Shown here one piece after another: positions 1-64,000 of a DNA stretch of 64,000 nt (the first letter of the stretch is position 1; every line of letters begins with the position of its first letter). The position numbers were made by a program, and so were the translations under genes. The notes below the pieces were generated by a model. The model was not told the origin of the DNA and made no database searches. It saw nothing but the letters and a program-made list of their open reading frames with translations. This stretch comes from Chrysoporthe austroafricana (Eukaryota > Ascomycota > Sordariomycetes > Diaporthales > Cryphonectriaceae): contig JYIP02000008.1 of NCBI GenBank assembly GCA_001051155.2, forward strand, positions 2,666,001-2,730,000. Direction: 5' to 3'.

Positions 1-2251
1 TGTTCTTCCACATCGGGCTCGAAATAACCTAGCTGAAGCTCCCTCCCAATACGAAGCATTTCGGCTCTGACAATGCTGTGAACGCCAATGACCATGGTGT
101 CGTGGAACTTGTTTCCGTCTGTTGCCTCGGTTTCGACGCCGCAATCGGTCATGAATATCTTGGCAGCCTTTTTGCCGAGCGGGATCTTCTCCTTGAACCG
201 TATCTGATCGTACAAGATTTGCAACAGCCATTGGCGACTGAAGAAAAGCAGTGGGTATCCATTACGTCTTTCACGTTTTGGCGAGCCGTATCGTCGAACT
301 CGATGCTATCAAGCAATGCGTCGAATCCGGCCGCGTTTAGGACGGATATGACTTGGGACGACTCCTTGATGCCGGCGGGAAGCTTGGCCTTGAGAGCGTC
401 GTTGGCATTGGCCGCCTCTCACAGTAGGTCAAGCTTAGTGTAGATGTCGTAGAGCGTCTTAGGCATCCCTTCAGAGCCCGAGGCGCGTATCTACCAGTCG
501 GCTAGAAAGACCTCGCTGATCAGGGCCGACACAAGAATGTCATACCACTCGCCCGCGTTATTCAGATAGCCTTGCACTGAGACGACAGCAGTGCGGTAAC
601 CGTACAGGTAACAGGCGCGCGAGACGGCCTGTGCCTGACCCTGTAGCAGGCTGACTAAGGCTTTATCGTTCACACGGTCGAGGCCGTATAGCTTGACGGG
701 GCCGTTGTCTGTGTCGGCCGGGGCTGCTCCAGCCGAGACACACATAGGCAGGAAACCCTCGCATTTCGTCTTGTTGATCTTGTTCTTGGTCTTGGTCTTG
801 ACACTCTCCGATACCTTCAGGTTCGCTAGGATTGAGTGGATGCCAGCGCGCTTCAGAAAATCTAGACCCAACTTCTGGATATCCTTCTCGGCCGGGGTGA
901 GGTTGAACACGCCCGGGAAGAGCAACTTGGACACCTCTTCGTCGACGCTGCCAAATACCAACTGAAATGGTGTCAGCAACGGCCGGCCGATGAAGGTGCT
1001 GGAACCACGATGGACTCACTCTCCCAAAGACACGGCCAGCTTCTTTCTGTGCCAGATCCACGAGTTGCGCCTTGCCACTCGCGTCAACCTCGGCGGTGCG
1101 CGACATGCTGGTCACCCCTTGGAGCAGTTGGTTTAGCGAGAGCCCGTCACTCCCCTTGACTCTCTGGTTCGTCCCCTCCCTGCTGATGGGCGTCAGTGTC
1201 GCGAAGGACCCCTTCCAGTCAAAGACCTTCCCTTTGGCGTTGACCAGGGTGCCAGTGAATGTGCGGGACTCGGCGCGGCCTGTGAATATGATGTCAAAGG
1301 ACCAGGGATACTGGTCGCTAGCTCTCTGTGGACCCTTGACGTAGTGGTTGCTGTCCTGGTCCACGGATACAAAGTTGGTGATCTCCTCCGTGTCAAATAT
1401 GATCTTACATTAGGTCAGAGAAGGACGCCCGTAGGAATAGCTCAAGAGGGTGCCACTGACGACAGAGTGAAGCATGGTGCTATACTCTGATCCGATGCTC
1501 AACGAAGCAAAGGGCTCCCAGTCGTCGTCATCTGTGTCTGTCCTCGCCCGCTTCTGCGTCTTATAGGTGACACCTTGATTATAGAAAAAAGGTGGCTGCT
1601 CCCCTCCAGCATTGGTGGCCGTGACTGCGGCCGCTGTCGTCTCGGCAGCCATTGTCATGGCTTTCGAATCCATCCAGGAGTTGGCCATCATGTTGTACAG
1701 CCTAGAGCAACTATTATCAGCTAAGCTGGTCCAAAGAGGCGGCGTGCTACGCAATTACATACTTTGGCTCCGGGAGCCCTTCGGTCTGAATAGATTCATA
1801 CGCAGGGGGCTCAATCATGCCGAGATTTAGGAGGTCGGCTGGCTCAATTCCACAGAGCTTCTTCGCAGACGAACCCTGTCCCTGCTCGGGAACGCCTTCC
1901 ACAAGATACATGCTCTGCTCGCCTGTGGTAACTCTTCCATGGCAAGACGAGAAATCCCACTCAAATGAACTGCGAGCGAATGTAAGCGGGGCAAATAACG
2001 GGTGTACAAGCCATAACTTACAGTGCACTGGACGTGATATTGGCCCCTTGGGCAAACCTGTCAGTCCAGACCAGGGCTCGGAGTGTCTCGTCCCAGCAGA
2101 CAGAATCTGACGGCACTCCATCAACGATGACCCTCTGCACATTTTCCTCAATAACAATCTGCCACTCTTTCCTGGGGATGAGATTGTTCAAGAACGCAAC
2201 AGGGGCTACCTCTCGAAGAACAAGTTTCCTCCCACCAACCGCGGATTCCAT
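1..2251 (-). pseudogene. Decayed, unrecognised spliced gene running off the left edge
   Basis: I do not recognise the family. A coding path starts at the ATG at 2251 and is spliced by three well-formed introns: about 50 bp near 2000, about 52 bp near 1725, and about 59 bp (donor GTGAGT, acceptor TTTCAG) near 990. The joined frame is then interrupted by three in-frame stops: TAA at 1410-1412, TAG at 491-493 and TGA at 419-421. Each is one C-to-T change from a Gln or Arg codon (CAA, CAG, CGA). Sequence that reads as plausible protein continues on both sides of every stop in the same frame. Near 255-270 the frame shifts once more, and protein-like sequence then runs to the left edge. The regular introns and long frames say this was a real gene; the stops say this copy is probably dead. 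The C-terminus lies outside the window. Confidence 0.6.
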
Positions 2252-3053
2252 TTTGGAGCAATGTGTGGTTCTTTTGCAGGACGAGAAATGTATTCTGTAA
2301 GCGTGTTGATAGGACTCTGGAGAGTATTGCTGAGTGAAGAGTGTATCAGTTACGTATAGGATACAGTAGCTCTGAGGCATTATCATTCATTTATTCTCTT
2401 CCCGAGCCAAAAGTCAAGAACGAAGGCATGAGACCAGCCTCGGTGCTTGACGAATAGAATGAGATGTGTTCTAGTACGAACTGAAAGCCAGCTCCACAGT
2501 TACTCTCGGATAGGTATTGATTTCGCAATGTTCCTGCACCTGATGATTGTAGCGGCTAGCTGAAGATTACAGACCAGCTGAAAATCTAGAGGCTAGCTAT
2601 CACACCGAGAAGGCTCTAGACCGAGTCGGAACCACAATTCTGCAGAACAAAGTTCTGGCAATTGACTGGACAGAAAACAGCGCCTCGGCAATATATCTCA
2701 GCAATGAAAGATCGTGAAATTGTGGGGAGACTCCTGGAGTGCGCTCTATTAACAAGCACTTGAACAACAACTTCGATCCCGGCGGACTCCGAAAGCAGCC
2801 TCCCGTGTCTAGAACACAATACAAAGTAACCTCCTTACTCAACAGTTTGCTGCAAGGTCGTGCTATATTATGGCTTAGCGGTGTGCTTTACTCCAAGTTA
2901 CGCGATCGAGAACTAGCCTAGAATGTAGGAATAACGCGGCACTCTCCATCTCGACCAATGCATAAAGGCTGCGTATTGCTATTGAGATTCTTATCCCCTA
3001 GTATACGATATTGCAGTTCTCTACATACAAAACATCACATCATACGTTATACA
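2252..3053. other. Intergenic region between divergent flank genes
   Basis: This 0.8-kb stretch separates the decayed minus-strand gene from the plus-strand gene at 3054. Only short, unsupported reading frames are present. It presumably held both promoters, but I see no clear motif. Confidence 0.5.
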
Positions 3054-4326
3054 ATGGCGCACAAGTTGGAAATGCCAACAGCCGAAATGGTATGGGACTG
3101 GACACTTCCCTCGATACACATTGACTAGCCTATGTAGTATGTGTACACGGTAAGTCGCAGCGTCACGCCCACCGATGATATATTTTATGATCACATCTTG
3201 CTCACCTCCGAAAAGCTGCTAGAAGGAAACCTGCCAGCAGGGTTCGACGAAAAGCTCTACTCGGCACCCTCTCTAACCGCCGGCGGCCTTCTAGAAGATT
3301 TCCTAGACGGAGATGAGGTTGCCCCATTCCTTCGCGTTGCGAGCACTCTGGTGCTGCTTGATAAGCTAGCGGCGGATCCCTTCTTCGAAGCAGGCGACCG
3401 CCGACACGTGGACCGCGAGAAGATCGCCCTCTTCTTTCGAATCTTAGGCGGCGAAGTACCCGTCGATACCAAAGCCACAAGCGGGGCGTCGTTCGACGCT
3501 GGCAACGCCGGATTCCTTGCCCAGGCACGATCCGTCATCGACCAGTGTCTGGTCTGGGCCTATATCGTGCACTGGACGGATATGGCCTTCGTATGGTTCG
3601 TGCCAAAGGAGAAGATCGAGCCTGTCTTCAACGACCTGCGAAATCAGGTCAACTCCCCTGTCAACACGGAAAAGCTTCGACAGAAGCTCCTCCGCGGCGA
3701 GCAAGGCATGGATGGGTTCCAGCACCTAGTGTGCTCCCTCTATATCAAGCTGGCTATCATTGAGCGGGCACTGCAGCGGGCCTCTCATGTAAAAGTGTCA
3801 GGCGGCAGTTCTCTGTTGCTAGGCACTGCATCACGGACTCTGTAATGAGCTGGCGATCGCGACGGTCGGCGGGTTGGACGATACTACTCGCTCGTAGATT
3901 CGCGTCGTACGCAATTCCCGCCGGAAATTTCTTAGGCTTCTAGTTCTGCGCTGATCTCATGCGCAGATCCCTGATAAGATGACCAACTATGTAGGGAACA
4001 CGCGGTTCTTTGATGGATGGAAAGAGTGAGTCGTTTGTTAGAAATGTCCTCGTCCGAACTAGTGCTGACTCTGTGGTCGAAAGGGCGTGGCAGACCAACT
4101 TGATACACACTTTCCTCGAAAGCCCAGTAAGCTGTTTTTATTAAATGCTGAGACGGTCAGCCATGGAGACTGTTAAGACAGGTACTAACGCGTGGACGCT
4201 GTATAGTTGACGAACTTTCCTGCTCTGATCGAGCTTATCTTGGCGGATCTAGACAAGATCAAGCGGAATACGGGAAGAGGCTTTATCAACATGTTTGCCA
4301 CGAGGATGCAAGGTTGGGCTGATTAG
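3054..4326 (+). CDS. Unrecognised multi-exon protein (model uncertain after 3788)
   Basis: The family is not recognised. Exon 1 (3054-3089) starts at an ATG. A 48-bp intron (donor GTATGG, acceptor ATGTAG) leads in frame to exon 2 at 3138, which stays open for over 200 codons. Exon 2 is rich in acidic and hydrophobic residues and shows no membrane segment or catalytic motif I can name. After about 3788 the model becomes awkward. Coherent coding blocks appear at about 3822-3890, 3967-4028, 4083-4128 and 4207-4326, ending at a TAG, and the last three join through ordinary introns. The joins at 3789-3821 (only 34 bp) and about 3890-3966 do not keep frame cleanly. The gene could be intact with unusual splicing or lightly damaged like its neighbours on both sides. 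Confidence 0.45.
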
Positions 4327-4948
4327 ATTTGATATCGCAGATTGTTGTTTCCATTACAAAGTTCTGAACTCGTAGGGGAAGAGCTCAGTTACAAAGCCGA
4401 AGCGCATAAGTGCTGATAAATACATTGTCATAAACCAACGGATCATGCAAGAACCAGGGACAGCTGTACAGCTACGGACCTACCCAGATGGATACCCATA
4501 GTGCTAAGTCATTAGGGCCATTGAGCGAGTCTTAAGAGTTGTCCGTTTTCTGATTTCTAGATTCTTGTTTTTATTTCCAAGAAAATATTATATTATCACC
4601 ATAAGAGAGTAATTGAACCCAAGACTTGTGAAAGGTCGTGGGTTCAATTCCCATTGCGTCCACTTTAGTATTCTTTTTTTCTCATTGTAGTTTTTAACAC
4701 TGTCCAGTTCGCCCCTTCTTCGGAAATCGAATCCCTCCTCATCTCAGGTGTTGTCCATTTCTCGTGATGCTCTTGCGCTGCCCATCTGCTCTGTCCCTGG
4801 ATCTGGCGTAGTCGCCCTGTCTCCCTTAAAAGGCCTCATAGCCTGCGGTATCTCCAAAATTGCACGAAAACGATACTCGGCTCCAGACGTGTATGGCATC
4901 GGCTTCGCCCGCAAACTGGATGAAAACAGTGGTTTCCATGACCGCACG
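4327..4948. other. Intergenic region with a tRNA-3'-half-like stretch
   Basis: No gene is supported here. At about 4617-4662 the plus strand reads like the 3' half of a tRNA: a T-arm with loop TTCAATT closed by GTGGG/CCCAT, followed by TGCGTCC and A. The matching 5' acceptor strand (GGACGCA) and a D-arm are absent upstream, so this looks like a tRNA fragment or the remains of a tRNA-derived element. Confidence 0.35.
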
Positions 4949-7900
4949 TCAATCCCTGAGTAATTGGTGACAAGAGATTAGTGATTCATGACGACAGCCA
5001 TTTTGGAAGTTAGGACTGAACTTACTACAAGCCTGCAGCAGGTCGAAGATGTTTACAAGCAGCAACTTCACTAGCCAGAACATCCCGAGAATCGGTGTGA
5101 GGACGACCCCCAGTGGAACATCCAATATTACAGCCCCAGGCGACAGCTTAGACCCTTTCAAGGCTGATACCGCACGAAACACCCTACGAGCCGAAAGCTC
5201 TACGAAGTCTTCTACTACAACGCCGCCTCTCGTCCACTGCACACTGCTCGCAACCGCTCTTATCCTGTGTCCCACAGCGTCAGCAGCCTTGTAAATAGGG
5301 CCTCGCAGGTATTTACCAGCAGCCTTGAACACTATCCTAGCACTGAGCAGAATGCCGACAGTCACAGCAAAGGCCGCAGCTGCAAAGTGAACCAGTGACA
5401 CGACGATGATGGGATCCGGGACGCCATTCATGCTGTAAAAGCTAGCTGCAAATCCAAGGGGCAGGAAGATCACCGTAGCGTACGTGAAGTAGCGGACGTT
5501 CTCGTTCTGGTGAAACTCCAAATCGTCTCGCATCTTGGTCCGACTTGCAGCCAGGATCTCCTTCAGCCTTCGGATATCATCTCGGCAAGCTTCCAGGGCC
5601 GCGGTTGTTCTTTCTATTGTACCGCGTGACTTATTGATAGCTGCTCGATATTTCTTTTCGTTGTTTCGTGTCCATCTAGGGTTCTCTTCCCCGCGGTTCT
5701 CCTCTCTGCTGTTCCATTTCTGTACTGTAGCGAGGACAGATGTCAGGTCTTCCTCCACGGGCTGAAGAACCTGCTCGACTTGCCGCCAGTACTTCATAGA
5801 AACATAGCCTCTCTTGCTGTCAAGTGTAGTTGGTGGCAGGCTGCTCTGGTCTATGTGCAGATCACTCCGTACTTGTTCCAAGAAGGATAGTGACCCGTGA
5901 GCAATTTTTTTCAAGCGTTCGGTTCAGCAGGTACAGCTCTAGTACCTTTCTTTGCCACCATGGCTTTTGCATTCGATCTGCGTTGGTGTGGCTGAGGTTC
6001 TCACTTGAGTCATTCTTGTGATTGGGATCGAAGGGGAAATCCCATTCCACCCCGAGACCTGTGCCAGTACTGTCAGGCACGTACTCGATGAAGTGACAAG
6101 TCTAGTAGCGGTCAAAGAAATCGCCATCAAAGTGGAAAGATATCGACGCACGTCGGAGACGGTTCGCGCTACGCCCAGGGAATGGCTTATCAGCCGTGGG
6201 CGGCAACCCAGTCTCACGCGTCGCATTCTTGTCAATGAGGACATAGAAACTGAGATGCAGCTCGGTCTGCCACTCGTTGAGGACCATATTAGTTTCGTCC
6301 CAAACGTGCTTTTCATGCCTGGCGTGACGGTCAAAGAATAGGGAAATAGCGTGCCTCTCCCGCTCAGGGCTGGCTGCCCAACAAGCCAAAGCCGTTCCAG
6401 GGTTAGCACGGGGGAGCACTGAGATGATCAAATAGCGATTCGTTGTTGTACACGAACTTCCTGTTGCCCGACCCCAGTAATCTTTTATGTTTCCTGCCAA
6501 GGCCTTTCTGCTTCCCTAAATCGGCGACGTGAATTGGTGAATATGTAGATTCGAATATCGTCTTGGAGCCCCGACGCCTTTGGATCTCTCTGGCAATGAC
6601 ATCCCCCGTGGGCTCGCTGCTGAAGTTCCCCGGATTCAAGAGAGATTTGACGTCCTCAAGGTTAATCGTGCCGGCACGAAGGAAATCAGGATAGTTGTAA
6701 AGCCACTCTTCCTCAATGTAGTTGATATTGCTTGCGTATATGACATTGGTAAATGGCAGGAACTTCTCCATGTTTAAGTTCGACGGGTTGTCCAAGAGGC
6801 GAGCCGTATCCCTCCTGCCCAGCATAAGATCAGCTTCATTAGGCGCCTTCGATCGTTTTGGCGGCCCAGAGGGTCCGAGAAGGATTTCAAGCATTAGCCG
6901 GCGTAATTCTTCATCCCTGTTACTGGATTGAGCCGCCGAATTCGCCTGCTGCAACTTGCCGGGTTTCGACCCGTCTCCCACTCCGAAAAGTTCGTCAATC
7001 TTCTTGGCATTAGATAGGAGAACGTAGTTGATTTCGAAACCGACATGGTAGAAGAAGTCCCGATATATCTCATCGTAGAAAATTGTTGGCTCCCCTCTCT
7101 CGTCTAGTTCCCCGGGAAAGAACGCATCGTGACCGCCGGAGCTAATCAGCATCTTCCCCCTTTTTTTGACCAGGTCAATTGCATTGTCTTGGTTGAGAGT
7201 GTGCCCGCGAATCCCCATTACAATTCCCAAGGCATAGCGAAGGGTGTTGTCCCAATCGGCTTCCTGGTTTTCTTCGTGATAAGGCTGAGTCTCAATCGTT
7301 TTTGCCCAGAGCTGGTCGAAAGAGCTTCCTTGAATAAAGAAACCACAGTCCTCGCCATAGAAAAGCGCCGTATCGCGAGCGTGAAGTAAGAACCTCGTCT
7401 CCCTCGCGGACCGAGTGACAGCCAGCATTCTTCTTCTTGAGATGTCGTTCTCGGTCGTAAAACGCTGCAGTATTCCGCGCTGGACATTGCTGGGTGAGAG
7501 CCTTTTTGCGACCTCTCTGAACTTCTTGGTGGCTTCATTAGTCTCCTTTCCATCATAGAGACGCTTTAGCCACGGTTGTTCTGAGCTAGGTGGTGGGGCT
7601 TCCCCCTCTGCGCCGTTACCTCGTCCCTTCGATGGCTGGCGAATTTTGGTTGCAGTAGTATCCAGATACTTCAATGCCTTCCAGATCCAAAAGTGGTCAT
7701 CTAGACGGAACGTGTTGATTCCCTCGACTCTTGTGTGAGGCCAAGCAAAGGCTCGTCGCGTATCCAGCCGGTCGAGTTCAACAAGCCACGGGATGTAAAT
7801 ATCGTCCAATATTTGGTGCGCCGTGATTCCGTCATCTTCTGAGTAGAGTTTCATGTGTTCTTCGAGCTTCAGAATGTGCATCGCCGTGTCTGTCATGGCA

Positions 7901-9793
7901 TTGGGTGGCTGCCAATTAACGCTGTCTTCTGGCATGATCTTTTCAGTCACCCAGTAATTTGCTGCGAAGCAACCTGCCTGTAGGAAATGCCCATTTCCCA
8001 CCTTCTGGGTGTCTCTTGGTGTCCGACCCCCAAGGTCCTCTGGCCGGTTGATTTCTCGAAGCCGCTGGAGACATCTGATATGGCCGCGGCAGGTCGCCTT
8101 GATTCGCTGTTCAAGCGAATCGATATATCGAGTCCTCGGCTCACACTGTTTCAATCGGCGCGCCACATCAATCAGGAATTTGAACGCAAAGCTTCCAGTG
8201 CTGAGTCAGCGCAGTGATGAGATCTTGGGGAATTCTAGAACTTACAAGCCGGCTGGAGTGTTGACCCGGTGGCCAGACATGTCGCCGCATGTTATCGTTA
8301 CGAGAGGCACATCCTGTGCGTCGGATGCTCCCAATTGACCTGAGGGAGGGGCATTCTCTTCTCCAATAAGGCCAGGAGTCGACAGTGGGACGGCGCAAAC
8401 AGACAGAATATACTCCAAGTGCCTCCACGCAAAGTACTCGAGATGAGTCTTCGGGCTCGAGTCTTCCGGTTTGCCGGATGGCAGATCGATATTCTGTTGC
8501 TTTGGCTGACTTTTGCCGGCGGGTGCAGGATTCGGTGAGCCCGCAGACGAAGAAACAAATGCTGAAGCATCGAATTTCGCATTCTGACTGCCATTGGACC
8601 CTTCGCCGGACATTCTAGCTGCATCTTGCTCTCCACCTTTAGCATCAACTGCATCATCGGGACGGGCCACTTCCAGGCTGACCATCGAGAGTCTCTCAAC
8701 ACACAGGTAAGTCTTGTCGTACTCCTTCCACAAAGCCTCGCGCTCTTCCTGCAACCAACGATTAATATTTGCATCCTCCCCAGAAATCACGAAGTTTTTC
8801 CAGTCGATCTTAGACTTCGGGAGCCGGAATAATTTGTATGCAGCAACGATCTGTAGAGTGTTCTTGCCTGAGCTGGCGTTTTTGCCTTGCAGCTTATAAT
8901 CAGTCGTGAGACGATCATCATCTTGTGTCTTCATCGCCACACCATTTTTGAATATCGTGATTACAGATGCGACGGCATGTGGTTGATCAGCGGACTCCTG
9001 GAGATTGTCGATGCTGGTCGCCTCCTGATGGCCCTTTCCATCCTTGCTTGAGGGTTGCTCCAACTCATGCACATGTACATGTCCACAGCCGACCGGGCCG
9101 GACAGCTTAGACACCCCATTATACTGATAATTGAACTTGTAGTCTGTATCCAAGAAGTCGAGATCCCGTATCAGCCGTTTTGACCTAAAGTTGAGTTCGT
9201 CTACGCGGACTGGTTCATCCCCGTTGTTCTCCACGGTAAATTGCTGCAGCACAACCCCTTCGTGCACCATGTACTGAAAGCACGCTTTGACATTAGGTAT
9301 GAGAGTATCATATTCGTATCTGGGCCACCTCCAATGCACCCATTTCACTTCGGGCGGTTGCTCAGGGCGTAAATCCTGCGGTATTTCGAGTCCTAAGGAG
9401 AAATCGGTGCCTGGGTCGGTTGAATAAGAATTCAAGTCCCGAGCTCTGGAGGCAAAATAACATCTAATAAGCTGGTTAATTAAAATGATTGTTTGAATCA
9501 AACAATAGAACATACGGTTCTTCTGTCCCGATTTGATCAATTGTGAATACTCCAGAATGACCGGCGCCAAGAAATTGGCTCATCTGGATGAGATCTCCAT
9601 AGCAAGTGGCACTGGCTGTGGTTCCCTTGTCGCCAAACGAGGCATGGCGCTCTTTGTTTGGAGACGAATGCCACATTCCACAATGTTCGTCTTTTTGCAC
9701 AAAAATATCCCAAGGGGGATCATCATTTTTGGTGTTTAGTCCAGATCCATTTCCTGAATTCCTCGTTGTCCTCCTTCGGGACCGTGGCCTCAT
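4949..9793 (-). pseudogene. CorA-like (Mg2+ transporter-type) large membrane protein, broken copy
   Basis: The C-terminal part (4949-5914) has a coiled, charged segment, then a membrane segment ending in SMN-G (a variant of the CorA GMN signature, near 5445), then further hydrophobic segments. The long N-terminal part (6403-9793) belongs to the large soluble region seen in fungal CorA-like proteins. Two introns splice cleanly: about 9475-9523 (GTATGT..TTAG) and about 8198-8242 (GTAAGT..CTCAG with CTGAC branch). The frame is broken three times. A stop TAG lies at 6102-6104 with matching-frame protein on both sides. A five-base G run at 6410-6414 shifts the frame by one. A seven-base T run at 5905-5911 shifts it again. 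The N-terminus above 9793 is unclear, and upstream frames contain further stops. Homopolymer breaks could be sequencing errors, but the stop cannot be explained that way. Cell role is unknown beyond probable membrane residence. Confidence 0.65.
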
Positions 9794-11123
9794 CCCAGAA
9801 TTATCTAGAGCCCATTTCGCTTGGTGCGCACTGGTCGATTGTTCGGGCGTGTTTGTTGAGTTGCGTGGGTCTGGTCTGCAAATACAGGGCGCGCATCGCC
9901 AGGCCCTTTCAGAGGCACATCACCGCTTTAAGAAGCATGTCTGGGTCCGCCTGATGCTCCATGGTGCAATTCATATTATTGGGCGTCACGAAAGCTGATA
10001 GGATCCATGAGACTGCAAAGAAGCAGAAAAGGCAATGTCAAATCGCAGAGGACAATGCACGTGCAGCTAACCTGACTCGCATCTGCGTAATACGCAACAG
10101 GGAACGAAGCCTGTTCTCACGATAATGACTGTTCGCGATCACCGTTCCCGAAGTCTCCTCCCACTGTACACCAACTAAGCCTCGCTGATTCCCTGCGGGA
10201 GCAACCCACTTCAAAGACCAGCAGCTCGGCTGCATGGCTTCTTTGGGCAGTCGGTGACCAGATATGGAATTTTTGCTGCCGCTCATAGATGTAGTTGGCC
10301 AGCAGCCTGGGATGCATATTACGTGGCTACCTGAACAGTCCTTTGCCTGATCTGCAGATACGAAAGGTGGCGCCAGGCTGCATTTCAGCACGGCAAGGCT
10401 TCGTATTCCAACCAATGGAATTAATGACTGGTGACTAAAGTCGCAATGAAGGTGGTACAAGTAATACGTGAGAATTATTTCGAAATTCAGTCCATGCTCC
10501 CTGTGCCAGCGCGGCGCTTTCGCTCACTTCTTTATTCTCGATGGCCCGTTCTTCGCATTCCGTAAGCTGTTCCCATTTTCTATGAATTGGAAACAGGATT
10601 GAATTTTTTTTTTTTTTTTTTTTTTTCATTTTTCTGAAGGGTCGCGAGTTCGATAACTGGTACTGTCGCTTTTGAAATAAGATTCATAATCATGTTATGT
10701 TGTGTCTCGTTCAGCCCGCGAGATATAAAGCGAAAGATCCTGACGTAGTCGTCGCTCGCTGTCGCAGAGTACGGACGTACTTGTTCGCTGCATTTAGGAC
10801 GGAGTTGTCAAAGCAAATGTTATTGTTTGTATCCGGCCAATCTATCTAGATACAAGCAGATTCCAAATTCCCACATCTCCTTCATTAAACCCTGGAGCCT
10901 TTAGATTTATATTACTACTTACACCTAGGTACATCATTGATGCAAGTAAGCGACATAGAACAAAAGTAAACTTCAAGTCATCGTCATCGCGTCAGAAACC
11001 CCAAAATTGCCTTGAAACTAGCCGAGTCACTCTTAATAGCGCCAGCTATCGATGGCCCAACAAGCATGGCGAGACCAGCGAATGAGAAAGACGTCCCGAT
11101 CCTCGCACTCATAGTACTCATAT
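9794..11123. other. Intergenic region with long poly-T tract
   Basis: No supported gene. A pure T tract of about 23 bases lies at 10604-10626. Frames just upstream of the CorA-like gene (about 9800-10010) contain short coding-like stretches with several stops and may be the damaged 5' end of that gene. Confidence 0.4.
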
Positions 11124-11760
11124 CTAACGTACATCAGATGGAGATAAGATAGCTATGCCACCATAGGTAGTGCCGTACAATAACACTACAACAATCAGAC
11201 CCGCATACGTGTCCACTCCTATCCATACCACTGACAGGATGCCAGCGAGGGCCACTCTAGTGACATAGGCCCAGAGCTGCCCAAACTCATCACTAGCTAG
11301 GGCCATGATCAGTCGATCAAGGAGGAAACCTGCGCCCAGGATAGCAGCCATATAAAAGGCATTCTCCTGGGATATATCTGCGACATACCCCGTAAAGAGC
11401 CTATCGTAGAATAAGGGCACCTGCAGATCAACCCAGCTCATAACGTTCGTCAAAGAGCAGGACGCATACATAGCGCCCCGTAAGACAGCCCCATCAAAGA
11501 GCTTGCGCTTCCCCAGCGGCAGCCATAGTAGCTGCGTGACCAGCAGAGGCACTAGATTAGTCACGAGGAGAATAAAGCCGACGTTGCCGACAGCCTAGGT
11601 GGAGGAAACGCGCGTGATAGGCTCCCGCAGGACGCTGCTGTAGGCGGCGATGCCGCTTGCAAGGCCTCTGTTCCTGCTGAAATAGGTATTGATAGAGGTT
11701 ACGCCGGGAAAGAATAGGAAGTCTATGCTGAGGCCTGTGCAAGCACTCGGGGAAAGGAAG
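11124..11760 (-). pseudogene. Fragment of an MFS monocarboxylate-transporter-like gene
   Basis: Reading from about 11760 downwards, the minus strand encodes an MFS-like stretch with the segment YFSRNRGLASGIA, characteristic of fungal monocarboxylate-transporter-like proteins. It is followed by a TAG at 11595-11597 in the same frame, then several hydrophobic segments down to 11124. The stop is one C-to-T change from CAG. The piece covers only about 210 codons against 400-480 in the family, and no start or proper C-terminus is seen, so this is a remnant. A substrate cannot be given. Confidence 0.55.
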
Positions 11761-13288
11761 ACGGCTTAATGCTCTGTAGTGATACTAGTAAGCATCACGC
11801 CCAGGTTCAGGAGGATAGCGCCTGTGGTGAGAACGTGTACGAGGCATCCTTGATCGTAGAGAGGCTCAAGGATAACCCGAATCTCGATTCAGAAAAAAGC
11901 CTTCATCGTTCTACTCCTGTTGTCTTGTCAGAATAAGAGCTTCACATTTTGCTGAATTTCAAGCTAGAGACGAACGCAATCCAAGGAACGAGCAATGTCC
12001 CTAGGAGGGAAGGCAACATTTCTTCTAGATAAGATATCATGAAATCGGCGAGGACGAGAAGCTGTCAAGGACATAGTTTTGATAATAACCCTGGAAGAAA
12101 CTATAGAATATTATGAGGCCACGAGACACGAGTTCATCAGCATGATGCTGGAGCCGAAAGCCAGCACAGGCATCATATCACGTATTGAAATAGATGATGA
12201 ATACTCCTAGAACTTGCGGTGAGGTCGGCGTAGTCTTCATATAGTTGGACTTCCTCTATGTCACTTCCTCTCCCTGTTCCTGAGTAGAACTTGCTGGTGC
12301 ACCGCTCTGACTGCCTCTGGCTGCCTTCCATCTTGATGCTTGCACCATATTTCTCGATACGGAGTTGTTCCGTAACACTGGGAGCAGCAGCAATTATGTA
12401 AATCACTTTGAATTTCATTTGTGTTCTGACTAAGGTTTTAGTCATTACCTATAATAGGTGTCCGCGGTATGTCAGCGGGAGAACAGCCTCCGATGCTACC
12501 TGTGACGCCTCGAACTTTTGGCGATCTGCTGTTAAACCGGAGCATGGAAAGAGTAGCTCTCGTGTTCTTATATTGGACAAAAGCGCACGTTACCACGGCA
12601 CTTAGCTGACACATTCTTGGAAAGACACCGAGGGAATAGTTGTAGAAGCAACAGTTTATCATCCACGCAGCACGATCAGTTAATACTCGGCTTCAGAGCG
12701 TGAAATCACCAAATATGTCCACTGGGTACACATACGGGGCATGATGGTCATTGAGCTACATGTTTGAAGTTCCCTGGCCCAGCTGAGGCATCACAACTTC
12801 ATCATCCCACATTTCCGCAATTGTTATCAAGACACAATCGGATATTCCTAACGACAATATCGACTTTGATTGGGCAAGTCTGTCTCTGCCGCTACGCGTC
12901 CTCTGACAAAATCGTTCGTATTGTTTCAGAATGTCCAAGCTCAAATCGGGTTGTCCCTTATCACCCCGACCCAATTCAACGTATTTATTTTATATCATGA
13001 ACCCGAATAGTTCATCCTCAACAAATCACAATTGCAATAAACTTTTAAAATTCACAACGAAGGTGTACAAAACCAACATACATAATATACTGTTATAGAA
13101 CCTTGCTTTGCTCTAGGGCACTGTTGAGGTAATAATTTTATACTTTTTTTTTTTAAAGGAAAAGAAAAAAAGAAAAGAAAAGAGATTTACCACGCAAGCA
13201 ATAGGTGAGCGAAGATGGGAACAGGTAAACGGCTTGCTTCTATCATCATGAGATCTTATTCAAGTTTGGCGACAATCCAGGGCTGGGT
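11761..13288. other. Non-coding stretch at the left cluster border
   Basis: About 1.5 kb with no reading frame I can support. A purine-rich low-complexity tract lies at about 13143-13188, shortly downstream of the questin-oxidase-like gene stop. This marks the passage from decayed flank to intact cluster. Confidence 0.45.
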
Positions 13289-14859
13289 TCAGGAATGGCC
13301 CTCCTCGTCCAGCTCAGGAATATGGTCCCAGGAGTGGTCCAGGCCACCGTAGAAGACCCACCTCGTCATGTTGTTGACCACCATCTCACTGCCGTTTCCT
13401 ACTTGTTGTTTGATTACTGGAGCAGAAGCTGGCTTCCTGTTTCCATTCGTTCCGTCAAATGCCACTTCAATCGAGTCCATTCCCATGTGTGCGATGGTGA
13501 TCAAGTCCGCCTTTCCAATGGGGAAACCCGGCGCTGGCTCGCCGAGCTGCTCAGTGCTGTACAGGGCCCTAATCAGCTTCGCTGCGTGCCCCTCGTCACG
13601 ATAGACGATGGAGCGGTGGATCAGCTCCGGCCAGCCGTGGCCTGGGTGCCGGGGTTGGTACTCTCGGATGCGCCGGGCATCCAGCGCCGGGCTTCCGCAG
13701 GCCGCGTACATGGTAGCACTCGTTCTAGCTGCTGCCTCAAGCATGCGGGCCTTTTCATGGTCGGAAAGCCCGTCCTGCGCCAGGATCACCGGGTAGAAGG
13801 CAGAAGTCGTGGCCGCGTGTAGCGTGACAAAGTCCAGGGCTACGCGCTTGCCCGGTTGCTGCGCGGCCCCGACCACGTACATGCTAGTGTACATGATGTC
13901 TTTCATCTTGCGTCGTAGGTCCTCCGGATCTGGACTGACCTGGAACTGACCCAGATACACCGCGAGCTGCTCGCCAGTGACACGCGTAAGGAGACCATCC
14001 GCAAGCTTATTGAAACCATCCGTGTGCTTCACACCATTGCGTATGGCGGAATCGTTATGGAAGTCGTTGATCGTGTCGAGAAGCGACTGGCACGGCGCGG
14101 GTTTGTTGGATCGGACATACTCCTCCGTGGGGAACAGGAACGTTGCCGGCCAGGTCTCGTGGATGCAAGCTCCGGCAAGTGCCTCGGCGACGAGGCTGGG
14201 CTGCTGAAACTCCAGACCGCAGCCGAGGGTGATGAGGGGATGCAGGAGATCTGCGACAGATGACTCTTGTTAACTCGTCGTGGGAGAAAATATTATTCAC
14301 GCTTCTGGGAAGACTAGTGCCGCGATTACTTACCCGAATACATACGGTAGAATACGTCATTGGCAACATCATCGCCCTTGAGCAGGTATTCTTTGAGGGT
14401 AGCCGTTATGCCCAGATCCGCGATTTCCTTTTCAAAGAACCTCAAGAAATCGCCATAGCAGTTATTGTCTCCCAGAGACTCCTTATAGACAATGGGATCC
14501 TTCAAATTCCTCCCCTGAGATGGGCTTGTCTGTCCTGTCTCAATCGGGCTCTGGTAGGTCTGGTTGTAGTCCCACATGTCTTGTATCTCCTCGGGCGACG
14601 CGCCCAGGGTCCAGAGGGCCAGGAGGTGGTGAACAATATGATCTGCATTTCAAGGTAAGGTTCAGCCCTGGTACTCTTTCTAGCTAGCTAATTCCTTGGC
14701 CTACTGACTGTGGAATGTTGCTTTCCATCGTGTGTGGTATAAGGCGTGGTTGATGACCAGAAACTCGGATGCTTTCTTTGCGCTCCCGTCCCTCAGACCA
14801 CCGACATGGGTGTAGCCGGGGGTGGTGTCTGGGGACAATTGGACAGTAGTGGTGTTCAT
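13289..14859 (-). CDS. Questin-oxidase-like (AflY/GedK family) Baeyer-Villiger-type oxidase
   Basis: Three exons: 14859-14709, 14642-14334 and 14250-13289, giving 473 aa, a normal family length. The intron donors are GTCAGT and GTAAGT, and both joins keep frame. Family marks are an N-terminal block with FHNH and HHLLALWTLGASP across the first splice, a DLLHPLITLGCGLEF block at the start of exon 3, and a C-terminal AHMGMDSIEVAF. Relatives include GedK, which opens the anthraquinone questin by Baeyer-Villiger oxidation, and AflY of aflatoxin biosynthesis. By inference this protein oxidatively cleaves or rearranges a fused aromatic polyketide made by the PKS pair. The start is set at 14859 because upstream codons of the same frame lack family similarity. 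It is the leftmost intact cluster gene. Confidence 0.82.
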
Positions 14860-15425
14860 ATTGAAGGCTGTCAAGCGAAGGTTTACAATTGAGGCAACAG
14901 AACGTGAGACGCTCCCAAGCAATGTATCTGCATTTAAGTGGCTAGGTTTAAAGACTACTGAGCTTGCCTTCTCCTTGCTCTTTTCCTCTTTATACATAGC
15001 TGCAGGCGCCTTTTATCCCTGCTCTTGCGCTGCTCACCCGGCCTATTGTCGCTAGTCGCCGGGTTTACTCGCTCTTACGCCGTGTAGCGGGCTTCAGAGG
15101 AACCCTCCCCGAAGTCCGTAATTTAGCAGATTCGTTGCCAATAACCACTACCCTCTGGTGTAGATTTTAGACCAGACAACAACAACAGCTAGAAACAACG
15201 AACTTTTATTACCTGCAAGTAATCCAACAATCAACAATGGTCAGATAGTTACAGTAATAGCAACACAAACTCGGCCCTTGGGTGAAGGTGAAAGCATTGA
15301 CTAACTCTATGGGGCATAGCACATGGCCTGAAATCTACTCAAGTAATATCTCACTCAATTCTTGGGGCATTGCCCAGATAGAGCCGGAGCCTTGAGAGTT
15401 GTAGCCAACCGGGGATCGCCGGGTT

Positions 15426-15450
15426 CCAAAGTCCCCGGCCGGGGCTTTGG
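15426..15450. repeat. Near-perfect GC-rich palindrome
   Basis: A 25-base stretch centred on CCGGCCGG, with arms CCAAAG and CTTTGG, is self-complementary except for a single unpaired T at 15432. It lies between two divergent promoters. It could form a cruciform or be a protein-binding site; nothing in the sequence decides. Confidence 0.5.
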
Positions 15451-16810
15451 ATCCTCAGAGCCCTCGAGCGTTTCTGTACGACATTTCTCATGGTCATCAA
15501 TATCCCTACCTATCGCCGTGCATCGCCACTCATCTTATGCGGCCACCAATTGTAAGCCCCCTCCGCCTCCAGTCGCATGATAGGGCGTTTTGGAGCTGTC
15601 CAGCCTCGCAGGCTGTCCCGAACATGCAAGACGACGTCCACTTCGGACCTGCATCTCGTCAGCATCTACAACGTAAATCGGATAGCTTTTGATCCGCTCC
15701 AGCCTGGGGGCATCATTAGTGACAACCCGTACCCGTACGGCGCCCACACCCAATGTAGGTACGGAATGCGATATTAGTTGCGATTTTCCCGGTAGGATTG
15801 TGGTCGCAAATGTAGGCAACTCGCGACGCTCATTCCTAGTGCTGACACTGTTCCTACGCGTAGTTCCAGACTACAGGACCGAAGCCGCTTAAATCCGCTA
15901 CTCCCGGAAGAACGGCTCTCATATCCGGTGTACAAAAGAAATTGCCGAGTGAAAGCGCGTACCTAGGGCGAATAGTCCGTGTTAGCACCTGTCAGGGCTG
16001 CGGTTCTGCACTATACGAACCATACTTTCCGGCCATGTGGCGTGACAGCAAGGCCACACCGTAACCTCGGACCGGAGCCTGACGGCGGATTCGTACATGT
16101 CGAACCCAGCTGACGTTCTGGGCCTCTAATACGTACGCGGATGTGCTATTCCACAATATTCCAGCTACAAAAAGGTTACAGTTGCTGAGCGACACTAGGA
16201 TATGTAGAGACGGTGTCGAGCTGTACGGCAGCTACTCACTCGTATATCGTGGTGCGCACCATAGTTTAGCAACTTGCACATTAGGTCCCTCTCAAGCTGT
16301 GATCGAAAAGCTAGCTAGCTATTTTGATATATTATCACTGCAACTTATCTCATGACTGGCTGACACCCCTTCATACCGCCCTAGCACGTGCCTAGGTGAT
16401 GCGCGCAAGCGCGGGTGGCGGGCCGGGGGTAGCAGGCCGGGGAATGGTTACGGTTATGGGATTAGTCTAGTTGCGAGTTTGAGATACGCTCATAATCACA
16501 CTACGTTATATATCGACAAAACATAGCATATATTAGCTACAACTGGAAATAACAAGCTGTTTCTACCGCTTTTATAGTCTAATGAGTACACATTTACAGT
16601 GTATGTAGCAAGCATAGCATTCGAGTAGACGGTGTATACTAATGATTGCATAAGAAATGCTTAATATGATATCGAAATTACTATTATATCCTCTTGTTCA
16701 GCATGATAGTGGGGGTTCGATACTATTCGAAGCTTACTAGATAAAACAGGCCTGTTCCTCCACTAGACTCCTCATGATTCCTCGTAGCTAATTTTGGTAG
16801 GTATCTCTGA

Positions 16811-16850
16811 CACACGCGCGCGCGCACACACAGACACACACACACACACA
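16811..16850. repeat. CG/CA dinucleotide microsatellite
   Basis: Alternating CA, CG and CA repeats run for about 40 bases, with one AGAC interruption. Confidence 0.9.
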
Positions 16851-17432
16851 TTAACCAATTTATCTTCCGAGAAAATAGAGTTAGGACATAGAGACCAACC
16901 AGAGATAGCGAGTCACGCAATCAATAGCAGGCGATAATGGATGAGAGCCTATTGGTTGGTGGAAGTTACGGTTATCCTGCGTGTTACAACGTGTAACAAA
17001 ACAATGGAGACGGGCGGAGTAAGAAGGAGATGTGCTCAGAGCGTGCCACTGCTTCGAGGGATTTGGCCCCGGCAACGCGGCAACGCCCATTCCCTCAGCA
17101 CTAGCCAAACGCGTTCGGCCGGGCATCCTGCAAGACCATTCTCTAGGAGTGAAGGGCTGCTGAAGGATTGTGGCACCGACTGTTCGTGTTGGAAACTGGT
17201 CTGGTATTGGTGGCATCGCGTTCGCAGCTTTCGTCATCGCGGAAGATTGGGCGGCCGCGGAGGATGGAACCTGACCACGTGGAAGCATAATATATAATCT
17301 AATTTATCTACTAAGTGGACCCCAAAAAAAGGGACCTCCGGCCCCTTGGCTTGTATGCTAGAAGATTTGTTAGTCCCAGAGTGTCAGGTGCTTTCTCACC
17401 TTGTGTTGCCGTCCGTGCTGTCTGGTGGAGCC

Positions 17433-18965
17433 ATGCTTAACAACCCTTCTCGAACTCCTCGACAGCCCAAACTACGGTCAAGCTGCGATGCATGCGGTGC
17501 TGCCAAACTGAAGTGCGATCGGGGCCAACCAGAGTGCGGCCGATGCATCGCTTATGGAATGACTTGTGTTTATGGGATGTCGCGGAAGATGGGGAAGCCG
17601 CCGCGGGAGAGACCTCGCCAGGACTCTTCTAGACCAGTCGCAGGCTCCAACTCGACGCAGGCAGCCGCCGACCACGCTGCTAAAGCCACCGGCGCCGACA
17701 AGCAAGAGAAGGCCGGCGTGATGCTGGACCTGGGCCAGCTCCAAAACCTCTCGGATGTGCCGTTAACCTGGGACGTAGGGACCGACCCAAGACACGCTGA
17801 CGGTTTCGAAATCGACCTCGGCGCGCCGCTGGACGGTCTGCATAGCGACATACTGCTCGGGCCGTCGTCGTTACCAAGCTTGATGCCTCCATACCTTGAG
17901 GGCTGGGCAATCAGCGAACTTGGTCAGGATGATCCGCCGGCCAGAAACCTTCGCCATAGTTCTTCTCACTCAAGGCAAGGATCGTCTGGAAGCGAGAACT
18001 TCTCGGCAAATACCAACAGCCAAAGGGACAAGACTCCACAGCCAAGCGATGATGGCCCAGAACCGCCTGCTCGCATCAGAGGCCACGACTGCGCCCTGGC
18101 AGCACACGAGATGCTTGAAAGCATATCTTTCCGGCGTCTCAGCCAGGCACGCAATCCCGTTTCTTCGGTCTCAGGGCCACTCTCTGCCCCGGCGACGACC
18201 GCTGGCGATTCCACACACCAATCAATATCCCTAGATCACATGCTTCGTCTCAACCGCGAAGCAAGTGAGAACCTCAGCCAACTTCTGAACTGTCCCTGCG
18301 CACGCTCTCCCCCTCTCGCTCTGCTCTATGCTTCCATCATCTCCCGGATCCTGATCTCGTACCAGGAGGCGGCTGCCTCCCCTGGGCTAACACCCAACTC
18401 ACACTCGCAAAGCACCTCCATGTCGTCTTTCTCACCGTGGAGCATGACACCCATGTCCCTGGACACGGCCACGGCCACGGCCACGACCATGGAGTTGCCG
18501 GCCATACTATCACCCGGCTTCGAATCCGGCTCGGGGCGCCGGTCTTCCGATGCTGCGTGGTCGAGTGTATCCCGCACGATGAGGGACGCCAACACTGGCA
18601 TGAAAGGCGCATCGGCGTCTGCGGAGATAGAAACGCAGCCGCCCAATAGCAGCAATGTTGTCGTTGCGTCAACTAGTTTGACGATGGCCATTGGAACGTT
18701 CCGTGTCGACGACTTACGCGTACAGATGGCATTGAAACTTCAGTTGCTGTCGGGTGAAATGAGGAGAGTGGGCCAGTTGATTGATCTGTTTGCGAGGCGC
18801 GAGCCTAGTCATCGCGGGCAGTGTACTCCCTCTACAGGTGCCGATGGAGAGTCAACGTTCGGCGGCCTGGATAAGCTGTACCAGGGTCTTGACCAATGGT
18901 TGAGAGGAGAGCATACGAGGATATCCAATGGGATAAGGTGTAAATTGCGGGAAATCAATACTTAG
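17433..18965 (+). CDS. AflR-like Zn2Cys6 pathway-specific transcription factor
   Basis: A single-exon protein of 510 aa from the ATG at 17433. The N-terminal DNA-binding cluster has spacing CX2CX6CX6CX2CX6C at residues 18-45, followed by a basic linker (RKMGKPPRER) much like that of AflR. After a Ser/Pro-rich middle comes the AFLR regulatory region: HDCALAAHEMLESIS, then LNREASENLSQLLNC, and a C-terminal block with VGQLIDLFARRE and LYQGLDQWLRGEH. AflR-type factors bind TCG-N5-CGA and switch on their own cluster. One perfect site lies at 19389-19399, before O-methyltransferase A. An in-frame upstream ATG at 17355 would add 26 residues; I prefer 17433 because it puts the zinc cluster close to the N-terminus, as in the family. 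It probably regulates most genes from 13 to 62 kb. Confidence 0.9.
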   Translation: MLNNPSRTPRQPKLRSSCDACGAAKLKCDRGQPECGRCIAYGMTCVYGMSRKMGKPPRERPRQDSSRPVAGSNSTQAAADHAAKATGADKQEKAGVMLDLGQLQNLSDVPLTWDVGTDPRHADGFEIDLGAPLDGLHSDILLGPSSLPSLMPPYLEGWAISELGQDDPPARNLRHSSSHSRQGSSGSENFSANTNSQRDKTPQPSDDGPEPPARIRGHDCALAAHEMLESISFRRLSQARNPVSSVSGPLSAPATTAGDSTHQSISLDHMLRLNREASENLSQLLNCPCARSPPLALLYASIISRILISYQEAAASPGLTPNSHSQSTSMSSFSPWSMTPMSLDTATATATTMELPAILSPGFESGSGRRSSDAAWSSVSRTMRDANTGMKGASASAEIETQPPNSSNVVVASTSLTMAIGTFRVDDLRVQMALKLQLLSGEMRRVGQLIDLFARREPSHRGQCTPSTGADGESTFGGLDKLYQGLDQWLRGEHTRISNGIRCKLREINT

Positions 18966-19067
18966 ATTATCCTTATATTCAATAGAGGGGACAGAAAAGA
19001 CGGAGCCATATATCTCCATCACTCTACGTAGACTCTGAGACCCTACCAATTCAAGCTGCCCGTGCCC

Positions 19068-19096
19068 TTTTTTTTTTTTTTAAAAAAAAAAAAAAA
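19068..19096. repeat. T14A15 self-complementary tract
   Basis: Fourteen T followed directly by fifteen A, able to fold on itself. It lies downstream of the AflR-like gene, where it might help 3'-end formation or mark a relic retroposed poly-A tail. Confidence 0.8.
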
Positions 19097-19388
19097 GTAC
19101 ATCTGCACCGGGCGCTGGCACTGCATCACATTCGTGTCCAATCGGTTGACATTTAAGACTGAACCACTCTGTCAATATTAATGGCTACGTCAGTTTACAG
19201 CTCCCCTTTGACGCTATTCTTTACGTTTCTTTAATTACCTTCAGCTTTTCCTCTTTCCTTCGGGTGAACCTCTCGCGATATTAAACGAGTATCCAACGGG
19301 TGATTTGCCGGGGTGCATCTTTCTCCTTGTGTTAAACGTGAAAGGTCGCTCACGTAAAGGCTACAGGACTGCAAATTTCAGGCTTTGC

Positions 19389-19399
19389 TCGGGGTCCGA
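19389..19399. promoter_or_regulatory. AflR-type binding site TCG-N5-CGA
   Basis: TCGGGGTCCGA matches the palindromic consensus TCG-N5-CGA of AflR. It lies 250 bp upstream of the O-methyltransferase A start and downstream of the AflR-like gene. I read the intergenic regions of the left half of the cluster and the PKS promoter and found no second perfect copy. Confidence 0.5.
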
Positions 19400-19648
19400 T
19401 CGGGAACTTAGCAAATAGGATTCATGCGTATATGTCTGACTTGCATTACCCCGATCCCTCATCACGGTTTTGCGTTCAACTCCGGTGAGTTGCCGCGCAA
19501 GAAGCAAGCTCCTCTAGTAGTCCTCGAGTAATAGAGGTCAGTTAGCTTGCGATGACTCTTATAAGTCCCAGGAATGGACTATCTTTGGGCTCAAACTATG
19601 GACTTTATCCTAAGATAATAGCGCGCAACTCGCGGCCGGGGTTGTAAA

Positions 19649-21158
19649 ATGCCTCCTATTTATCCATCGATCGGTCTGTCAAATGGCGCGTCAAAGGGAT
19701 TGCGTGATACAGCATTGCCTCTCGAAGAACTGAGCTGGACGATAACCAAGAATGCCAGTATCGTAAGCCAGCACCTTGCGGCAAATCACCTCCCACAGCC
19801 ATCGCTAGACGCCGACGGTCCCATCACCGTCGTTCCCAGAGATTCTCCGCAAGATGTCCAACGAGCGCGACAGAACCTCATCGCGGCATCGCTTGAGATT
19901 CTACAGCTCGCGATCGGGCCCAGCGAGTTCTTGCCCAATCTCGCCACCGGTGTAGGCCTTTTTGAGCATTCTGTATTTTCCCTTCCAGCGACCTCACCCG
20001 CCATCTCCGAAAAAGAGAAGGGAACAGGGAAAATAGTCGCTTACCAAGAATTCAAAGTTCCAATATGTCTCTTGTCTGGCCTGGCTCTGCCAACACAACA
20101 TCTTCCATCTCGTTCCTCTCGATGCTCCAATCAGCTATGGGTCTCTCTCCGCCGCCGCGGGCATCTCCTCACAGCGCCTCAAGTCCGTCATCCGCATGGC
20201 CATGACCACCTCCCTGTTCCGCGAGGTTTCCGACCAGCAGTCGGTCGCCCACTCGGCGACCTCGGCGCTGCTGGCCCGCGACCCGGACGTGTACGCCTAC
20301 GCCACGTACATGTGCACGGGCTCGGCGCCCGTAGCCCAGCAGCTTGCCGCCGCCGCGGCGCGGTGGGGACCCGACACGACACGGCCCAACGAGACGGCCT
20401 TCAACATCGCGCTCGGCACGGACCTGCCGTTCTTCGAGCACCTCTCGCGCTACCCGGACAGGATGGCCGACTTCTCGGCCTACATGCGCAACGTCCGCAG
20501 CAGCGACAGTGTGGCCCTGCGCCACCTGGTCGCCGGCTTCGCCTGGGACGGCATCCGCGACGGCGGTGTCGTCGTCGACGTCGGCGGGTCGACGGGCGGG
20601 GCGGCCGTCGCGCTGGCTGAGGCGTTCCCACAGCTCACGCTCGTGGTGCAGGACCTGGTGGCCAATGCAGAGAACGGGAAAAAGATGGCGGGAGAGTCGC
20701 TGACTGAGGCCGTCGCGACGCGCATCACGTTCCAGGGGCATGACTTCATGAAGTCGCAACCCGTGCGAGGTGCAGATGTGTATCTCCTGAGGATGATATT
20801 GCATGACTGGCCGGACGAGCAGGCGGCTAAGATCGTGCGAAATCTAGTGGACGCTATGAATAGGGATAGGCCCGACTCGAGACTGCTAATCATGGACACC
20901 GTTCTCCCGAAACCCGGGTCGGTACCTGTTTCTGTGGAGCGGCTCGCCAGAGTCAGAGACCTGACCATGTTGCAGGCGTTCAACAGCAAAGAGCGGGATT
21001 TGGACGATTGGAAGAATCTGCTTGCCCTGGCCGACCCGAAGCTTGCTCTGGTCAACGTTGTGCAACCATTTGGCAGTGCTATGTCAGTTTTGGAGGTGGC
21101 TTTGGATTCTCCGGTAAACGTTGCGTCCGAGAAGGCGCCCGAAATCCACAAAAATTGA
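19649..21158 (+). CDS. Class II O-methyltransferase A (AflO-type)
   Basis: Two exons, 19649-19951 and 20058-21158, give 467 aa. The 106-bp intron (donor GTAGGC, CTTAC branch, acceptor AAAG) must be removed to pass from the N-terminal frame into the frame carrying QYVSCLAWLCQHNIFHLVPLD (dimerisation/winged-helix region). The C-terminal Rossmann domain has the SAM motif VVVDVGGSTGG, a second motif DVYLLRMILHDWPDEQ with the usual catalytic His, and a late LTMLQAFNSKERD block. The enzyme transfers a methyl group from SAM to a phenolic hydroxyl, presumably of the NR-PKS product or a later intermediate. Relatives act in sterigmatocystin/aflatoxin biosynthesis. A perfect AflR-type site in the promoter ties it to the local regulator. 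Confidence 0.88.
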
Positions 21159-21858
21159 TAGAGCAGTAGATCCTATATCTCACTTCCAACAACTCCATGT
21201 GTCAATCTCAAAGATACATCACATTGTCATTATAACAGTTTTAGTGAACGTAGATCTTTTTTCCAGGCCGATAAGTCTAGGATTGGGATGCTGAATCGAA
21301 GTACGTCTAGGTGTTCGGGTTGGGTAAATGGTGATGGTATACAGACGTAGACATGTGGATCTCAAGAGGCTGGAGTCCCAACTGCGATTCAGGAAATCGC
21401 CATTATGTGATAAAGCCATAGGCTAAATAATAAAGTATACATTGTACTCCATTAGAAATTGATTCACCGTAAGGAGCTGTAGCTTGTATCTCCTGTAACT
21501 ATAACCGTTAAAAGAACGGGCGGTAGGATAGACAACAAAATCCTCTGTTCCTTTTTTGTAATATAAATTCTTGATAATTGTTTTGTGTCTCACCTTTACA
21601 ACACCGAGAGGGGGAAGATAGATTTCATCAATACAAATATCAGCTTGGCATACATCTGTCACAGCCCTTTCCGCATAAAATTGGTATGCGCATCGTATCA
21701 CATTTTTCTCGAAACTGACCGTAAAACGTCAGGCCCTATACTCTTAGTACTTGGCTGAATAACATCCACAGCGGGATCTGTGGGCAAATCAGACAACCAA
21801 AGCCAGAGGCGAGCCATTGCCAGGCGCAGCAACCAATTCAACAAAACGGCCAGGAAGC
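21159..21858. other. Short intergenic region between convergent genes
   Basis: About 0.7 kb between convergent genes. A 92-codon minus-strand open frame at 21423-21701 exists, but I recognise nothing in it and do not call it a gene. Confidence 0.4.
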
Positions 21859-23643
21859 TCAAGCCTCGGCCTTCCTATTCTTGGTATCACGCCTCTCTTT
21901 CTCCTCCAGCAATCGCTCCTCCCTCGCCTTCTTCTCGGCCTCCAGCCCCGTCTCAGTTTCCTTGTGCTCCTTGGTCAGCGCCTTCTGGCCAATGAAGAGG
22001 CAGATGACCAGGGCGGCCGCCGAGACTGCCGTGTACATGACCCAGATATACATCATGCTGTCTGCAAAGATTTTGTGCACCGCATCGCGCTCGCCAGATG
22101 GCAGATTGCGAACGACTTCCGTGTTAGCGCCGGCGGAAGCACCGCCGAGCTTGGCGGCGAGCTGCGGCCCCACGGCGGCGACGAGGGCATCCTGCCGCTT
22201 GGTCATTTCATTCTGGAAGACAACCTGGCCGATGACGATACTGATAGCGCCAGAGAGGTTACGCGTGAAGGCGAAGGCCGAGGTCGCGGTGGCGACCTCG
22301 CGCGGCGGGGTGAATGCCTGTAGTGCGACCATGGGCGCCTGGAAGTTGGGTCCGACGCCCAGCCCGCCAACGATCTGGAAGAGGATGACTTTGGCCCAGT
22401 TGGCCGTGGGACCGAGGTCGATGAAGAGGCCGTAGCCGAGCGTCTGCAGGATGAAGCCGATGTACATAGGTCGGATGAATGAGCTTGTTTTACGCATGTA
22501 TCCGCCCGTGTAGATTGAGGCGACGGACAGGCTGATGGCGGTAGGAAGGAGGTACACGCCCGAGAGGATGGGGGTCGCGCTGAGGACGGCCTGGAAGTAG
22601 AGAGGGAGGTAATACGCCGAGGCAATGAAAACGTAGCTCTGGACGAAGCAGGCGCCGAGGACGGCCAGACTGGGTATGTCCTTGAACATACGCGTGGGCA
22701 AAAGTGGGTATTTTGCGAAATAACCCTCCCAGAAGAAGCACAAAACCCAACCGACGAAGCCGAAGACGATGAGGCAGATGACGGTGGCAGAACCCCAAGG
22801 ATAAGTCACGTTACCAAAGCTCAGCCCGAAAAGAATCATGAGGGTGCTACCGATACTAAGAGTGACGGCGACCCAATCTATAGCTTTGATTCCTTCGATG
22901 AACGGTGTCTTGGGCGTCTTCAGGTCGAGGAAAAAGAAAATGAGAGTGAACGCAACACCGTTGAATGGTAAATTGACATAAAAGCACCAATGCCAGGTGA
23001 CGTTCTCGGTAAATGCACCGCCGATGACGGGACCAAGGGAGAGAGCCAAAGCCCAGACGCCGCCGATGACGCCGTAGTATAAACCGCGCTCACTTGGACT
23101 GAAGAGATCTCCGATGCAGATGTTGGCGAGGACATTCAGCCCGGCACCGCCAACACCCTGGATGGCGCGGGCGGCAATGAGCATAGCCACGTTAACGGAG
23201 AGCGCGGCGATCAAAGAGCCGGTGAAGAAAGTAACATTGGCGATCAGGATGATGGGCTTGCGGCCGAAGATGTCAGAGAGCTTGCCCCAGACTATGGTAG
23301 TCGCGGCGACGCCCAAGAGATAAGCTGATCCAATCCATGTGTATCCGGCGTCCGAATGCAAGGCTTCAGTTATGGTTGGCAGGGCAGTGGTGACGATAGT
23401 GGTGTCGAGGGCGTGTAAGAGCACAGCAAAGCAGAGGGCGACCATGATGAGCGCAATCTTCAACGGGGAGCGCTTAGCCAGCTCTTCCTTAACGTCCACA
23501 GCGGGCACCTCAGTTGCCGCCACCTGCGGTTCATCTTCTTGTGAGGTTGCTGAGGCACCGAAGGCATCTTGGGGTGTCGATTCCGTGGTCTGCGATGATT
23601 TCTCGTGCTCGCCAGACCCATCTGTCGTGGCTGTTGCTGTCAT
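21859..23643 (-). CDS. 14-TM MFS drug:H+ antiporter (DHA2-type efflux pump)
   Basis: A single-exon protein of 594 aa from the ATG at 23643. A hydrophilic N-terminus of about 80 residues is followed by MFS motifs: LDTTIVTTALPTI in TM1, GKLSDIFGRKP (motif A) between TM2 and TM3, and LGPVIGGAFTENVTWHWCFYVNLP (motif C region). Fourteen hydrophobic segments and a charged C-terminal tail follow. The family exports toxic metabolites and drugs across the plasma membrane. Its place between two O-methyltransferases suggests it exports the cluster product. The open frame extends upstream to 23859, but the extra residues do not resemble the family. Confidence 0.9.
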   Translation of the reverse strand: MTATATTDGSGEHEKSSQTTESTPQDAFGASATSQEDEPQVAATEVPAVDVKEELAKRSPLKIALIMVALCFAVLLHALDTTIVTTALPTITEALHSDAGYTWIGSAYLLGVAATTIVWGKLSDIFGRKPIILIANVTFFTGSLIAALSVNVAMLIAARAIQGVGGAGLNVLANICIGDLFSPSERGLYYGVIGGVWALALSLGPVIGGAFTENVTWHWCFYVNLPFNGVAFTLIFFFLDLKTPKTPFIEGIKAIDWVAVTLSIGSTLMILFGLSFGNVTYPWGSATVICLIVFGFVGWVLCFFWEGYFAKYPLLPTRMFKDIPSLAVLGACFVQSYVFIASAYYLPLYFQAVLSATPILSGVYLLPTAISLSVASIYTGGYMRKTSSFIRPMYIGFILQTLGYGLFIDLGPTANWAKVILFQIVGGLGVGPNFQAPMVALQAFTPPREVATATSAFAFTRNLSGAISIVIGQVVFQNEMTKRQDALVAAVGPQLAAKLGGASAGANTEVVRNLPSGERDAVHKIFADSMMYIWVMYTAVSAAALVICLFIGQKALTKEHKETETGLEAEKKAREERLLEEKERRDTKNRKAEA

Positions 23644-24524
23644 GGTTGGCAGGTTCGTCTCGGAGTGTAGGCAGGCTTGGCTGAAAGTGATCTCGGACTG
23701 GGGATGAACGACAGCTGAAGGAAGGCCATGGTTAGCATGAGTATGGACATGCCAGATTTCTATCACAGCGTCCCCCAAAGCCAAGGAGGTAGATGGGCTT
23801 TTGGTGGAGTTTAGCACGGGCTTTAGCCTAGACCCGCACTTTTTTGAGGCCATACCCACCTATAGGGCAGAGCTGTGGGGCCACGGAGCTGTCAGCGGAG
23901 ATGTGATACTACTTATTATAGTATAGTACGAGGTACATTGGTACGAAAGCGTCCACGGAGATAAGGAGCGGGCTTCACAGCTCAGTCGGCTGCTATGTAT
24001 GGTACTATGGTACATTGATTCTGTGCTCAATTACTAGTCAACACCCTGTACTGACCAGACGTCTAGGACCATGTACGCCTTCATTACATGGTACAGTATC
24101 TCCGCCAGGGGGAGTCAGGACAAGAACGGGGAACCGTAGAAACCTTAAGCAGTCGGTGGTCTATCTTGGCAAGCCGCGGGCCGTTCCTTTGATGTGGATA
24201 TGTTCCATACTATAGCTAATATTATAGTACCCATGTACCTAATCGCCTGGGTAGCGCCGGGCTGGTACATGGTGTCGATCATGTTGGCCCGCTCTTTTCT
24301 AAGAACCCGACATGGAAACCCGACGTCAGAAGAATAATCATCGATCTAGCTGTATCACCGGGAATTGAAGCGAACTTGGTCGATGTCCGCGATTCGGACG
24401 ATGCATCCCTTAAATACCCTGAAGAGCGTTTTCCTTGGAACTCTTCGTCCTTGTTTTCAACGAATATTTTCAGTTTCTTTAAGCTCTTCGGAATTCGCTA
24501 AGCAAGAATCCCTCAAAAAGTAAC
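23644..24524. promoter_or_regulatory. Divergent promoter of MFS pump and O-methyltransferase B
   Basis: No gene in 0.9 kb. A perfect inverted repeat GTCCG-N5-CGGAC at 24385-24399 lies 126 bp before the O-methyltransferase B start, the kind of spaced CCG/CGG pair that Zn2Cys6 dimers bind. The downstream TTAAATA near 24410 could serve as a TATA-like element. Confidence 0.5.
24385..24399. promoter_or_regulatory. Inverted CCG-N5-CGG site, candidate Zn2Cys6 dimer site
   Basis: GTCCG CGATT CGGAC: perfect 5-bp arms with a 5-bp spacer, the same spacer length as the AflR consensus but with CCG/CGG half-sites. Confidence 0.4.
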
Positions 24525-25919
24525 ATGACCATGGCAATTACAGAAGTTGGCTCTCGCGTGGAACAGCTTCGTCAGCTGGCTGTCCGCATCCACGATGCCG
24601 TTGAGGCCTATGCCCATGGCGAAACCGCCGACACGAACGAGATTGTCAAGCAATCCCGGATCCTGCAGCACCGTGCGGAAGCGCCAGAAGTCTTCGCTGC
24701 ACGTCTAAGGTATCAGCCCTTGGACCTCTGTGCCCTTATGATCGCGGTCGAGGGTGGCACCCTGCAAGCCCTGACGAGTTGTGGCGAGGAGGAGATTACC
24801 GCAGATAAGCTAGCAGAAATTACGAACCGACCAAAGTCTCACATAGGTCAGTTAGCGGTATCTCTAAAAAGGCGATTTAGAGACAAGCTCCGAGGCGTAT
24901 ATATGGCTGATGCGCCCAGATAGTTCGCTCGCTGCGCCTGCTCACGGCAATTGGTGTTTGTGACGAGGTTGGTTTCCAACGATACCGAGCCAATGACAAG
25001 ACTCGTGTTATGGCGACCAAAGGCCAAATTGGTGGTTTGAGGGTCAGGTACGTGTAGCTGCAATACTGTTCCCATTCTTCTTGCTGAAGGATGATTCTTT
25101 CAAAATAGCTCCGTGGCCGTCTGTGGAATTATCACCAAGATTGAATCATATTGCACGGCCCTCGCAAAGGGAGAGCAACCCGGCAGCGATGGCCCTACAT
25201 CGGCATACACGTACACGTACGGCAAGCCCATGTACGATGCATTGCGCGAGAACCCGGATAGGAAGGCCGACTTCGATGCATACATGCAGGCGCGGAAGCA
25301 AGAGAAGAATCGCGATTGGCATGCGGTCTTCCCCGTCATGTCTGAGCTATCTTCGACAGCCAGCCGGGATACTAAGCCGCTGGACACGTCGACCATGACT
25401 ATTGTTGACGTCGGGGGAAACCGGGGCCATGACCTCGAGAGTTTTCATCGCAACAACCCCGACTTCAAGGGCCGTCTTGTGCTGCAGGACCTGCCCGAGA
25501 CGATCGGGCCCCTCGTGGCCGACGGTGAGAAACGCGTCTTCGAGGCCATGCCTTACGATTTCTTCACGCCGCAGCCCATCAAGGGAGCGAGGATCTATCT
25601 TTTGCTGGCCTGCCTGCACAACTGGGGAGACGAGGCATGTCGCAATATCTTAAGGAACCTGGCCAGTGCTATGGAAAGAGGCTATTCGAGGCTGCTGATC
25701 TCAGCACTGCTGCTGCCAGATGTCGGGGCGGAGCGTCGTGCCGCAGAGCTCGACATGCAGATGTGGGTTCTGCAGCAGAGTATGCATCGGACGAGGCGTG
25801 AGGTGAAGGAGCTGGTGGAATCGGTTCAACTGGAGGTTGTCAAAGTGTGGGAGAACGGCGATCGTGAGGCAATTGTCGAGGTGTGTTTGCCGGAGAAGGC
25901 TACGAATGGCTTGACATGA
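24525..25919 (+). CDS. Class II O-methyltransferase B
   Basis: Three exons (24525-24846, 24924-25047, 25109-25919) give 418 aa. The intron donors are GTCAGT and GTACGT, and all joins keep frame. The short middle exon carries VRSLRLLTAIGVCDEV, the helix-turn region of the winged-helix domain. The C-terminal Rossmann domain has IVDVGGNRGHDLESF (SAM binding), LVLQDLPETI, and RIYLLLACLHNWGDE with the expected catalytic His. The protein is shorter than enzyme A and clearly divergent from it, so this is not a recent local duplicate. It should methylate a hydroxyl group of the cluster product; which one cannot be read from the sequence. Confidence 0.86.
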
Positions 25920-26361
25920 TGTTCCGTACCTTGGTCATTTTGAAATGATCAAATTTAGCGCGCGGCCTTATTCCCGTTATTGATATTGACTCGAATATCT
26001 TGAGGAATACCTAAAAATCACATAAATTCACGCATTGCAACCCATTTTAACTAAGGTTTGGCGTGCGATTGTGTAAATTGTTCGTTCCTTCGTTTGTCGA
26101 TGGGATCGTTAAGCTCGGTGTGTTCCATCGGTCTTGTGCGTTTACATGCAACCAGAATATCAGGATATGATTGCAAAAAGACCGGAGAAAGATATATAGC
26201 CTTGATTGGTTGTAAGACTCTAGATTGATCACTTTTAATGTCTATTATGTACCCAATTCTTTTCAGGTGTGTCAGACATACTTGCATCTTTTCATATTTC
26301 AAGCCTGTTGTCATTACAGTCAAAGATTTGTGGTGTGCAGCATTAATTGCAGGAAGCCAAC
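25920..26361. other. Short spacer between convergent genes
   Basis: About 0.44 kb, AT-rich, with nothing recognisable. It contains the two 3' untranslated regions. Confidence 0.45.
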
Positions 26362-28008
26362 TCAGTCTTTGACCACACCATCAACATCCACCTGTACACC
26401 TCTCAGAACATAGCCGTCCCTTGACGCGATATTCCACTGTTCCTGGATAACTCTAAGCCTTCCGTCGTCCCTTGAAACGAACCTCGCGGCAAAGGGCTTC
26501 GGGATGTGGAAAGGCCCGGGGAAGAAGGCGGCGTCACTAGTGTCCGCGGCGGCTTCAGCACCATTTACAAGAGGCGTTCGGATCTCAAAAGCCCAGAGGA
26601 TTCCGGCGAGCGCAATATCGAGCGAGTTCTCGGCAAGGCGCGCACCGGGGCACGTTCTTCTCCCAGTGCTAAAAGTGAAATGGTCACGCGCGTAAGGGTC
26701 GCTCATGGCCGCGTACTCGGAGCTGTACAGCTTGTGGCCAAGAAAGCGCTCGGGTACAAACTCGAACGGGTTGTCGTAACGGCTAGGGTCGAAATGCAGG
26801 AAGGAAGTGTTGGTAATCAGCACCGTCCCCCTAGGGATGACGTGGTTCTTATACACGATGTCGGCGTCGGCGTAGTGCCGCACGCCCGGGATGAGCATGG
26901 GATTGATACGCAGAACCTCCTTGACGCAGGCGCGGACGTAAGGCAGATTGTGCATATCGGCGAACGTGGGCAGGCGGTCCGGACCGACGACGCGCATGAG
27001 CTCCTCTTGCGCCCTCTCCTGGACGTGCGGGTTAGCCGCCATGTAAAGGACCAGACCGACCAGCGCGACGGCGGTTGTCTCGAAGCCTGCCTCAATAAGC
27101 CCGCCGGCCACCCAGGCCAGCTGCTCGTCGTCCAGTCCTGCAGCGTGCCACGATTCCTTCTTCTCGAGAATCTCGCGCGCGTAGCAGTGCGGGGCCGTGC
27201 CGTCCTCGAACTGCTTCTCCATCCGCCGCCAGAGCGCCATCTTGATGTCCAAGACCTGTTTGGCGACCCTCTCTGCCCTTTTGCGGCCAGGTTGGAGCCA
27301 CGGGGGGAGGCGTTGAAGCGGGGGCAGCTCGTCGACAATGAAGGCACCCGGCCGCATTGTTGCCCGTAGGAGTTCCTGACTTTTCATTGCGTTTCGCGCG
27401 TCCGGGTGGTCCCAATTCTTGGCCCGCTCGCCGAATGTGTTGGTCAAAATGATGCTAAAAGCGTAACGACGGATGTGCTGGTAAAATTCTCGTTGATTCT
27501 CGTTATCCGTAGCCAGGTCAAACAGCAGCTGCTTCATCTCGAATTCCTGACTCGGGAAAAAGCTCGCTGTCATGGGCACCGAGGTAATTACGCGTACCAA
27601 CGACCGAAGGGCACGCCAGTGCGGACCATAAGGCATTGTCGGCATCCGTTTGCCACCAGTAACGATGTCGTGGCTCATTGGCGCAGGCGCCTTGGAGGAT
27701 GTAGAGATAGCCTGTTTCTCAAGAATTTCCCGCACAGCATCCGGCGTGTTGATGACGACGAAGTCATACCATCCAACGCGGATTCTGAATATATCTCCAT
27801 ACTTCAATGCCCAGTCGTAAAAGAGCGAAGCAGCGTTGAGTGGGAGGAAGAAGCCAAGGCCTAGCAGAGGATACCCTCCGCTTGGTCCTGGTACCGAATC
27901 AAGCCTGCGGTCGCGCCGCAGCCATGCCACAACAACAACTGCAATGCTAAGCAAGATAGCAAGAGATATTATTTTATGGGTCTCGAGGATAGCAATCATT
28001 CTGTCCAT
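26362..28008 (-). CDS. Cytochrome P450 monooxygenase 1 (O-methylsterigmatocystin oxidoreductase-like)
   Basis: An intronless protein of 548 aa with an N-terminal membrane anchor (residues 10-30) and a proline-rich hinge (VPGPSGGYPLLG). The I-helix reads GGLIEAGFETTAVAL, with the usual acid-Thr pair. The K-helix ExxR is in VKEVLRI, the PERF segment is FVPERFLG, and the heme loop FSTGRRTCPGARLAE places the axial Cys at about 453. The overall pattern resembles P450s near the O-methylsterigmatocystin oxidoreductase group, which hydroxylate or rearrange aromatic polyketides, but the exact family is uncertain. It is ER-anchored and needs a CPR partner encoded elsewhere. The large open frame on the opposite strand (26506-27369) is a shadow of this GC-rich gene. 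Confidence 0.9.
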   Translation of the reverse strand: MDRMIAILETHKIISLAILLSIAVVVVAWLRRDRRLDSVPGPSGGYPLLGLGFFLPLNAASLFYDWALKYGDIFRIRVGWYDFVVINTPDAVREILEKQAISTSSKAPAPMSHDIVTGGKRMPTMPYGPHWRALRSLVRVITSVPMTASFFPSQEFEMKQLLFDLATDNENQREFYQHIRRYAFSIILTNTFGERAKNWDHPDARNAMKSQELLRATMRPGAFIVDELPPLQRLPPWLQPGRKRAERVAKQVLDIKMALWRRMEKQFEDGTAPHCYAREILEKKESWHAAGLDDEQLAWVAGGLIEAGFETTAVALVGLVLYMAANPHVQERAQEELMRVVGPDRLPTFADMHNLPYVRACVKEVLRINPMLIPGVRHYADADIVYKNHVIPRGTVLITNTSFLHFDPSRYDNPFEFVPERFLGHKLYSSEYAAMSDPYARDHFTFSTGRRTCPGARLAENSLDIALAGILWAFEIRTPLVNGAEAAADTSDAAFFPGPFHIPKPFAARFVSRDDGRLRVIQEQWNIASRDGYVLRGVQVDVDGVVKD

Positions 28009-29513
28009 CTTGATTCTCTAGCCGTTGAGGATGGTGGGTTCCACAAATGGAATTTGATAGAGGATTTGAAGAGGTATGAAGGATCTTACAAACACAGCTA
28101 AGAAGCCTGTGTTACTACTGGGCATATAACTTATATTTCTCTTCTATCCATGCCAGTACCTGCTAAGTCTTGGACCCAACGATTCAGGAACAAGAAATAA
28201 AAAAAGAAAGTAAAGAAAATCACGAGATCGTAACTAGTTTACACTCCTTAACCTAGTTAACCACCGGGAATTAGTACATGGGTACATAGAATCTCTAACT
28301 CTAGTATGTATTGCAAGCGAGTGTGTGTGTGTGAGGCCGATTGACCAGACAAGTTTTACGGGTACTTAGAGATACATTTCATGGCATTTAAAGCCAGGGA
28401 GGGGGGTGAAGTTGTTCTGGCCAATCGGGTAGTTTCCTTGATCCTCGGGATTTGATCGGATACAATCCTGCTCGGGCTCTTTGACCTAACCACAAAACAA
28501 TATGATGCGTGAGAAAATGCCGTTTTGGTAAAATGTTAATTGCAAAGCTCAGGCTTCCTATCAGCGACACAGCAGCTCCGTATTTACGGACTGGAGAATC
28601 TCGGGGATCATAAGTTAATGTTGATTGGACTAGGCTTTCTTTAGTGTTCCTTCTCCCTTGATCTATTGTTTCAAAATAAATCCTCCAGGCACAAGTGATG
28701 AGCTCTAGAGTTCAAGTAGTACTGTATCATAACCTATTACCCTCCGTCCAGATCGGCTTTTTAGTTTCATGAAGTTAATTCCCGACCTTTCCATCTGTAT
28801 CCTTGACGAGCTTCAGGAAGTACACCCGGCCGGGCCAATACCGCGCTACCCCGGGGATGCTCTACTGCCGTGGACATAATACCGCTTCTGACCCCAGCGG
28901 TAACTCCGTTTTTGGGTATTTCCTTGTGGCTCTACGGGGATCTCACATGGAGTTCCTACTTGGCATTCCCAGCGAGTGCCGAGTGAAGAGTTTGGCATCA
29001 TTCGCGTCCAGCCCTACGACCAGGCTAGTGGATTCAGTGCATGATAGACTCAAGTTCGTTAGGAGATGGTGCTGTGCTGATAGGATGGCTAGCACTCTAC
29101 TTGTTCTACGTTTTAGTTGCAGGTTAGTCTACTCTGCTAAATTTTGTTCGATGGATGGAGATTTGGACTTCTGAACTTCAGGCCTTGGCTAGGAAAAAAA
29201 AAAAAAACGTTTGCCTACTTTTCTCTGAAGTGGGAGAGAAGTGAAGCTGGATGACTACAATATTGTATCTAAGAACGAGCAGCTATCAGGTTGAGGATCT
29301 AACTGGTATTATCTGCACTAATAAGAATATTGCTGTTCATGTTGCAGGCGAAGGTAAATTGAACTTCATGATCCATATCAATATTGGCGTCCATGTAGGT
29401 CGAAATACAGCAGTCACATGAAATTTTGCAAAGACTTGCTTTAAGGGAACTCATCATTGAATCTTTCCAATTCTAATCTAAACGAAATAAGAGAGCCTTA
29501 TTCTCATAACCAA
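28009..29513. other. 1.5-kb intergenic region
   Basis: It lies between the P450 1 promoter and the HR-PKS 3' end. A short (GT)n run near 28321 and an A run near 29192 are the only low-complexity features. No supported gene. Confidence 0.45.
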
Positions 29514-32500
29514 TTACACTGGAAGTAGCTCCTTGGGCAGAGCCGAGGATTTCGCAGCTATTCGGTTGCATAGGGTAGTGATAGGCACCCCAGCAAGCAC
29601 ATCAAAGACAGTGATAGATGATTTCATCTCCCTCATGACCCAGTTGACAATTTCAATAGCGACGAGCGAATCGAAGCCATATGAGTGCAGGAACCTGCTG
29701 GTATCGACTTCGGAGGGGTCGGTTTGAAGCATCTTGGCAATCTGCTTCACCATCGCCTCCAGCACAGAACCGGCAGCCTCCTGCCAGGATTTGGCTTGAC
29801 TGATAAGAGTATGAGTGGGAGCATTATCATCCTTGCCTGCCGTAGAGGCGCTGTCACGCAGGCCGGTGCGAGCCATGATGGAGAACCGAGCATCAGCCAG
29901 GTAGTACGGGGTATCAATGCCGGCTAGGTTCACGCTGCCGCCCGTGGCGAGACCCGTGACGACCTGAGGGGGTAGTGTGGCCGCCATGTCGCGAGCGATG
30001 ACCCTCTCTATTAGAGCGAGGAATTCGCCTTCCCGAATTCCATACGGCTGTTCCCACTCTCGGAAATGATCCGTCATCCCCGTCTCAGCCAGCACACCTA
30101 TATCACGCATGAGGCCGAGATCGATTGTCGTCGCGTGACGCCCAAGGGCTCGCCGGTGGTATGCGAGCGCATCCTCGTAGGCTCCCGCCGATGAGTAGTT
30201 GCTCTGTCCGCGGCTTCCGAAAACTCCCGTGAAGGAGCTGAGGGTGATGAAAAAGTCGAGGTCATCTGGGAGGCACGTGTGGAGGTTCCAGCTGCCCTGC
30301 ACCTTAGGGCGCGTACTCTCAACCCAAGACTGGTATGGCATGTTGGCGAACAAGCCGTCGTGGAGCACCATGGCGCACTGGAAAACGCCCCGGATCTTGC
30401 CCAACTCCCGCGTACAGAGGTCGACTGCGGCGGCGACCGCCACCTCCTCGCTAACGTCGCACTTGTGGACCTGGACGTTGACCTGCTGCCGCTCGAGCTT
30501 CTGGAGGAGGGCCTGAGCATTGGGCGACTCAGCACCGGAGCGTGACAGGAATAACAGCTTGCGAGCACCGAGGCTGACAAGCTTGGATGCTAAGCTCCGG
30601 CCGAGACCACCCAGTCCGCCCACGAGCAGGTAAACTCCTTCGGGCGACAGCTGGGGAGCGTGCATCCGCCGCTGGACTACGGGAACGGCGTTCTCCTCAC
30701 CCCAGGTCAGTGCGATCTTGCCTAGATGCTTGCCCGTTTGCATGAGCCGGAGTGCACCCTCCACATCTGAGACGGGAAAAGTAATCAAGGGCTCGACTGG
30801 CCGGGTGATACCGCGGTGAAGGAAGTCGAATGCACCTTCAAGAATGACGGCCATCAGATCGGGTCGACTCTCCTCAACGTGCCTAAGGTTAAAGAAGGTA
30901 AATGTGGCATCTTGCAGAAAAGGTCGCATATCCAGGCCGGTATTGTTGAGAATGTCCTTAATTCCAATCTCGATGAAGTGCCCGAACGGCGCAATACAGT
31001 GCCATGTCTGCCGGAGGGCCTCGCCTGCAAGCGAGTTGAGCACAACGTCCACACCGCGGCCGTTGGTCATACGCTTGATGCCCTTGACAAAGCTGGTATC
31101 GCGTGAATTGAGAATGTGGTCATCGCGGATGCCATATTGCTCGCGGATCAACTTCCTCTTAGCTTCGGAAGAGACCGTGGCGAAAACCTCCATACCGTAA
31201 TACTGAGCAATCTGGCAGGCGACCTGGCCAACACCACCAGCTGCCGCATGTATGAGAATTGATTGGCCCTTCTGGACCTTGGCGACCCGAACCAACGCGT
31301 TCCAGGCGGTGGCGTGAACGGTCGGAATGCTTGCCGCCTGCTCGAAAGACATGCCGTGCGGGATCAGTGTGCAAAAGCTAGCTGGAGCCCTATGGAAGGT
31401 CCTGTGGGCGCCGTATCCGGACATGATTATCTCGTCGCCGACTTTGAAATTAGTCACCGAGGATCCGACGCGGCGAATCACACCAGCAGCATCCAGTCCA
31501 AGTGCTGTATCGGCCATCTGGCCCATAGCAACCATAATCTCGCGGAAGCTAGGGAAGAGATTGTCAGTAATTCTTCCAAATCCTGGAGAAGGCTAGGAAT
31601 GTACTTACTTCAATGCTGTGGCCTTGGTCCGGATTTCAATGAAGTCCGGCTCAAGCTCAGCCTCTGCCGAATCGTCTGGTTCCATGCAGACTGAGCTTAA
31701 CATGCCAGGAGATTGCACACAGAGCTTCACGGGATATTTTATATCCCCTAGGCGGATCTCGCTTATTGTCTTTGCCGCCCCAGGAAGTAGGTTGTTGATC
31801 TCTTCATTCAACACTGTATCTTCCTCGGCACGGCAGATGTGCAGAACATTCCCCCTAACCTGGAATTCGTTGTCCTTGCTGGTCCAAAAGAAACCTTTGA
31901 CTATCAAGTCTGCCAGCTGCTCCGCTGGTGCCACGAGAGATGATGGCTCGTCTGCGTGAAATACACGCACGTTCAGCCCTGGCGTCTCGTTCCGGACAAC
32001 TCGCACAAGACCATCGATCATGGCAGTACTCGGATCGTCCAGTGCTGTCACCCAGAAGAGGCTCTCCGTCTCAAGGATCAGCTTCCTGAGCAACTCGAAA
32101 TCTTCCGCGGCCAAGTCTCGAAGAAGAGGCTTCTGGAACTCGAGCAGCGAGATACATGACTTGCCCGCAAGAGCCGACACGTCAGGACCCCAGCAGAACA
32201 CGCGCGTCTCGTAGTGATGCTTCTGAAGGCGTCTGATTAGCTTGGAAGTCAGCGCCAAGGCCGTCTCGGTTGGGTCTGCAGCTATGACAATGGTAATTTC
32301 TCGTCCAGATGATGCCGTCCCGTTGGTTAACCCGTTCGTGGTACTATTTGTACTGGGAACAGTGCACTTCCTTGCAATGACAAGACCAGGACCTGGGTCT
32401 GCGCCGTGTAGAACGGTCGTCTCCATATTTCTGGCATCTAGTGCAGGTTGGATGCCACCCAAGATACCGTCCGTCGCCAGGAAGCACAGAATACCATCCT

Positions 32501-35500
32501 GCTTCACGACCTCGCACATGCGTCCAACCGCCTCGGCCGGTCTTGGTGCATATAAGCGCAGCCCAGCATCAGACGCGACCAGGATGTCGTATTTATCCTT
32601 GGGTGCATCATCGGGGAGATCTTGCGCGAAATTTAGAACCTCGGGCGATCCTTGTCGCTCAATCCCCTTCTTGATCAGCGCGTCGTCTTGACTGGTTGTG
32701 TTTACATCCCAAGTCTTAGCCAGTTTGGCTAGGTTGCTTTGCTGGAATAGACTACCTGTATTCGCCGCTATTTCAAGGACGGAACACGCCGCGTTCGCAT
32801 GGTGCAGTAATCCAAGGTACTGTATTCGTAAGTAAATAGTTGATTACAAGACTTCGGCAATAGGCAGACAGCATTCGATACATACCTCAACCAATTTAGC
32901 TTCACCTGTAGGCAGTCTGGACAATATAGAGTACAGATCCTCGGAAGAAAGAAGTCCAATCGCGGGCTTCCATGTTAGTTTGCCAGCAATCGACTTAGTG
33001 CTAGCTGAAGGAGACGCGCCGGCGATTTCGGCACACAGGAACCCTTGAATCACTATCGTGGGGAACTGTTCTTTGTCATCTAGCATGACTATATCGGCAT
33101 TGAGCTCGTTAAGTCCGTGTCGGTCAGCATTGGAAAAGCCTGGGAGGATTGTGCCGGTGTGGAAGGGAACATCGGCCGAGATGGTGACCGCATCGATGGA
33201 CTTCGGAACCATGGCTGTCTTCGGATCGTATTTACCTCCCTTGACGGCCGCAAAGGCCAGGTGGAAGACGGCATCCAGAGTCGCCGGATGAATTGTGTAG
33301 GCACGACTATTAAACCCGGGGATAGGAACTTCAGGAAGCCGCACGGCGCCGATGCTCTGGCCATCCCGGTGACGGGCCTCGCAGACGTTTGTGAAGGCTG
33401 GACCGTAGTCGAGGCCCCAGGAACGCATGTCGGCATAGAAGCTGTCAGGATCTAGACGGCTTACACACATCTTCTGCGCCTCGTCGTACTGCGCCTTCAA
33501 AGTCTGCTGTTCTAGGTGCCTCTCACGGTTCGCGTCGGTTCCTTCTGCGGGCTCATACTCAATCATAATCAGGCCGCAGCAATTCTGTACCAAGGATTTG
33601 CCGTCCGAGGATGTTGTGACGGTGAATTGTGTCCATGTTGACGCTGAGTCTCTCGTGCCGGCTATGTGCGGTCGAAGCTGGACAATACACTCCAGGTCAG
33701 CATCATCGGTCATGACAGCAGCCGCGGTCAGCTGGATATCCCTGAGGTTGAAAGTCGCAATCTGGCGGGTCTTGTCGGCTGTCTGGGCGGCGGCATCGAT
33801 CGCCATAGCAATATATCCCGCTCCTGGGTAAAGTATAGATCCCTGGATCTTATGGTCTGAGATCCACGGCGCCTCAGATAATCGGAGGAAGCTCTTCCAA
33901 AGACGCTCACCTTCCATCATGGACGGGCTGGGGGCGCCGAGAAGGCCAGGCTTGGGCGCATCCCTCAAAAGAAATTCCCTGTCGACTCGAGAATCATGCC
34001 AGAACCTCTGCGAATGGTTCCAGGGGTACGTCGGTAGATCAACAAGAGGCTTGCTAAAATGCATAAGGCCATCGCCGTTTACCTCGCGGATATTCACCTG
34101 GCAACCCTGTGTAAATAGGGCTCCTGTGGTATTTACGGCCGTGTCGACGCCGTTCATGTTGCGTGTAAGAATAGAGTAGTAAGGGACTTTGGTGATGCCG
34201 TGCGCCTTCAGGGACTGGGTTGATGGGCCTTGTAATACCGAGTGTGGTCCAACCTCGAGCAGGACATCTACAGCATTTTCATCCTGTCGCATATCGCCGT
34301 TGATCGGGCGGACCATGTCGTAGACTGCCTTGGAGAATTGGACAGGCGCCGTGATGCTTGCTACCCAATGGTCGACACCCAGCCGACCAGGCTCGATCGC
34401 GCTGCCGGTGACAGTTGAGTACATGGTACAGCCGCCTGCAGGAGCAACGATAGGCCTGATATCGGCTGTAAGGGCACGGTATTCGTCGGCTATGATTTCC
34501 ATGTGGTGCGAGTGATATGCAGTATCGACCACCAGCTTTCTTGCAAAGATGCTTGCCGCCTTGAGCATACCGAGAAGCTGGTTGATCCCCGTACTGTCTC
34601 CCGCGATGGTAGTACTGGTTGGAGAGTTGATGCAGGCGACGACCACTTTCCCATCTGTAACCTTGGAAATCCATTCTTCCGCTACCTCGGAAGGCAGACC
34701 AACGGCCATCATCGACCCGTCGACTTCAGGCGCCTTCGCCTTGATCCTCGACGCGACGAAACCCCGATAGTAGGCAACCTTCCACGCGTCCTGCTTACTT
34801 AGCCCTCCAAAAGCATAGGAGGCAGCGATCTCTCCGCCTGAGTGGCCCGTGACAGCAGTGGGCACTATATTCCAGGACCTTAGTAAGTCCACGAGAGCGA
34901 TTTGCAGAATGGAAGAAAGGGAGTGGCTATATAGGGCTTGGTTTATCAGCGATGTCATCTTGTTCTTGAGCAGCTCCTCTTTCACCGACCAGGTGCATCC
35001 ACAGGCCTGTTGAAGATAAGTGTCAGCTGCCTCAATACTCTCACTGAAGACCTTGTATGCCATGAGCTCTACTCCCATCCTTGGCCACTGAGCGCCTTGG
35101 CCCGTGAAGACAAATCCCACCCGAGGGCTTCTGGAGGATTTGACCGCTAACGCCCGACTCTCGTCGTCGCTTGCGGTCAGCGAGGCAGTGAGGTCTTCTA
35201 GTGAGGAGGCAATCGCGTACGTCTTCCACTGGAAACGTGACCTTCTCTCGCCTAATGTGTAAGCCAGTTCGGCCATAAATGCCTCTACCTTGCTTTTTTC
35301 ACATGAGCTATTGCCATGATACCTGTAAGTCTTAGTTTGGATGTAATTGGCAAGCTGCTGTTCGATCCGCTTGAGTCCGTCCTTATCCTGCGCGCTCCAG
35401 ACAAACAGGCGAGGCGTGCGAGTGTCCAGATTGGGCTCGTGGACATTCGTTTTGGCCGCAAAGCCATTCATGCCGTTGACACCGTTCGAAGGATGCATAT

Positions 35501-37034
35501 TGACACCATTCGAAATATGTCCGTTCAAAGCATGCTTTCTAGCGCTCAAGTAGTGGTATGCATCGTCTAGGATCGCATGTGCGTTTGATCCACCGTAGCC
35601 AAACGAGTTGACGCTGATGCGGCGCACACCATCCGTAGGCCACGGGCTCAGTTCTGTCGGGACCAGCACGTGCCATTTGTCCCATTGGATGTTTGGGTTA
35701 GGATTTTTGAAGTGGATATTCGGCGGAATCAGGCCAGTCTCAAGCATAAGCACTGCCTTGATGATACCGGCGATTCCAGCCGCCGCTTCAAGATGACCAA
35801 TCTGGAAACTCAGATTGTTAAAATAAGGTAAATCTTGGTCTAGAACGGGAGTAGACCCACATTGGATTTCACGGATCCTACGATCAATTTGTTCTCTGGG
35901 CTATGCGATGCAGCTATGGTACCTGCCAGGGCTTCCATTTCTTGGTGGTCGCCAACCTTAGTACCAGTACCCTGTGAAGAAAGATTACCAATTAGCGAAC
36001 AGAAAAGGAGAAAACAAAACAAAAGATAGGGAGACATACATGAGCCTCGACGTATGCCGTCGTACCAAAATCCAAACCGGCGTTCTGGTAGACCTCTTCG
36101 ATCAGGGTCATTTGCGCTTCTGCATTAGGCATTGTAAGTCCCTTGGTTCGGCCGTCCTGGTTCGAAGCAGTTCCCCGGATGACTGCTCTTATCGGATCGC
36201 CTGCGGCAATCGCGTCATCTGTACGCTTGAGGATAATACAGCCGAATCCCTCACCACGGCCGTAACCGTCAGCAGACTCGTCAAAGCTCTTACACTTTCC
36301 ATCAGGGGACAGGAATCCGTGATTGGACAGGAAAATGAACATCTCGGGGTTCATTAGAAAACTGCTGGCTCCCACAATCGCAATATCGGACTCGCCTGTA
36401 CGTAGACTTTGGCACGCAAGGTGCAACGCTACCATACTGGACGAGCAGGCCGTGTTTACCGGGAAGGATGGGCCCCTCAAGTCCCACAACCAGGATATCC
36501 TGTTGGCTATCGAAGCTGGGCATGTCCCCGTGAATGTGTACTGCGGCGCGTTATCCAGGTCTCTGCATATCATGTCGCGGTAGTCGGTTGTGACATTTCC
36601 CATGAAAACTCCAGTTCGCGTCCCAGCAACTTGATGAAGCGGAAGGCCGGCCCGCTCCAGAGCCTCGTATGTCACTTCCATCATAATTCGCTGCTGAGGG
36701 TCCATGGCGTCGACGTCGTGTTTCGGAAGACCGAAGAAACTTGCGTCAAATCTGGAGAGGTCTTCTCGCAAGAAGTGAGCGCCTTTCGCAGCGCTCGTGG
36801 CGCGCCTCTTGTTTGGTGACCAGAAAGCTTCTACATTGAACCGCTCCCGGGGTACCTCGCTCCATGCCGCTAGTGGTTGGGCAAACGTCAATAAAAGGAA
36901 CAATCTGTTGAGGAGAATGTATAATGCTTACATTCCCCCGCACAAATGGACTGCCAAAAGTTCTCGAGGGTATCGCCTTCTCCGGGAAACCTGCACGATA
37001 GACCAGTAACGGCAATGGTATCGTACTTTGCCAT
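29514..37034 (-). CDS. Highly reducing polyketide synthase (KS-AT-DH-vestigial MT-ER-KR-ACP)
   Basis: Six exons: 37034-36932, 36869-36040, 35971-35861, 35801-32886, 32819-31609 and 31548-29514. They sum to 2401 aa with every join in frame. The KS has VNTACSSSM (Cys about 176), the EAHGTGTKVGD His and KSNIGHLEAAAG. The AT has FTGQGAQW and GHSGGE. The DH has HKIQGSILYP and HPATLDAVFH. Next, where a 300-400 aa C-methyltransferase would sit, only a short piece follows (VLEIAANTG, YDILVASDAG), so methylation is probably lost. The ER has AAAGGVGQVACQIAQ, the KR GGLGGLGRSLA, and the ACP GFDSLVAIE near the C-terminus. There is no release domain. By inference the reduced acyl chain passes to the SAT domain of the adjacent NR-PKS. 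Confidence 0.93.
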
Positions 37035-37860
37035 CTTTGATGTACCTCTAGGCTGAATGTATGTTGAATGAATAACCGGACTGCTCTGTGGTACTGTATA
37101 TAATTGGGTGAGATATGTTGGAATCTGTTATGTACTTAAGTACGTGGCTATATCACGCCAGAGCCTTGAATGTTGACTACAGTCCTGGAATTTTGTATAT
37201 GATAATCGACTCAATGGCTTAACCACTTGGGATCCTGCACATGTTGACTTTCGAGTCCTTGTATCAACTGAAGTCAAGAATCCGGTTCCACTACAGGCCT
37301 AGCCTGTTTGTTGCGCTATCTGCATCGCATTGCTTCGTATCTGATGGCGTCTATCTCTGCTGATCGCCAGTACTCACCGGGAAGAATGCGTATCTCTGTC
37401 GGGCAACATCTCGGCTATGCCCATGTAAGAGGAATCTTACTATTTAGTAACGTAATGAGCAAAGCCGAAGCGCGCTGGTTAGAGGTTGGTGTAAGCTGCC
37501 TTTGAAACTTTCCGAAGGATTTCCCGATTGGTTGGATCGTTGTGAGCACAGAGGGAACTTTGGGATTGGCTATTCCTTCACCATGCCTCTTACCTTGTCG
37601 GGCCGATTACCTAGACAGTATCACCACACGAGGTTTCGGTAAAAGAACACACAACACTCGCCTCGGCACCGGGAAACATGGTCGGGGCTGCCCTTGAGTA
37701 ATGGCCCTCGGACTCGTTTTCAAATCGAAGAGAATCCTGCATATCAACGGCCAATCTCCCGACCGTGGTCTGAGAAACAAGTATTCAACTTGTTAAGGTG
37801 TCAGGCCTTGCCAGGAGAACCGCTCTCTGATTTTCGAGGCTACCCACAAAAGACTTAATC
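37035..37860. promoter_or_regulatory. Bidirectional promoter of the two PKS genes
   Basis: An 826-bp region between the divergent HR-PKS and NR-PKS starts, an arrangement suited to joint control. It contains TCGGGCCGATTACCTAGAC (37598-37616), which matches 17 of 19 bases with a site in the P450 2/O-methyltransferase C promoter at 48436-48454. Confidence 0.6.
37598..37616 (+). promoter_or_regulatory. Shared cluster motif, copy 1 (TCGGGCCGAYTACCTASAC)
   Basis: It lies 263 bp before the NR-PKS ATG. It starts with the 9-bp palindrome-like TCGGGCCGA, which has AflR half-sites TCG and CGA separated by three bases. The match with copy 2 continues beyond the palindrome. Confidence 0.45.
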
Positions 37861-40800
37861 ATGGCAGATCGACTGAAGCTGTGTATTTTTGGCGACCAGA
37901 CATGCGATCTAAGACCGCACTGGAAAGAGTTGTTCCAAATTCGGAGCAACCCAGCCGTGGAGGACTTCCTTGCGAAGGCGTACAACGCCGTCCGCGAGGA
38001 AATATACAAGCTGCCATTCGAGGCGAGAAACAACCTTCCACGGTTCACCTGTCTAAATGACCTAATCCTGTCGAACCAAGCCGGTGCCAGACGCTGTCTT
38101 GCCATTGATACAGCTGTCAGTTGCATCTACGAACTTGCGATTTTCATTAGGTGAGGAAAATCAGGTCATATCAACTATCTATTTGCCATGAAGATTTATA
38201 GACTCATGTATTTAAACAGCCAGGCAGATACTTGGTATCATGGAGAAGGGGAGCTCATGACCATGGGCCTTTGCCTCGGAGGGCTTGTAGCCGCTGCTGT
38301 GTGCTCCAGCCGAACCACCCTCGGTATTATTCCCAGGGCTGTGGAAGCGGTCATAGCAGCGTTCCGAACAGGCCTGCAAGCGAGCGAGACGGCGAAGCGT
38401 CTTGTACCACGACAATCACACGACGAATTCGAAGGCAACTGGTCCATACTTTGCAGTGGATACACGGCTTCTTCTGAAGCCCTGAGCAAGTATTGTGAAA
38501 GAACTGTGGGTATTCCTCCATTATCCGGAGTTCAGTAATTAGCTGTTTGAATGACTGATCTTGCTCTCGCCATCAAATTAGGCTCTACCGTTGACCACCA
38601 GGCCTTTCATCAGTGCCTTCTCCTCGAATTCCATCACTGTGAGTGGGTCACCAGGCTCACTCACGCGGTTAGTTGAATCAGAGGAATTCAAAGGCATCAG
38701 ATCCAAGAAGCTTCCTGTATATGGACCTCTCCATGCTCCCCAACTATACACGGAAGCCGATGTCAACGACATCGTTGAAGGCTTGGGCTCAGCAAGCAGT
38801 ACTAGAGGTACTGAGCGTTCCGATCAGATTGCGTTCCTGTCAAGCACCGGTGCAATGATTAGGGGACCTGATTTCGCTAGCCTCTTGAAAGCCGCTGTGG
38901 ATGCCATCGTGGCCCAACCGATGCGATTCCCTGCCTTACTCGATCAACTTCAGGTTCACATTCAGGCTGTAAATCCAAAGTCATTCGAAATGATTCCTAT
39001 AGCTACTACAGTCGATCGCCTTGTCTACAACACGTTCAAGACGACACCACTGGCCTCGCTAGTGTCTCCTCCACCCCCACCATCCGCCCAGCAGAAGTCG
39101 GGTATTCCTGAGACTTCATCTCCTAATCCCAAGACTCCCAAGCTTGCCATCATTGGCATGTCGGGACGCTTCCCCGGTGGTGCCAACTCAACCGAAGCCT
39201 TTTGGGATATCCTGTACCACGGCCTGGATGTGCACAAGGCTGTCCCGCCGCGTCGCTGGGATGTGAATACCCACGTTGATCCCACGCTGAACAAGAAGAA
39301 CACAGGGGCGGTTCCATGGGGCTGCTGGATCGACGATGCCGGCCTTTTTGATGCTCGTTTCTTCAGCATTTCACCCCGCGAGGCGCCGCAGATCGACCCT
39401 GCACAGCGCCTTGCCCTGATGACTGTCTACGAAGCCGTCGAACAGTCCGGCATCGTTGTGGATGCGACCCCTTCCACCCGACCTGACCGAGTCGGTGTGT
39501 TCTACGGTGTGACAGCTAACGACTGGGCCGAGACGAATAGCACCCAAGACATCGACACGTACCTGATCCCAGGAGGAAACCGAGCATTCATTCCAGGCCG
39601 TATCAACTACTTTTACAAGTTCAGCGGCCCTAGTTATGCAGTTGATACCGCCTGCTCATCCGCGCTGTCTGCTATTCATATCGCGTGCAACTCGCTCTGG
39701 AGAGGTGATATTGACACTGCCATTACCGGCGGAACCAACATTATGACAAACCCGGATCCCCACGCGGGCCTAGACCGAGGGCATTTCCTCTCACGCACGG
39801 GCAATTGCAAGACCTTTGATGATGGCGCCGATGGATACTGCCGAGGAGAAGGTGTCGGTACTGTCGTGATCAAGCGTCTTGACGACGCCATTGCCGACAA
39901 CGATCCCATATTAGCCGTTATCCTGGATACCTATACGAACCACTCATCAGAATCCGAGTCTATCACACGACCCCACGCTGGCGCTCAGCGTGCTATTTTT
40001 GGCAAGGTCATGAACCAGGGCGTCGTGGATCCCTACTCCATCAGCTATGTTGAAATGCACGGAACAGGGACCCAAGTCGGCGATGCCACGGAGATGTCTA
40101 GTGTTCTGTCATCCTTCGCGCCGCCGCTGTCCGAGGTCTCCCGCGGTAGATCAGAGAATGAAGCTCTCTACCTAGGTTCTGCTAAAGCAAACATTGGCCA
40201 TGGTGAGGCTTCCTCGGGATCGTCAGCCCTCATCAAGGTGCTGTTGATGATGCAGAACAACATGATTGTTCCTCACTGCGGAATTAAGACAAGAATAAAC
40301 CACAAGTTCCCGACGGACCTCGCGGAACGAAATGTACACATCGCCTCAAGTCCTATCCCGTGGGAAAGGAGTTCCGACCCTTCCAAGCCCAGAAGAGTGC
40401 TCGTTAACAACTTCAGTGCCGCCGGTGGCAACACGGCCATTTTGCTAGAGGATGCACCGCTCAAACCTGAGTCTACTGATGTCGACCCACGAAGCGTTCA
40501 CCTTGTTGCTGTGTCGGCTAAAACAGGCACTGCTATTCAGGGTAACCTCAGGGCCTTGCTCGGGTACATCAAACAGAATCCAGATGTCTCCCTATCACAG
40601 CTGTCGTACACAACCACGGCACGTCGCATGCACCATCAGCACCGTGTCATGCTTTCTGGCTCCCGTGTCGAGGATATTTGCAGGCAAATCGAGACGGCCC
40701 TTCAAGACAATGCAGGAGTGACGAGGCCCAAGTCCACCCCGAACTTCGTCTTCACATTCACCGGCCAGGGAGCACAGTTTCCCGGCATGGGCAAGGAGCT

Positions 40801-43800
40801 CCTGGCCCACATCGGTCTCTTCCGTAAGGAAATGTACCGACTAGATCAGATCTGCCAGAACTTGGGCTTCCCGTCGATGCTTCCAGTTATCGAGGCCGAC
40901 GAGGAACAAGACATTAGCACCTTTTCGCCTGCCGCGGTTCAACTGGCAAGCACCTGCATGCAGATCGCATTGGGCAAGCTGTGGGAATCATGGAACATTG
41001 TCCCGGTCGCCGTTGTCGGCCATAGTCTGGGCGAGTACGCTGCTCTCAACTACGCCGGGGTGCTCTCGGACGCGGATACCCTCTACCTCGTGGGGAAGAG
41101 AGCCGATCTCCTCCAGAAGAAGTGCACGCGCGAAACCCATGCTATGCTCGTCGTTAGGGGCTCCGTTGACGAAATTACGGCTGCCCTGGGAGGTGCTAAA
41201 GACATGATCGAGTTCGCCTGCATAAACTCGCCAGTCGAGACCGTCCTCGCCGGATCTAACAAGGCCATCTCGGAGGTGCGGACAATTCTCGCCGATGCCG
41301 ACAGAAAGACGACCCTCCTCAAGGTCCCCTTCGCATTCCACTCCTGTCAGCTGGACCCCATGCTTTCAGACCTGAAGGAAGTCGCCCGAAGTGTTACCTT
41401 CTTCAAGCCCAAGTTGCCTGTGCTGTGTCCCCTAGATGGCACAGTTGTGGATGACGATGGCGTTTTTGGCCCCAAGTATCTGGCCCGCCACTCTCGCCAA
41501 CCTGTCAACATGATCCAGGCCCTCTTGGCAGGACGCAGCAGCAAGCTCATCAGTGATACCACCATGACGCTGGAAATTGGGCCCCACCCAGCCATGGGGG
41601 GTATGGTCCGGGCCGTCCTGGGTTCACACGTACCATCTCTTGCTTCATCGCAGCGTGGTAGGCCGGCTTGGTCAGTCCTCAGCACAACCATGAAACAGCT
41701 GTACACAGCAGGTGCCGCCATTCGTTGGACAGCATACCATGCCGACTTCAAGGCCTCACACAACGTCCTGTCGTTGCCAACCTATAGCTGGGACTTGAAG
41801 GACTACTGGATCACTTACGTCAACGACTGGTCCCTGCGCAAGGGCGACCCTCCGCTGGTGATCAATGGTGGTGGTGGTAGCCCGAGAATTGAGACCACAA
41901 CAATCCATAGGGTCGTCGAAGAGACCGAGCACGCCGGTGGAGTTCACATGGTTGTCGAGGCCGATATCACCCGCTCGGACCTAAGCCCGCTTGTACAGGG
42001 ACACGAGGTTGATGGGATTCCGCTGTGTACACCGTCAGTCTACGCAGATATTGCGCTGAGTCTTGGTACCTACTTTCTTCAACGATATCGTCCAGACCAT
42101 GTAAAGAATATCGTGGACGTGACAGACATGACGATTATCAAAGCACTGATTCTACGGCCTGGTGCAACACAACAGCTCATGCAAGCCCATTCCGAGGTTG
42201 AATGGTCATCTGATTCAGGTATTATCAAATTTATGTCCTTCGATGTAGGTCTCCCTTTCTCCCTCCCTCCCTCCTCTAGGCGGCAAACTCACTAACCGGG
42301 TAACAGAACAAGCGGAAGTTGCAGGAACACGCCCGATGCAAGGTCGTCTTCAAAGATGGGTCTCTTCAGCAAATACTTCAGAAGGGTGTCCCTGACCTGA
42401 AGCAAAAGCTCCAAAATCTCCGAGACGGCGTCCTATCGGGGGCTGTGAACCGCTACACCGGCGCCATGTGTTATCGCGCCATCCGGCCGCTCGCACGGTT
42501 CCACCCTGACTACCAAGCCGCCGGCGAGGTCCTTCTTAACAGCGATACTCTTGAGGCTGGCAGTCATCTCAGCTTTGCCAAGGTGAAGAAGGGCGGCAGC
42601 TTCCACACTCACCCGGGCGTGATCGATGCCCTCTCGCAGTGCTGTGGCTTCACCATGAACTGCAATGATTACGCCGAACTGGATGGGGATGTGTTCATGA
42701 ACCATGGCTGGGGCTCGCTCCAACTGTTCGAGCCCATTGACCTCCAAGATGAGTACACAACTTACACGCGCATGAAAGAAGGCCATGATAATTTGTGGCA
42801 CGGTGATGTTGTAGTCTTAAACAGCAAGGACAAAGTCGTTGCCTATTTTGGGCAGATTGTGGTTCGTCTCAGCATTTCTTTCTTTTTTCTCTTCTCTTGT
42901 CTGTTTTTCTTTTTTCTCTTTTCGCTTTACTTTTTCTCTCTTCCAGCAGAATCGAACGCTATGAGCATAACTGACCCTCCCCCCCGCCAGATCCAATGTG
43001 TATCCCGACGGGTCTTGAAGGTTATTCTATCAATTGAAAGTGGCATCAAGTCTGAGAAGCAACTGTCGGCACAACAGCCGCCTATTACTCCAGCTCCTAT
43101 TCCTCCTACCCAAGCCAAGAGTGTACCTAAACGCACTCCTGCGCCAGCGGTTCCTGTTCCTGCTCGAGTCACCGCTGGCAAATCTCAGTCTGCCGTTGTC
43201 GAGAAGGCCCTAGCAATTGTCGCCGAAGAGAGTGGCATCGCCGTGGCCGACCTAACCGACAGCACTGTTTTCGCCGACATCGGTGTTGATTCTCTGCTAG
43301 GCCTGACCATTGCAGCCCGTTTCAAGGAGGAATTAGAGCTGGAGATCGACTTCAACGCTCTACTCTTCGAGCATCCCACAGTGGGTGAGCTCAAATCGTT
43401 CTTCGGAGGAGAAAGCAGCGCTTCTAATTCTTCTCCTTCCGGATCGGTGACCCCAACCTCCTCTGCTGCCCGGGAGTCTGCCGCTTCGAGTGACGAGTGT
43501 TCTTCAAGTCCTCCATCGACGAACGGTGATGAGGATAGCTTGCAGAAAAGGGTGCCCATAGGAAAATTCGACTTCACACGTGCTCTCCAGATCATCTCAG
43601 AGGAGAGCGGAGTTGCGGCTGAGGATTTCACAAGCGATACCGTCTTTTCCGACTCTGGTGTTGACTCTCTGCTCTCCCTGGTTATTGTCAGTCGGTTCAG
43701 AGATGAGTTGGAGCTTGAAATCAAGCACGAGTCTCTATTTCTCGAGTGTCCCACCGTGGGCGAGCTGAAGACGGCCCTGCTAGGGGCGGATGACCCCGCT

Positions 43801-45135
43801 GCCAAAAAAGACGCCGTTGAGAGGAACGAGCAGCCAAAGGAAAGCGACGTGCTGCCGCCACCACCGAAGCATCAGCAGCGTACGCAGGCCGAGATAGCGG
43901 CCTTAGCAGCTCGGGAAAAGGCTGTTGATGAACTTGTCGCCAAGTACACTGCCGGATACTCGGGTCCAGCCTCACCTCCTCCATCCACACCAGCACCAAA
44001 GGATAACGAAAAGGTTGTTCTGATCACGGGCGCTTCAGGAAGCTTGGGGTCGCACTTGGTCTACCACATCGCACAGCTGCCTGACGTGAAGACGGTCGTT
44101 TGCATCAACCGACAGAACCGGGAGGAGCCCTACAAGCGTCAGATGAAGGCCATGAGGGATAAGGGGATACACTTCCCCGAGGCCCTTAAGGATAAGCTGC
44201 TCGTTTTGCAGACCGACACCTCGAAGCCAATGCTAGGTCTCGGGTCTGATGTTTATAATAGACTTGTGGGCACTGCTACCCATCTCATCCACAGTGCTTG
44301 GCCTATGAGTGGTAAGCGGGCCTTAGATGGTTTCGAACCACAGTTCCAAGTGATGAAGAATCTCATCAACCTCACATGCGATATCGCTTCCCTACGTCCC
44401 CCATCTTTCAAGTTCAGCTTCCAGATGGTCTCCTCTATTGGTGTTGTCGGCCTCTACGGCAAACACGACGGCAACCCGACGAAGAAAGTATTTGTACCCG
44501 AAGAGCGGTTCGGAGTCGACTGCATTCTCAACAACGGCTATGGAGACGCCAAATGGGGTTGCGAACGCATGCTAGACGAGACCCTGCACAAGAGCCCCGA
44601 CAGATTCCGCGCCATGGTTGTCCGTCTGGGCCAGATCGCAGGTTCGAAGACGAGCGGCTATTGGAACCCCATGGAGCACTTCGGCTTCGTTATGAAGTCA
44701 TCGCAGACCTTGAACGCCTTACCCGATGTGGCCGGCGAGGTCTACTGGACCCCGGTCAACGACATGGCCGATACTCTTGCGGACCTCGCGCTCTCAGACC
44801 ACACCCCCTACCGCTTCTACCATATCGAGAATCCCGTCGGGCAGCCCTGGAAGGAGATGAATGCCGTTCTGGCAGACGCACTCGGCATCGAGAACTTGAT
44901 CCCCTTCGACGAGTGGGTTAGGCGCGTAGCAGCCGCTCCTCAGCGAGACAACCCGGCCGCTACCCTGTTAGAGTTCCTAAACGATGATTATATCCGCATG
45001 TCTTATGGCGGGCTTGTCCTGGACCCGAGAAATACCTTGGAACATTCTAAATCGCTCAGAGCCGTGGGCCCAGTCAGTGAGGAGGTGGTCCGGAAGTATG
45101 TTCACAGTTGGAAGGAGATTGGTTTCTTGAAATGA
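37861..45135 (+). CDS. Non-reducing polyketide synthase (SAT-KS-AT-PT-ACP-ACP-R)
   Basis: Five exons: 37861-38150, 38220-38505, 38582-42244, 42307-42861 and 42991-45135, giving 2312 aa. The SAT carries GLCLGGL (Cys about 115). The KS starts near 379 with VDTACSSAL (Cys about 550) and KANIGHGEASSG. The AT has FTGQGAQFPGMG and GHSLGE. The PT has GHEVDGIPLC (His about 1333) and HPGVIDAL (Asp about 1520). Two ACPs carry GVDSLL (Ser about 1699 and 1824). The C-terminus is a thioester-reductase domain (TGASGSLGSH, YGDAK), not a thioesterase, so release should give an aldehyde. No C-methyltransferase domain is present. The SAT and the divergent HR-PKS neighbour suggest a reduced, non-acetyl starter. 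The intron at 42862-42990 has no stop in frame, so naive prediction would retain it; splicing restores the usual PT ending (QIVIQCVSRRVL). Confidence 0.94.
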
Positions 45136-46428
45136 GGGATTCTTTATAAGTGGGATGGCCCTCAGCCAGACCCCTATTAATTCTGAACGGAACAGTATGC
45201 GTTGTTCTCCTACTAAATTTGACTTCTACCTAGATTTTAGGCATGCTTAAGATGATCTCAAGTGAGAGAGGGTGTAGCTCGACGGCTTACCTTCATTTCT
45301 TTATTCCGCCCATCCATCCCATTTGGACGGCATCTAATCAGACGCTACGCATTCTAGTACCGAGCCCTTTCGACTTCAATAACCCGACTCAATGGCATAA
45401 TAATGAAACCACGCGATCACCAAGCTCTTTTGGCTACCTGGGCCTAGCTACCAATCATAATTCCATTTTTCCTTCTTCATTGGTCATCATCTTCTCACTG
45501 AGGTCATGCCTGTTCCCGTCCACTGTGATAAGAAGTCCTCCAACGGCCGTACCACACTCTGGTGCACCGCCCGCAAGTACGCCGTGCTCAGGTCTAGAGC
45601 CGGGTCAAACACCACACGCACCGATGTATCGCATCCGAGAGACCATTCCCGAACTCCTCCACCTACTTCCGTAGCGTCGCCATCGTGCAGAAATCAGTCA
45701 GATCATTGAGTATACCGCCCGAACCCATATGTGTTGCTCGAAAGGGCCCGGATTCGGTTCTGAAACCCCCTTTGAACTAGGCACTTATAGCTAGACTGTT
45801 TCTGGTTTGGATCAGCCTCTACTGTGCCCTTGACATCAATAGAATCACGACACACCAATCATAACGGCTGATTTCACTTCCATTCAAGGGCAGGAACATG
45901 AGAAGCCTTATCTGCCCAAAATTACAGCTCAGTACAGACGTTTTACGCAAATGATGATCGATGCTGCTGAAATAACGAAATGCTCGGGCACTGATACTTT
46001 TTGGTTAGAGATTAGAGATTAGGTTGCACATAATTACTCTCTTATCACGCTTGAGACTTAAAGCGTTTAGTGATAGTGATGAGATGAGATAGTGAATAAG
46101 CAATACGGAGCGGTTTCGCTCCCGCTGGCGTTTTGTGGCCATACGGCTTCATACTTTCGATGTAAGGAAGTGGAGGTTTGAAGCAGAAGAAAGAATATTG
46201 TTTTTTCTTTGTTTTTCTTTGAATCAAATCACGAGGACTCTGGTCCCGGCTTTATGGCCCTCTGGTCAGAGTGTGTCAAGAAATTGCTAAGAAAATCTTC
46301 AATCCCCTGAAGGTTAAGAATAGTTTTGGATCGAAAGAAACAAACAAATTCAGTTCCGATTAACATGCTCAAAAACCCACAATTTGGATAATGTTCCGAC
46401 TCAAGCCTCTTTCCCTTCCTCAGACAGA
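45136..46428. other. 1.3-kb intergenic region
   Basis: It lies between the convergent NR-PKS and O-methyltransferase C genes. Short open frames exist but show no coding character. No named element found. Confidence 0.45.
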
Positions 46429-47804
46429 CTACCGCAAACGCACGCTCATAACGCTTTCGTAGTTCGAGGGGTTATACGTATACACATGTTCGAGCTCAAG
46501 CCCGACATCATCAAAGACCTCGCGCCACTGAACCTCAGTTCGCTCCATGCTAGCGAAGGCCGAGAGCATGGTCATGTCGATGGAGGCGGCGATAAAGCTG
46601 ACACCTACCTCAGGGAGCACCATCTCGTCGACGAGCAGCACCGAGTCAGGCCCCATGGCCGCTTTGATATTCTCGAGAATCCTGCGCACCTTGGGTGGTG
46701 GGTGGTTATGCAACACCGCGCGCAGGTAGTAGAACTTAGCGCCTGTGGATATGTTAGCGAGGCGCAGGGGAACCAGGGTACTATGCCACGCACCGACTAC
46801 GGGCTGTGGCTCAAAGAAGTCGTGTGCCATGTTCTCGACGCCGGGCGTCGGCAGTGCCCGGGCTATCGAGTGCGGCAGATCTTGCAGGATGATGCGCCCC
46901 GGCAGCGCGGGGTATTTCTCTCTAAACTGCGCGCACTGATGGCCAACGCCGCCACCAATGTTGACATATAGAGGCTTATCGGCGGGCCAGCCGGCGGCCT
47001 CGGCGACCACAGGGTATACCGACAACCAGGTGACATCGGGCTGCCGCCGTAGCGCCATATAGGCGTTGAAGTGCGCCAGGCCCGCCGGATGCTCTGCAAA
47101 CCAAGTGAACGGGCCCGCGGTCGTGTGAAAGGCCATTTGGAAGGCAGTGTGCGCGCTGTCAATTGGATCTCTGTATCCAGTCTGCTCCAGATAGGCTGGG
47201 AGGGCCTGGTACGGCGGTGCGCCGACGTCGAAGCTGTGGCTGCGTGAGCGGGATGGACACAATGGGGCATCGGCAGGGGCCGTACTAGTGAGACAGGCCA
47301 GCCTCAGCAACTTTCTCGGTGAGATTGCGCGTGATGTGGCTGGCAGCGTATTGGCCTTGGCCGGTTTCATCCACCGCTCCAATGGCAGCAAGGTATCTCA
47401 AAAGACGGGCTGGACACAATGTGAGGCCCCGGTCTTTAATTCAAGGAGCTTAGACCTTACCCATCAGCTGCGGCTCTGCGCCTGTCTTCATCGAGGCCTG
47501 GTCGACCGTCACTGGCACCTCGGATTCCGCAAGGCATCTGAAAAGGCCCAATTTGATGCCGACTTGGACCATGGCAGCTTGAAGATGCTGGATGGCAGTC
47601 AGTATTCGCATGTTTCCGGGGCCTGGAGGTGGTACAAACCATGTGTCCATATCGATGAATCGTATCATGGGTACTCTCTAGAGAGAAGGCTAATCTTTGC
47701 AGAGCCACGATCGCCATTCGACGTCCAACTTCACCCTTGGCTGCCAGCTGTTTGACATGATCTAGAGCTGCGTCCATTTTGACTGCTGCTTGAGTAGGTC
47801 TCAT
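46429..47804 (-). CDS. Class II O-methyltransferase C
   Basis: Five exons (47804-47640, 47587-47461, 47409-47286, 47239-46794, 46742-46429) give 391 aa. Splicing links LQRLAFSLES and YGHM to HLQAAMVQVGIKLGLF, then RLLRYLAAIGAVDETG, then FDVGAPPYQALPAYL. The SAM motif is LYVNIGGGVGHQ. The last intron (51 bp, GTGCGT..CACAG, CTAAC branch) is open in frame; its removal restores PVVGAKFYYLRAVLHNHPP with the catalytic His. The ATG at 47804 is used; 47777 is an alternative 9 codons in. The gene is divergent from P450 2, with which it shares a 766-bp promoter. It acts as a SAM-dependent O-methyltransferase on an unknown hydroxyl of the pathway. Confidence 0.85.
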
Positions 47805-48570
47805 CAAGCCCTCGAATTATCAAAATCTTCGAGAGAGCGCAGAGTGCTGTGAAAGTCCTGCGAGATTCCTCACCAGAAGCCTGGAGCCAGCTCCCTTTAT
47901 CTCTGTAACTAGGTGTACCCCTAATTTTTGAACATCTCGGGTTCCGTTGGTGCATTATTACAGAGGCAGGTAGCCTTGTGCTACATCTCAAGGACTTCAT
48001 CGCTAAAGATAGACAATTTTCCCCAAACCCCCTGCTCCCAGGAACTAACCGTCGACGGGTTGGGTTAGGCAATCTCTTTACACAACACCATAGAACAGGA
48101 CCCGCTTAAGTGCATAGGGACGTAACCCCAACTCTGCACAGTACGCGAGTGTGAATCCTCTACTTGCTGGAGTGTGTGGCATTGGGGGCCAGAACGTGCC
48201 TTATGCGATGATGACACAGGTCCTGCGCCCGCCGTATTGCCGAGCAAGGTCGTATTGAGCAGTAACCACGGGCGGCCGCGCTGTTGTTGCATTGTGATGC
48301 CTCAAGTACAGCTGTCTAACGTGCAGTCTATCACTCCACGGACGCCCCTTCACTGTCCACACCCACACCCTGTTCCGACCTGGTCTCACGTTCGTACCTC
48401 ATCAGGGCATTACTATGTTGGCGGGCAATGTAATCTCGGGCCGACTACCTACACCCCATCGCCCGAGTCGGTGTCGATTAATAGACTATTAAGAGACAGC
48501 TTACACAGAGACAGTGGACCGGAAGCATCATCTAGTCAGAACCCACACTTGCTTAACTCTTGACACCACC
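47805..48570. promoter_or_regulatory. Bidirectional promoter of O-methyltransferase C and P450 2
   Basis: 766 bp without genes. It holds copy 2 of the motif shared with the PKS promoter (48436-48454), 135 bp before the P450 2 ATG. Confidence 0.55.
48436..48454 (+). promoter_or_regulatory. Shared cluster motif, copy 2 (TCGGGCCGAYTACCTASAC)
   Basis: TCGGGCCGACTACCTACAC differs from the PKS-promoter copy at only two of 19 positions and has the same orientation relative to the downstream plus-strand gene. Confidence 0.45.
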
Positions 48571-50219
48571 ATGTCCAATCTCATGCCTTGGGCACAATTG
48601 CTGCCTTACGTGGCCCTTGTGGGCGTCGGCTTGTTCTTGTTCCACCGGCTCGCCGTGATGCAGCGGCCCCATGCCGAACTGTGGGCTAACCTAGACACAG
48701 TCGGCGCCTCGCCCGGCAGCCGCCTCTTCTGCGTCAGTCCTGTTGCGTCATCCATCACATCGACACGACAGCTGGCGAACGAGGGCTACCGCAAGTTCAG
48801 CAAGGCGCTGAACCTGCCATTCGCCCTTCCGACGACGTGGATGCGCAGCGGCGCCGTCGTGGTGCTGCCGCCGTCGCTGCTCCCACTGCTCACGCGCCCC
48901 GACAAGGTGCGTGACAGCGAGTGGACTAACCTGAACGGCATGGTCGAGACCATCCAGCTGCCCTATCTTATCACCGACCACAACATCTACGAGAATGTGC
49001 TGCACTTCGACGTTGTGCGCCGCAAGATGGCCAGCAAGGATATGGACCGCCTCGCCGCCGCGACGGCCGATGAGATCGATCTCGCCTTCCGAGATATCTG
49101 GGGGACTGAGACGGAGTGGAAGGTCACGAACGGCTGGGTGGCATGCGGTCGCGTTATCGCTCGCACCTCGCAACGTATTCTCATCGGCCTGCCCCTGAGT
49201 CGCAACGAGGCGTTGCTGGAGACCTCGCGCCAGTACGCGAACTCACTGCTTGTCGGCGGTGCCGTGATGAACTGCTTCCCGCCAGCTCTGCGATGGTTCG
49301 CCGGTCCACTGATCGCACTGCGTGCCAAGTACTTCCAGGCGCGCTTTGTGAAGATGTTGGTGCCTGTCGTCCAGCAGCGCATTCGCCAGTGGGAGGCAAA
49401 CAATGATGGCGGCCCGGTGCGCATATCAACTCCCCCTTATCCTGCCGCCCTCTCACTAACTCGCTCGCGTTTTTCCCCTGTGCTCAGGACGACTTTCTCC
49501 AGTGGATGATCCCAGTCTGCGCCAAAGAAGGCCCCGACCAGCTAGACGCCACCCGCATAGCTCTACGCCTAGTCAGTATGCTCACCCCACTTATCTTCGC
49601 CATCTGCTACGTCTTCTCGCACTGCGTCCTCGATATTCACGGCAGCGCCGACCGCGCAGACATCCTCGAGGGCTTGCAGGAGGAGTGCGCGCGCGTGTCC
49701 GCCCAGCATGCCGGCCTCGCCACCCGTGGGTCTGTCGGCGCCCTGTTCCGCACTGACTCGGCGCTTCGCGAGTCCATGCGCGTATCGGACGTAGCAGTGA
49801 CGAACTTGTTCCGCGATGTCACGGCCGGGGAGGTGGAGATCGGGAATGGGCTTCGCGTGGGGCCCGGCGTGCGGATGGTGTTCCCCACGCAGGACGTGCA
49901 TTTGGATCCGGAGAATTACAAGGACCCAAGGCGGTTTGATGCATTCCGCTTCTCGAGGCCGTTCGAGAAGGGAGAGGCCAATGAGAATAGCGAGCGGGAG
50001 CTCATCACGACGACGACACTGTCCTTCTTGCCTTTTGGGTATGGACGGCACGCGTGTCCCGGGAGGTGGTTCGCTGCGCAGACCATGAAGCAGGCCCTGG
50101 CGTATATCGTGCTAAACTACGAAGTTGAGCTTGTAGGGAAACAAATTAGGAGGAAGGCATTGCTTAACACAATGGTACCGCCTGTGGATGCACAGATTAG
50201 GATCCGGCGGAAAGTGTGA
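48571..50219 (+). CDS. Cytochrome P450 monooxygenase 2 (ent-kaurene-oxidase-like) with unusual I-helix
   Basis: Two exons, 48571-49416 and 49488-50219, give 525 aa with an N-terminal anchor (residues 8-24). The K-helix ExxR is ESMR, and the heme loop FGYGRHACPGRWFA puts the axial Cys at about 472. The general shape matches the fungal ent-kaurene-oxidase/CYP68-like group. In the I-helix, where relatives read like FAAIHTTS, this protein has LTPLIFAICYVFSHC (about 314-328), so the conserved Thr that helps activate oxygen is missing. The protein is otherwise full length and its frame is clean. It may use substrate-assisted chemistry, perform a non-hydroxylating reaction, or be losing function. 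Its promoter is shared with O-methyltransferase C. Confidence 0.87.
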
Positions 50220-50476
50220 GGGGGACATTTTAATTAATGACTGACATCACGAGAGATTCGAGGCAAAATAGGAAACTTCTCAATAGCGAAAATAAAAAGT
50301 AAATTATATATTTACCCACTCAATATCTACCTGTCCGAACCTCCTACCAACTACAGTGATCTCGTCTGATTTACATGACGGTGAACCACATCTCCTGCAC
50401 AGTTACACTATTTACCTCCTGAACGTCTCACTACTCTATCGGCCCTCCATGTCGCTCTGTCCTCGCTGCTACCGTC

Positions 50477-53407
50477 CTACACCCCTCTCTCCTCCAGTGC
50501 GTTCCTCAAAGTTTCTGCAAAGCCAGCCACATGCTCGGGCCCAATCATTGTGTAATGTGCACCCTGTACGGCATGGAACCTAGGTGGCTCACGCACAAAC
50601 TCGGCCCACCGGCTGAGATGCTCACGTAGCCATTCCTCGCGCGACCTAGCCGCCGCCTTGAGCGGTATAGCATGAAACACATCGATACCGTCCACCAAGC
50701 CAGTGGGATCATACTCAGTAGCCATGCGCTGCAGCCCAAACGCTACGTCCGCCCAACGCGCCAGCGCATCCGCCTTTAGCCCCAGCTCCTCTAGGCGCGG
50801 CTTATCCGCAACGCCCAGGACCTTCTTGATCGCCTCGCCGCGGGGCAGCGACCAGAACGCTGGGTCTGCCTCCACACGATCTGAAAAATCTTCGGTTATG
50901 AGCCCCAGGAAGTGGGACAAGTGCAGTAGGCATACATTCCAGCCCAGCTGGCGCATGCGGCTCTTGATATGCGGCGGCAGGTTGAACGAGCCGAGGAAAC
51001 GCACTTCGTCACCCAGGTCGTTTAGCCGCTTGGCCGTTTCGAACGCCAGCATTGCGCCATAGCTATAGCCCGCGAGTGCGTACGGCCCGCGCGGCTGGCG
51101 CGCGCGGATTGCCTTCACGTACACGTTAACGGCCTGCTCTATGCTGCCAAAGCGCTGCTGGCTGGGCTCGAAGCCCGGCGCGCGCAAAGCGAACACAGGC
51201 CGGTCGTCCGCGGCCAGGTGTTGGGCCAGTCCGACGAAGACGAGGACCTCACCGACGCCAGGGTGGATGAGCCAGAGTGGGGCCTTGGAACCCGTGGCAC
51301 GAAACGCGACGACAGGGTCATAGAGATCAGGCTGCCGGGCGTCGAGGGCAGCAGCCAGGGAGCGAGCGGTAGGGTTCTTCATAATGTGAATAATAGAGAT
51401 AGAAGTACCCATCCGTTTCTCCATGTGGTATTTTAGCTTCATGACGTGCATCGAAGTGAACCCGAGATCAAACAGGCACGTCTCGATATTAATGTCGAGG
51501 GCATTTAGAGTTGTGTCGAGTGTCTTAGCAAAGTCCGCAATCAGGCGCATCTCGGCCTCGTTCGCAGGCCGAGGTGCATTTATATGGAGTTGCTCCGCGA
51601 TGCGGCGTAGCGCCTGGTCGTGCAGCTCCAGGTCCATGTCAAATTCCCCATCCTCGAATAGGCGCGTCATCTTGGGTCGGGATATCTTCCCTAAGGTAGA
51701 CGTCGGGAGCAGCGACAGCGATGGCTCGCGAAGAGCGAAGACAACAGGACGAGTCGCTGTGCTGATCAGACATTCTTGCGCCGCCAGACGAGCGATGTCT
51801 TCCATATCTTTGGTCGGAATTGGAAACACTTTAGGGACATAGGCGATTGTCACCCGCTCGGTGTGGGCAGCCCTAGAAGGGAAGACGATGAAACGCGCCA
51901 CACGCTTACCCAGGGTCTGCTCAAGAGCCGTCTGAATATCCGCCGTCATGATCTTGACACCATTGATATTGATGACATCTTTGGCACGTCCCACAAGACG
52001 GAGATTCCCGTTTGAATCAATGACTCCTTGATCACCAGTACGGAACCACCCATCAGGAGTAAAGGCTTCATGCGTGGCAGTCGGGTTGCGGTAATAACCC
52101 TCAAAGACAACCAGGCCGCGGACTTCGAGGTTGCCGGGCTCGCCAGACTTGGCCAGACCTGGGCCGCTTGGGGCCGCAATTCGCATCTCCATGCCCTTTA
52201 TACACTTTCCAAGGGACGCTACAGTATAGCCATTGACGATATCGTAATCAGGGCAATTAGCATTATACACAGAGCCTGCACACGTCTCTGTCATGCCAAA
52301 GCCAGTGGTGATAACATTGCGAGGAGCACCATATTTTTCGAACAGGGCCGAGGCTGCCACGCAAATTTTCACATCATTTGCCTCGCCACCGGAAGTCAAA
52401 CAGACTAGACTACGCAGGTCCCATCCCGTCACGACCTGCGCAGTCTCAACGGCTGAGACCAGCTTTGCGAGGAAGAAGTTCGGCGCGAACGTGCGAGACA
52501 CCCGATGGCGACTCAGCAAATCCAAGAAGGTCTTAGGCGACGGCACGATGTCGACAGCGCTGACATGGACCTGGTCGGTGCCGAGCCATAACGCCTGGAG
52601 GTGGATTTCGGTCAGGCCTGCAACGTGGTCCAGACCGATCCAATTCAGGAACGGCCGGTTCTGGGGAAGCGGGCGTAGTCCAGCCTTGCCAGCAACAGCA
52701 GCTAGGATTTGTTTGTGGGTTAACTGGACAGCTTTGGCGTTTCCAGTACTACCCGACGTCAACATAAGCATCGCCAGATCTTCGTTGTTGTTCCTGCTGG
52801 TATTGTCCTTGCCGTTGTGCGAGATGTACTCCGCAAAACTTCCGTTGCGAATGTTGGCATGTATATCGATGCTGAGATTTTGTGCTGAGCTGAGTTTGTT
52901 GCTGCTACACTTCCACCTGACACTATCCTCAAGACCTGTTACTAGTTCACAGTAACGATCCAAACCAGGCTTCGACTCGAGTAGCGATTCAATTGAGTGC
53001 AGGTGCATGCCATGGATATCGCCGAATAAATGTATGAACTTGGATCTAGTAATGCAAATTGGCGACTCCAAAAGAGCTGCCAAGCTCTGGATGTGCTTGC
53101 AACGATCATCCTCGACATTGCTGAAGGGCGAGGAGAGGACCGGGATCCCGCCTGCGAAGAGAACGGACCAAAACCACAATATATTGTCCCAATGGTCGTC
53201 AAGATGAAGCAGAACTGGACGGTTAGCCTCAAATGACTTGAGAGAACGAATTGTAGGGCCTATACACGTGGCGCGCTCGTGCAGGCTACTATATGTGATC
53301 ACCGCAGGGTTGGATGTATTGCCAGTGGGATAAAGGAAGAGACGTCCCGGATGATGGGATGTTGCCCTCGCCCGGAGAACATCTTGAAGTGTTTCACACG
53401 TCGACAT
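50477..53407 (-). CDS. NRPS-like A-T-TE synthetase (aryl alpha-keto acid type)
   Basis: An intronless protein of 976 aa. Adenylation domain (1-580): core motif LMLTSGSTGNAKAVQL, then FLNWIGLDHVAGLTEIHLQALWLG, TTGFGMTE, and GWFRTGDQG with LVGRAKDVININGVK. Thiolation domain: LGFTSMHVMKLK, Ser about 652. Thioesterase domain: GYSYGA (Ser about 782) and GAHYTMI (His about 951). There is no condensation domain. This A-T-TE layout and the NWIGLDHV block match enzymes such as TdiA, AtrA and MicA, which activate arylpyruvates and dimerise them to quinones or furanones. The PLP aminotransferase at 56586 could supply such an alpha-keto acid. Within a PKS cluster the enzyme might instead esterify or condense an aryl acid with the polyketide. 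The substrate cannot be read from the sequence alone. Confidence 0.9.
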   Translation of the reverse strand: MSTCETLQDVLRARATSHHPGRLFLYPTGNTSNPAVITYSSLHERATCIGPTIRSLKSFEANRPVLLHLDDHWDNILWFWSVLFAGGIPVLSSPFSNVEDDRCKHIQSLAALLESPICITRSKFIHLFGDIHGMHLHSIESLLESKPGLDRYCELVTGLEDSVRWKCSSNKLSSAQNLSIDIHANIRNGSFAEYISHNGKDNTSRNNNEDLAMLMLTSGSTGNAKAVQLTHKQILAAVAGKAGLRPLPQNRPFLNWIGLDHVAGLTEIHLQALWLGTDQVHVSAVDIVPSPKTFLDLLSRHRVSRTFAPNFFLAKLVSAVETAQVVTGWDLRSLVCLTSGGEANDVKICVAASALFEKYGAPRNVITTGFGMTETCAGSVYNANCPDYDIVNGYTVASLGKCIKGMEMRIAAPSGPGLAKSGEPGNLEVRGLVVFEGYYRNPTATHEAFTPDGWFRTGDQGVIDSNGNLRLVGRAKDVININGVKIMTADIQTALEQTLGKRVARFIVFPSRAAHTERVTIAYVPKVFPIPTKDMEDIARLAAQECLISTATRPVVFALREPSLSLLPTSTLGKISRPKMTRLFEDGEFDMDLELHDQALRRIAEQLHINAPRPANEAEMRLIADFAKTLDTTLNALDINIETCLFDLGFTSMHVMKLKYHMEKRMGTSISIIHIMKNPTARSLAAALDARQPDLYDPVVAFRATGSKAPLWLIHPGVGEVLVFVGLAQHLAADDRPVFALRAPGFEPSQQRFGSIEQAVNVYVKAIRARQPRGPYALAGYSYGAMLAFETAKRLNDLGDEVRFLGSFNLPPHIKSRMRQLGWNVCLLHLSHFLGLITEDFSDRVEADPAFWSLPRGEAIKKVLGVADKPRLEELGLKADALARWADVAFGLQRMATEYDPTGLVDGIDVFHAIPLKAAARSREEWLREHLSRWAEFVREPPRFHAVQGAHYTMIGPEHVAGFAETLRNALEERGV

Positions 53408-54611
53408 AGAAATGTGCGGCTAAAGCTGCGCTTTGAGTAATAGGTTTGGTGATTTCAAGAAGAAACTGTAAGGTGCCATAACAGGTTCTGCTCTGAACAC
53501 CACCTTCTATACTTCGTTGACCGGTTGAGAACCAAACCCACTACGGCAAATCCATTACCCTAAGATACACCGCTCGCAACACTTGTTCATGATTCCGCCC
53601 CCATATTGAGTTTCAATTGCTCTAGATGATGTAGATCGTCCCCATGGTATTGATAGAAATCCTCCTCTAGTGGGCGGCCAGGGCGTGTGTTTCGGGAACA
53701 CAGTGCCGCCGTATCCAGGGCTTACCTAGAGCAGGGCTTGGTGCTACCCCCGTGATACAAATACATCCATGTGCTTTCAAACGTAGCTTGCTCAGCTGAG
53801 ACAACGCCACTCTTTCTTGGATCCGTGCCAATGAGAGACTCAAGATCGCTTTTGAGGCCCCCACTGTCAAAGCAACCTGTTGGTAGGTATGGACCTTTTG
53901 CACCGATATTGACTTTAAGGCAACTAATAGATGCATTGGCCTAGTCAGGAAGGTGGATGGTGATACACCTGCGAGGGCCATTCAAAATTATGCACCTTGG
54001 GTAGCATTGTGTTTGTAAGGCCTTGTCATTGACGCTCTTGACACGAGATTCCATTTCATAGGCTCTCGCTATATAATAATTACGGAACATTTGGCGGTTT
54101 CCTAAGCTGACTCATGTACGTCGTCGCATATAAGCTGCTTTCATACACATTTATACTGTATTATAATCCTACCCCCTGAGGTATTGATGACCGCTTACCC
54201 CTGTTTCTCACGCAAATATCCAGGGTCCCGGCTAGAGTGCAACGTTGTTTACCCAGTGAACCGCTTGATCCGTGTCCTCGTATCTCCCTGATCGGTCGTC
54301 AGGATTCATGTTGGAAGGGTGGAGACATCGATGTATATTTGCGCCAGTACGTGTCTGTGATAACTATGCCGTATGAAGGCATATTCTTATATCCGTACAA
54401 GCTTGCCCGTCATTCATCATGCCCTCTCCCCAATAAGAGCCATTAAGGCCACTCACATGAGAATTTAGACACCTGAGATCGCTGATAGACTTGTGTGGAG
54501 GCTGACTAGTCGTCACTGATCTTACTATGTTGATGTCTCCTGGGTCGTAGTCTGCTCCCACATCGTCAAGCTTTCTTCCTATCTTGCACGTCAATTCACT
54601 TCTGAGACACT
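53408..54611. promoter_or_regulatory. Divergent promoter region of A-T-TE gene and O-methyltransferase D
   Basis: 1.2 kb without a supported gene. Neither an AflR-type site nor the shared 19-bp motif was found here. Confidence 0.45.
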
Positions 54612-56124
54612 ATGGCCGCGAACGAGTCGCTCCCGCGGATTGTGCAGCTCGCAAACACGATAAATGCCGCTGTCACCAACATACAGAAGGTGCTGTCTGC
54701 CAAGGGCATGCCGTCACCCACTTTTGACGAAGATGCTTCCTTTTCCTTGCCTCTCGAAATCACTAAAGACCATGATGTCGTACTTGACGCCACGGCAGAA
54801 CTCCATGATTTGTTACTGGAGCCGCTGAACCTGATCCACAGGCATTGTGGGGTAAGTGCATCACTGTCCGAAGGCGAGACCACGAATGGCTGACCATGGG
54901 AACGTGAAAGCACAATAACTCGCTATGTATGCAGGCTATTGCGGACTTTAAAATTGCAGGCATGGTTCCGCCTCACGGTCGAGTGTCATTCGGCGAGATT
55001 GCCAAACAGACGCCAATGACAGAGCAGATGACGGCTCGCCTTCTTCGACATGCCATGACGATGCGTGTCTTTTGCGAGCCCGAGCCAGGGATGGTAGCCC
55101 ACACAACAGCATCCAAGACACTGAGCAACTCGGCAGCCAATGACTGGTTGCAAGCCGGCACAGAGGAAATGTGGCCAGCGGCCGTTAAGGTCAGTAAAAG
55201 CTGAGATCTAAAGTGTTTTTACTGCTCGGAAACTCATTGTTGCACTGGCTAGATGGTAGACGCTCTCAAGAAGTGGCCAGCGTCCCAGGAACCCAACGAA
55301 ACAGTATGATCATCCTCCCTGACAAGCCGTAGGGAGGTACTAAAACTCCTTTGGCAGGGTTACTCTTTAGCGAACAGTACCACGGAGACTATCTACACCA
55401 TCTTTGCTAAAGATTCTGAGCGGGCTGCACGATGGGCAAGAGGCATGCAGGTCTTCGCCCAGAGGCCCCAGTTCGACCCCTCATACGTCACAGACTACTA
55501 TGACTGGGAGTCTCTAGGCGGTGCTCAGGTCGTCGACGTTGCCGGTGCTCAGGGCCACGTCGCAATAGCCCTAGCCAGGCGCTTCAGCAACCTCAGTGTT
55601 GTGGTTCAGGACATCAGCAACGTTGTCGAGACTGCAACGGCCCCTGAAGAGCTGCGAGAGAGGGTGTGCTTCATGGCCCACGATATCTTCTCTCCGCAAC
55701 CAGTAGAAAAGGCAGACGTCTATTTTTTGCGCTGGGCCTTGCACAACTGGTCTGATAAGTACTGTAGTCTTATCCTCCGAGCGCTGATACCCGCCCTTAA
55801 GCCTGGGGCGAGGGTCATAATCCAGGAGAGCTTGATGCCAGAGCCAGGTGCGGTGGCAACGTGGAAGGAGAAGAACTTAAGGTCTGCTATTCCCAATGCA
55901 ACGCACAGAGGGGCCAGTTCTAACTCTTTGTGCTATGTAGAGCTACTGATATAAACATGGCGGCGGCCTTCAATGGGAAGGAGAGAACAGTGGCTGAGTT
56001 CAAATCTCTGTTTGAGAGAGTCAATCGGGGTTTTGTGCTTCGGAAAGTCATTGAGCCAGCAGGATCGGCCCTTGGAATGCTGGAATTCGTATGGCAGAAA
56101 CCATCTGAGCAAGACGCGAGATGA
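54612..56124 (+). CDS. Class II O-methyltransferase D
   Basis: Five exons (54612-54851, 54935-55189, 55253-55303, 55358-55881, 55941-56124) give 417 aa with all joins in frame. Exon 2 has the winged-helix block FGEIAKQTPMTEQMTARLLRHAMTM. Exon 4 has the Rossmann domain with VVDVAGAQGHVAIALA, VVVQDISN and VYFLRWALHNWSDKY (catalytic His). The last intron leads to NMAAAFNGKERT, the counterpart of the usual LxxFNxKER block. The SAM glycine-rich loop is AGAQG rather than GGGxG, a mild departure. The gene lies head-to-head with the A-T-TE gene and 461 bp before the aminotransferase, so it may serve that branch. Confidence 0.85.
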
Positions 56125-56585
56125 ATTGGAATTTTGCCGATGGCTTGGGTGCTTCCTTGCCCAAGTGCACCGGGCGCCAAAGTGCAACATTCCGCGTACG
56201 CACTTAGAATTTTACCAAGAGTTCGAGTACCGCTATGTACACTTCGTAAGCTGCAATATTTAATTAGGCACCGCGTTCAACTGCAACACTACGCACTGTA
56301 TTATATTCACTTAAGCTACATAACGCAAATCTACAGCAGGCGTAACGCAATGCAACGCAGCGCAATGCAACGTAAACGCAACTTGTGTCCCCCCCCTTTT
56401 TTTGCCCTTGTCCTTCTTGCACCCTAGTACTAATCTAGACTCGGATGGTCCATGCTAGCTCAGTAACGTCCATCTACTCCTTCGTGTCTCTCTCGTTACT
56501 GCCTACGGTGATCTCTTGAAGACAAGAATCGACCAATATCTTTGCGTGTTGCTCTTCTTCAAAAGACTCGTTCCAGTGTCTAAAA
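56125..56585. promoter_or_regulatory. Aminotransferase promoter region with 12-bp direct repeat
   Basis: 460 bp. The 12-mer CGCAATGCAACG occurs twice, at 56346-56357 and 56361-56372, inside a longer run of CGCAA/ACGCA units, followed by a C/T-rich tract typical of fungal promoters. Confidence 0.5.
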
Positions 56586-58340
56586 ATGAGCAGCACAGTC
56601 CCAAAACACCAGCTTGAAGGCGCAGTTGCGAAATATGGTTTATCCGAAAGGGCTGCGCATAATTCCCTCCAGACCCTGCCCTGGGACATGCTGAAGGAAA
56701 TGTTGGCGAACGCCTGGAGCCCTGACAGTCCTGACGGCTTGTGAGATTGCCTGTAATCCCTTCTAGGCTTGAATCTATCCTCTACATGACCACTGACGAG
56801 CTGAAGAGTCTTCCTTGGTGTTGCGGAGAACCCTCTCCTGTATCAGGAGGTCGCCGACTATATCACGAGTAACGTACGAATGCGTAAGTGACATAAAATA
56901 TTCCATTTCTGACGGCAAGCCTAGATATCTGTCGACCCAAGCGTACATCTCAGTTACGGGGTAGGTCCACGAGGGTCACCGCGTCTGAAGAAGGCGCTGG
57001 CTGCGTTCTTCAATTCGGATTTCCAAGCCCACGAACCTGTGCTGGAAAAGGAGGTCCTCATTCTCTCTGGAGTTGTGGCTGTGATTGATGCTCTTGTATG
57101 GTCAATTTGCGACGAAGGTGAAGGAATCATTGTTCCTATGCCCTTCTACACAGGTTTTAAACCCGCAGTTGGAGAGAGGGCACGGGGTGTGCTCGTACCC
57201 GCCTCTTTCCAGTCTGTCGAGGGTTACCAAGGCCTCGATAGCATCTTCGACCCGGAGATGAATAAGAAAGCATTAGAGAATGCACTTTCCAAGGCTAATC
57301 AGGACGGTATCAAAGTTCGAGCTGTGATGCTGTGCAAGTAAGGGAGGTCCCGGTTCCGTGGCTTCTTACCTAGTAACTGGCAGATTCTGGCTGACACGGC
57401 GCCCCAGCCCGCATAACCCACTTGGAAAATGCTATGTGAGCCACCTGTTTGACACTATTTGAACAAGCTGACACAGCCATAGCCCGCGGAGACCCTCAAA
57501 GAGGTGGCCAGTCTCTGCGGTCGCCACAACCTACACTTGATTAGCGACGAGATCTTTGCGAAGTCGGTCTACAAGAACCCACGGGCTACCCATGCTATGC
57601 CCTTCACATCGATTCTAGCGTTGGACCTCAGCGAATGCATCGATCGTCACCTTGTACACGTCGCGTATGGGATGGGTAAGGACTTCTGCGCCAATGGGTT
57701 TCGAGTGGGAGCGCTGCATTCCAGGAATGAAGGTCTCTTGGTGGCAGTATCTAGCATCTGGTAAGACATACTTGTACGGGAATGAGCTTGGCTTATGCCA
57801 TATTTAGCGTCTTCTCCTGGGCACCATATTTTACCCAAGAGGTATGGGCCAATATTCTCGAAGATGATGAGTTTCTGTCGGCCTTTTCAAGGAAAAAGCA
57901 GGCGCTGCTTGAGGAGCATTGCGCGATCTTGACTACATTCCTAGAACAACATGAAATCCCGTACTTCCAAGACGTGTAAGTCTCACTTAGATGCCAAGTA
58001 TCGACAGTTGAATAGCTAAGCTGAGGTCGTACACAGCAATGCCGGGTTTTTCATATGGGTCGACCTCCAACGTTACCTCTACAATAATTCTCTACAGGAC
58101 GGATTACCAGATCTTTCAATAATCAGACTATCGCAATCCGATGCAGACATGTACCGAGACCGCGAGACTAAGCTCTTTAAGCGCTGTATAGAGGGTGGCG
58201 TCGGGATTTCCACTGGAACCAGCTTTACCACTGAAGAGCTGGGCTGGTTTCGAATTAGTTTTACTGTCGAGAAGGAGGCTTTGTACACAGGCCTTCGGAG
58301 GTTGTTGAAATGCTTGCAAGAAATTGAGGCCCGTGGTTGA
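56586..58340 (+). CDS. PLP-dependent aminotransferase, ACC-synthase-like (fold type I)
   Basis: Seven exons (56586-56740, 56807-56873, 56925-57337, 57408-57435, 57483-57760, 57808-57975, 58037-58340) give 470 aa; a 28-bp exon carries most of NPHNPLGKCY. Motifs in order: VFLGVAENPLLYQE, HLSYGVGPRGS, MPFYTGF, NPHNPLG (Asn contacting PLP), ISDEIFA (Asp), and AYGMGKDFCANGFRVG with the PLP-binding Lys. The family includes ACC synthases and the GliI-type C-S lyases of fungal clusters, but most fungal members act as aminotransferases or related PLP enzymes. Next to an A-T-TE synthetase the simplest role is converting an aromatic amino acid to its alpha-keto acid. A C-S or beta-elimination role cannot be excluded. 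All splice joins keep frame, so the gene is intact. Confidence 0.85.
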
Positions 58341-59661
58341 ATGTAATGTGGAAGTTCAATCACGCACCATAGTACCTATTGTAAGAGAGAATAAAAGCCT
58401 ATGATTAATAATTTCTTAGGACAAGAGTTTACCCCTCTCACCAACCAGCTTGTCATACAAGGTCATCCTTAGCGTAGCATATATCTACCTACAACATGTC
58501 TTGTCTTCAGGAGCGAAACAGGAAATTTACAGTGAAGGATAGCAGAACATGCTCAGAATTTCTGGTAAGGGAAAAAAGATCGACATGCGGGCCCTACGAG
58601 CCTGCTTCCTAGTCAGATCCATGCTCTCCTTCCACAGCCACTTGCTAGACTTGGACTCTTGTATCTACGTCGAGTTGCATTTGAGCTCGGATTATTGTTT
58701 CGGACTCGGCTTCCTCGGTCTCTGTGTTCTGACCCAGTAATGATCTTTTCCTACCACGGGCATGAATGCAGCGGAGGTGAAAAGGGATACCGATGTAGCT
58801 TGAAACCAACCGATCCAACAGCGTGAATTCTATAAGTAGGGGCCATGACAGTCATTTATACAGTGTTGCATTATATTGAAATACCGGCCATCTTGTACAT
58901 TCCAACATACAGCTCGCTTTAGCCCCCGTGCGGCGCGCTTAATGTTGCATTTCTACACCCTCACTCTAGTGCTGACCTCTAAACCGCCCCCAGAGCTCTG
59001 ATGGGAGGGTGCGCCCGTCACTGGGGAATGTGTCAGCACTAGTACCAGATTTGGAAACTCGCTCTGGGACGTGTGTGTAGATTCACAATAGTCGCTACAA
59101 GGTGTGTCCGTCTCCGACATAGACACGCGGCTCCGTATCCTACCGCACAGGATAATTAGTTGTGCTCACTGTGGGCCTTGGCCAACTCTACAGCTCAGAC
59201 ATCCTTCTCCAGGAGTCTATTCGCGTGAAATCAATGCTCCCCGGGATCCCGGCTGTCTATATGGCTTACGATATTGATTATGAGTGCCCCCTTACGGTCA
59301 GGGACCGTGGGTACTGCTTGGGTTTCGTTAAGAGACTTGATCCTAGCCAAGCGACTCAAGATAATTACAATTTAGAGGCTCAAGGATGAGAACATCATAG
59401 TAAATTGTGATTGTTGATAGAAAGATTACCCTCATAGCCTTCCGCCCTCCTCGCCCCCTTTTCCCGAAGAATGCTGATGGATTTTAATCAGTCCCTGAGC
59501 CGCAAATGTCTGGTATGAAAAGAAGCGATGATCATCCTGATCTACGAAGAGATTAGAGCAATTTTCAGGCAGACCACTCACTTCAGGTCTCGCGAACCAG
59601 TCCGACTCTTCATCTCCCCTACCTCTGATAACACACAGCAAGCCGAAGAACATCCATTATC
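58341..59661. other. 1.3-kb intergenic region
   Basis: Between convergent genes. No reading frame or element is supported. Confidence 0.45.
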
Positions 59662-61876
59662 TCAGGTCGGCTTCTGTCCCCCCCCGGCCGACCCATTCGT
59701 ATCCACCCCCTTATTCTCTGCCTTCCTCAGATCATGCCATCCCATTCCCCACAGAAATATCCCACACGACGCTGCTAGCGCCGCCACAAGGTAGAAAACA
59801 TGATCGAGGCCGTCGGCATACCCGACCAGCACGCCAGGTAGGTCCGTAGGTGAGACGATGGCCCGAAAGCCCACGGCACCAGCGTCTATAATAGCCGTCG
59901 CGTTGGCATGCGGTGCGTGCCGGGCGATGCCCGACCGCAAGCCGGAGTCGAAGATGATGTTGTACAAGGTCAGCATGACGGTCGGGCCAAGGGCCTGGCT
60001 GAACATCACGAAAGAGATGCCGGACGAGAGCTCCTCGCCGGCCATGGCGGCCTGGACGGCCATGATGGCCTATTGCGTGCTCGATCAGCAGGTGTGGATG
60101 GGATAGAGGGGGCCTAGAGCAAAGGTGAGGCTGAACAAACCAGTTGTAGACCGGCGCCGGAGCCGATGCCAGCGATGATCTGGAAGCCGACCCACTCGCC
60201 TGTTGAGCTGCCAGGTTGGAGGATTGAATATAGTCCGCTGCCGATAGAAAGGAAAAGGGTAGAAAAGAGAGCAACGGGAATCACGTAGCCAATCTTCGTA
60301 ACTAGAACTAAGATGTTAGTGACAGGGCAGATTTCGAATCCATAGGTGCTTGTCTGACGTACCCACGCCGCCTGCAGCGCCAGCCATGAAGAGCTGAGCC
60401 AGGATCATTGGCAGCAGATATACACCACTCAACATAGCACTAGCGTTGTTGACAGCCTGGAAGTATATCGGGAGAAAATAGACTGCTCCATAGACCGAAG
60501 ACATGAGGAGGGCCTCATAGACCCCCGAAGCCAAGACGTCCCTCCGGCGGATCATAGCGTGGGGCATCATGGCATCGTCGCCCCGACGACGATTCCAGAA
60601 AAACCAGACGACAATGGTCGCAGCAGCGCCGCAGAAGAGGCCGATGACCTGGGATGACTTCCATGGATAGTTGACGCCACCAAACTGGAGGGCGAGGAGG
60701 AGTTGCAGGACTGCCGGCGCAAAAAGTAAAAAGCCCATAAGATCAAGATGATGGTGAAGCCTCGGGAGCAGCGACCAAGGGTTGGGCTTCGCTGTCTGTT
60801 CGGGGATGTGCAGGAGAAGTATGCCGAGCGCTGCAAGACCGCCGGCCGGTACATTGACATAGAAGCCTAGTCTTGTCAGTAAACAAGTTCCAGATGGGCG
60901 GAGGCATGACAGCATACACCAACGCCATGTAGCATAAGACGTGAAGGCTCCTCCGATGAGAGGCCCAGCGACGAGTCCCAGAAGATTGACTGCGAACCAC
61001 AAATCAGCGCCAGCTGGTGCCATACTGGTAACCAGGCAGCGGTTACTTACATCCCATGGTCAACCCAATCAAAGCTGCCAACACGGGTCAGCAGAGACAT
61101 CATCAGATGCGGAGCACGTCCAGCTTACAGGGCCGCTTCTCGAGAGGCGCACAGCTCGAAACTATGGTGATGGAGCCGTTCCTGATGCCTGCAGCGCCGA
61201 AGCCTGCGACGAACCGACCGACGATGAACATGGGGGAGGAGACGGCAGCGCCGCAAAGCACGGAACCGACCTCAAATATCGTAAGGAACGATAGGAAGGT
61301 CCACTACCACAGTCAAGACCAAACCTCAGACCAACAGACAGGCAGCGCACAATTCATACGAACCTTAGTGTTGAAATACGTGTAGATTCTCCCAGTCAGC
61401 GGCTGAGGTGCCGCACTTGAAGCCATCCATACATGTTAGCTTGCCGGGCGTCTCAGAGTGCTGCCTGAGGACTGGGAACTTAATAGGACGTACCTCCCAA
61501 ACTGGTAGGCACTTGCGTACCAACCGACGTCGGCGAGAGAGTGAAAGGTGTCTGTAATGCGGGGGATGGCCTGTAGGACGACAAAGTGAGCCTCCTGCCT
61601 GCCTCACCACTCCCAGTCTCAGGAGGCGCGGCCTACCGTGCTGACAATCATAGTGTCGAGCAGCATGAGGAAGCTAGTGAGCGCGACCGCAGCCACGATA
61701 ACGGCGAGCCTGACGCCCGTCACGTAATCGCTGCCGGGCGTGGGCTTTTCGGCGGACAGCCCCGGCGGCTCCGGCCGGGGGGCGTCGGCGTCTGCGTTTG
61801 CATCGGCATCTGGCCGGTCTGCCGGTAGGGCGGCATCTTCTGCAGGCGCGGCTCCGGAGGACGGGCCTATAGCCAT
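59662..61876 (-). CDS. Second MFS efflux pump (14-TM drug:H+ antiporter-like)
   Basis: Nine exons (61876-61637, 61570-61494, 61415-61364, 61303-61129, 61074-61051, 60989-60918, 60866-60363, 60307-60141, 60069-59662) give 572 aa. Marks include LDTMIVSTAIPRITDTF in TM1, SAYQFGRSAAPQPLTGRIYTYFNTKW across two joins, GRFVAGFGAAGIRNGS, and [23 protein letters not shown] (motif C region). The N-terminal 45 residues are rich in Ala, Asp and Pro. The family exports small toxic molecules from the cytosol. Its highly split structure contrasts with the intronless first pump (21859-23643), so the two are not recent duplicates. It may lie at the right border of the cluster. Confidence 0.87.
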
Positions 61877-63488
61877 GATGGACGGTGGACGACGCTACTT
61901 GCTAGCTAGCGGCGGCGACCGCTTGATGGTAGGATGTTGCTGCTGAGCACCCGATAGTAGTGGCCCACGAGGCGATCAAGACCGGGGGCTCTAAGCTCGT
62001 GCAAGAAACAGTGGGCAAGAACATGGAGGGAGTCTAGTAGACTGACCTCGGCGAAGACTAGTTGATGTTAAGTGGGCGATCCTTGCCTTGGCTGCCTGTC
62101 TGCATGGAACTTTTTTCCTTGTGTCTGGCAACTAAACGACCTTCGCACATCATCTGAAGAGCTCTAAACCCCCTTGAGCCGTTAATCCCCTGCCATGCGG
62201 GTACTGATGTTATAGACAGGGCTCGCTGTGTAGAACGTCGGCACGGCGGCAACGGTCTGGCTGGCTATTGGCTGATTGCTGCTGGCTGTTGGCTGCTGGC
62301 CTGCATATTAAGGCGGTCCGAATCAGCTGTCCGTGGCGATAATACGAGCCCTCTGTACGATATAAATGAGGAGTGAGATGGACATGCACATCGCCCTGTT
62401 GGGATTGTAGGAAGCAAGGGGAATGCAGCCTCTGTAAGGTCCCTCGGCGGTAGCATCTCGAAGGTCGTATCGCCCTCAGACGGGGGTCGCATTGACGATA
62501 TGTAAGACAATACGGACAGGACTTGAATGTAACTCTGTTTTCGAACAAGGGGCATGGCCGTAGGGACAGTGGGGATAGTAGCTCGGGTGGGGACTCTGCC
62601 TAGGCGTGTCCACAGCGGCAGGACCCGTCTGGGCATACTGTATCTACTTACTAGAGCGTGCAAGGCTAAGCGGTTGGGGTCAGCACCACCAGTGCGACTG
62701 CACCCCATTGCATACACGGGGTTTCCGTTTATTGGCCTTGATTTTCCGGTTAAACGCATGTCGACGCCCACCGTAGCCCCCATTCCCACGGCGTTGGGTG
62801 TGTCCCGGTCGATGCCAGCACGACAGCCGGCCCCCCGCCAACCAGGGAGGCGGAAACGATCGCCTGGCCCCCAAGACGGATATCACGGATGCATTTCCGA
62901 CAGACAGGTCACCCACATCATCTCCCTGCATGCCTACCAGCCTGCCAGCCTACTTGCGGCTCGGGATACGCTGCGGTGCATCTACCGTTGGTTCGCATCA
63001 CACACCACCTCCCACACCAGATACGTGGGTACGGGGGTGCCCCTCCTCCTGGACCAACATGCAGACAAGGCTGTGGGGCTCAGCCTCAATGGACGACAAC
63101 CTCATCAACCCCGGCAGTAGGTATCCTTCGCCCCCAGATGATGCGTCACCTCCCCAACGAGATGCAAAAGGACCATGCAAGATGAGGACCGTTGGGAACC
63201 TGAACTGCGTTTGAGGTTCGCCAACAGACAATCTGACATCCAAAACAGCTGGACCTGGATCGTGCTCGTCCTGGCCTCACTCTTCCGCTTCCAAGCTCCC
63301 GCCCCCCTCGGCCCCTCCTGCTCGTCCTTCTTCACCCCGCCTCGAAGAGATTCAACACCTATTGCCTTCCCCTCCTAGCCTCCGGTACCTTACCGCCTAG
63401 CCGCCCGCCCGCACCGAGGCACACCCTGCGCGCGGCCAAACCTCTTCTCTAGTTTCTTGCTATCACTGGCCTAGATCGTTACGCTATC
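61877..63488. other. 1.6-kb intergenic region
   Basis: Divergent promoters of the second MFS gene and the third P450. A GCTG-rich imperfect repeat lies near 62250-62305. Open frames are present because of GC content, but none has a recognisable domain. Confidence 0.45.
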
Positions 63489-64000
63489 ATGGAGGCCTCT
63501 TCCGGCTCCAGCCTCCGTGAACTGCTGTCCTGGCGAGGCCTTGCTGCAGTGGTCGCCGTCTACTATGCCACCCTCGTGTTCTACCGCCTCTTCCTCCACC
63601 CTCTTGCTCGCTTTCCCGGTCCCAAACTGGCCGCCGTCACACGCTGGTATGAGGGCTACTATGACGTCGTCCAGAATGGACAGTACACCTTCAAGATCGC
63701 CGAGATGCATCAGAGATACGGCAAGCTCTGAAACTGCTCCCTTTCCCACCCTCCACCCAACGCTGACTCTGGCCCTGCTCCTGCCTAGGTCCGATCGTCC
63801 GCATCAGCCCTTACGAGCTGCACGTCATAGATCCCGCCTTTTTCGAGAAACTCTACCGCCAGGAGGGCCGCTGGGACAAGTATGCCTGGGTCTACGCCGG
63901 GTTCTCCACCTATGGCTCCACCATCGGCACAGCGCCTCACGATGTCCACAAGGCGCGCCGCCTGCCGCTGAGTCCCTTCTTCTCCAGGGCCAAGGTGGCC
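63489..64000 (+). CDS. Cytochrome P450 monooxygenase 3, N-terminal part (trichodiene-oxygenase-like), runs off the window
   Basis: Exon 1 (63489-63720) encodes a membrane anchor (residues 15-32) and the hinge [25 protein letters not shown], hallmarks of the CYP58-like/trichodiene oxygenase group. It ends in HQRYG. Exon 2 starts at 63789 with [12 protein letters not shown], the normal continuation. The intron between them uses a GC donor (GCAAGC) with an AG acceptor. The remaining roughly 400 residues, including the heme Cys, lie beyond 64000. It could be the last cluster gene or an unrelated neighbour; the 1.6-kb gap before it makes membership uncertain. Confidence 0.75.

What the first reader, a model, noticed from the sequence alone, without database searches (positions are those of the whole stretch)
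50477..58340. Arylpyruvate-type A-T-TE synthetase and PLP aminotransferase embedded in a dual-PKS cluster
Seen: an intact A-T-TE enzyme, an O-methyltransferase and an intact ACC-synthase-like aminotransferase sit together, flanked by cluster pumps and the PKS genes. Known: A-T-TE plus aminotransferase is the core of terphenylquinone/furanone pathways. Inferred: either a polyketide-arylpyruvate hybrid product or two superimposed pathways under one AflR-like regulator. I do not recognise a published pathway with this gene set, and consider this the strongest candidate for something undescribed.
Basis: partly seen in the sequence, partly recalled or inferred. Interest (0 to 1): 0.75.

Follow-up and report, generated by a model that had tools for sequence, protein, structure and literature searches.

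The report
Terphenyl-type gene module beside two PKSs
A fungal gene set that probably joins two aromatic keto acids into a pigment-like molecule sits next to, but appears separate from, a polyketide gene cluster; it belongs to a known kind of cluster, and its helper enzyme carries an unusual fixed change in its active site.

Summary
The genes are real and open: A-T-TE (one 976-aa frame), O-methyltransferase (5 exons), ACC-synthase-like PLP enzyme (7 exons). The hybrid reading is not supported. In this genome the A-T-TE has two paralogues, each inside a similar module (O-methyltransferase, P450, MFS pump, NmrA-like gene, rhodopsin-domain gene) without PKS within the 30 kb read around each. For each module gene searched genome-wide, the best paralogue lies at one of these two loci. 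The right half is therefore a self-contained module, from window 46432 to about 5 kb past the window's end, abutting an HR/NR-PKS cluster. In other fungi, A-T-TE and PLP-enzyme relatives share 16 contigs (120 rows listed each), with neighbouring locus tags in the three cases that can be checked; five species list them on different contigs. PLP-enzyme and NR-PKS relatives share none. Content resembles the published ric-like terphenyl-type clusters. Less expected: all 16 pair-linked PLP enzymes have Phe where ACC synthase has active-site Tyr233, one change on the tree, marking a 35-row clade (34 Phe, one gap). Best reading: this enzyme supplies the arylpyruvate that the A-T-TE dimerises. Substrate and product are undetermined.

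The parts
50480..53407 (-). A-T-TE synthetase (976 aa, single exon); stop at 50477-50479; A-domain V262, carrier S652, TE S782/H951
54612..56123 (+). O-methyltransferase OMT2, five exons 54612-54851, 54935-55189, 55253-55303, 55358-55881, 55941-56123; best paralogue (summed pieces) beside the C21:1.05 Mb A-T-TE
56586..58340 (+). ACC-synthase-like PLP enzyme, seven exons, 470 aa; K287, D243, N215, R295, R442 kept; P89 at ACS Tyr85 and F246 at ACS Tyr233
46432..47816 (-). O-methyltransferase OMT1 of the module (several exons, not spliced in detail)
48493..50216 (+). P450a of the module; best two paralogues lie beside the other two A-T-TEs
59665..61894 (-). MFS pump of the module
63453..64000 (+). 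start of P450b, which runs past the window's right end (L023 to about 2718); NmrA-like gene (L023:3106-4201) and rhodopsin-domain gene (L023:5075-6499) follow outside the window
37861..45135 (+). neighbour, not part of the module: NR-PKS SAT-KS-AT-PT-ACP-ACP-R, fusarubin-type relatives
29514..36999 (-). neighbour, not part of the module: HR-PKS KS-AT-DH-ER-KR-ACP (start approximate)
17298..18965 (+). neighbour: AflR-type Zn2Cys6 regulator of the PKS side; only Zn2Cys6 match listed in the window

Best explanation
Two independent clusters lie side by side, with the border between the NR-PKS stop (45135) and OMT1 (46432). The right-hand one is a terphenyl-type module. The ACC-synthase-like PLP enzyme deaminates L-Phe or L-Tyr to the arylpyruvate (inferred). 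The A-T-TE adenylates it, loads it on the carrier serine, and its thioesterase domain condenses two units to a terphenylquinone or related core (inferred from family). The NmrA-like protein, two O-methyltransferases and two P450s reduce, methylate and oxidise it, and the MFS pump exports it (inferred). Shown: gene content, open frames, the three-copy module in the genome, linkage of the pair on 16 contigs elsewhere, lack of conserved linkage to PKSs in the rows seen, and the Tyr-to-Phe change.
For: Three module copies in one genome. Window plus right flank: OMT1, P450a, A-T-TE, OMT2, PLP enzyme, MFS, P450b, NmrA, rhodopsin-domain. C21:1.04-1.06 Mb: the same without the PLP enzyme (an aldo/keto reductase stands between OMT2 and MFS instead). 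C19:4.70-4.715 Mb: A-T-TE, OMT1, P450a, MFS, NmrA, rhodopsin-domain. Best genome-wide paralogues lie at these loci: A-T-TE first two; P450a 54/49%, next 33%; MFS C21 64%, then C20 52%, then C19 58%; OMT1 C19 55% and C21 57-67%, next 39%; NmrA 50/42%, next 26%; rhodopsin-domain 42/36%, next 27%; P450b C21 63%, then C22 59%; OMT2 by summed pieces, C21 404 bits against 217 for the top single match. Of the window's PKS frames only the NR-PKS reductase domain matches the two loci, at the A-T-R-like gene beside the C19 A-T-TE, and none of 52 listed PKS matches lies near them (38 of 94 candidates scored). Pair: 16 contigs shared between 120 A-T-TE and 120 PLP-enzyme rows, against 0 and 2 for the NR-PKS comparisons; neighbouring tags IAQ61_004987/8, O1611_g3605/6, VSDG_09605/6. 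Tree: the window A-T-TE is in a 40-row clade (SH-aLRT 100) with 13 of 17 pair-linked rows; both own paralogues fall outside. A Xylaria multiplex gene model joins the PLP enzyme to an OMT1-type methyltransferase (55% and 56% identity). Val at code position 1 marks alpha-keto-acid A domains (PMC10316625 passage; V262, 117 of 123 rows). Some ACS-like proteins are Asp/Phe/Tyr aminotransferases (PMC10813531 passage).
Against: No expression or metabolite data. Contig sharing is read from contig lengths, and 5 of the 16 shared contigs exceed 1 Mb. 26 of the 39 database rows in the A-T-TE clade show no linkage. Five species list a Phe-bearing PLP enzyme and an A-T-TE on different contigs (Apiospora marii, Hypoxylon NC1633, Daldinia bambusicola, D. 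caldariorum, Paraphoma chrysanthemicola), so the pair is not always linked, or assemblies are broken there. Two contigs are shared by A-T-TE and NR-PKS rows (Hirsutella rhossiliensis 8.3 Mb, Madurella fahalii 9.3 Mb): chromosome-sized, so adjacency is neither shown nor excluded. Position 5 of the A-domain code is Thr, outside the Ile/Val or Asn rule, so the substrate is not predicted. The PLP enzyme lacks Tyr233, which could mean altered chemistry. No Zn2Cys6 regulator was listed in the module (150 of 219 candidates scored), which leaves room for control by the neighbouring AflR.
Confidence: 0.75

Rival explanations
1. Hybrid pathway: the A-T-TE product or its arylpyruvate unit is joined to the HR/NR-PKS product, and all genes form one cluster.
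For: Adjacency: 1.3 kb between the NR-PKS stop and OMT1; the A-T-TE, OMT2 and PLP enzyme are open and the NR-PKS is collinear with a full-length homologue.
Against: Each half has its own pump, methyltransferases and P450s. Module copies occur twice without PKS beside them in the same genome. No listed contig shared by PLP-enzyme and NR-PKS relatives; four species hold them on different contigs.
Confidence: 0.06
2. Two separate products from one co-regulated supercluster controlled by the AflR-type regulator of the PKS side.
For: The only listed Zn2Cys6 match between C21:2.67 and 2.75 Mb is that AflR, and no regulator was seen in the module. Fungal superclusters of several pathways are in print (PMC9600275, start of abstract in the listing only).
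Against: AflR-type sites are at chance: 9 against 10.2 expected and 19 against 18.3, though this protein's site is unknown. Both paralogous modules also lack a listed nearby Zn2Cys6 match, so the module does not seem to need an adjacent one.
Confidence: 0.2
3. The PLP enzyme does not supply arylpyruvate but does other chemistry (lyase, or amine insertion into the product) in the A-T-TE pathway.
Against: The PLP lysine and the arginines matching ACS Arg281 and Arg407 are kept, and the nearest non-ACS folds are aspartate and aromatic aminotransferases. Aminotransferases are established partners of A-T-TEs (TdiD, UcdG; PMC12105029 passages).
Confidence: 0.22

Closest known systems
ric-like terphenyl-type clusters of Hypoxylaceae (RicA-RicF and relatives; PMC8403587)
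   Same: A-T-TE with several O-methyltransferases, an NADP-dependent oxidoreductase and P450s, up to two similar clusters per species; an aminotransferase in only two of them
terrequinone (tdi) clusters
   Same: A-T-TE plus aminotransferase plus reductase
   Different: no prenyltransferase match at any of the three A-T-TE loci here; PLP enzyme is ACS-like
allantofuranone (alf) and uscandidusin (ucd) clusters (PMC12105029)
   Same: A-T-TE core with O-methylation; ucd has an aminotransferase, UcdG
   Different: alf has DAHP synthase and ring-cleavage dioxygenase, ucd prenylates; neither seen in the frames scanned here, and UcdG was not compared by sequence
ACC synthase (ACS)
   Different: Tyr85 is Pro and Tyr233 is Phe
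fusarubin-type NR-PKS (fsr1)
   Same: neighbouring NR-PKS: 58-77% identity to the 120 listed relatives, several named fusarubin-cluster PKS
   Different: paired here with a divergently transcribed HR-PKS; the neighbour is not part of the module

Membership tests
aryl-alpha-keto-acid A-T-TE synthetase | A, T and TE domains, no C domain | tested here: met
aryl-alpha-keto-acid A-T-TE synthetase | Val at code position 1 (PMC10316625) | tested here: met
   V262, V in 117 of 123 rows; the position was assigned by motif anchor, because the profile alignment to GrsA did not reach it
aryl-alpha-keto-acid A-T-TE synthetase | code position 5 Ile/Val (phenylpyruvate) or Asn (4-hydroxyphenylpyruvate) | tested here: inconclusive
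   Thr338; family A 72, V 25, T 15, I 10, N 1 of 123
aryl-alpha-keto-acid A-T-TE synthetase | carrier serine, TE serine and histidine | tested here: met
   S652 123/123, S782 122/123, H951 122/123 (the C19 paralogue was entered without its TE frame)
aryl-alpha-keto-acid A-T-TE synthetase | activation and dimerisation of an arylpyruvate | not testable with these tools
   needs enzyme assay or heterologous expression
ric-like terphenyl cluster | A-T-TE with O-methyltransferases, oxidoreductase and P450s | tested here: met
   taking the NmrA-like gene as the oxidoreductase
ric-like terphenyl cluster | A-T-TE in the RicA clade | not tested
   RicA sequence not held
terrequinone (tdi) cluster | prenyltransferase in the cluster | tested here: not met
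   PF11991 matches only on C12, C18 and C6 (5 of 5 candidates scored)
ACC synthase | Tyr85 | tested here: not met
   Pro89
ACC synthase | Tyr233 | tested here: not met
   Phe246
ACC synthase | PLP lysine, Asn202, Asp230, Arg281, Arg407 | tested here: met
   K287, N215, D243, R295, R442
TdiD-type aromatic aminotransferase | sequence kinship to TdiD | not tested
   TdiD sequence not held; nearest solved relatives are ACS
PKS-arylpyruvate hybrid cluster | conserved linkage of A-T-TE or PLP enzyme with the NR-PKS | tested here: not met
   0 contigs PLP enzyme/NR-PKS; 2 chromosome-sized contigs A-T-TE/NR-PKS. Limited to 120 listed rows each

The most novel reading that the evidence does not exclude
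The linked PLP enzymes form a dedicated subfamily that arose once from ACC-synthase-like ancestors by losing the tyrosine at the Tyr233 position. They have chemistry or substrate range of their own (for example making an unusual arylpyruvate, or putting nitrogen into the A-T-TE product), so that the module makes a terphenyl- or furanone-type compound class not yet described.
Probability: 0.22. Interest if true: 0.6.

Novelty: new member of a known kind. Interest (0 to 1): 0.36.

Why it matters
It corrects a likely wrong pairing: anyone mining this locus as a PKS-arylpyruvate hybrid would look for a compound that probably does not exist. It also shows that a gene module of six to eight genes around an A-T-TE exists as three divergent copies in one genome. 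It points to a clade of PLP enzymes, often linked to A-T-TEs in several classes of fungi (recalled taxonomy of the named genera), with a fixed active-site change that can be tested directly in vitro.

Tried and rejected
Hybrid cluster: rejected. True ACC synthase: rejected on Tyr85 and Tyr233. Terrequinone-type: rejected, no prenyltransferase. Shared AflR control by binding sites: uninformative. Substrate from code position 5: undecided. Profile alignment of the A-T-TE family to GrsA reached only the region after the position-5 motif, so code positions 1 and 2 rest on motif anchoring and position 5 on the MAFFT alignment; in that call the GrsA fragment was misplaced over A4, and its printed codes are not used except around position 5. 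The motif counts used wrong slices and are replaced. The label-clustering shuffles say nothing (500 of 500), as most rows were unlabelled. The Fisher tests (13 of 39 against 4 of 83 rows, p 6e-5, the 83 including the two own paralogues; 16 of 16 against 17 of 103, p 4e-11) ignore relatedness and are descriptive only. The Tyr/Phe column was not dropped from the tree on which it was counted. Only the 120 best rows of 1522, 706 and 6455 matches were seen. Genome-wide absence claims are for listed matches: one search scored 38 of 94 candidates, 150 of 219, 47 of 52. Pfam scans of the flanks used chosen frames only (10 each). No fungal genome collection was available for direct synteny. That an A-T-TE/ACS-like pairing with a PKS is not in print rests on the listings of the paper searches in an open-access library; most listed papers were not opened. 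The structure model is of relative P0121, not of the window protein.

Full report
What is there. The window lies on contig C21 (2666001-2730000) of a 48.15-Mb, 22-contig fungal genome. At the stated coordinates lie an A-T-TE synthetase (50480-53407 minus, 976 aa, one open frame; AMP-binding, PP-binding and Thioesterase by Pfam), an O-methyltransferase (OMT2, 54612-56123 plus, five exons, 417 aa) and a PLP enzyme (56586-58340 plus, seven exons, 470 aa). All are open after splicing at GT-AG sites; the models were made by eye. To the left lie an HR-PKS (29514 to about 36999 minus; introns fit the frame breaks that I read) and an NR-PKS with SAT, KS, AT, PT, two ACPs and a reductive release domain (37861-45135 plus; PT from the dehydratase-type match and its relatives), collinear over its whole length with a Cercophora scortea homologue. 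An AflR-type regulator, Methyltransf_2 genes, an MFS pump and a P450 complete the PKS side.

Where the module ends. Comparing all window frames of 45 aa or more with about 30 kb around each of the two other A-T-TE genes of the genome (C21:1.053 Mb, 57% over the whole length, and C19:4.70 Mb, 50%) shows that the A-T-TE belongs to a repeated module. OMT1 (46432-47816), P450a (48493-50216), the A-T-TE, the MFS pump (59665-61894), an NmrA-like gene and a rhodopsin-domain gene have counterparts at both other loci. OMT2 and P450b have theirs at the C21 locus. NmrA, the rhodopsin-domain gene and most of P450b lie just past the window's right end. Genome-wide searches place the best paralogue of each tested gene at one of the two loci, with a wide gap to the next match for P450a, OMT1, NmrA and the rhodopsin-domain gene. 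For MFS and P450b the C21 locus is first but another locus comes second. OMT2's counterpart at C21 was matched in six pieces of 50-59% identity (404 bits together); single matches elsewhere score up to 217 bits at 42%, and pieces elsewhere reach 45%. The PLP enzyme has no counterpart at either locus; at the C21 locus an aldo/keto reductase lies between OMT2 and the MFS gene. In those 30-kb stretches the only match to the window's PKS frames is the reductase domain of an A-T-R-like gene, and none of the 52 listed PKS matches in the genome lies near them (38 of 94 candidates scored). No Zn2Cys6 match is listed near them either (150 of 219 candidates scored).

Other genomes. No fungal contig collection was available, so I used the longest-contig length that the protein search prints as a contig fingerprint. 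Of 120 listed A-T-TE relatives and 120 listed PLP-enzyme relatives, 16 contigs occur in both, with matching species names; 11 are under 1 Mb. Where both rows bear serial locus tags the two genes are neighbours: IAQ61_004987/004988, O1611_g3605/g3606, VSDG_09605/09606. Against this, Apiospora marii, Hypoxylon NC1633, Daldinia bambusicola, D. caldariorum and Paraphoma chrysanthemicola list a Phe-bearing PLP enzyme and an A-T-TE on different contigs. NR-PKS relatives (120 listed) share no contig with the PLP enzyme and two chromosome-sized ones with the A-T-TE, which also serves as a control for chance sharing. Xylaria telfairii, Nemania FL0916, Astrocystis sublimbata and Camillea tinctor carry the pair on one contig and an NR-PKS relative (73, 64, 63, 61%) on another. 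A Xylaria multiplex gene model joins the PLP enzyme to an OMT1-type methyltransferase. In the A-T-TE tree the window protein sits in a 40-row clade (SH-aLRT 100) that holds 13 of the 17 linked rows; the two own paralogues and 4 linked rows are outside. One of those 4 (P0063) shares its contig with a linked row inside the clade (P0008).

The A-T-TE. Val262 fits code position 1, said to mark alpha-keto-acid activation (PMC10316625, passage). Position 5 is Thr338, while Ile/Val goes with phenylpyruvate and Asn with 4-hydroxyphenylpyruvate (PMC10316625, section 11), so the substrate stays open. Carrier and thioesterase residues are in place.

What it is. Gene content matches the ric-like clusters described for Hypoxylaceae: A-T-TE, several O-methyltransferases, an oxidoreductase, up to four P450s, an aminotransferase in only two of them, frequent duplication (PMC8403587, section 23 read). 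It is not terrequinone-type, because no prenyltransferase match lies at any of the three loci. I conclude that the locus holds two abutting clusters, that the right one is a further member of the ric-like kind, and that the Phe-bearing PLP-enzyme clade is the part that deserves bench work. Whether the AflR-type gene also controls the module is open.

Noticed in passing
window 29514-45135: A fusarubin-type NR-PKS (SAT-KS-AT-PT-ACP-ACP-R, no C-methyltransferase match) is divergently paired with an HR-PKS; fusarubin-type enzymes are recalled as working without an HR partner, so the pairing itself may be worth a look.
   Followed up: partly
L020:147-2438 (C19:4.6956-4.6979 Mb): A gene with AMP-binding_C_3 and a NAD_binding_4 reductase domain (A-T-R-like) lies next to the C19 A-T-TE.
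   Followed up: no
L017:861-2024: An aldo/keto reductase takes the place of the PLP enzyme in the C21:1.05 Mb module copy.
   Followed up: no
L023:5075-6499, L019:2450-3722, L021:4026-5270: A fungal rhodopsin-domain membrane protein is a constant part of all three A-T-TE modules; its role is unknown.
   Followed up: partly
window 13292-14269: Questin-oxidase-like gene left of the AflR-type regulator, possibly part of the PKS cluster.
   Followed up: no
window 4952-9579: CorA-like domain near long minus-strand frames (600 and 445 aa) without any Pfam match.
   Followed up: no
L024:8202-9272: HET-domain (heterokaryon incompatibility) gene about 17 kb right of the window's end.
   Followed up: no
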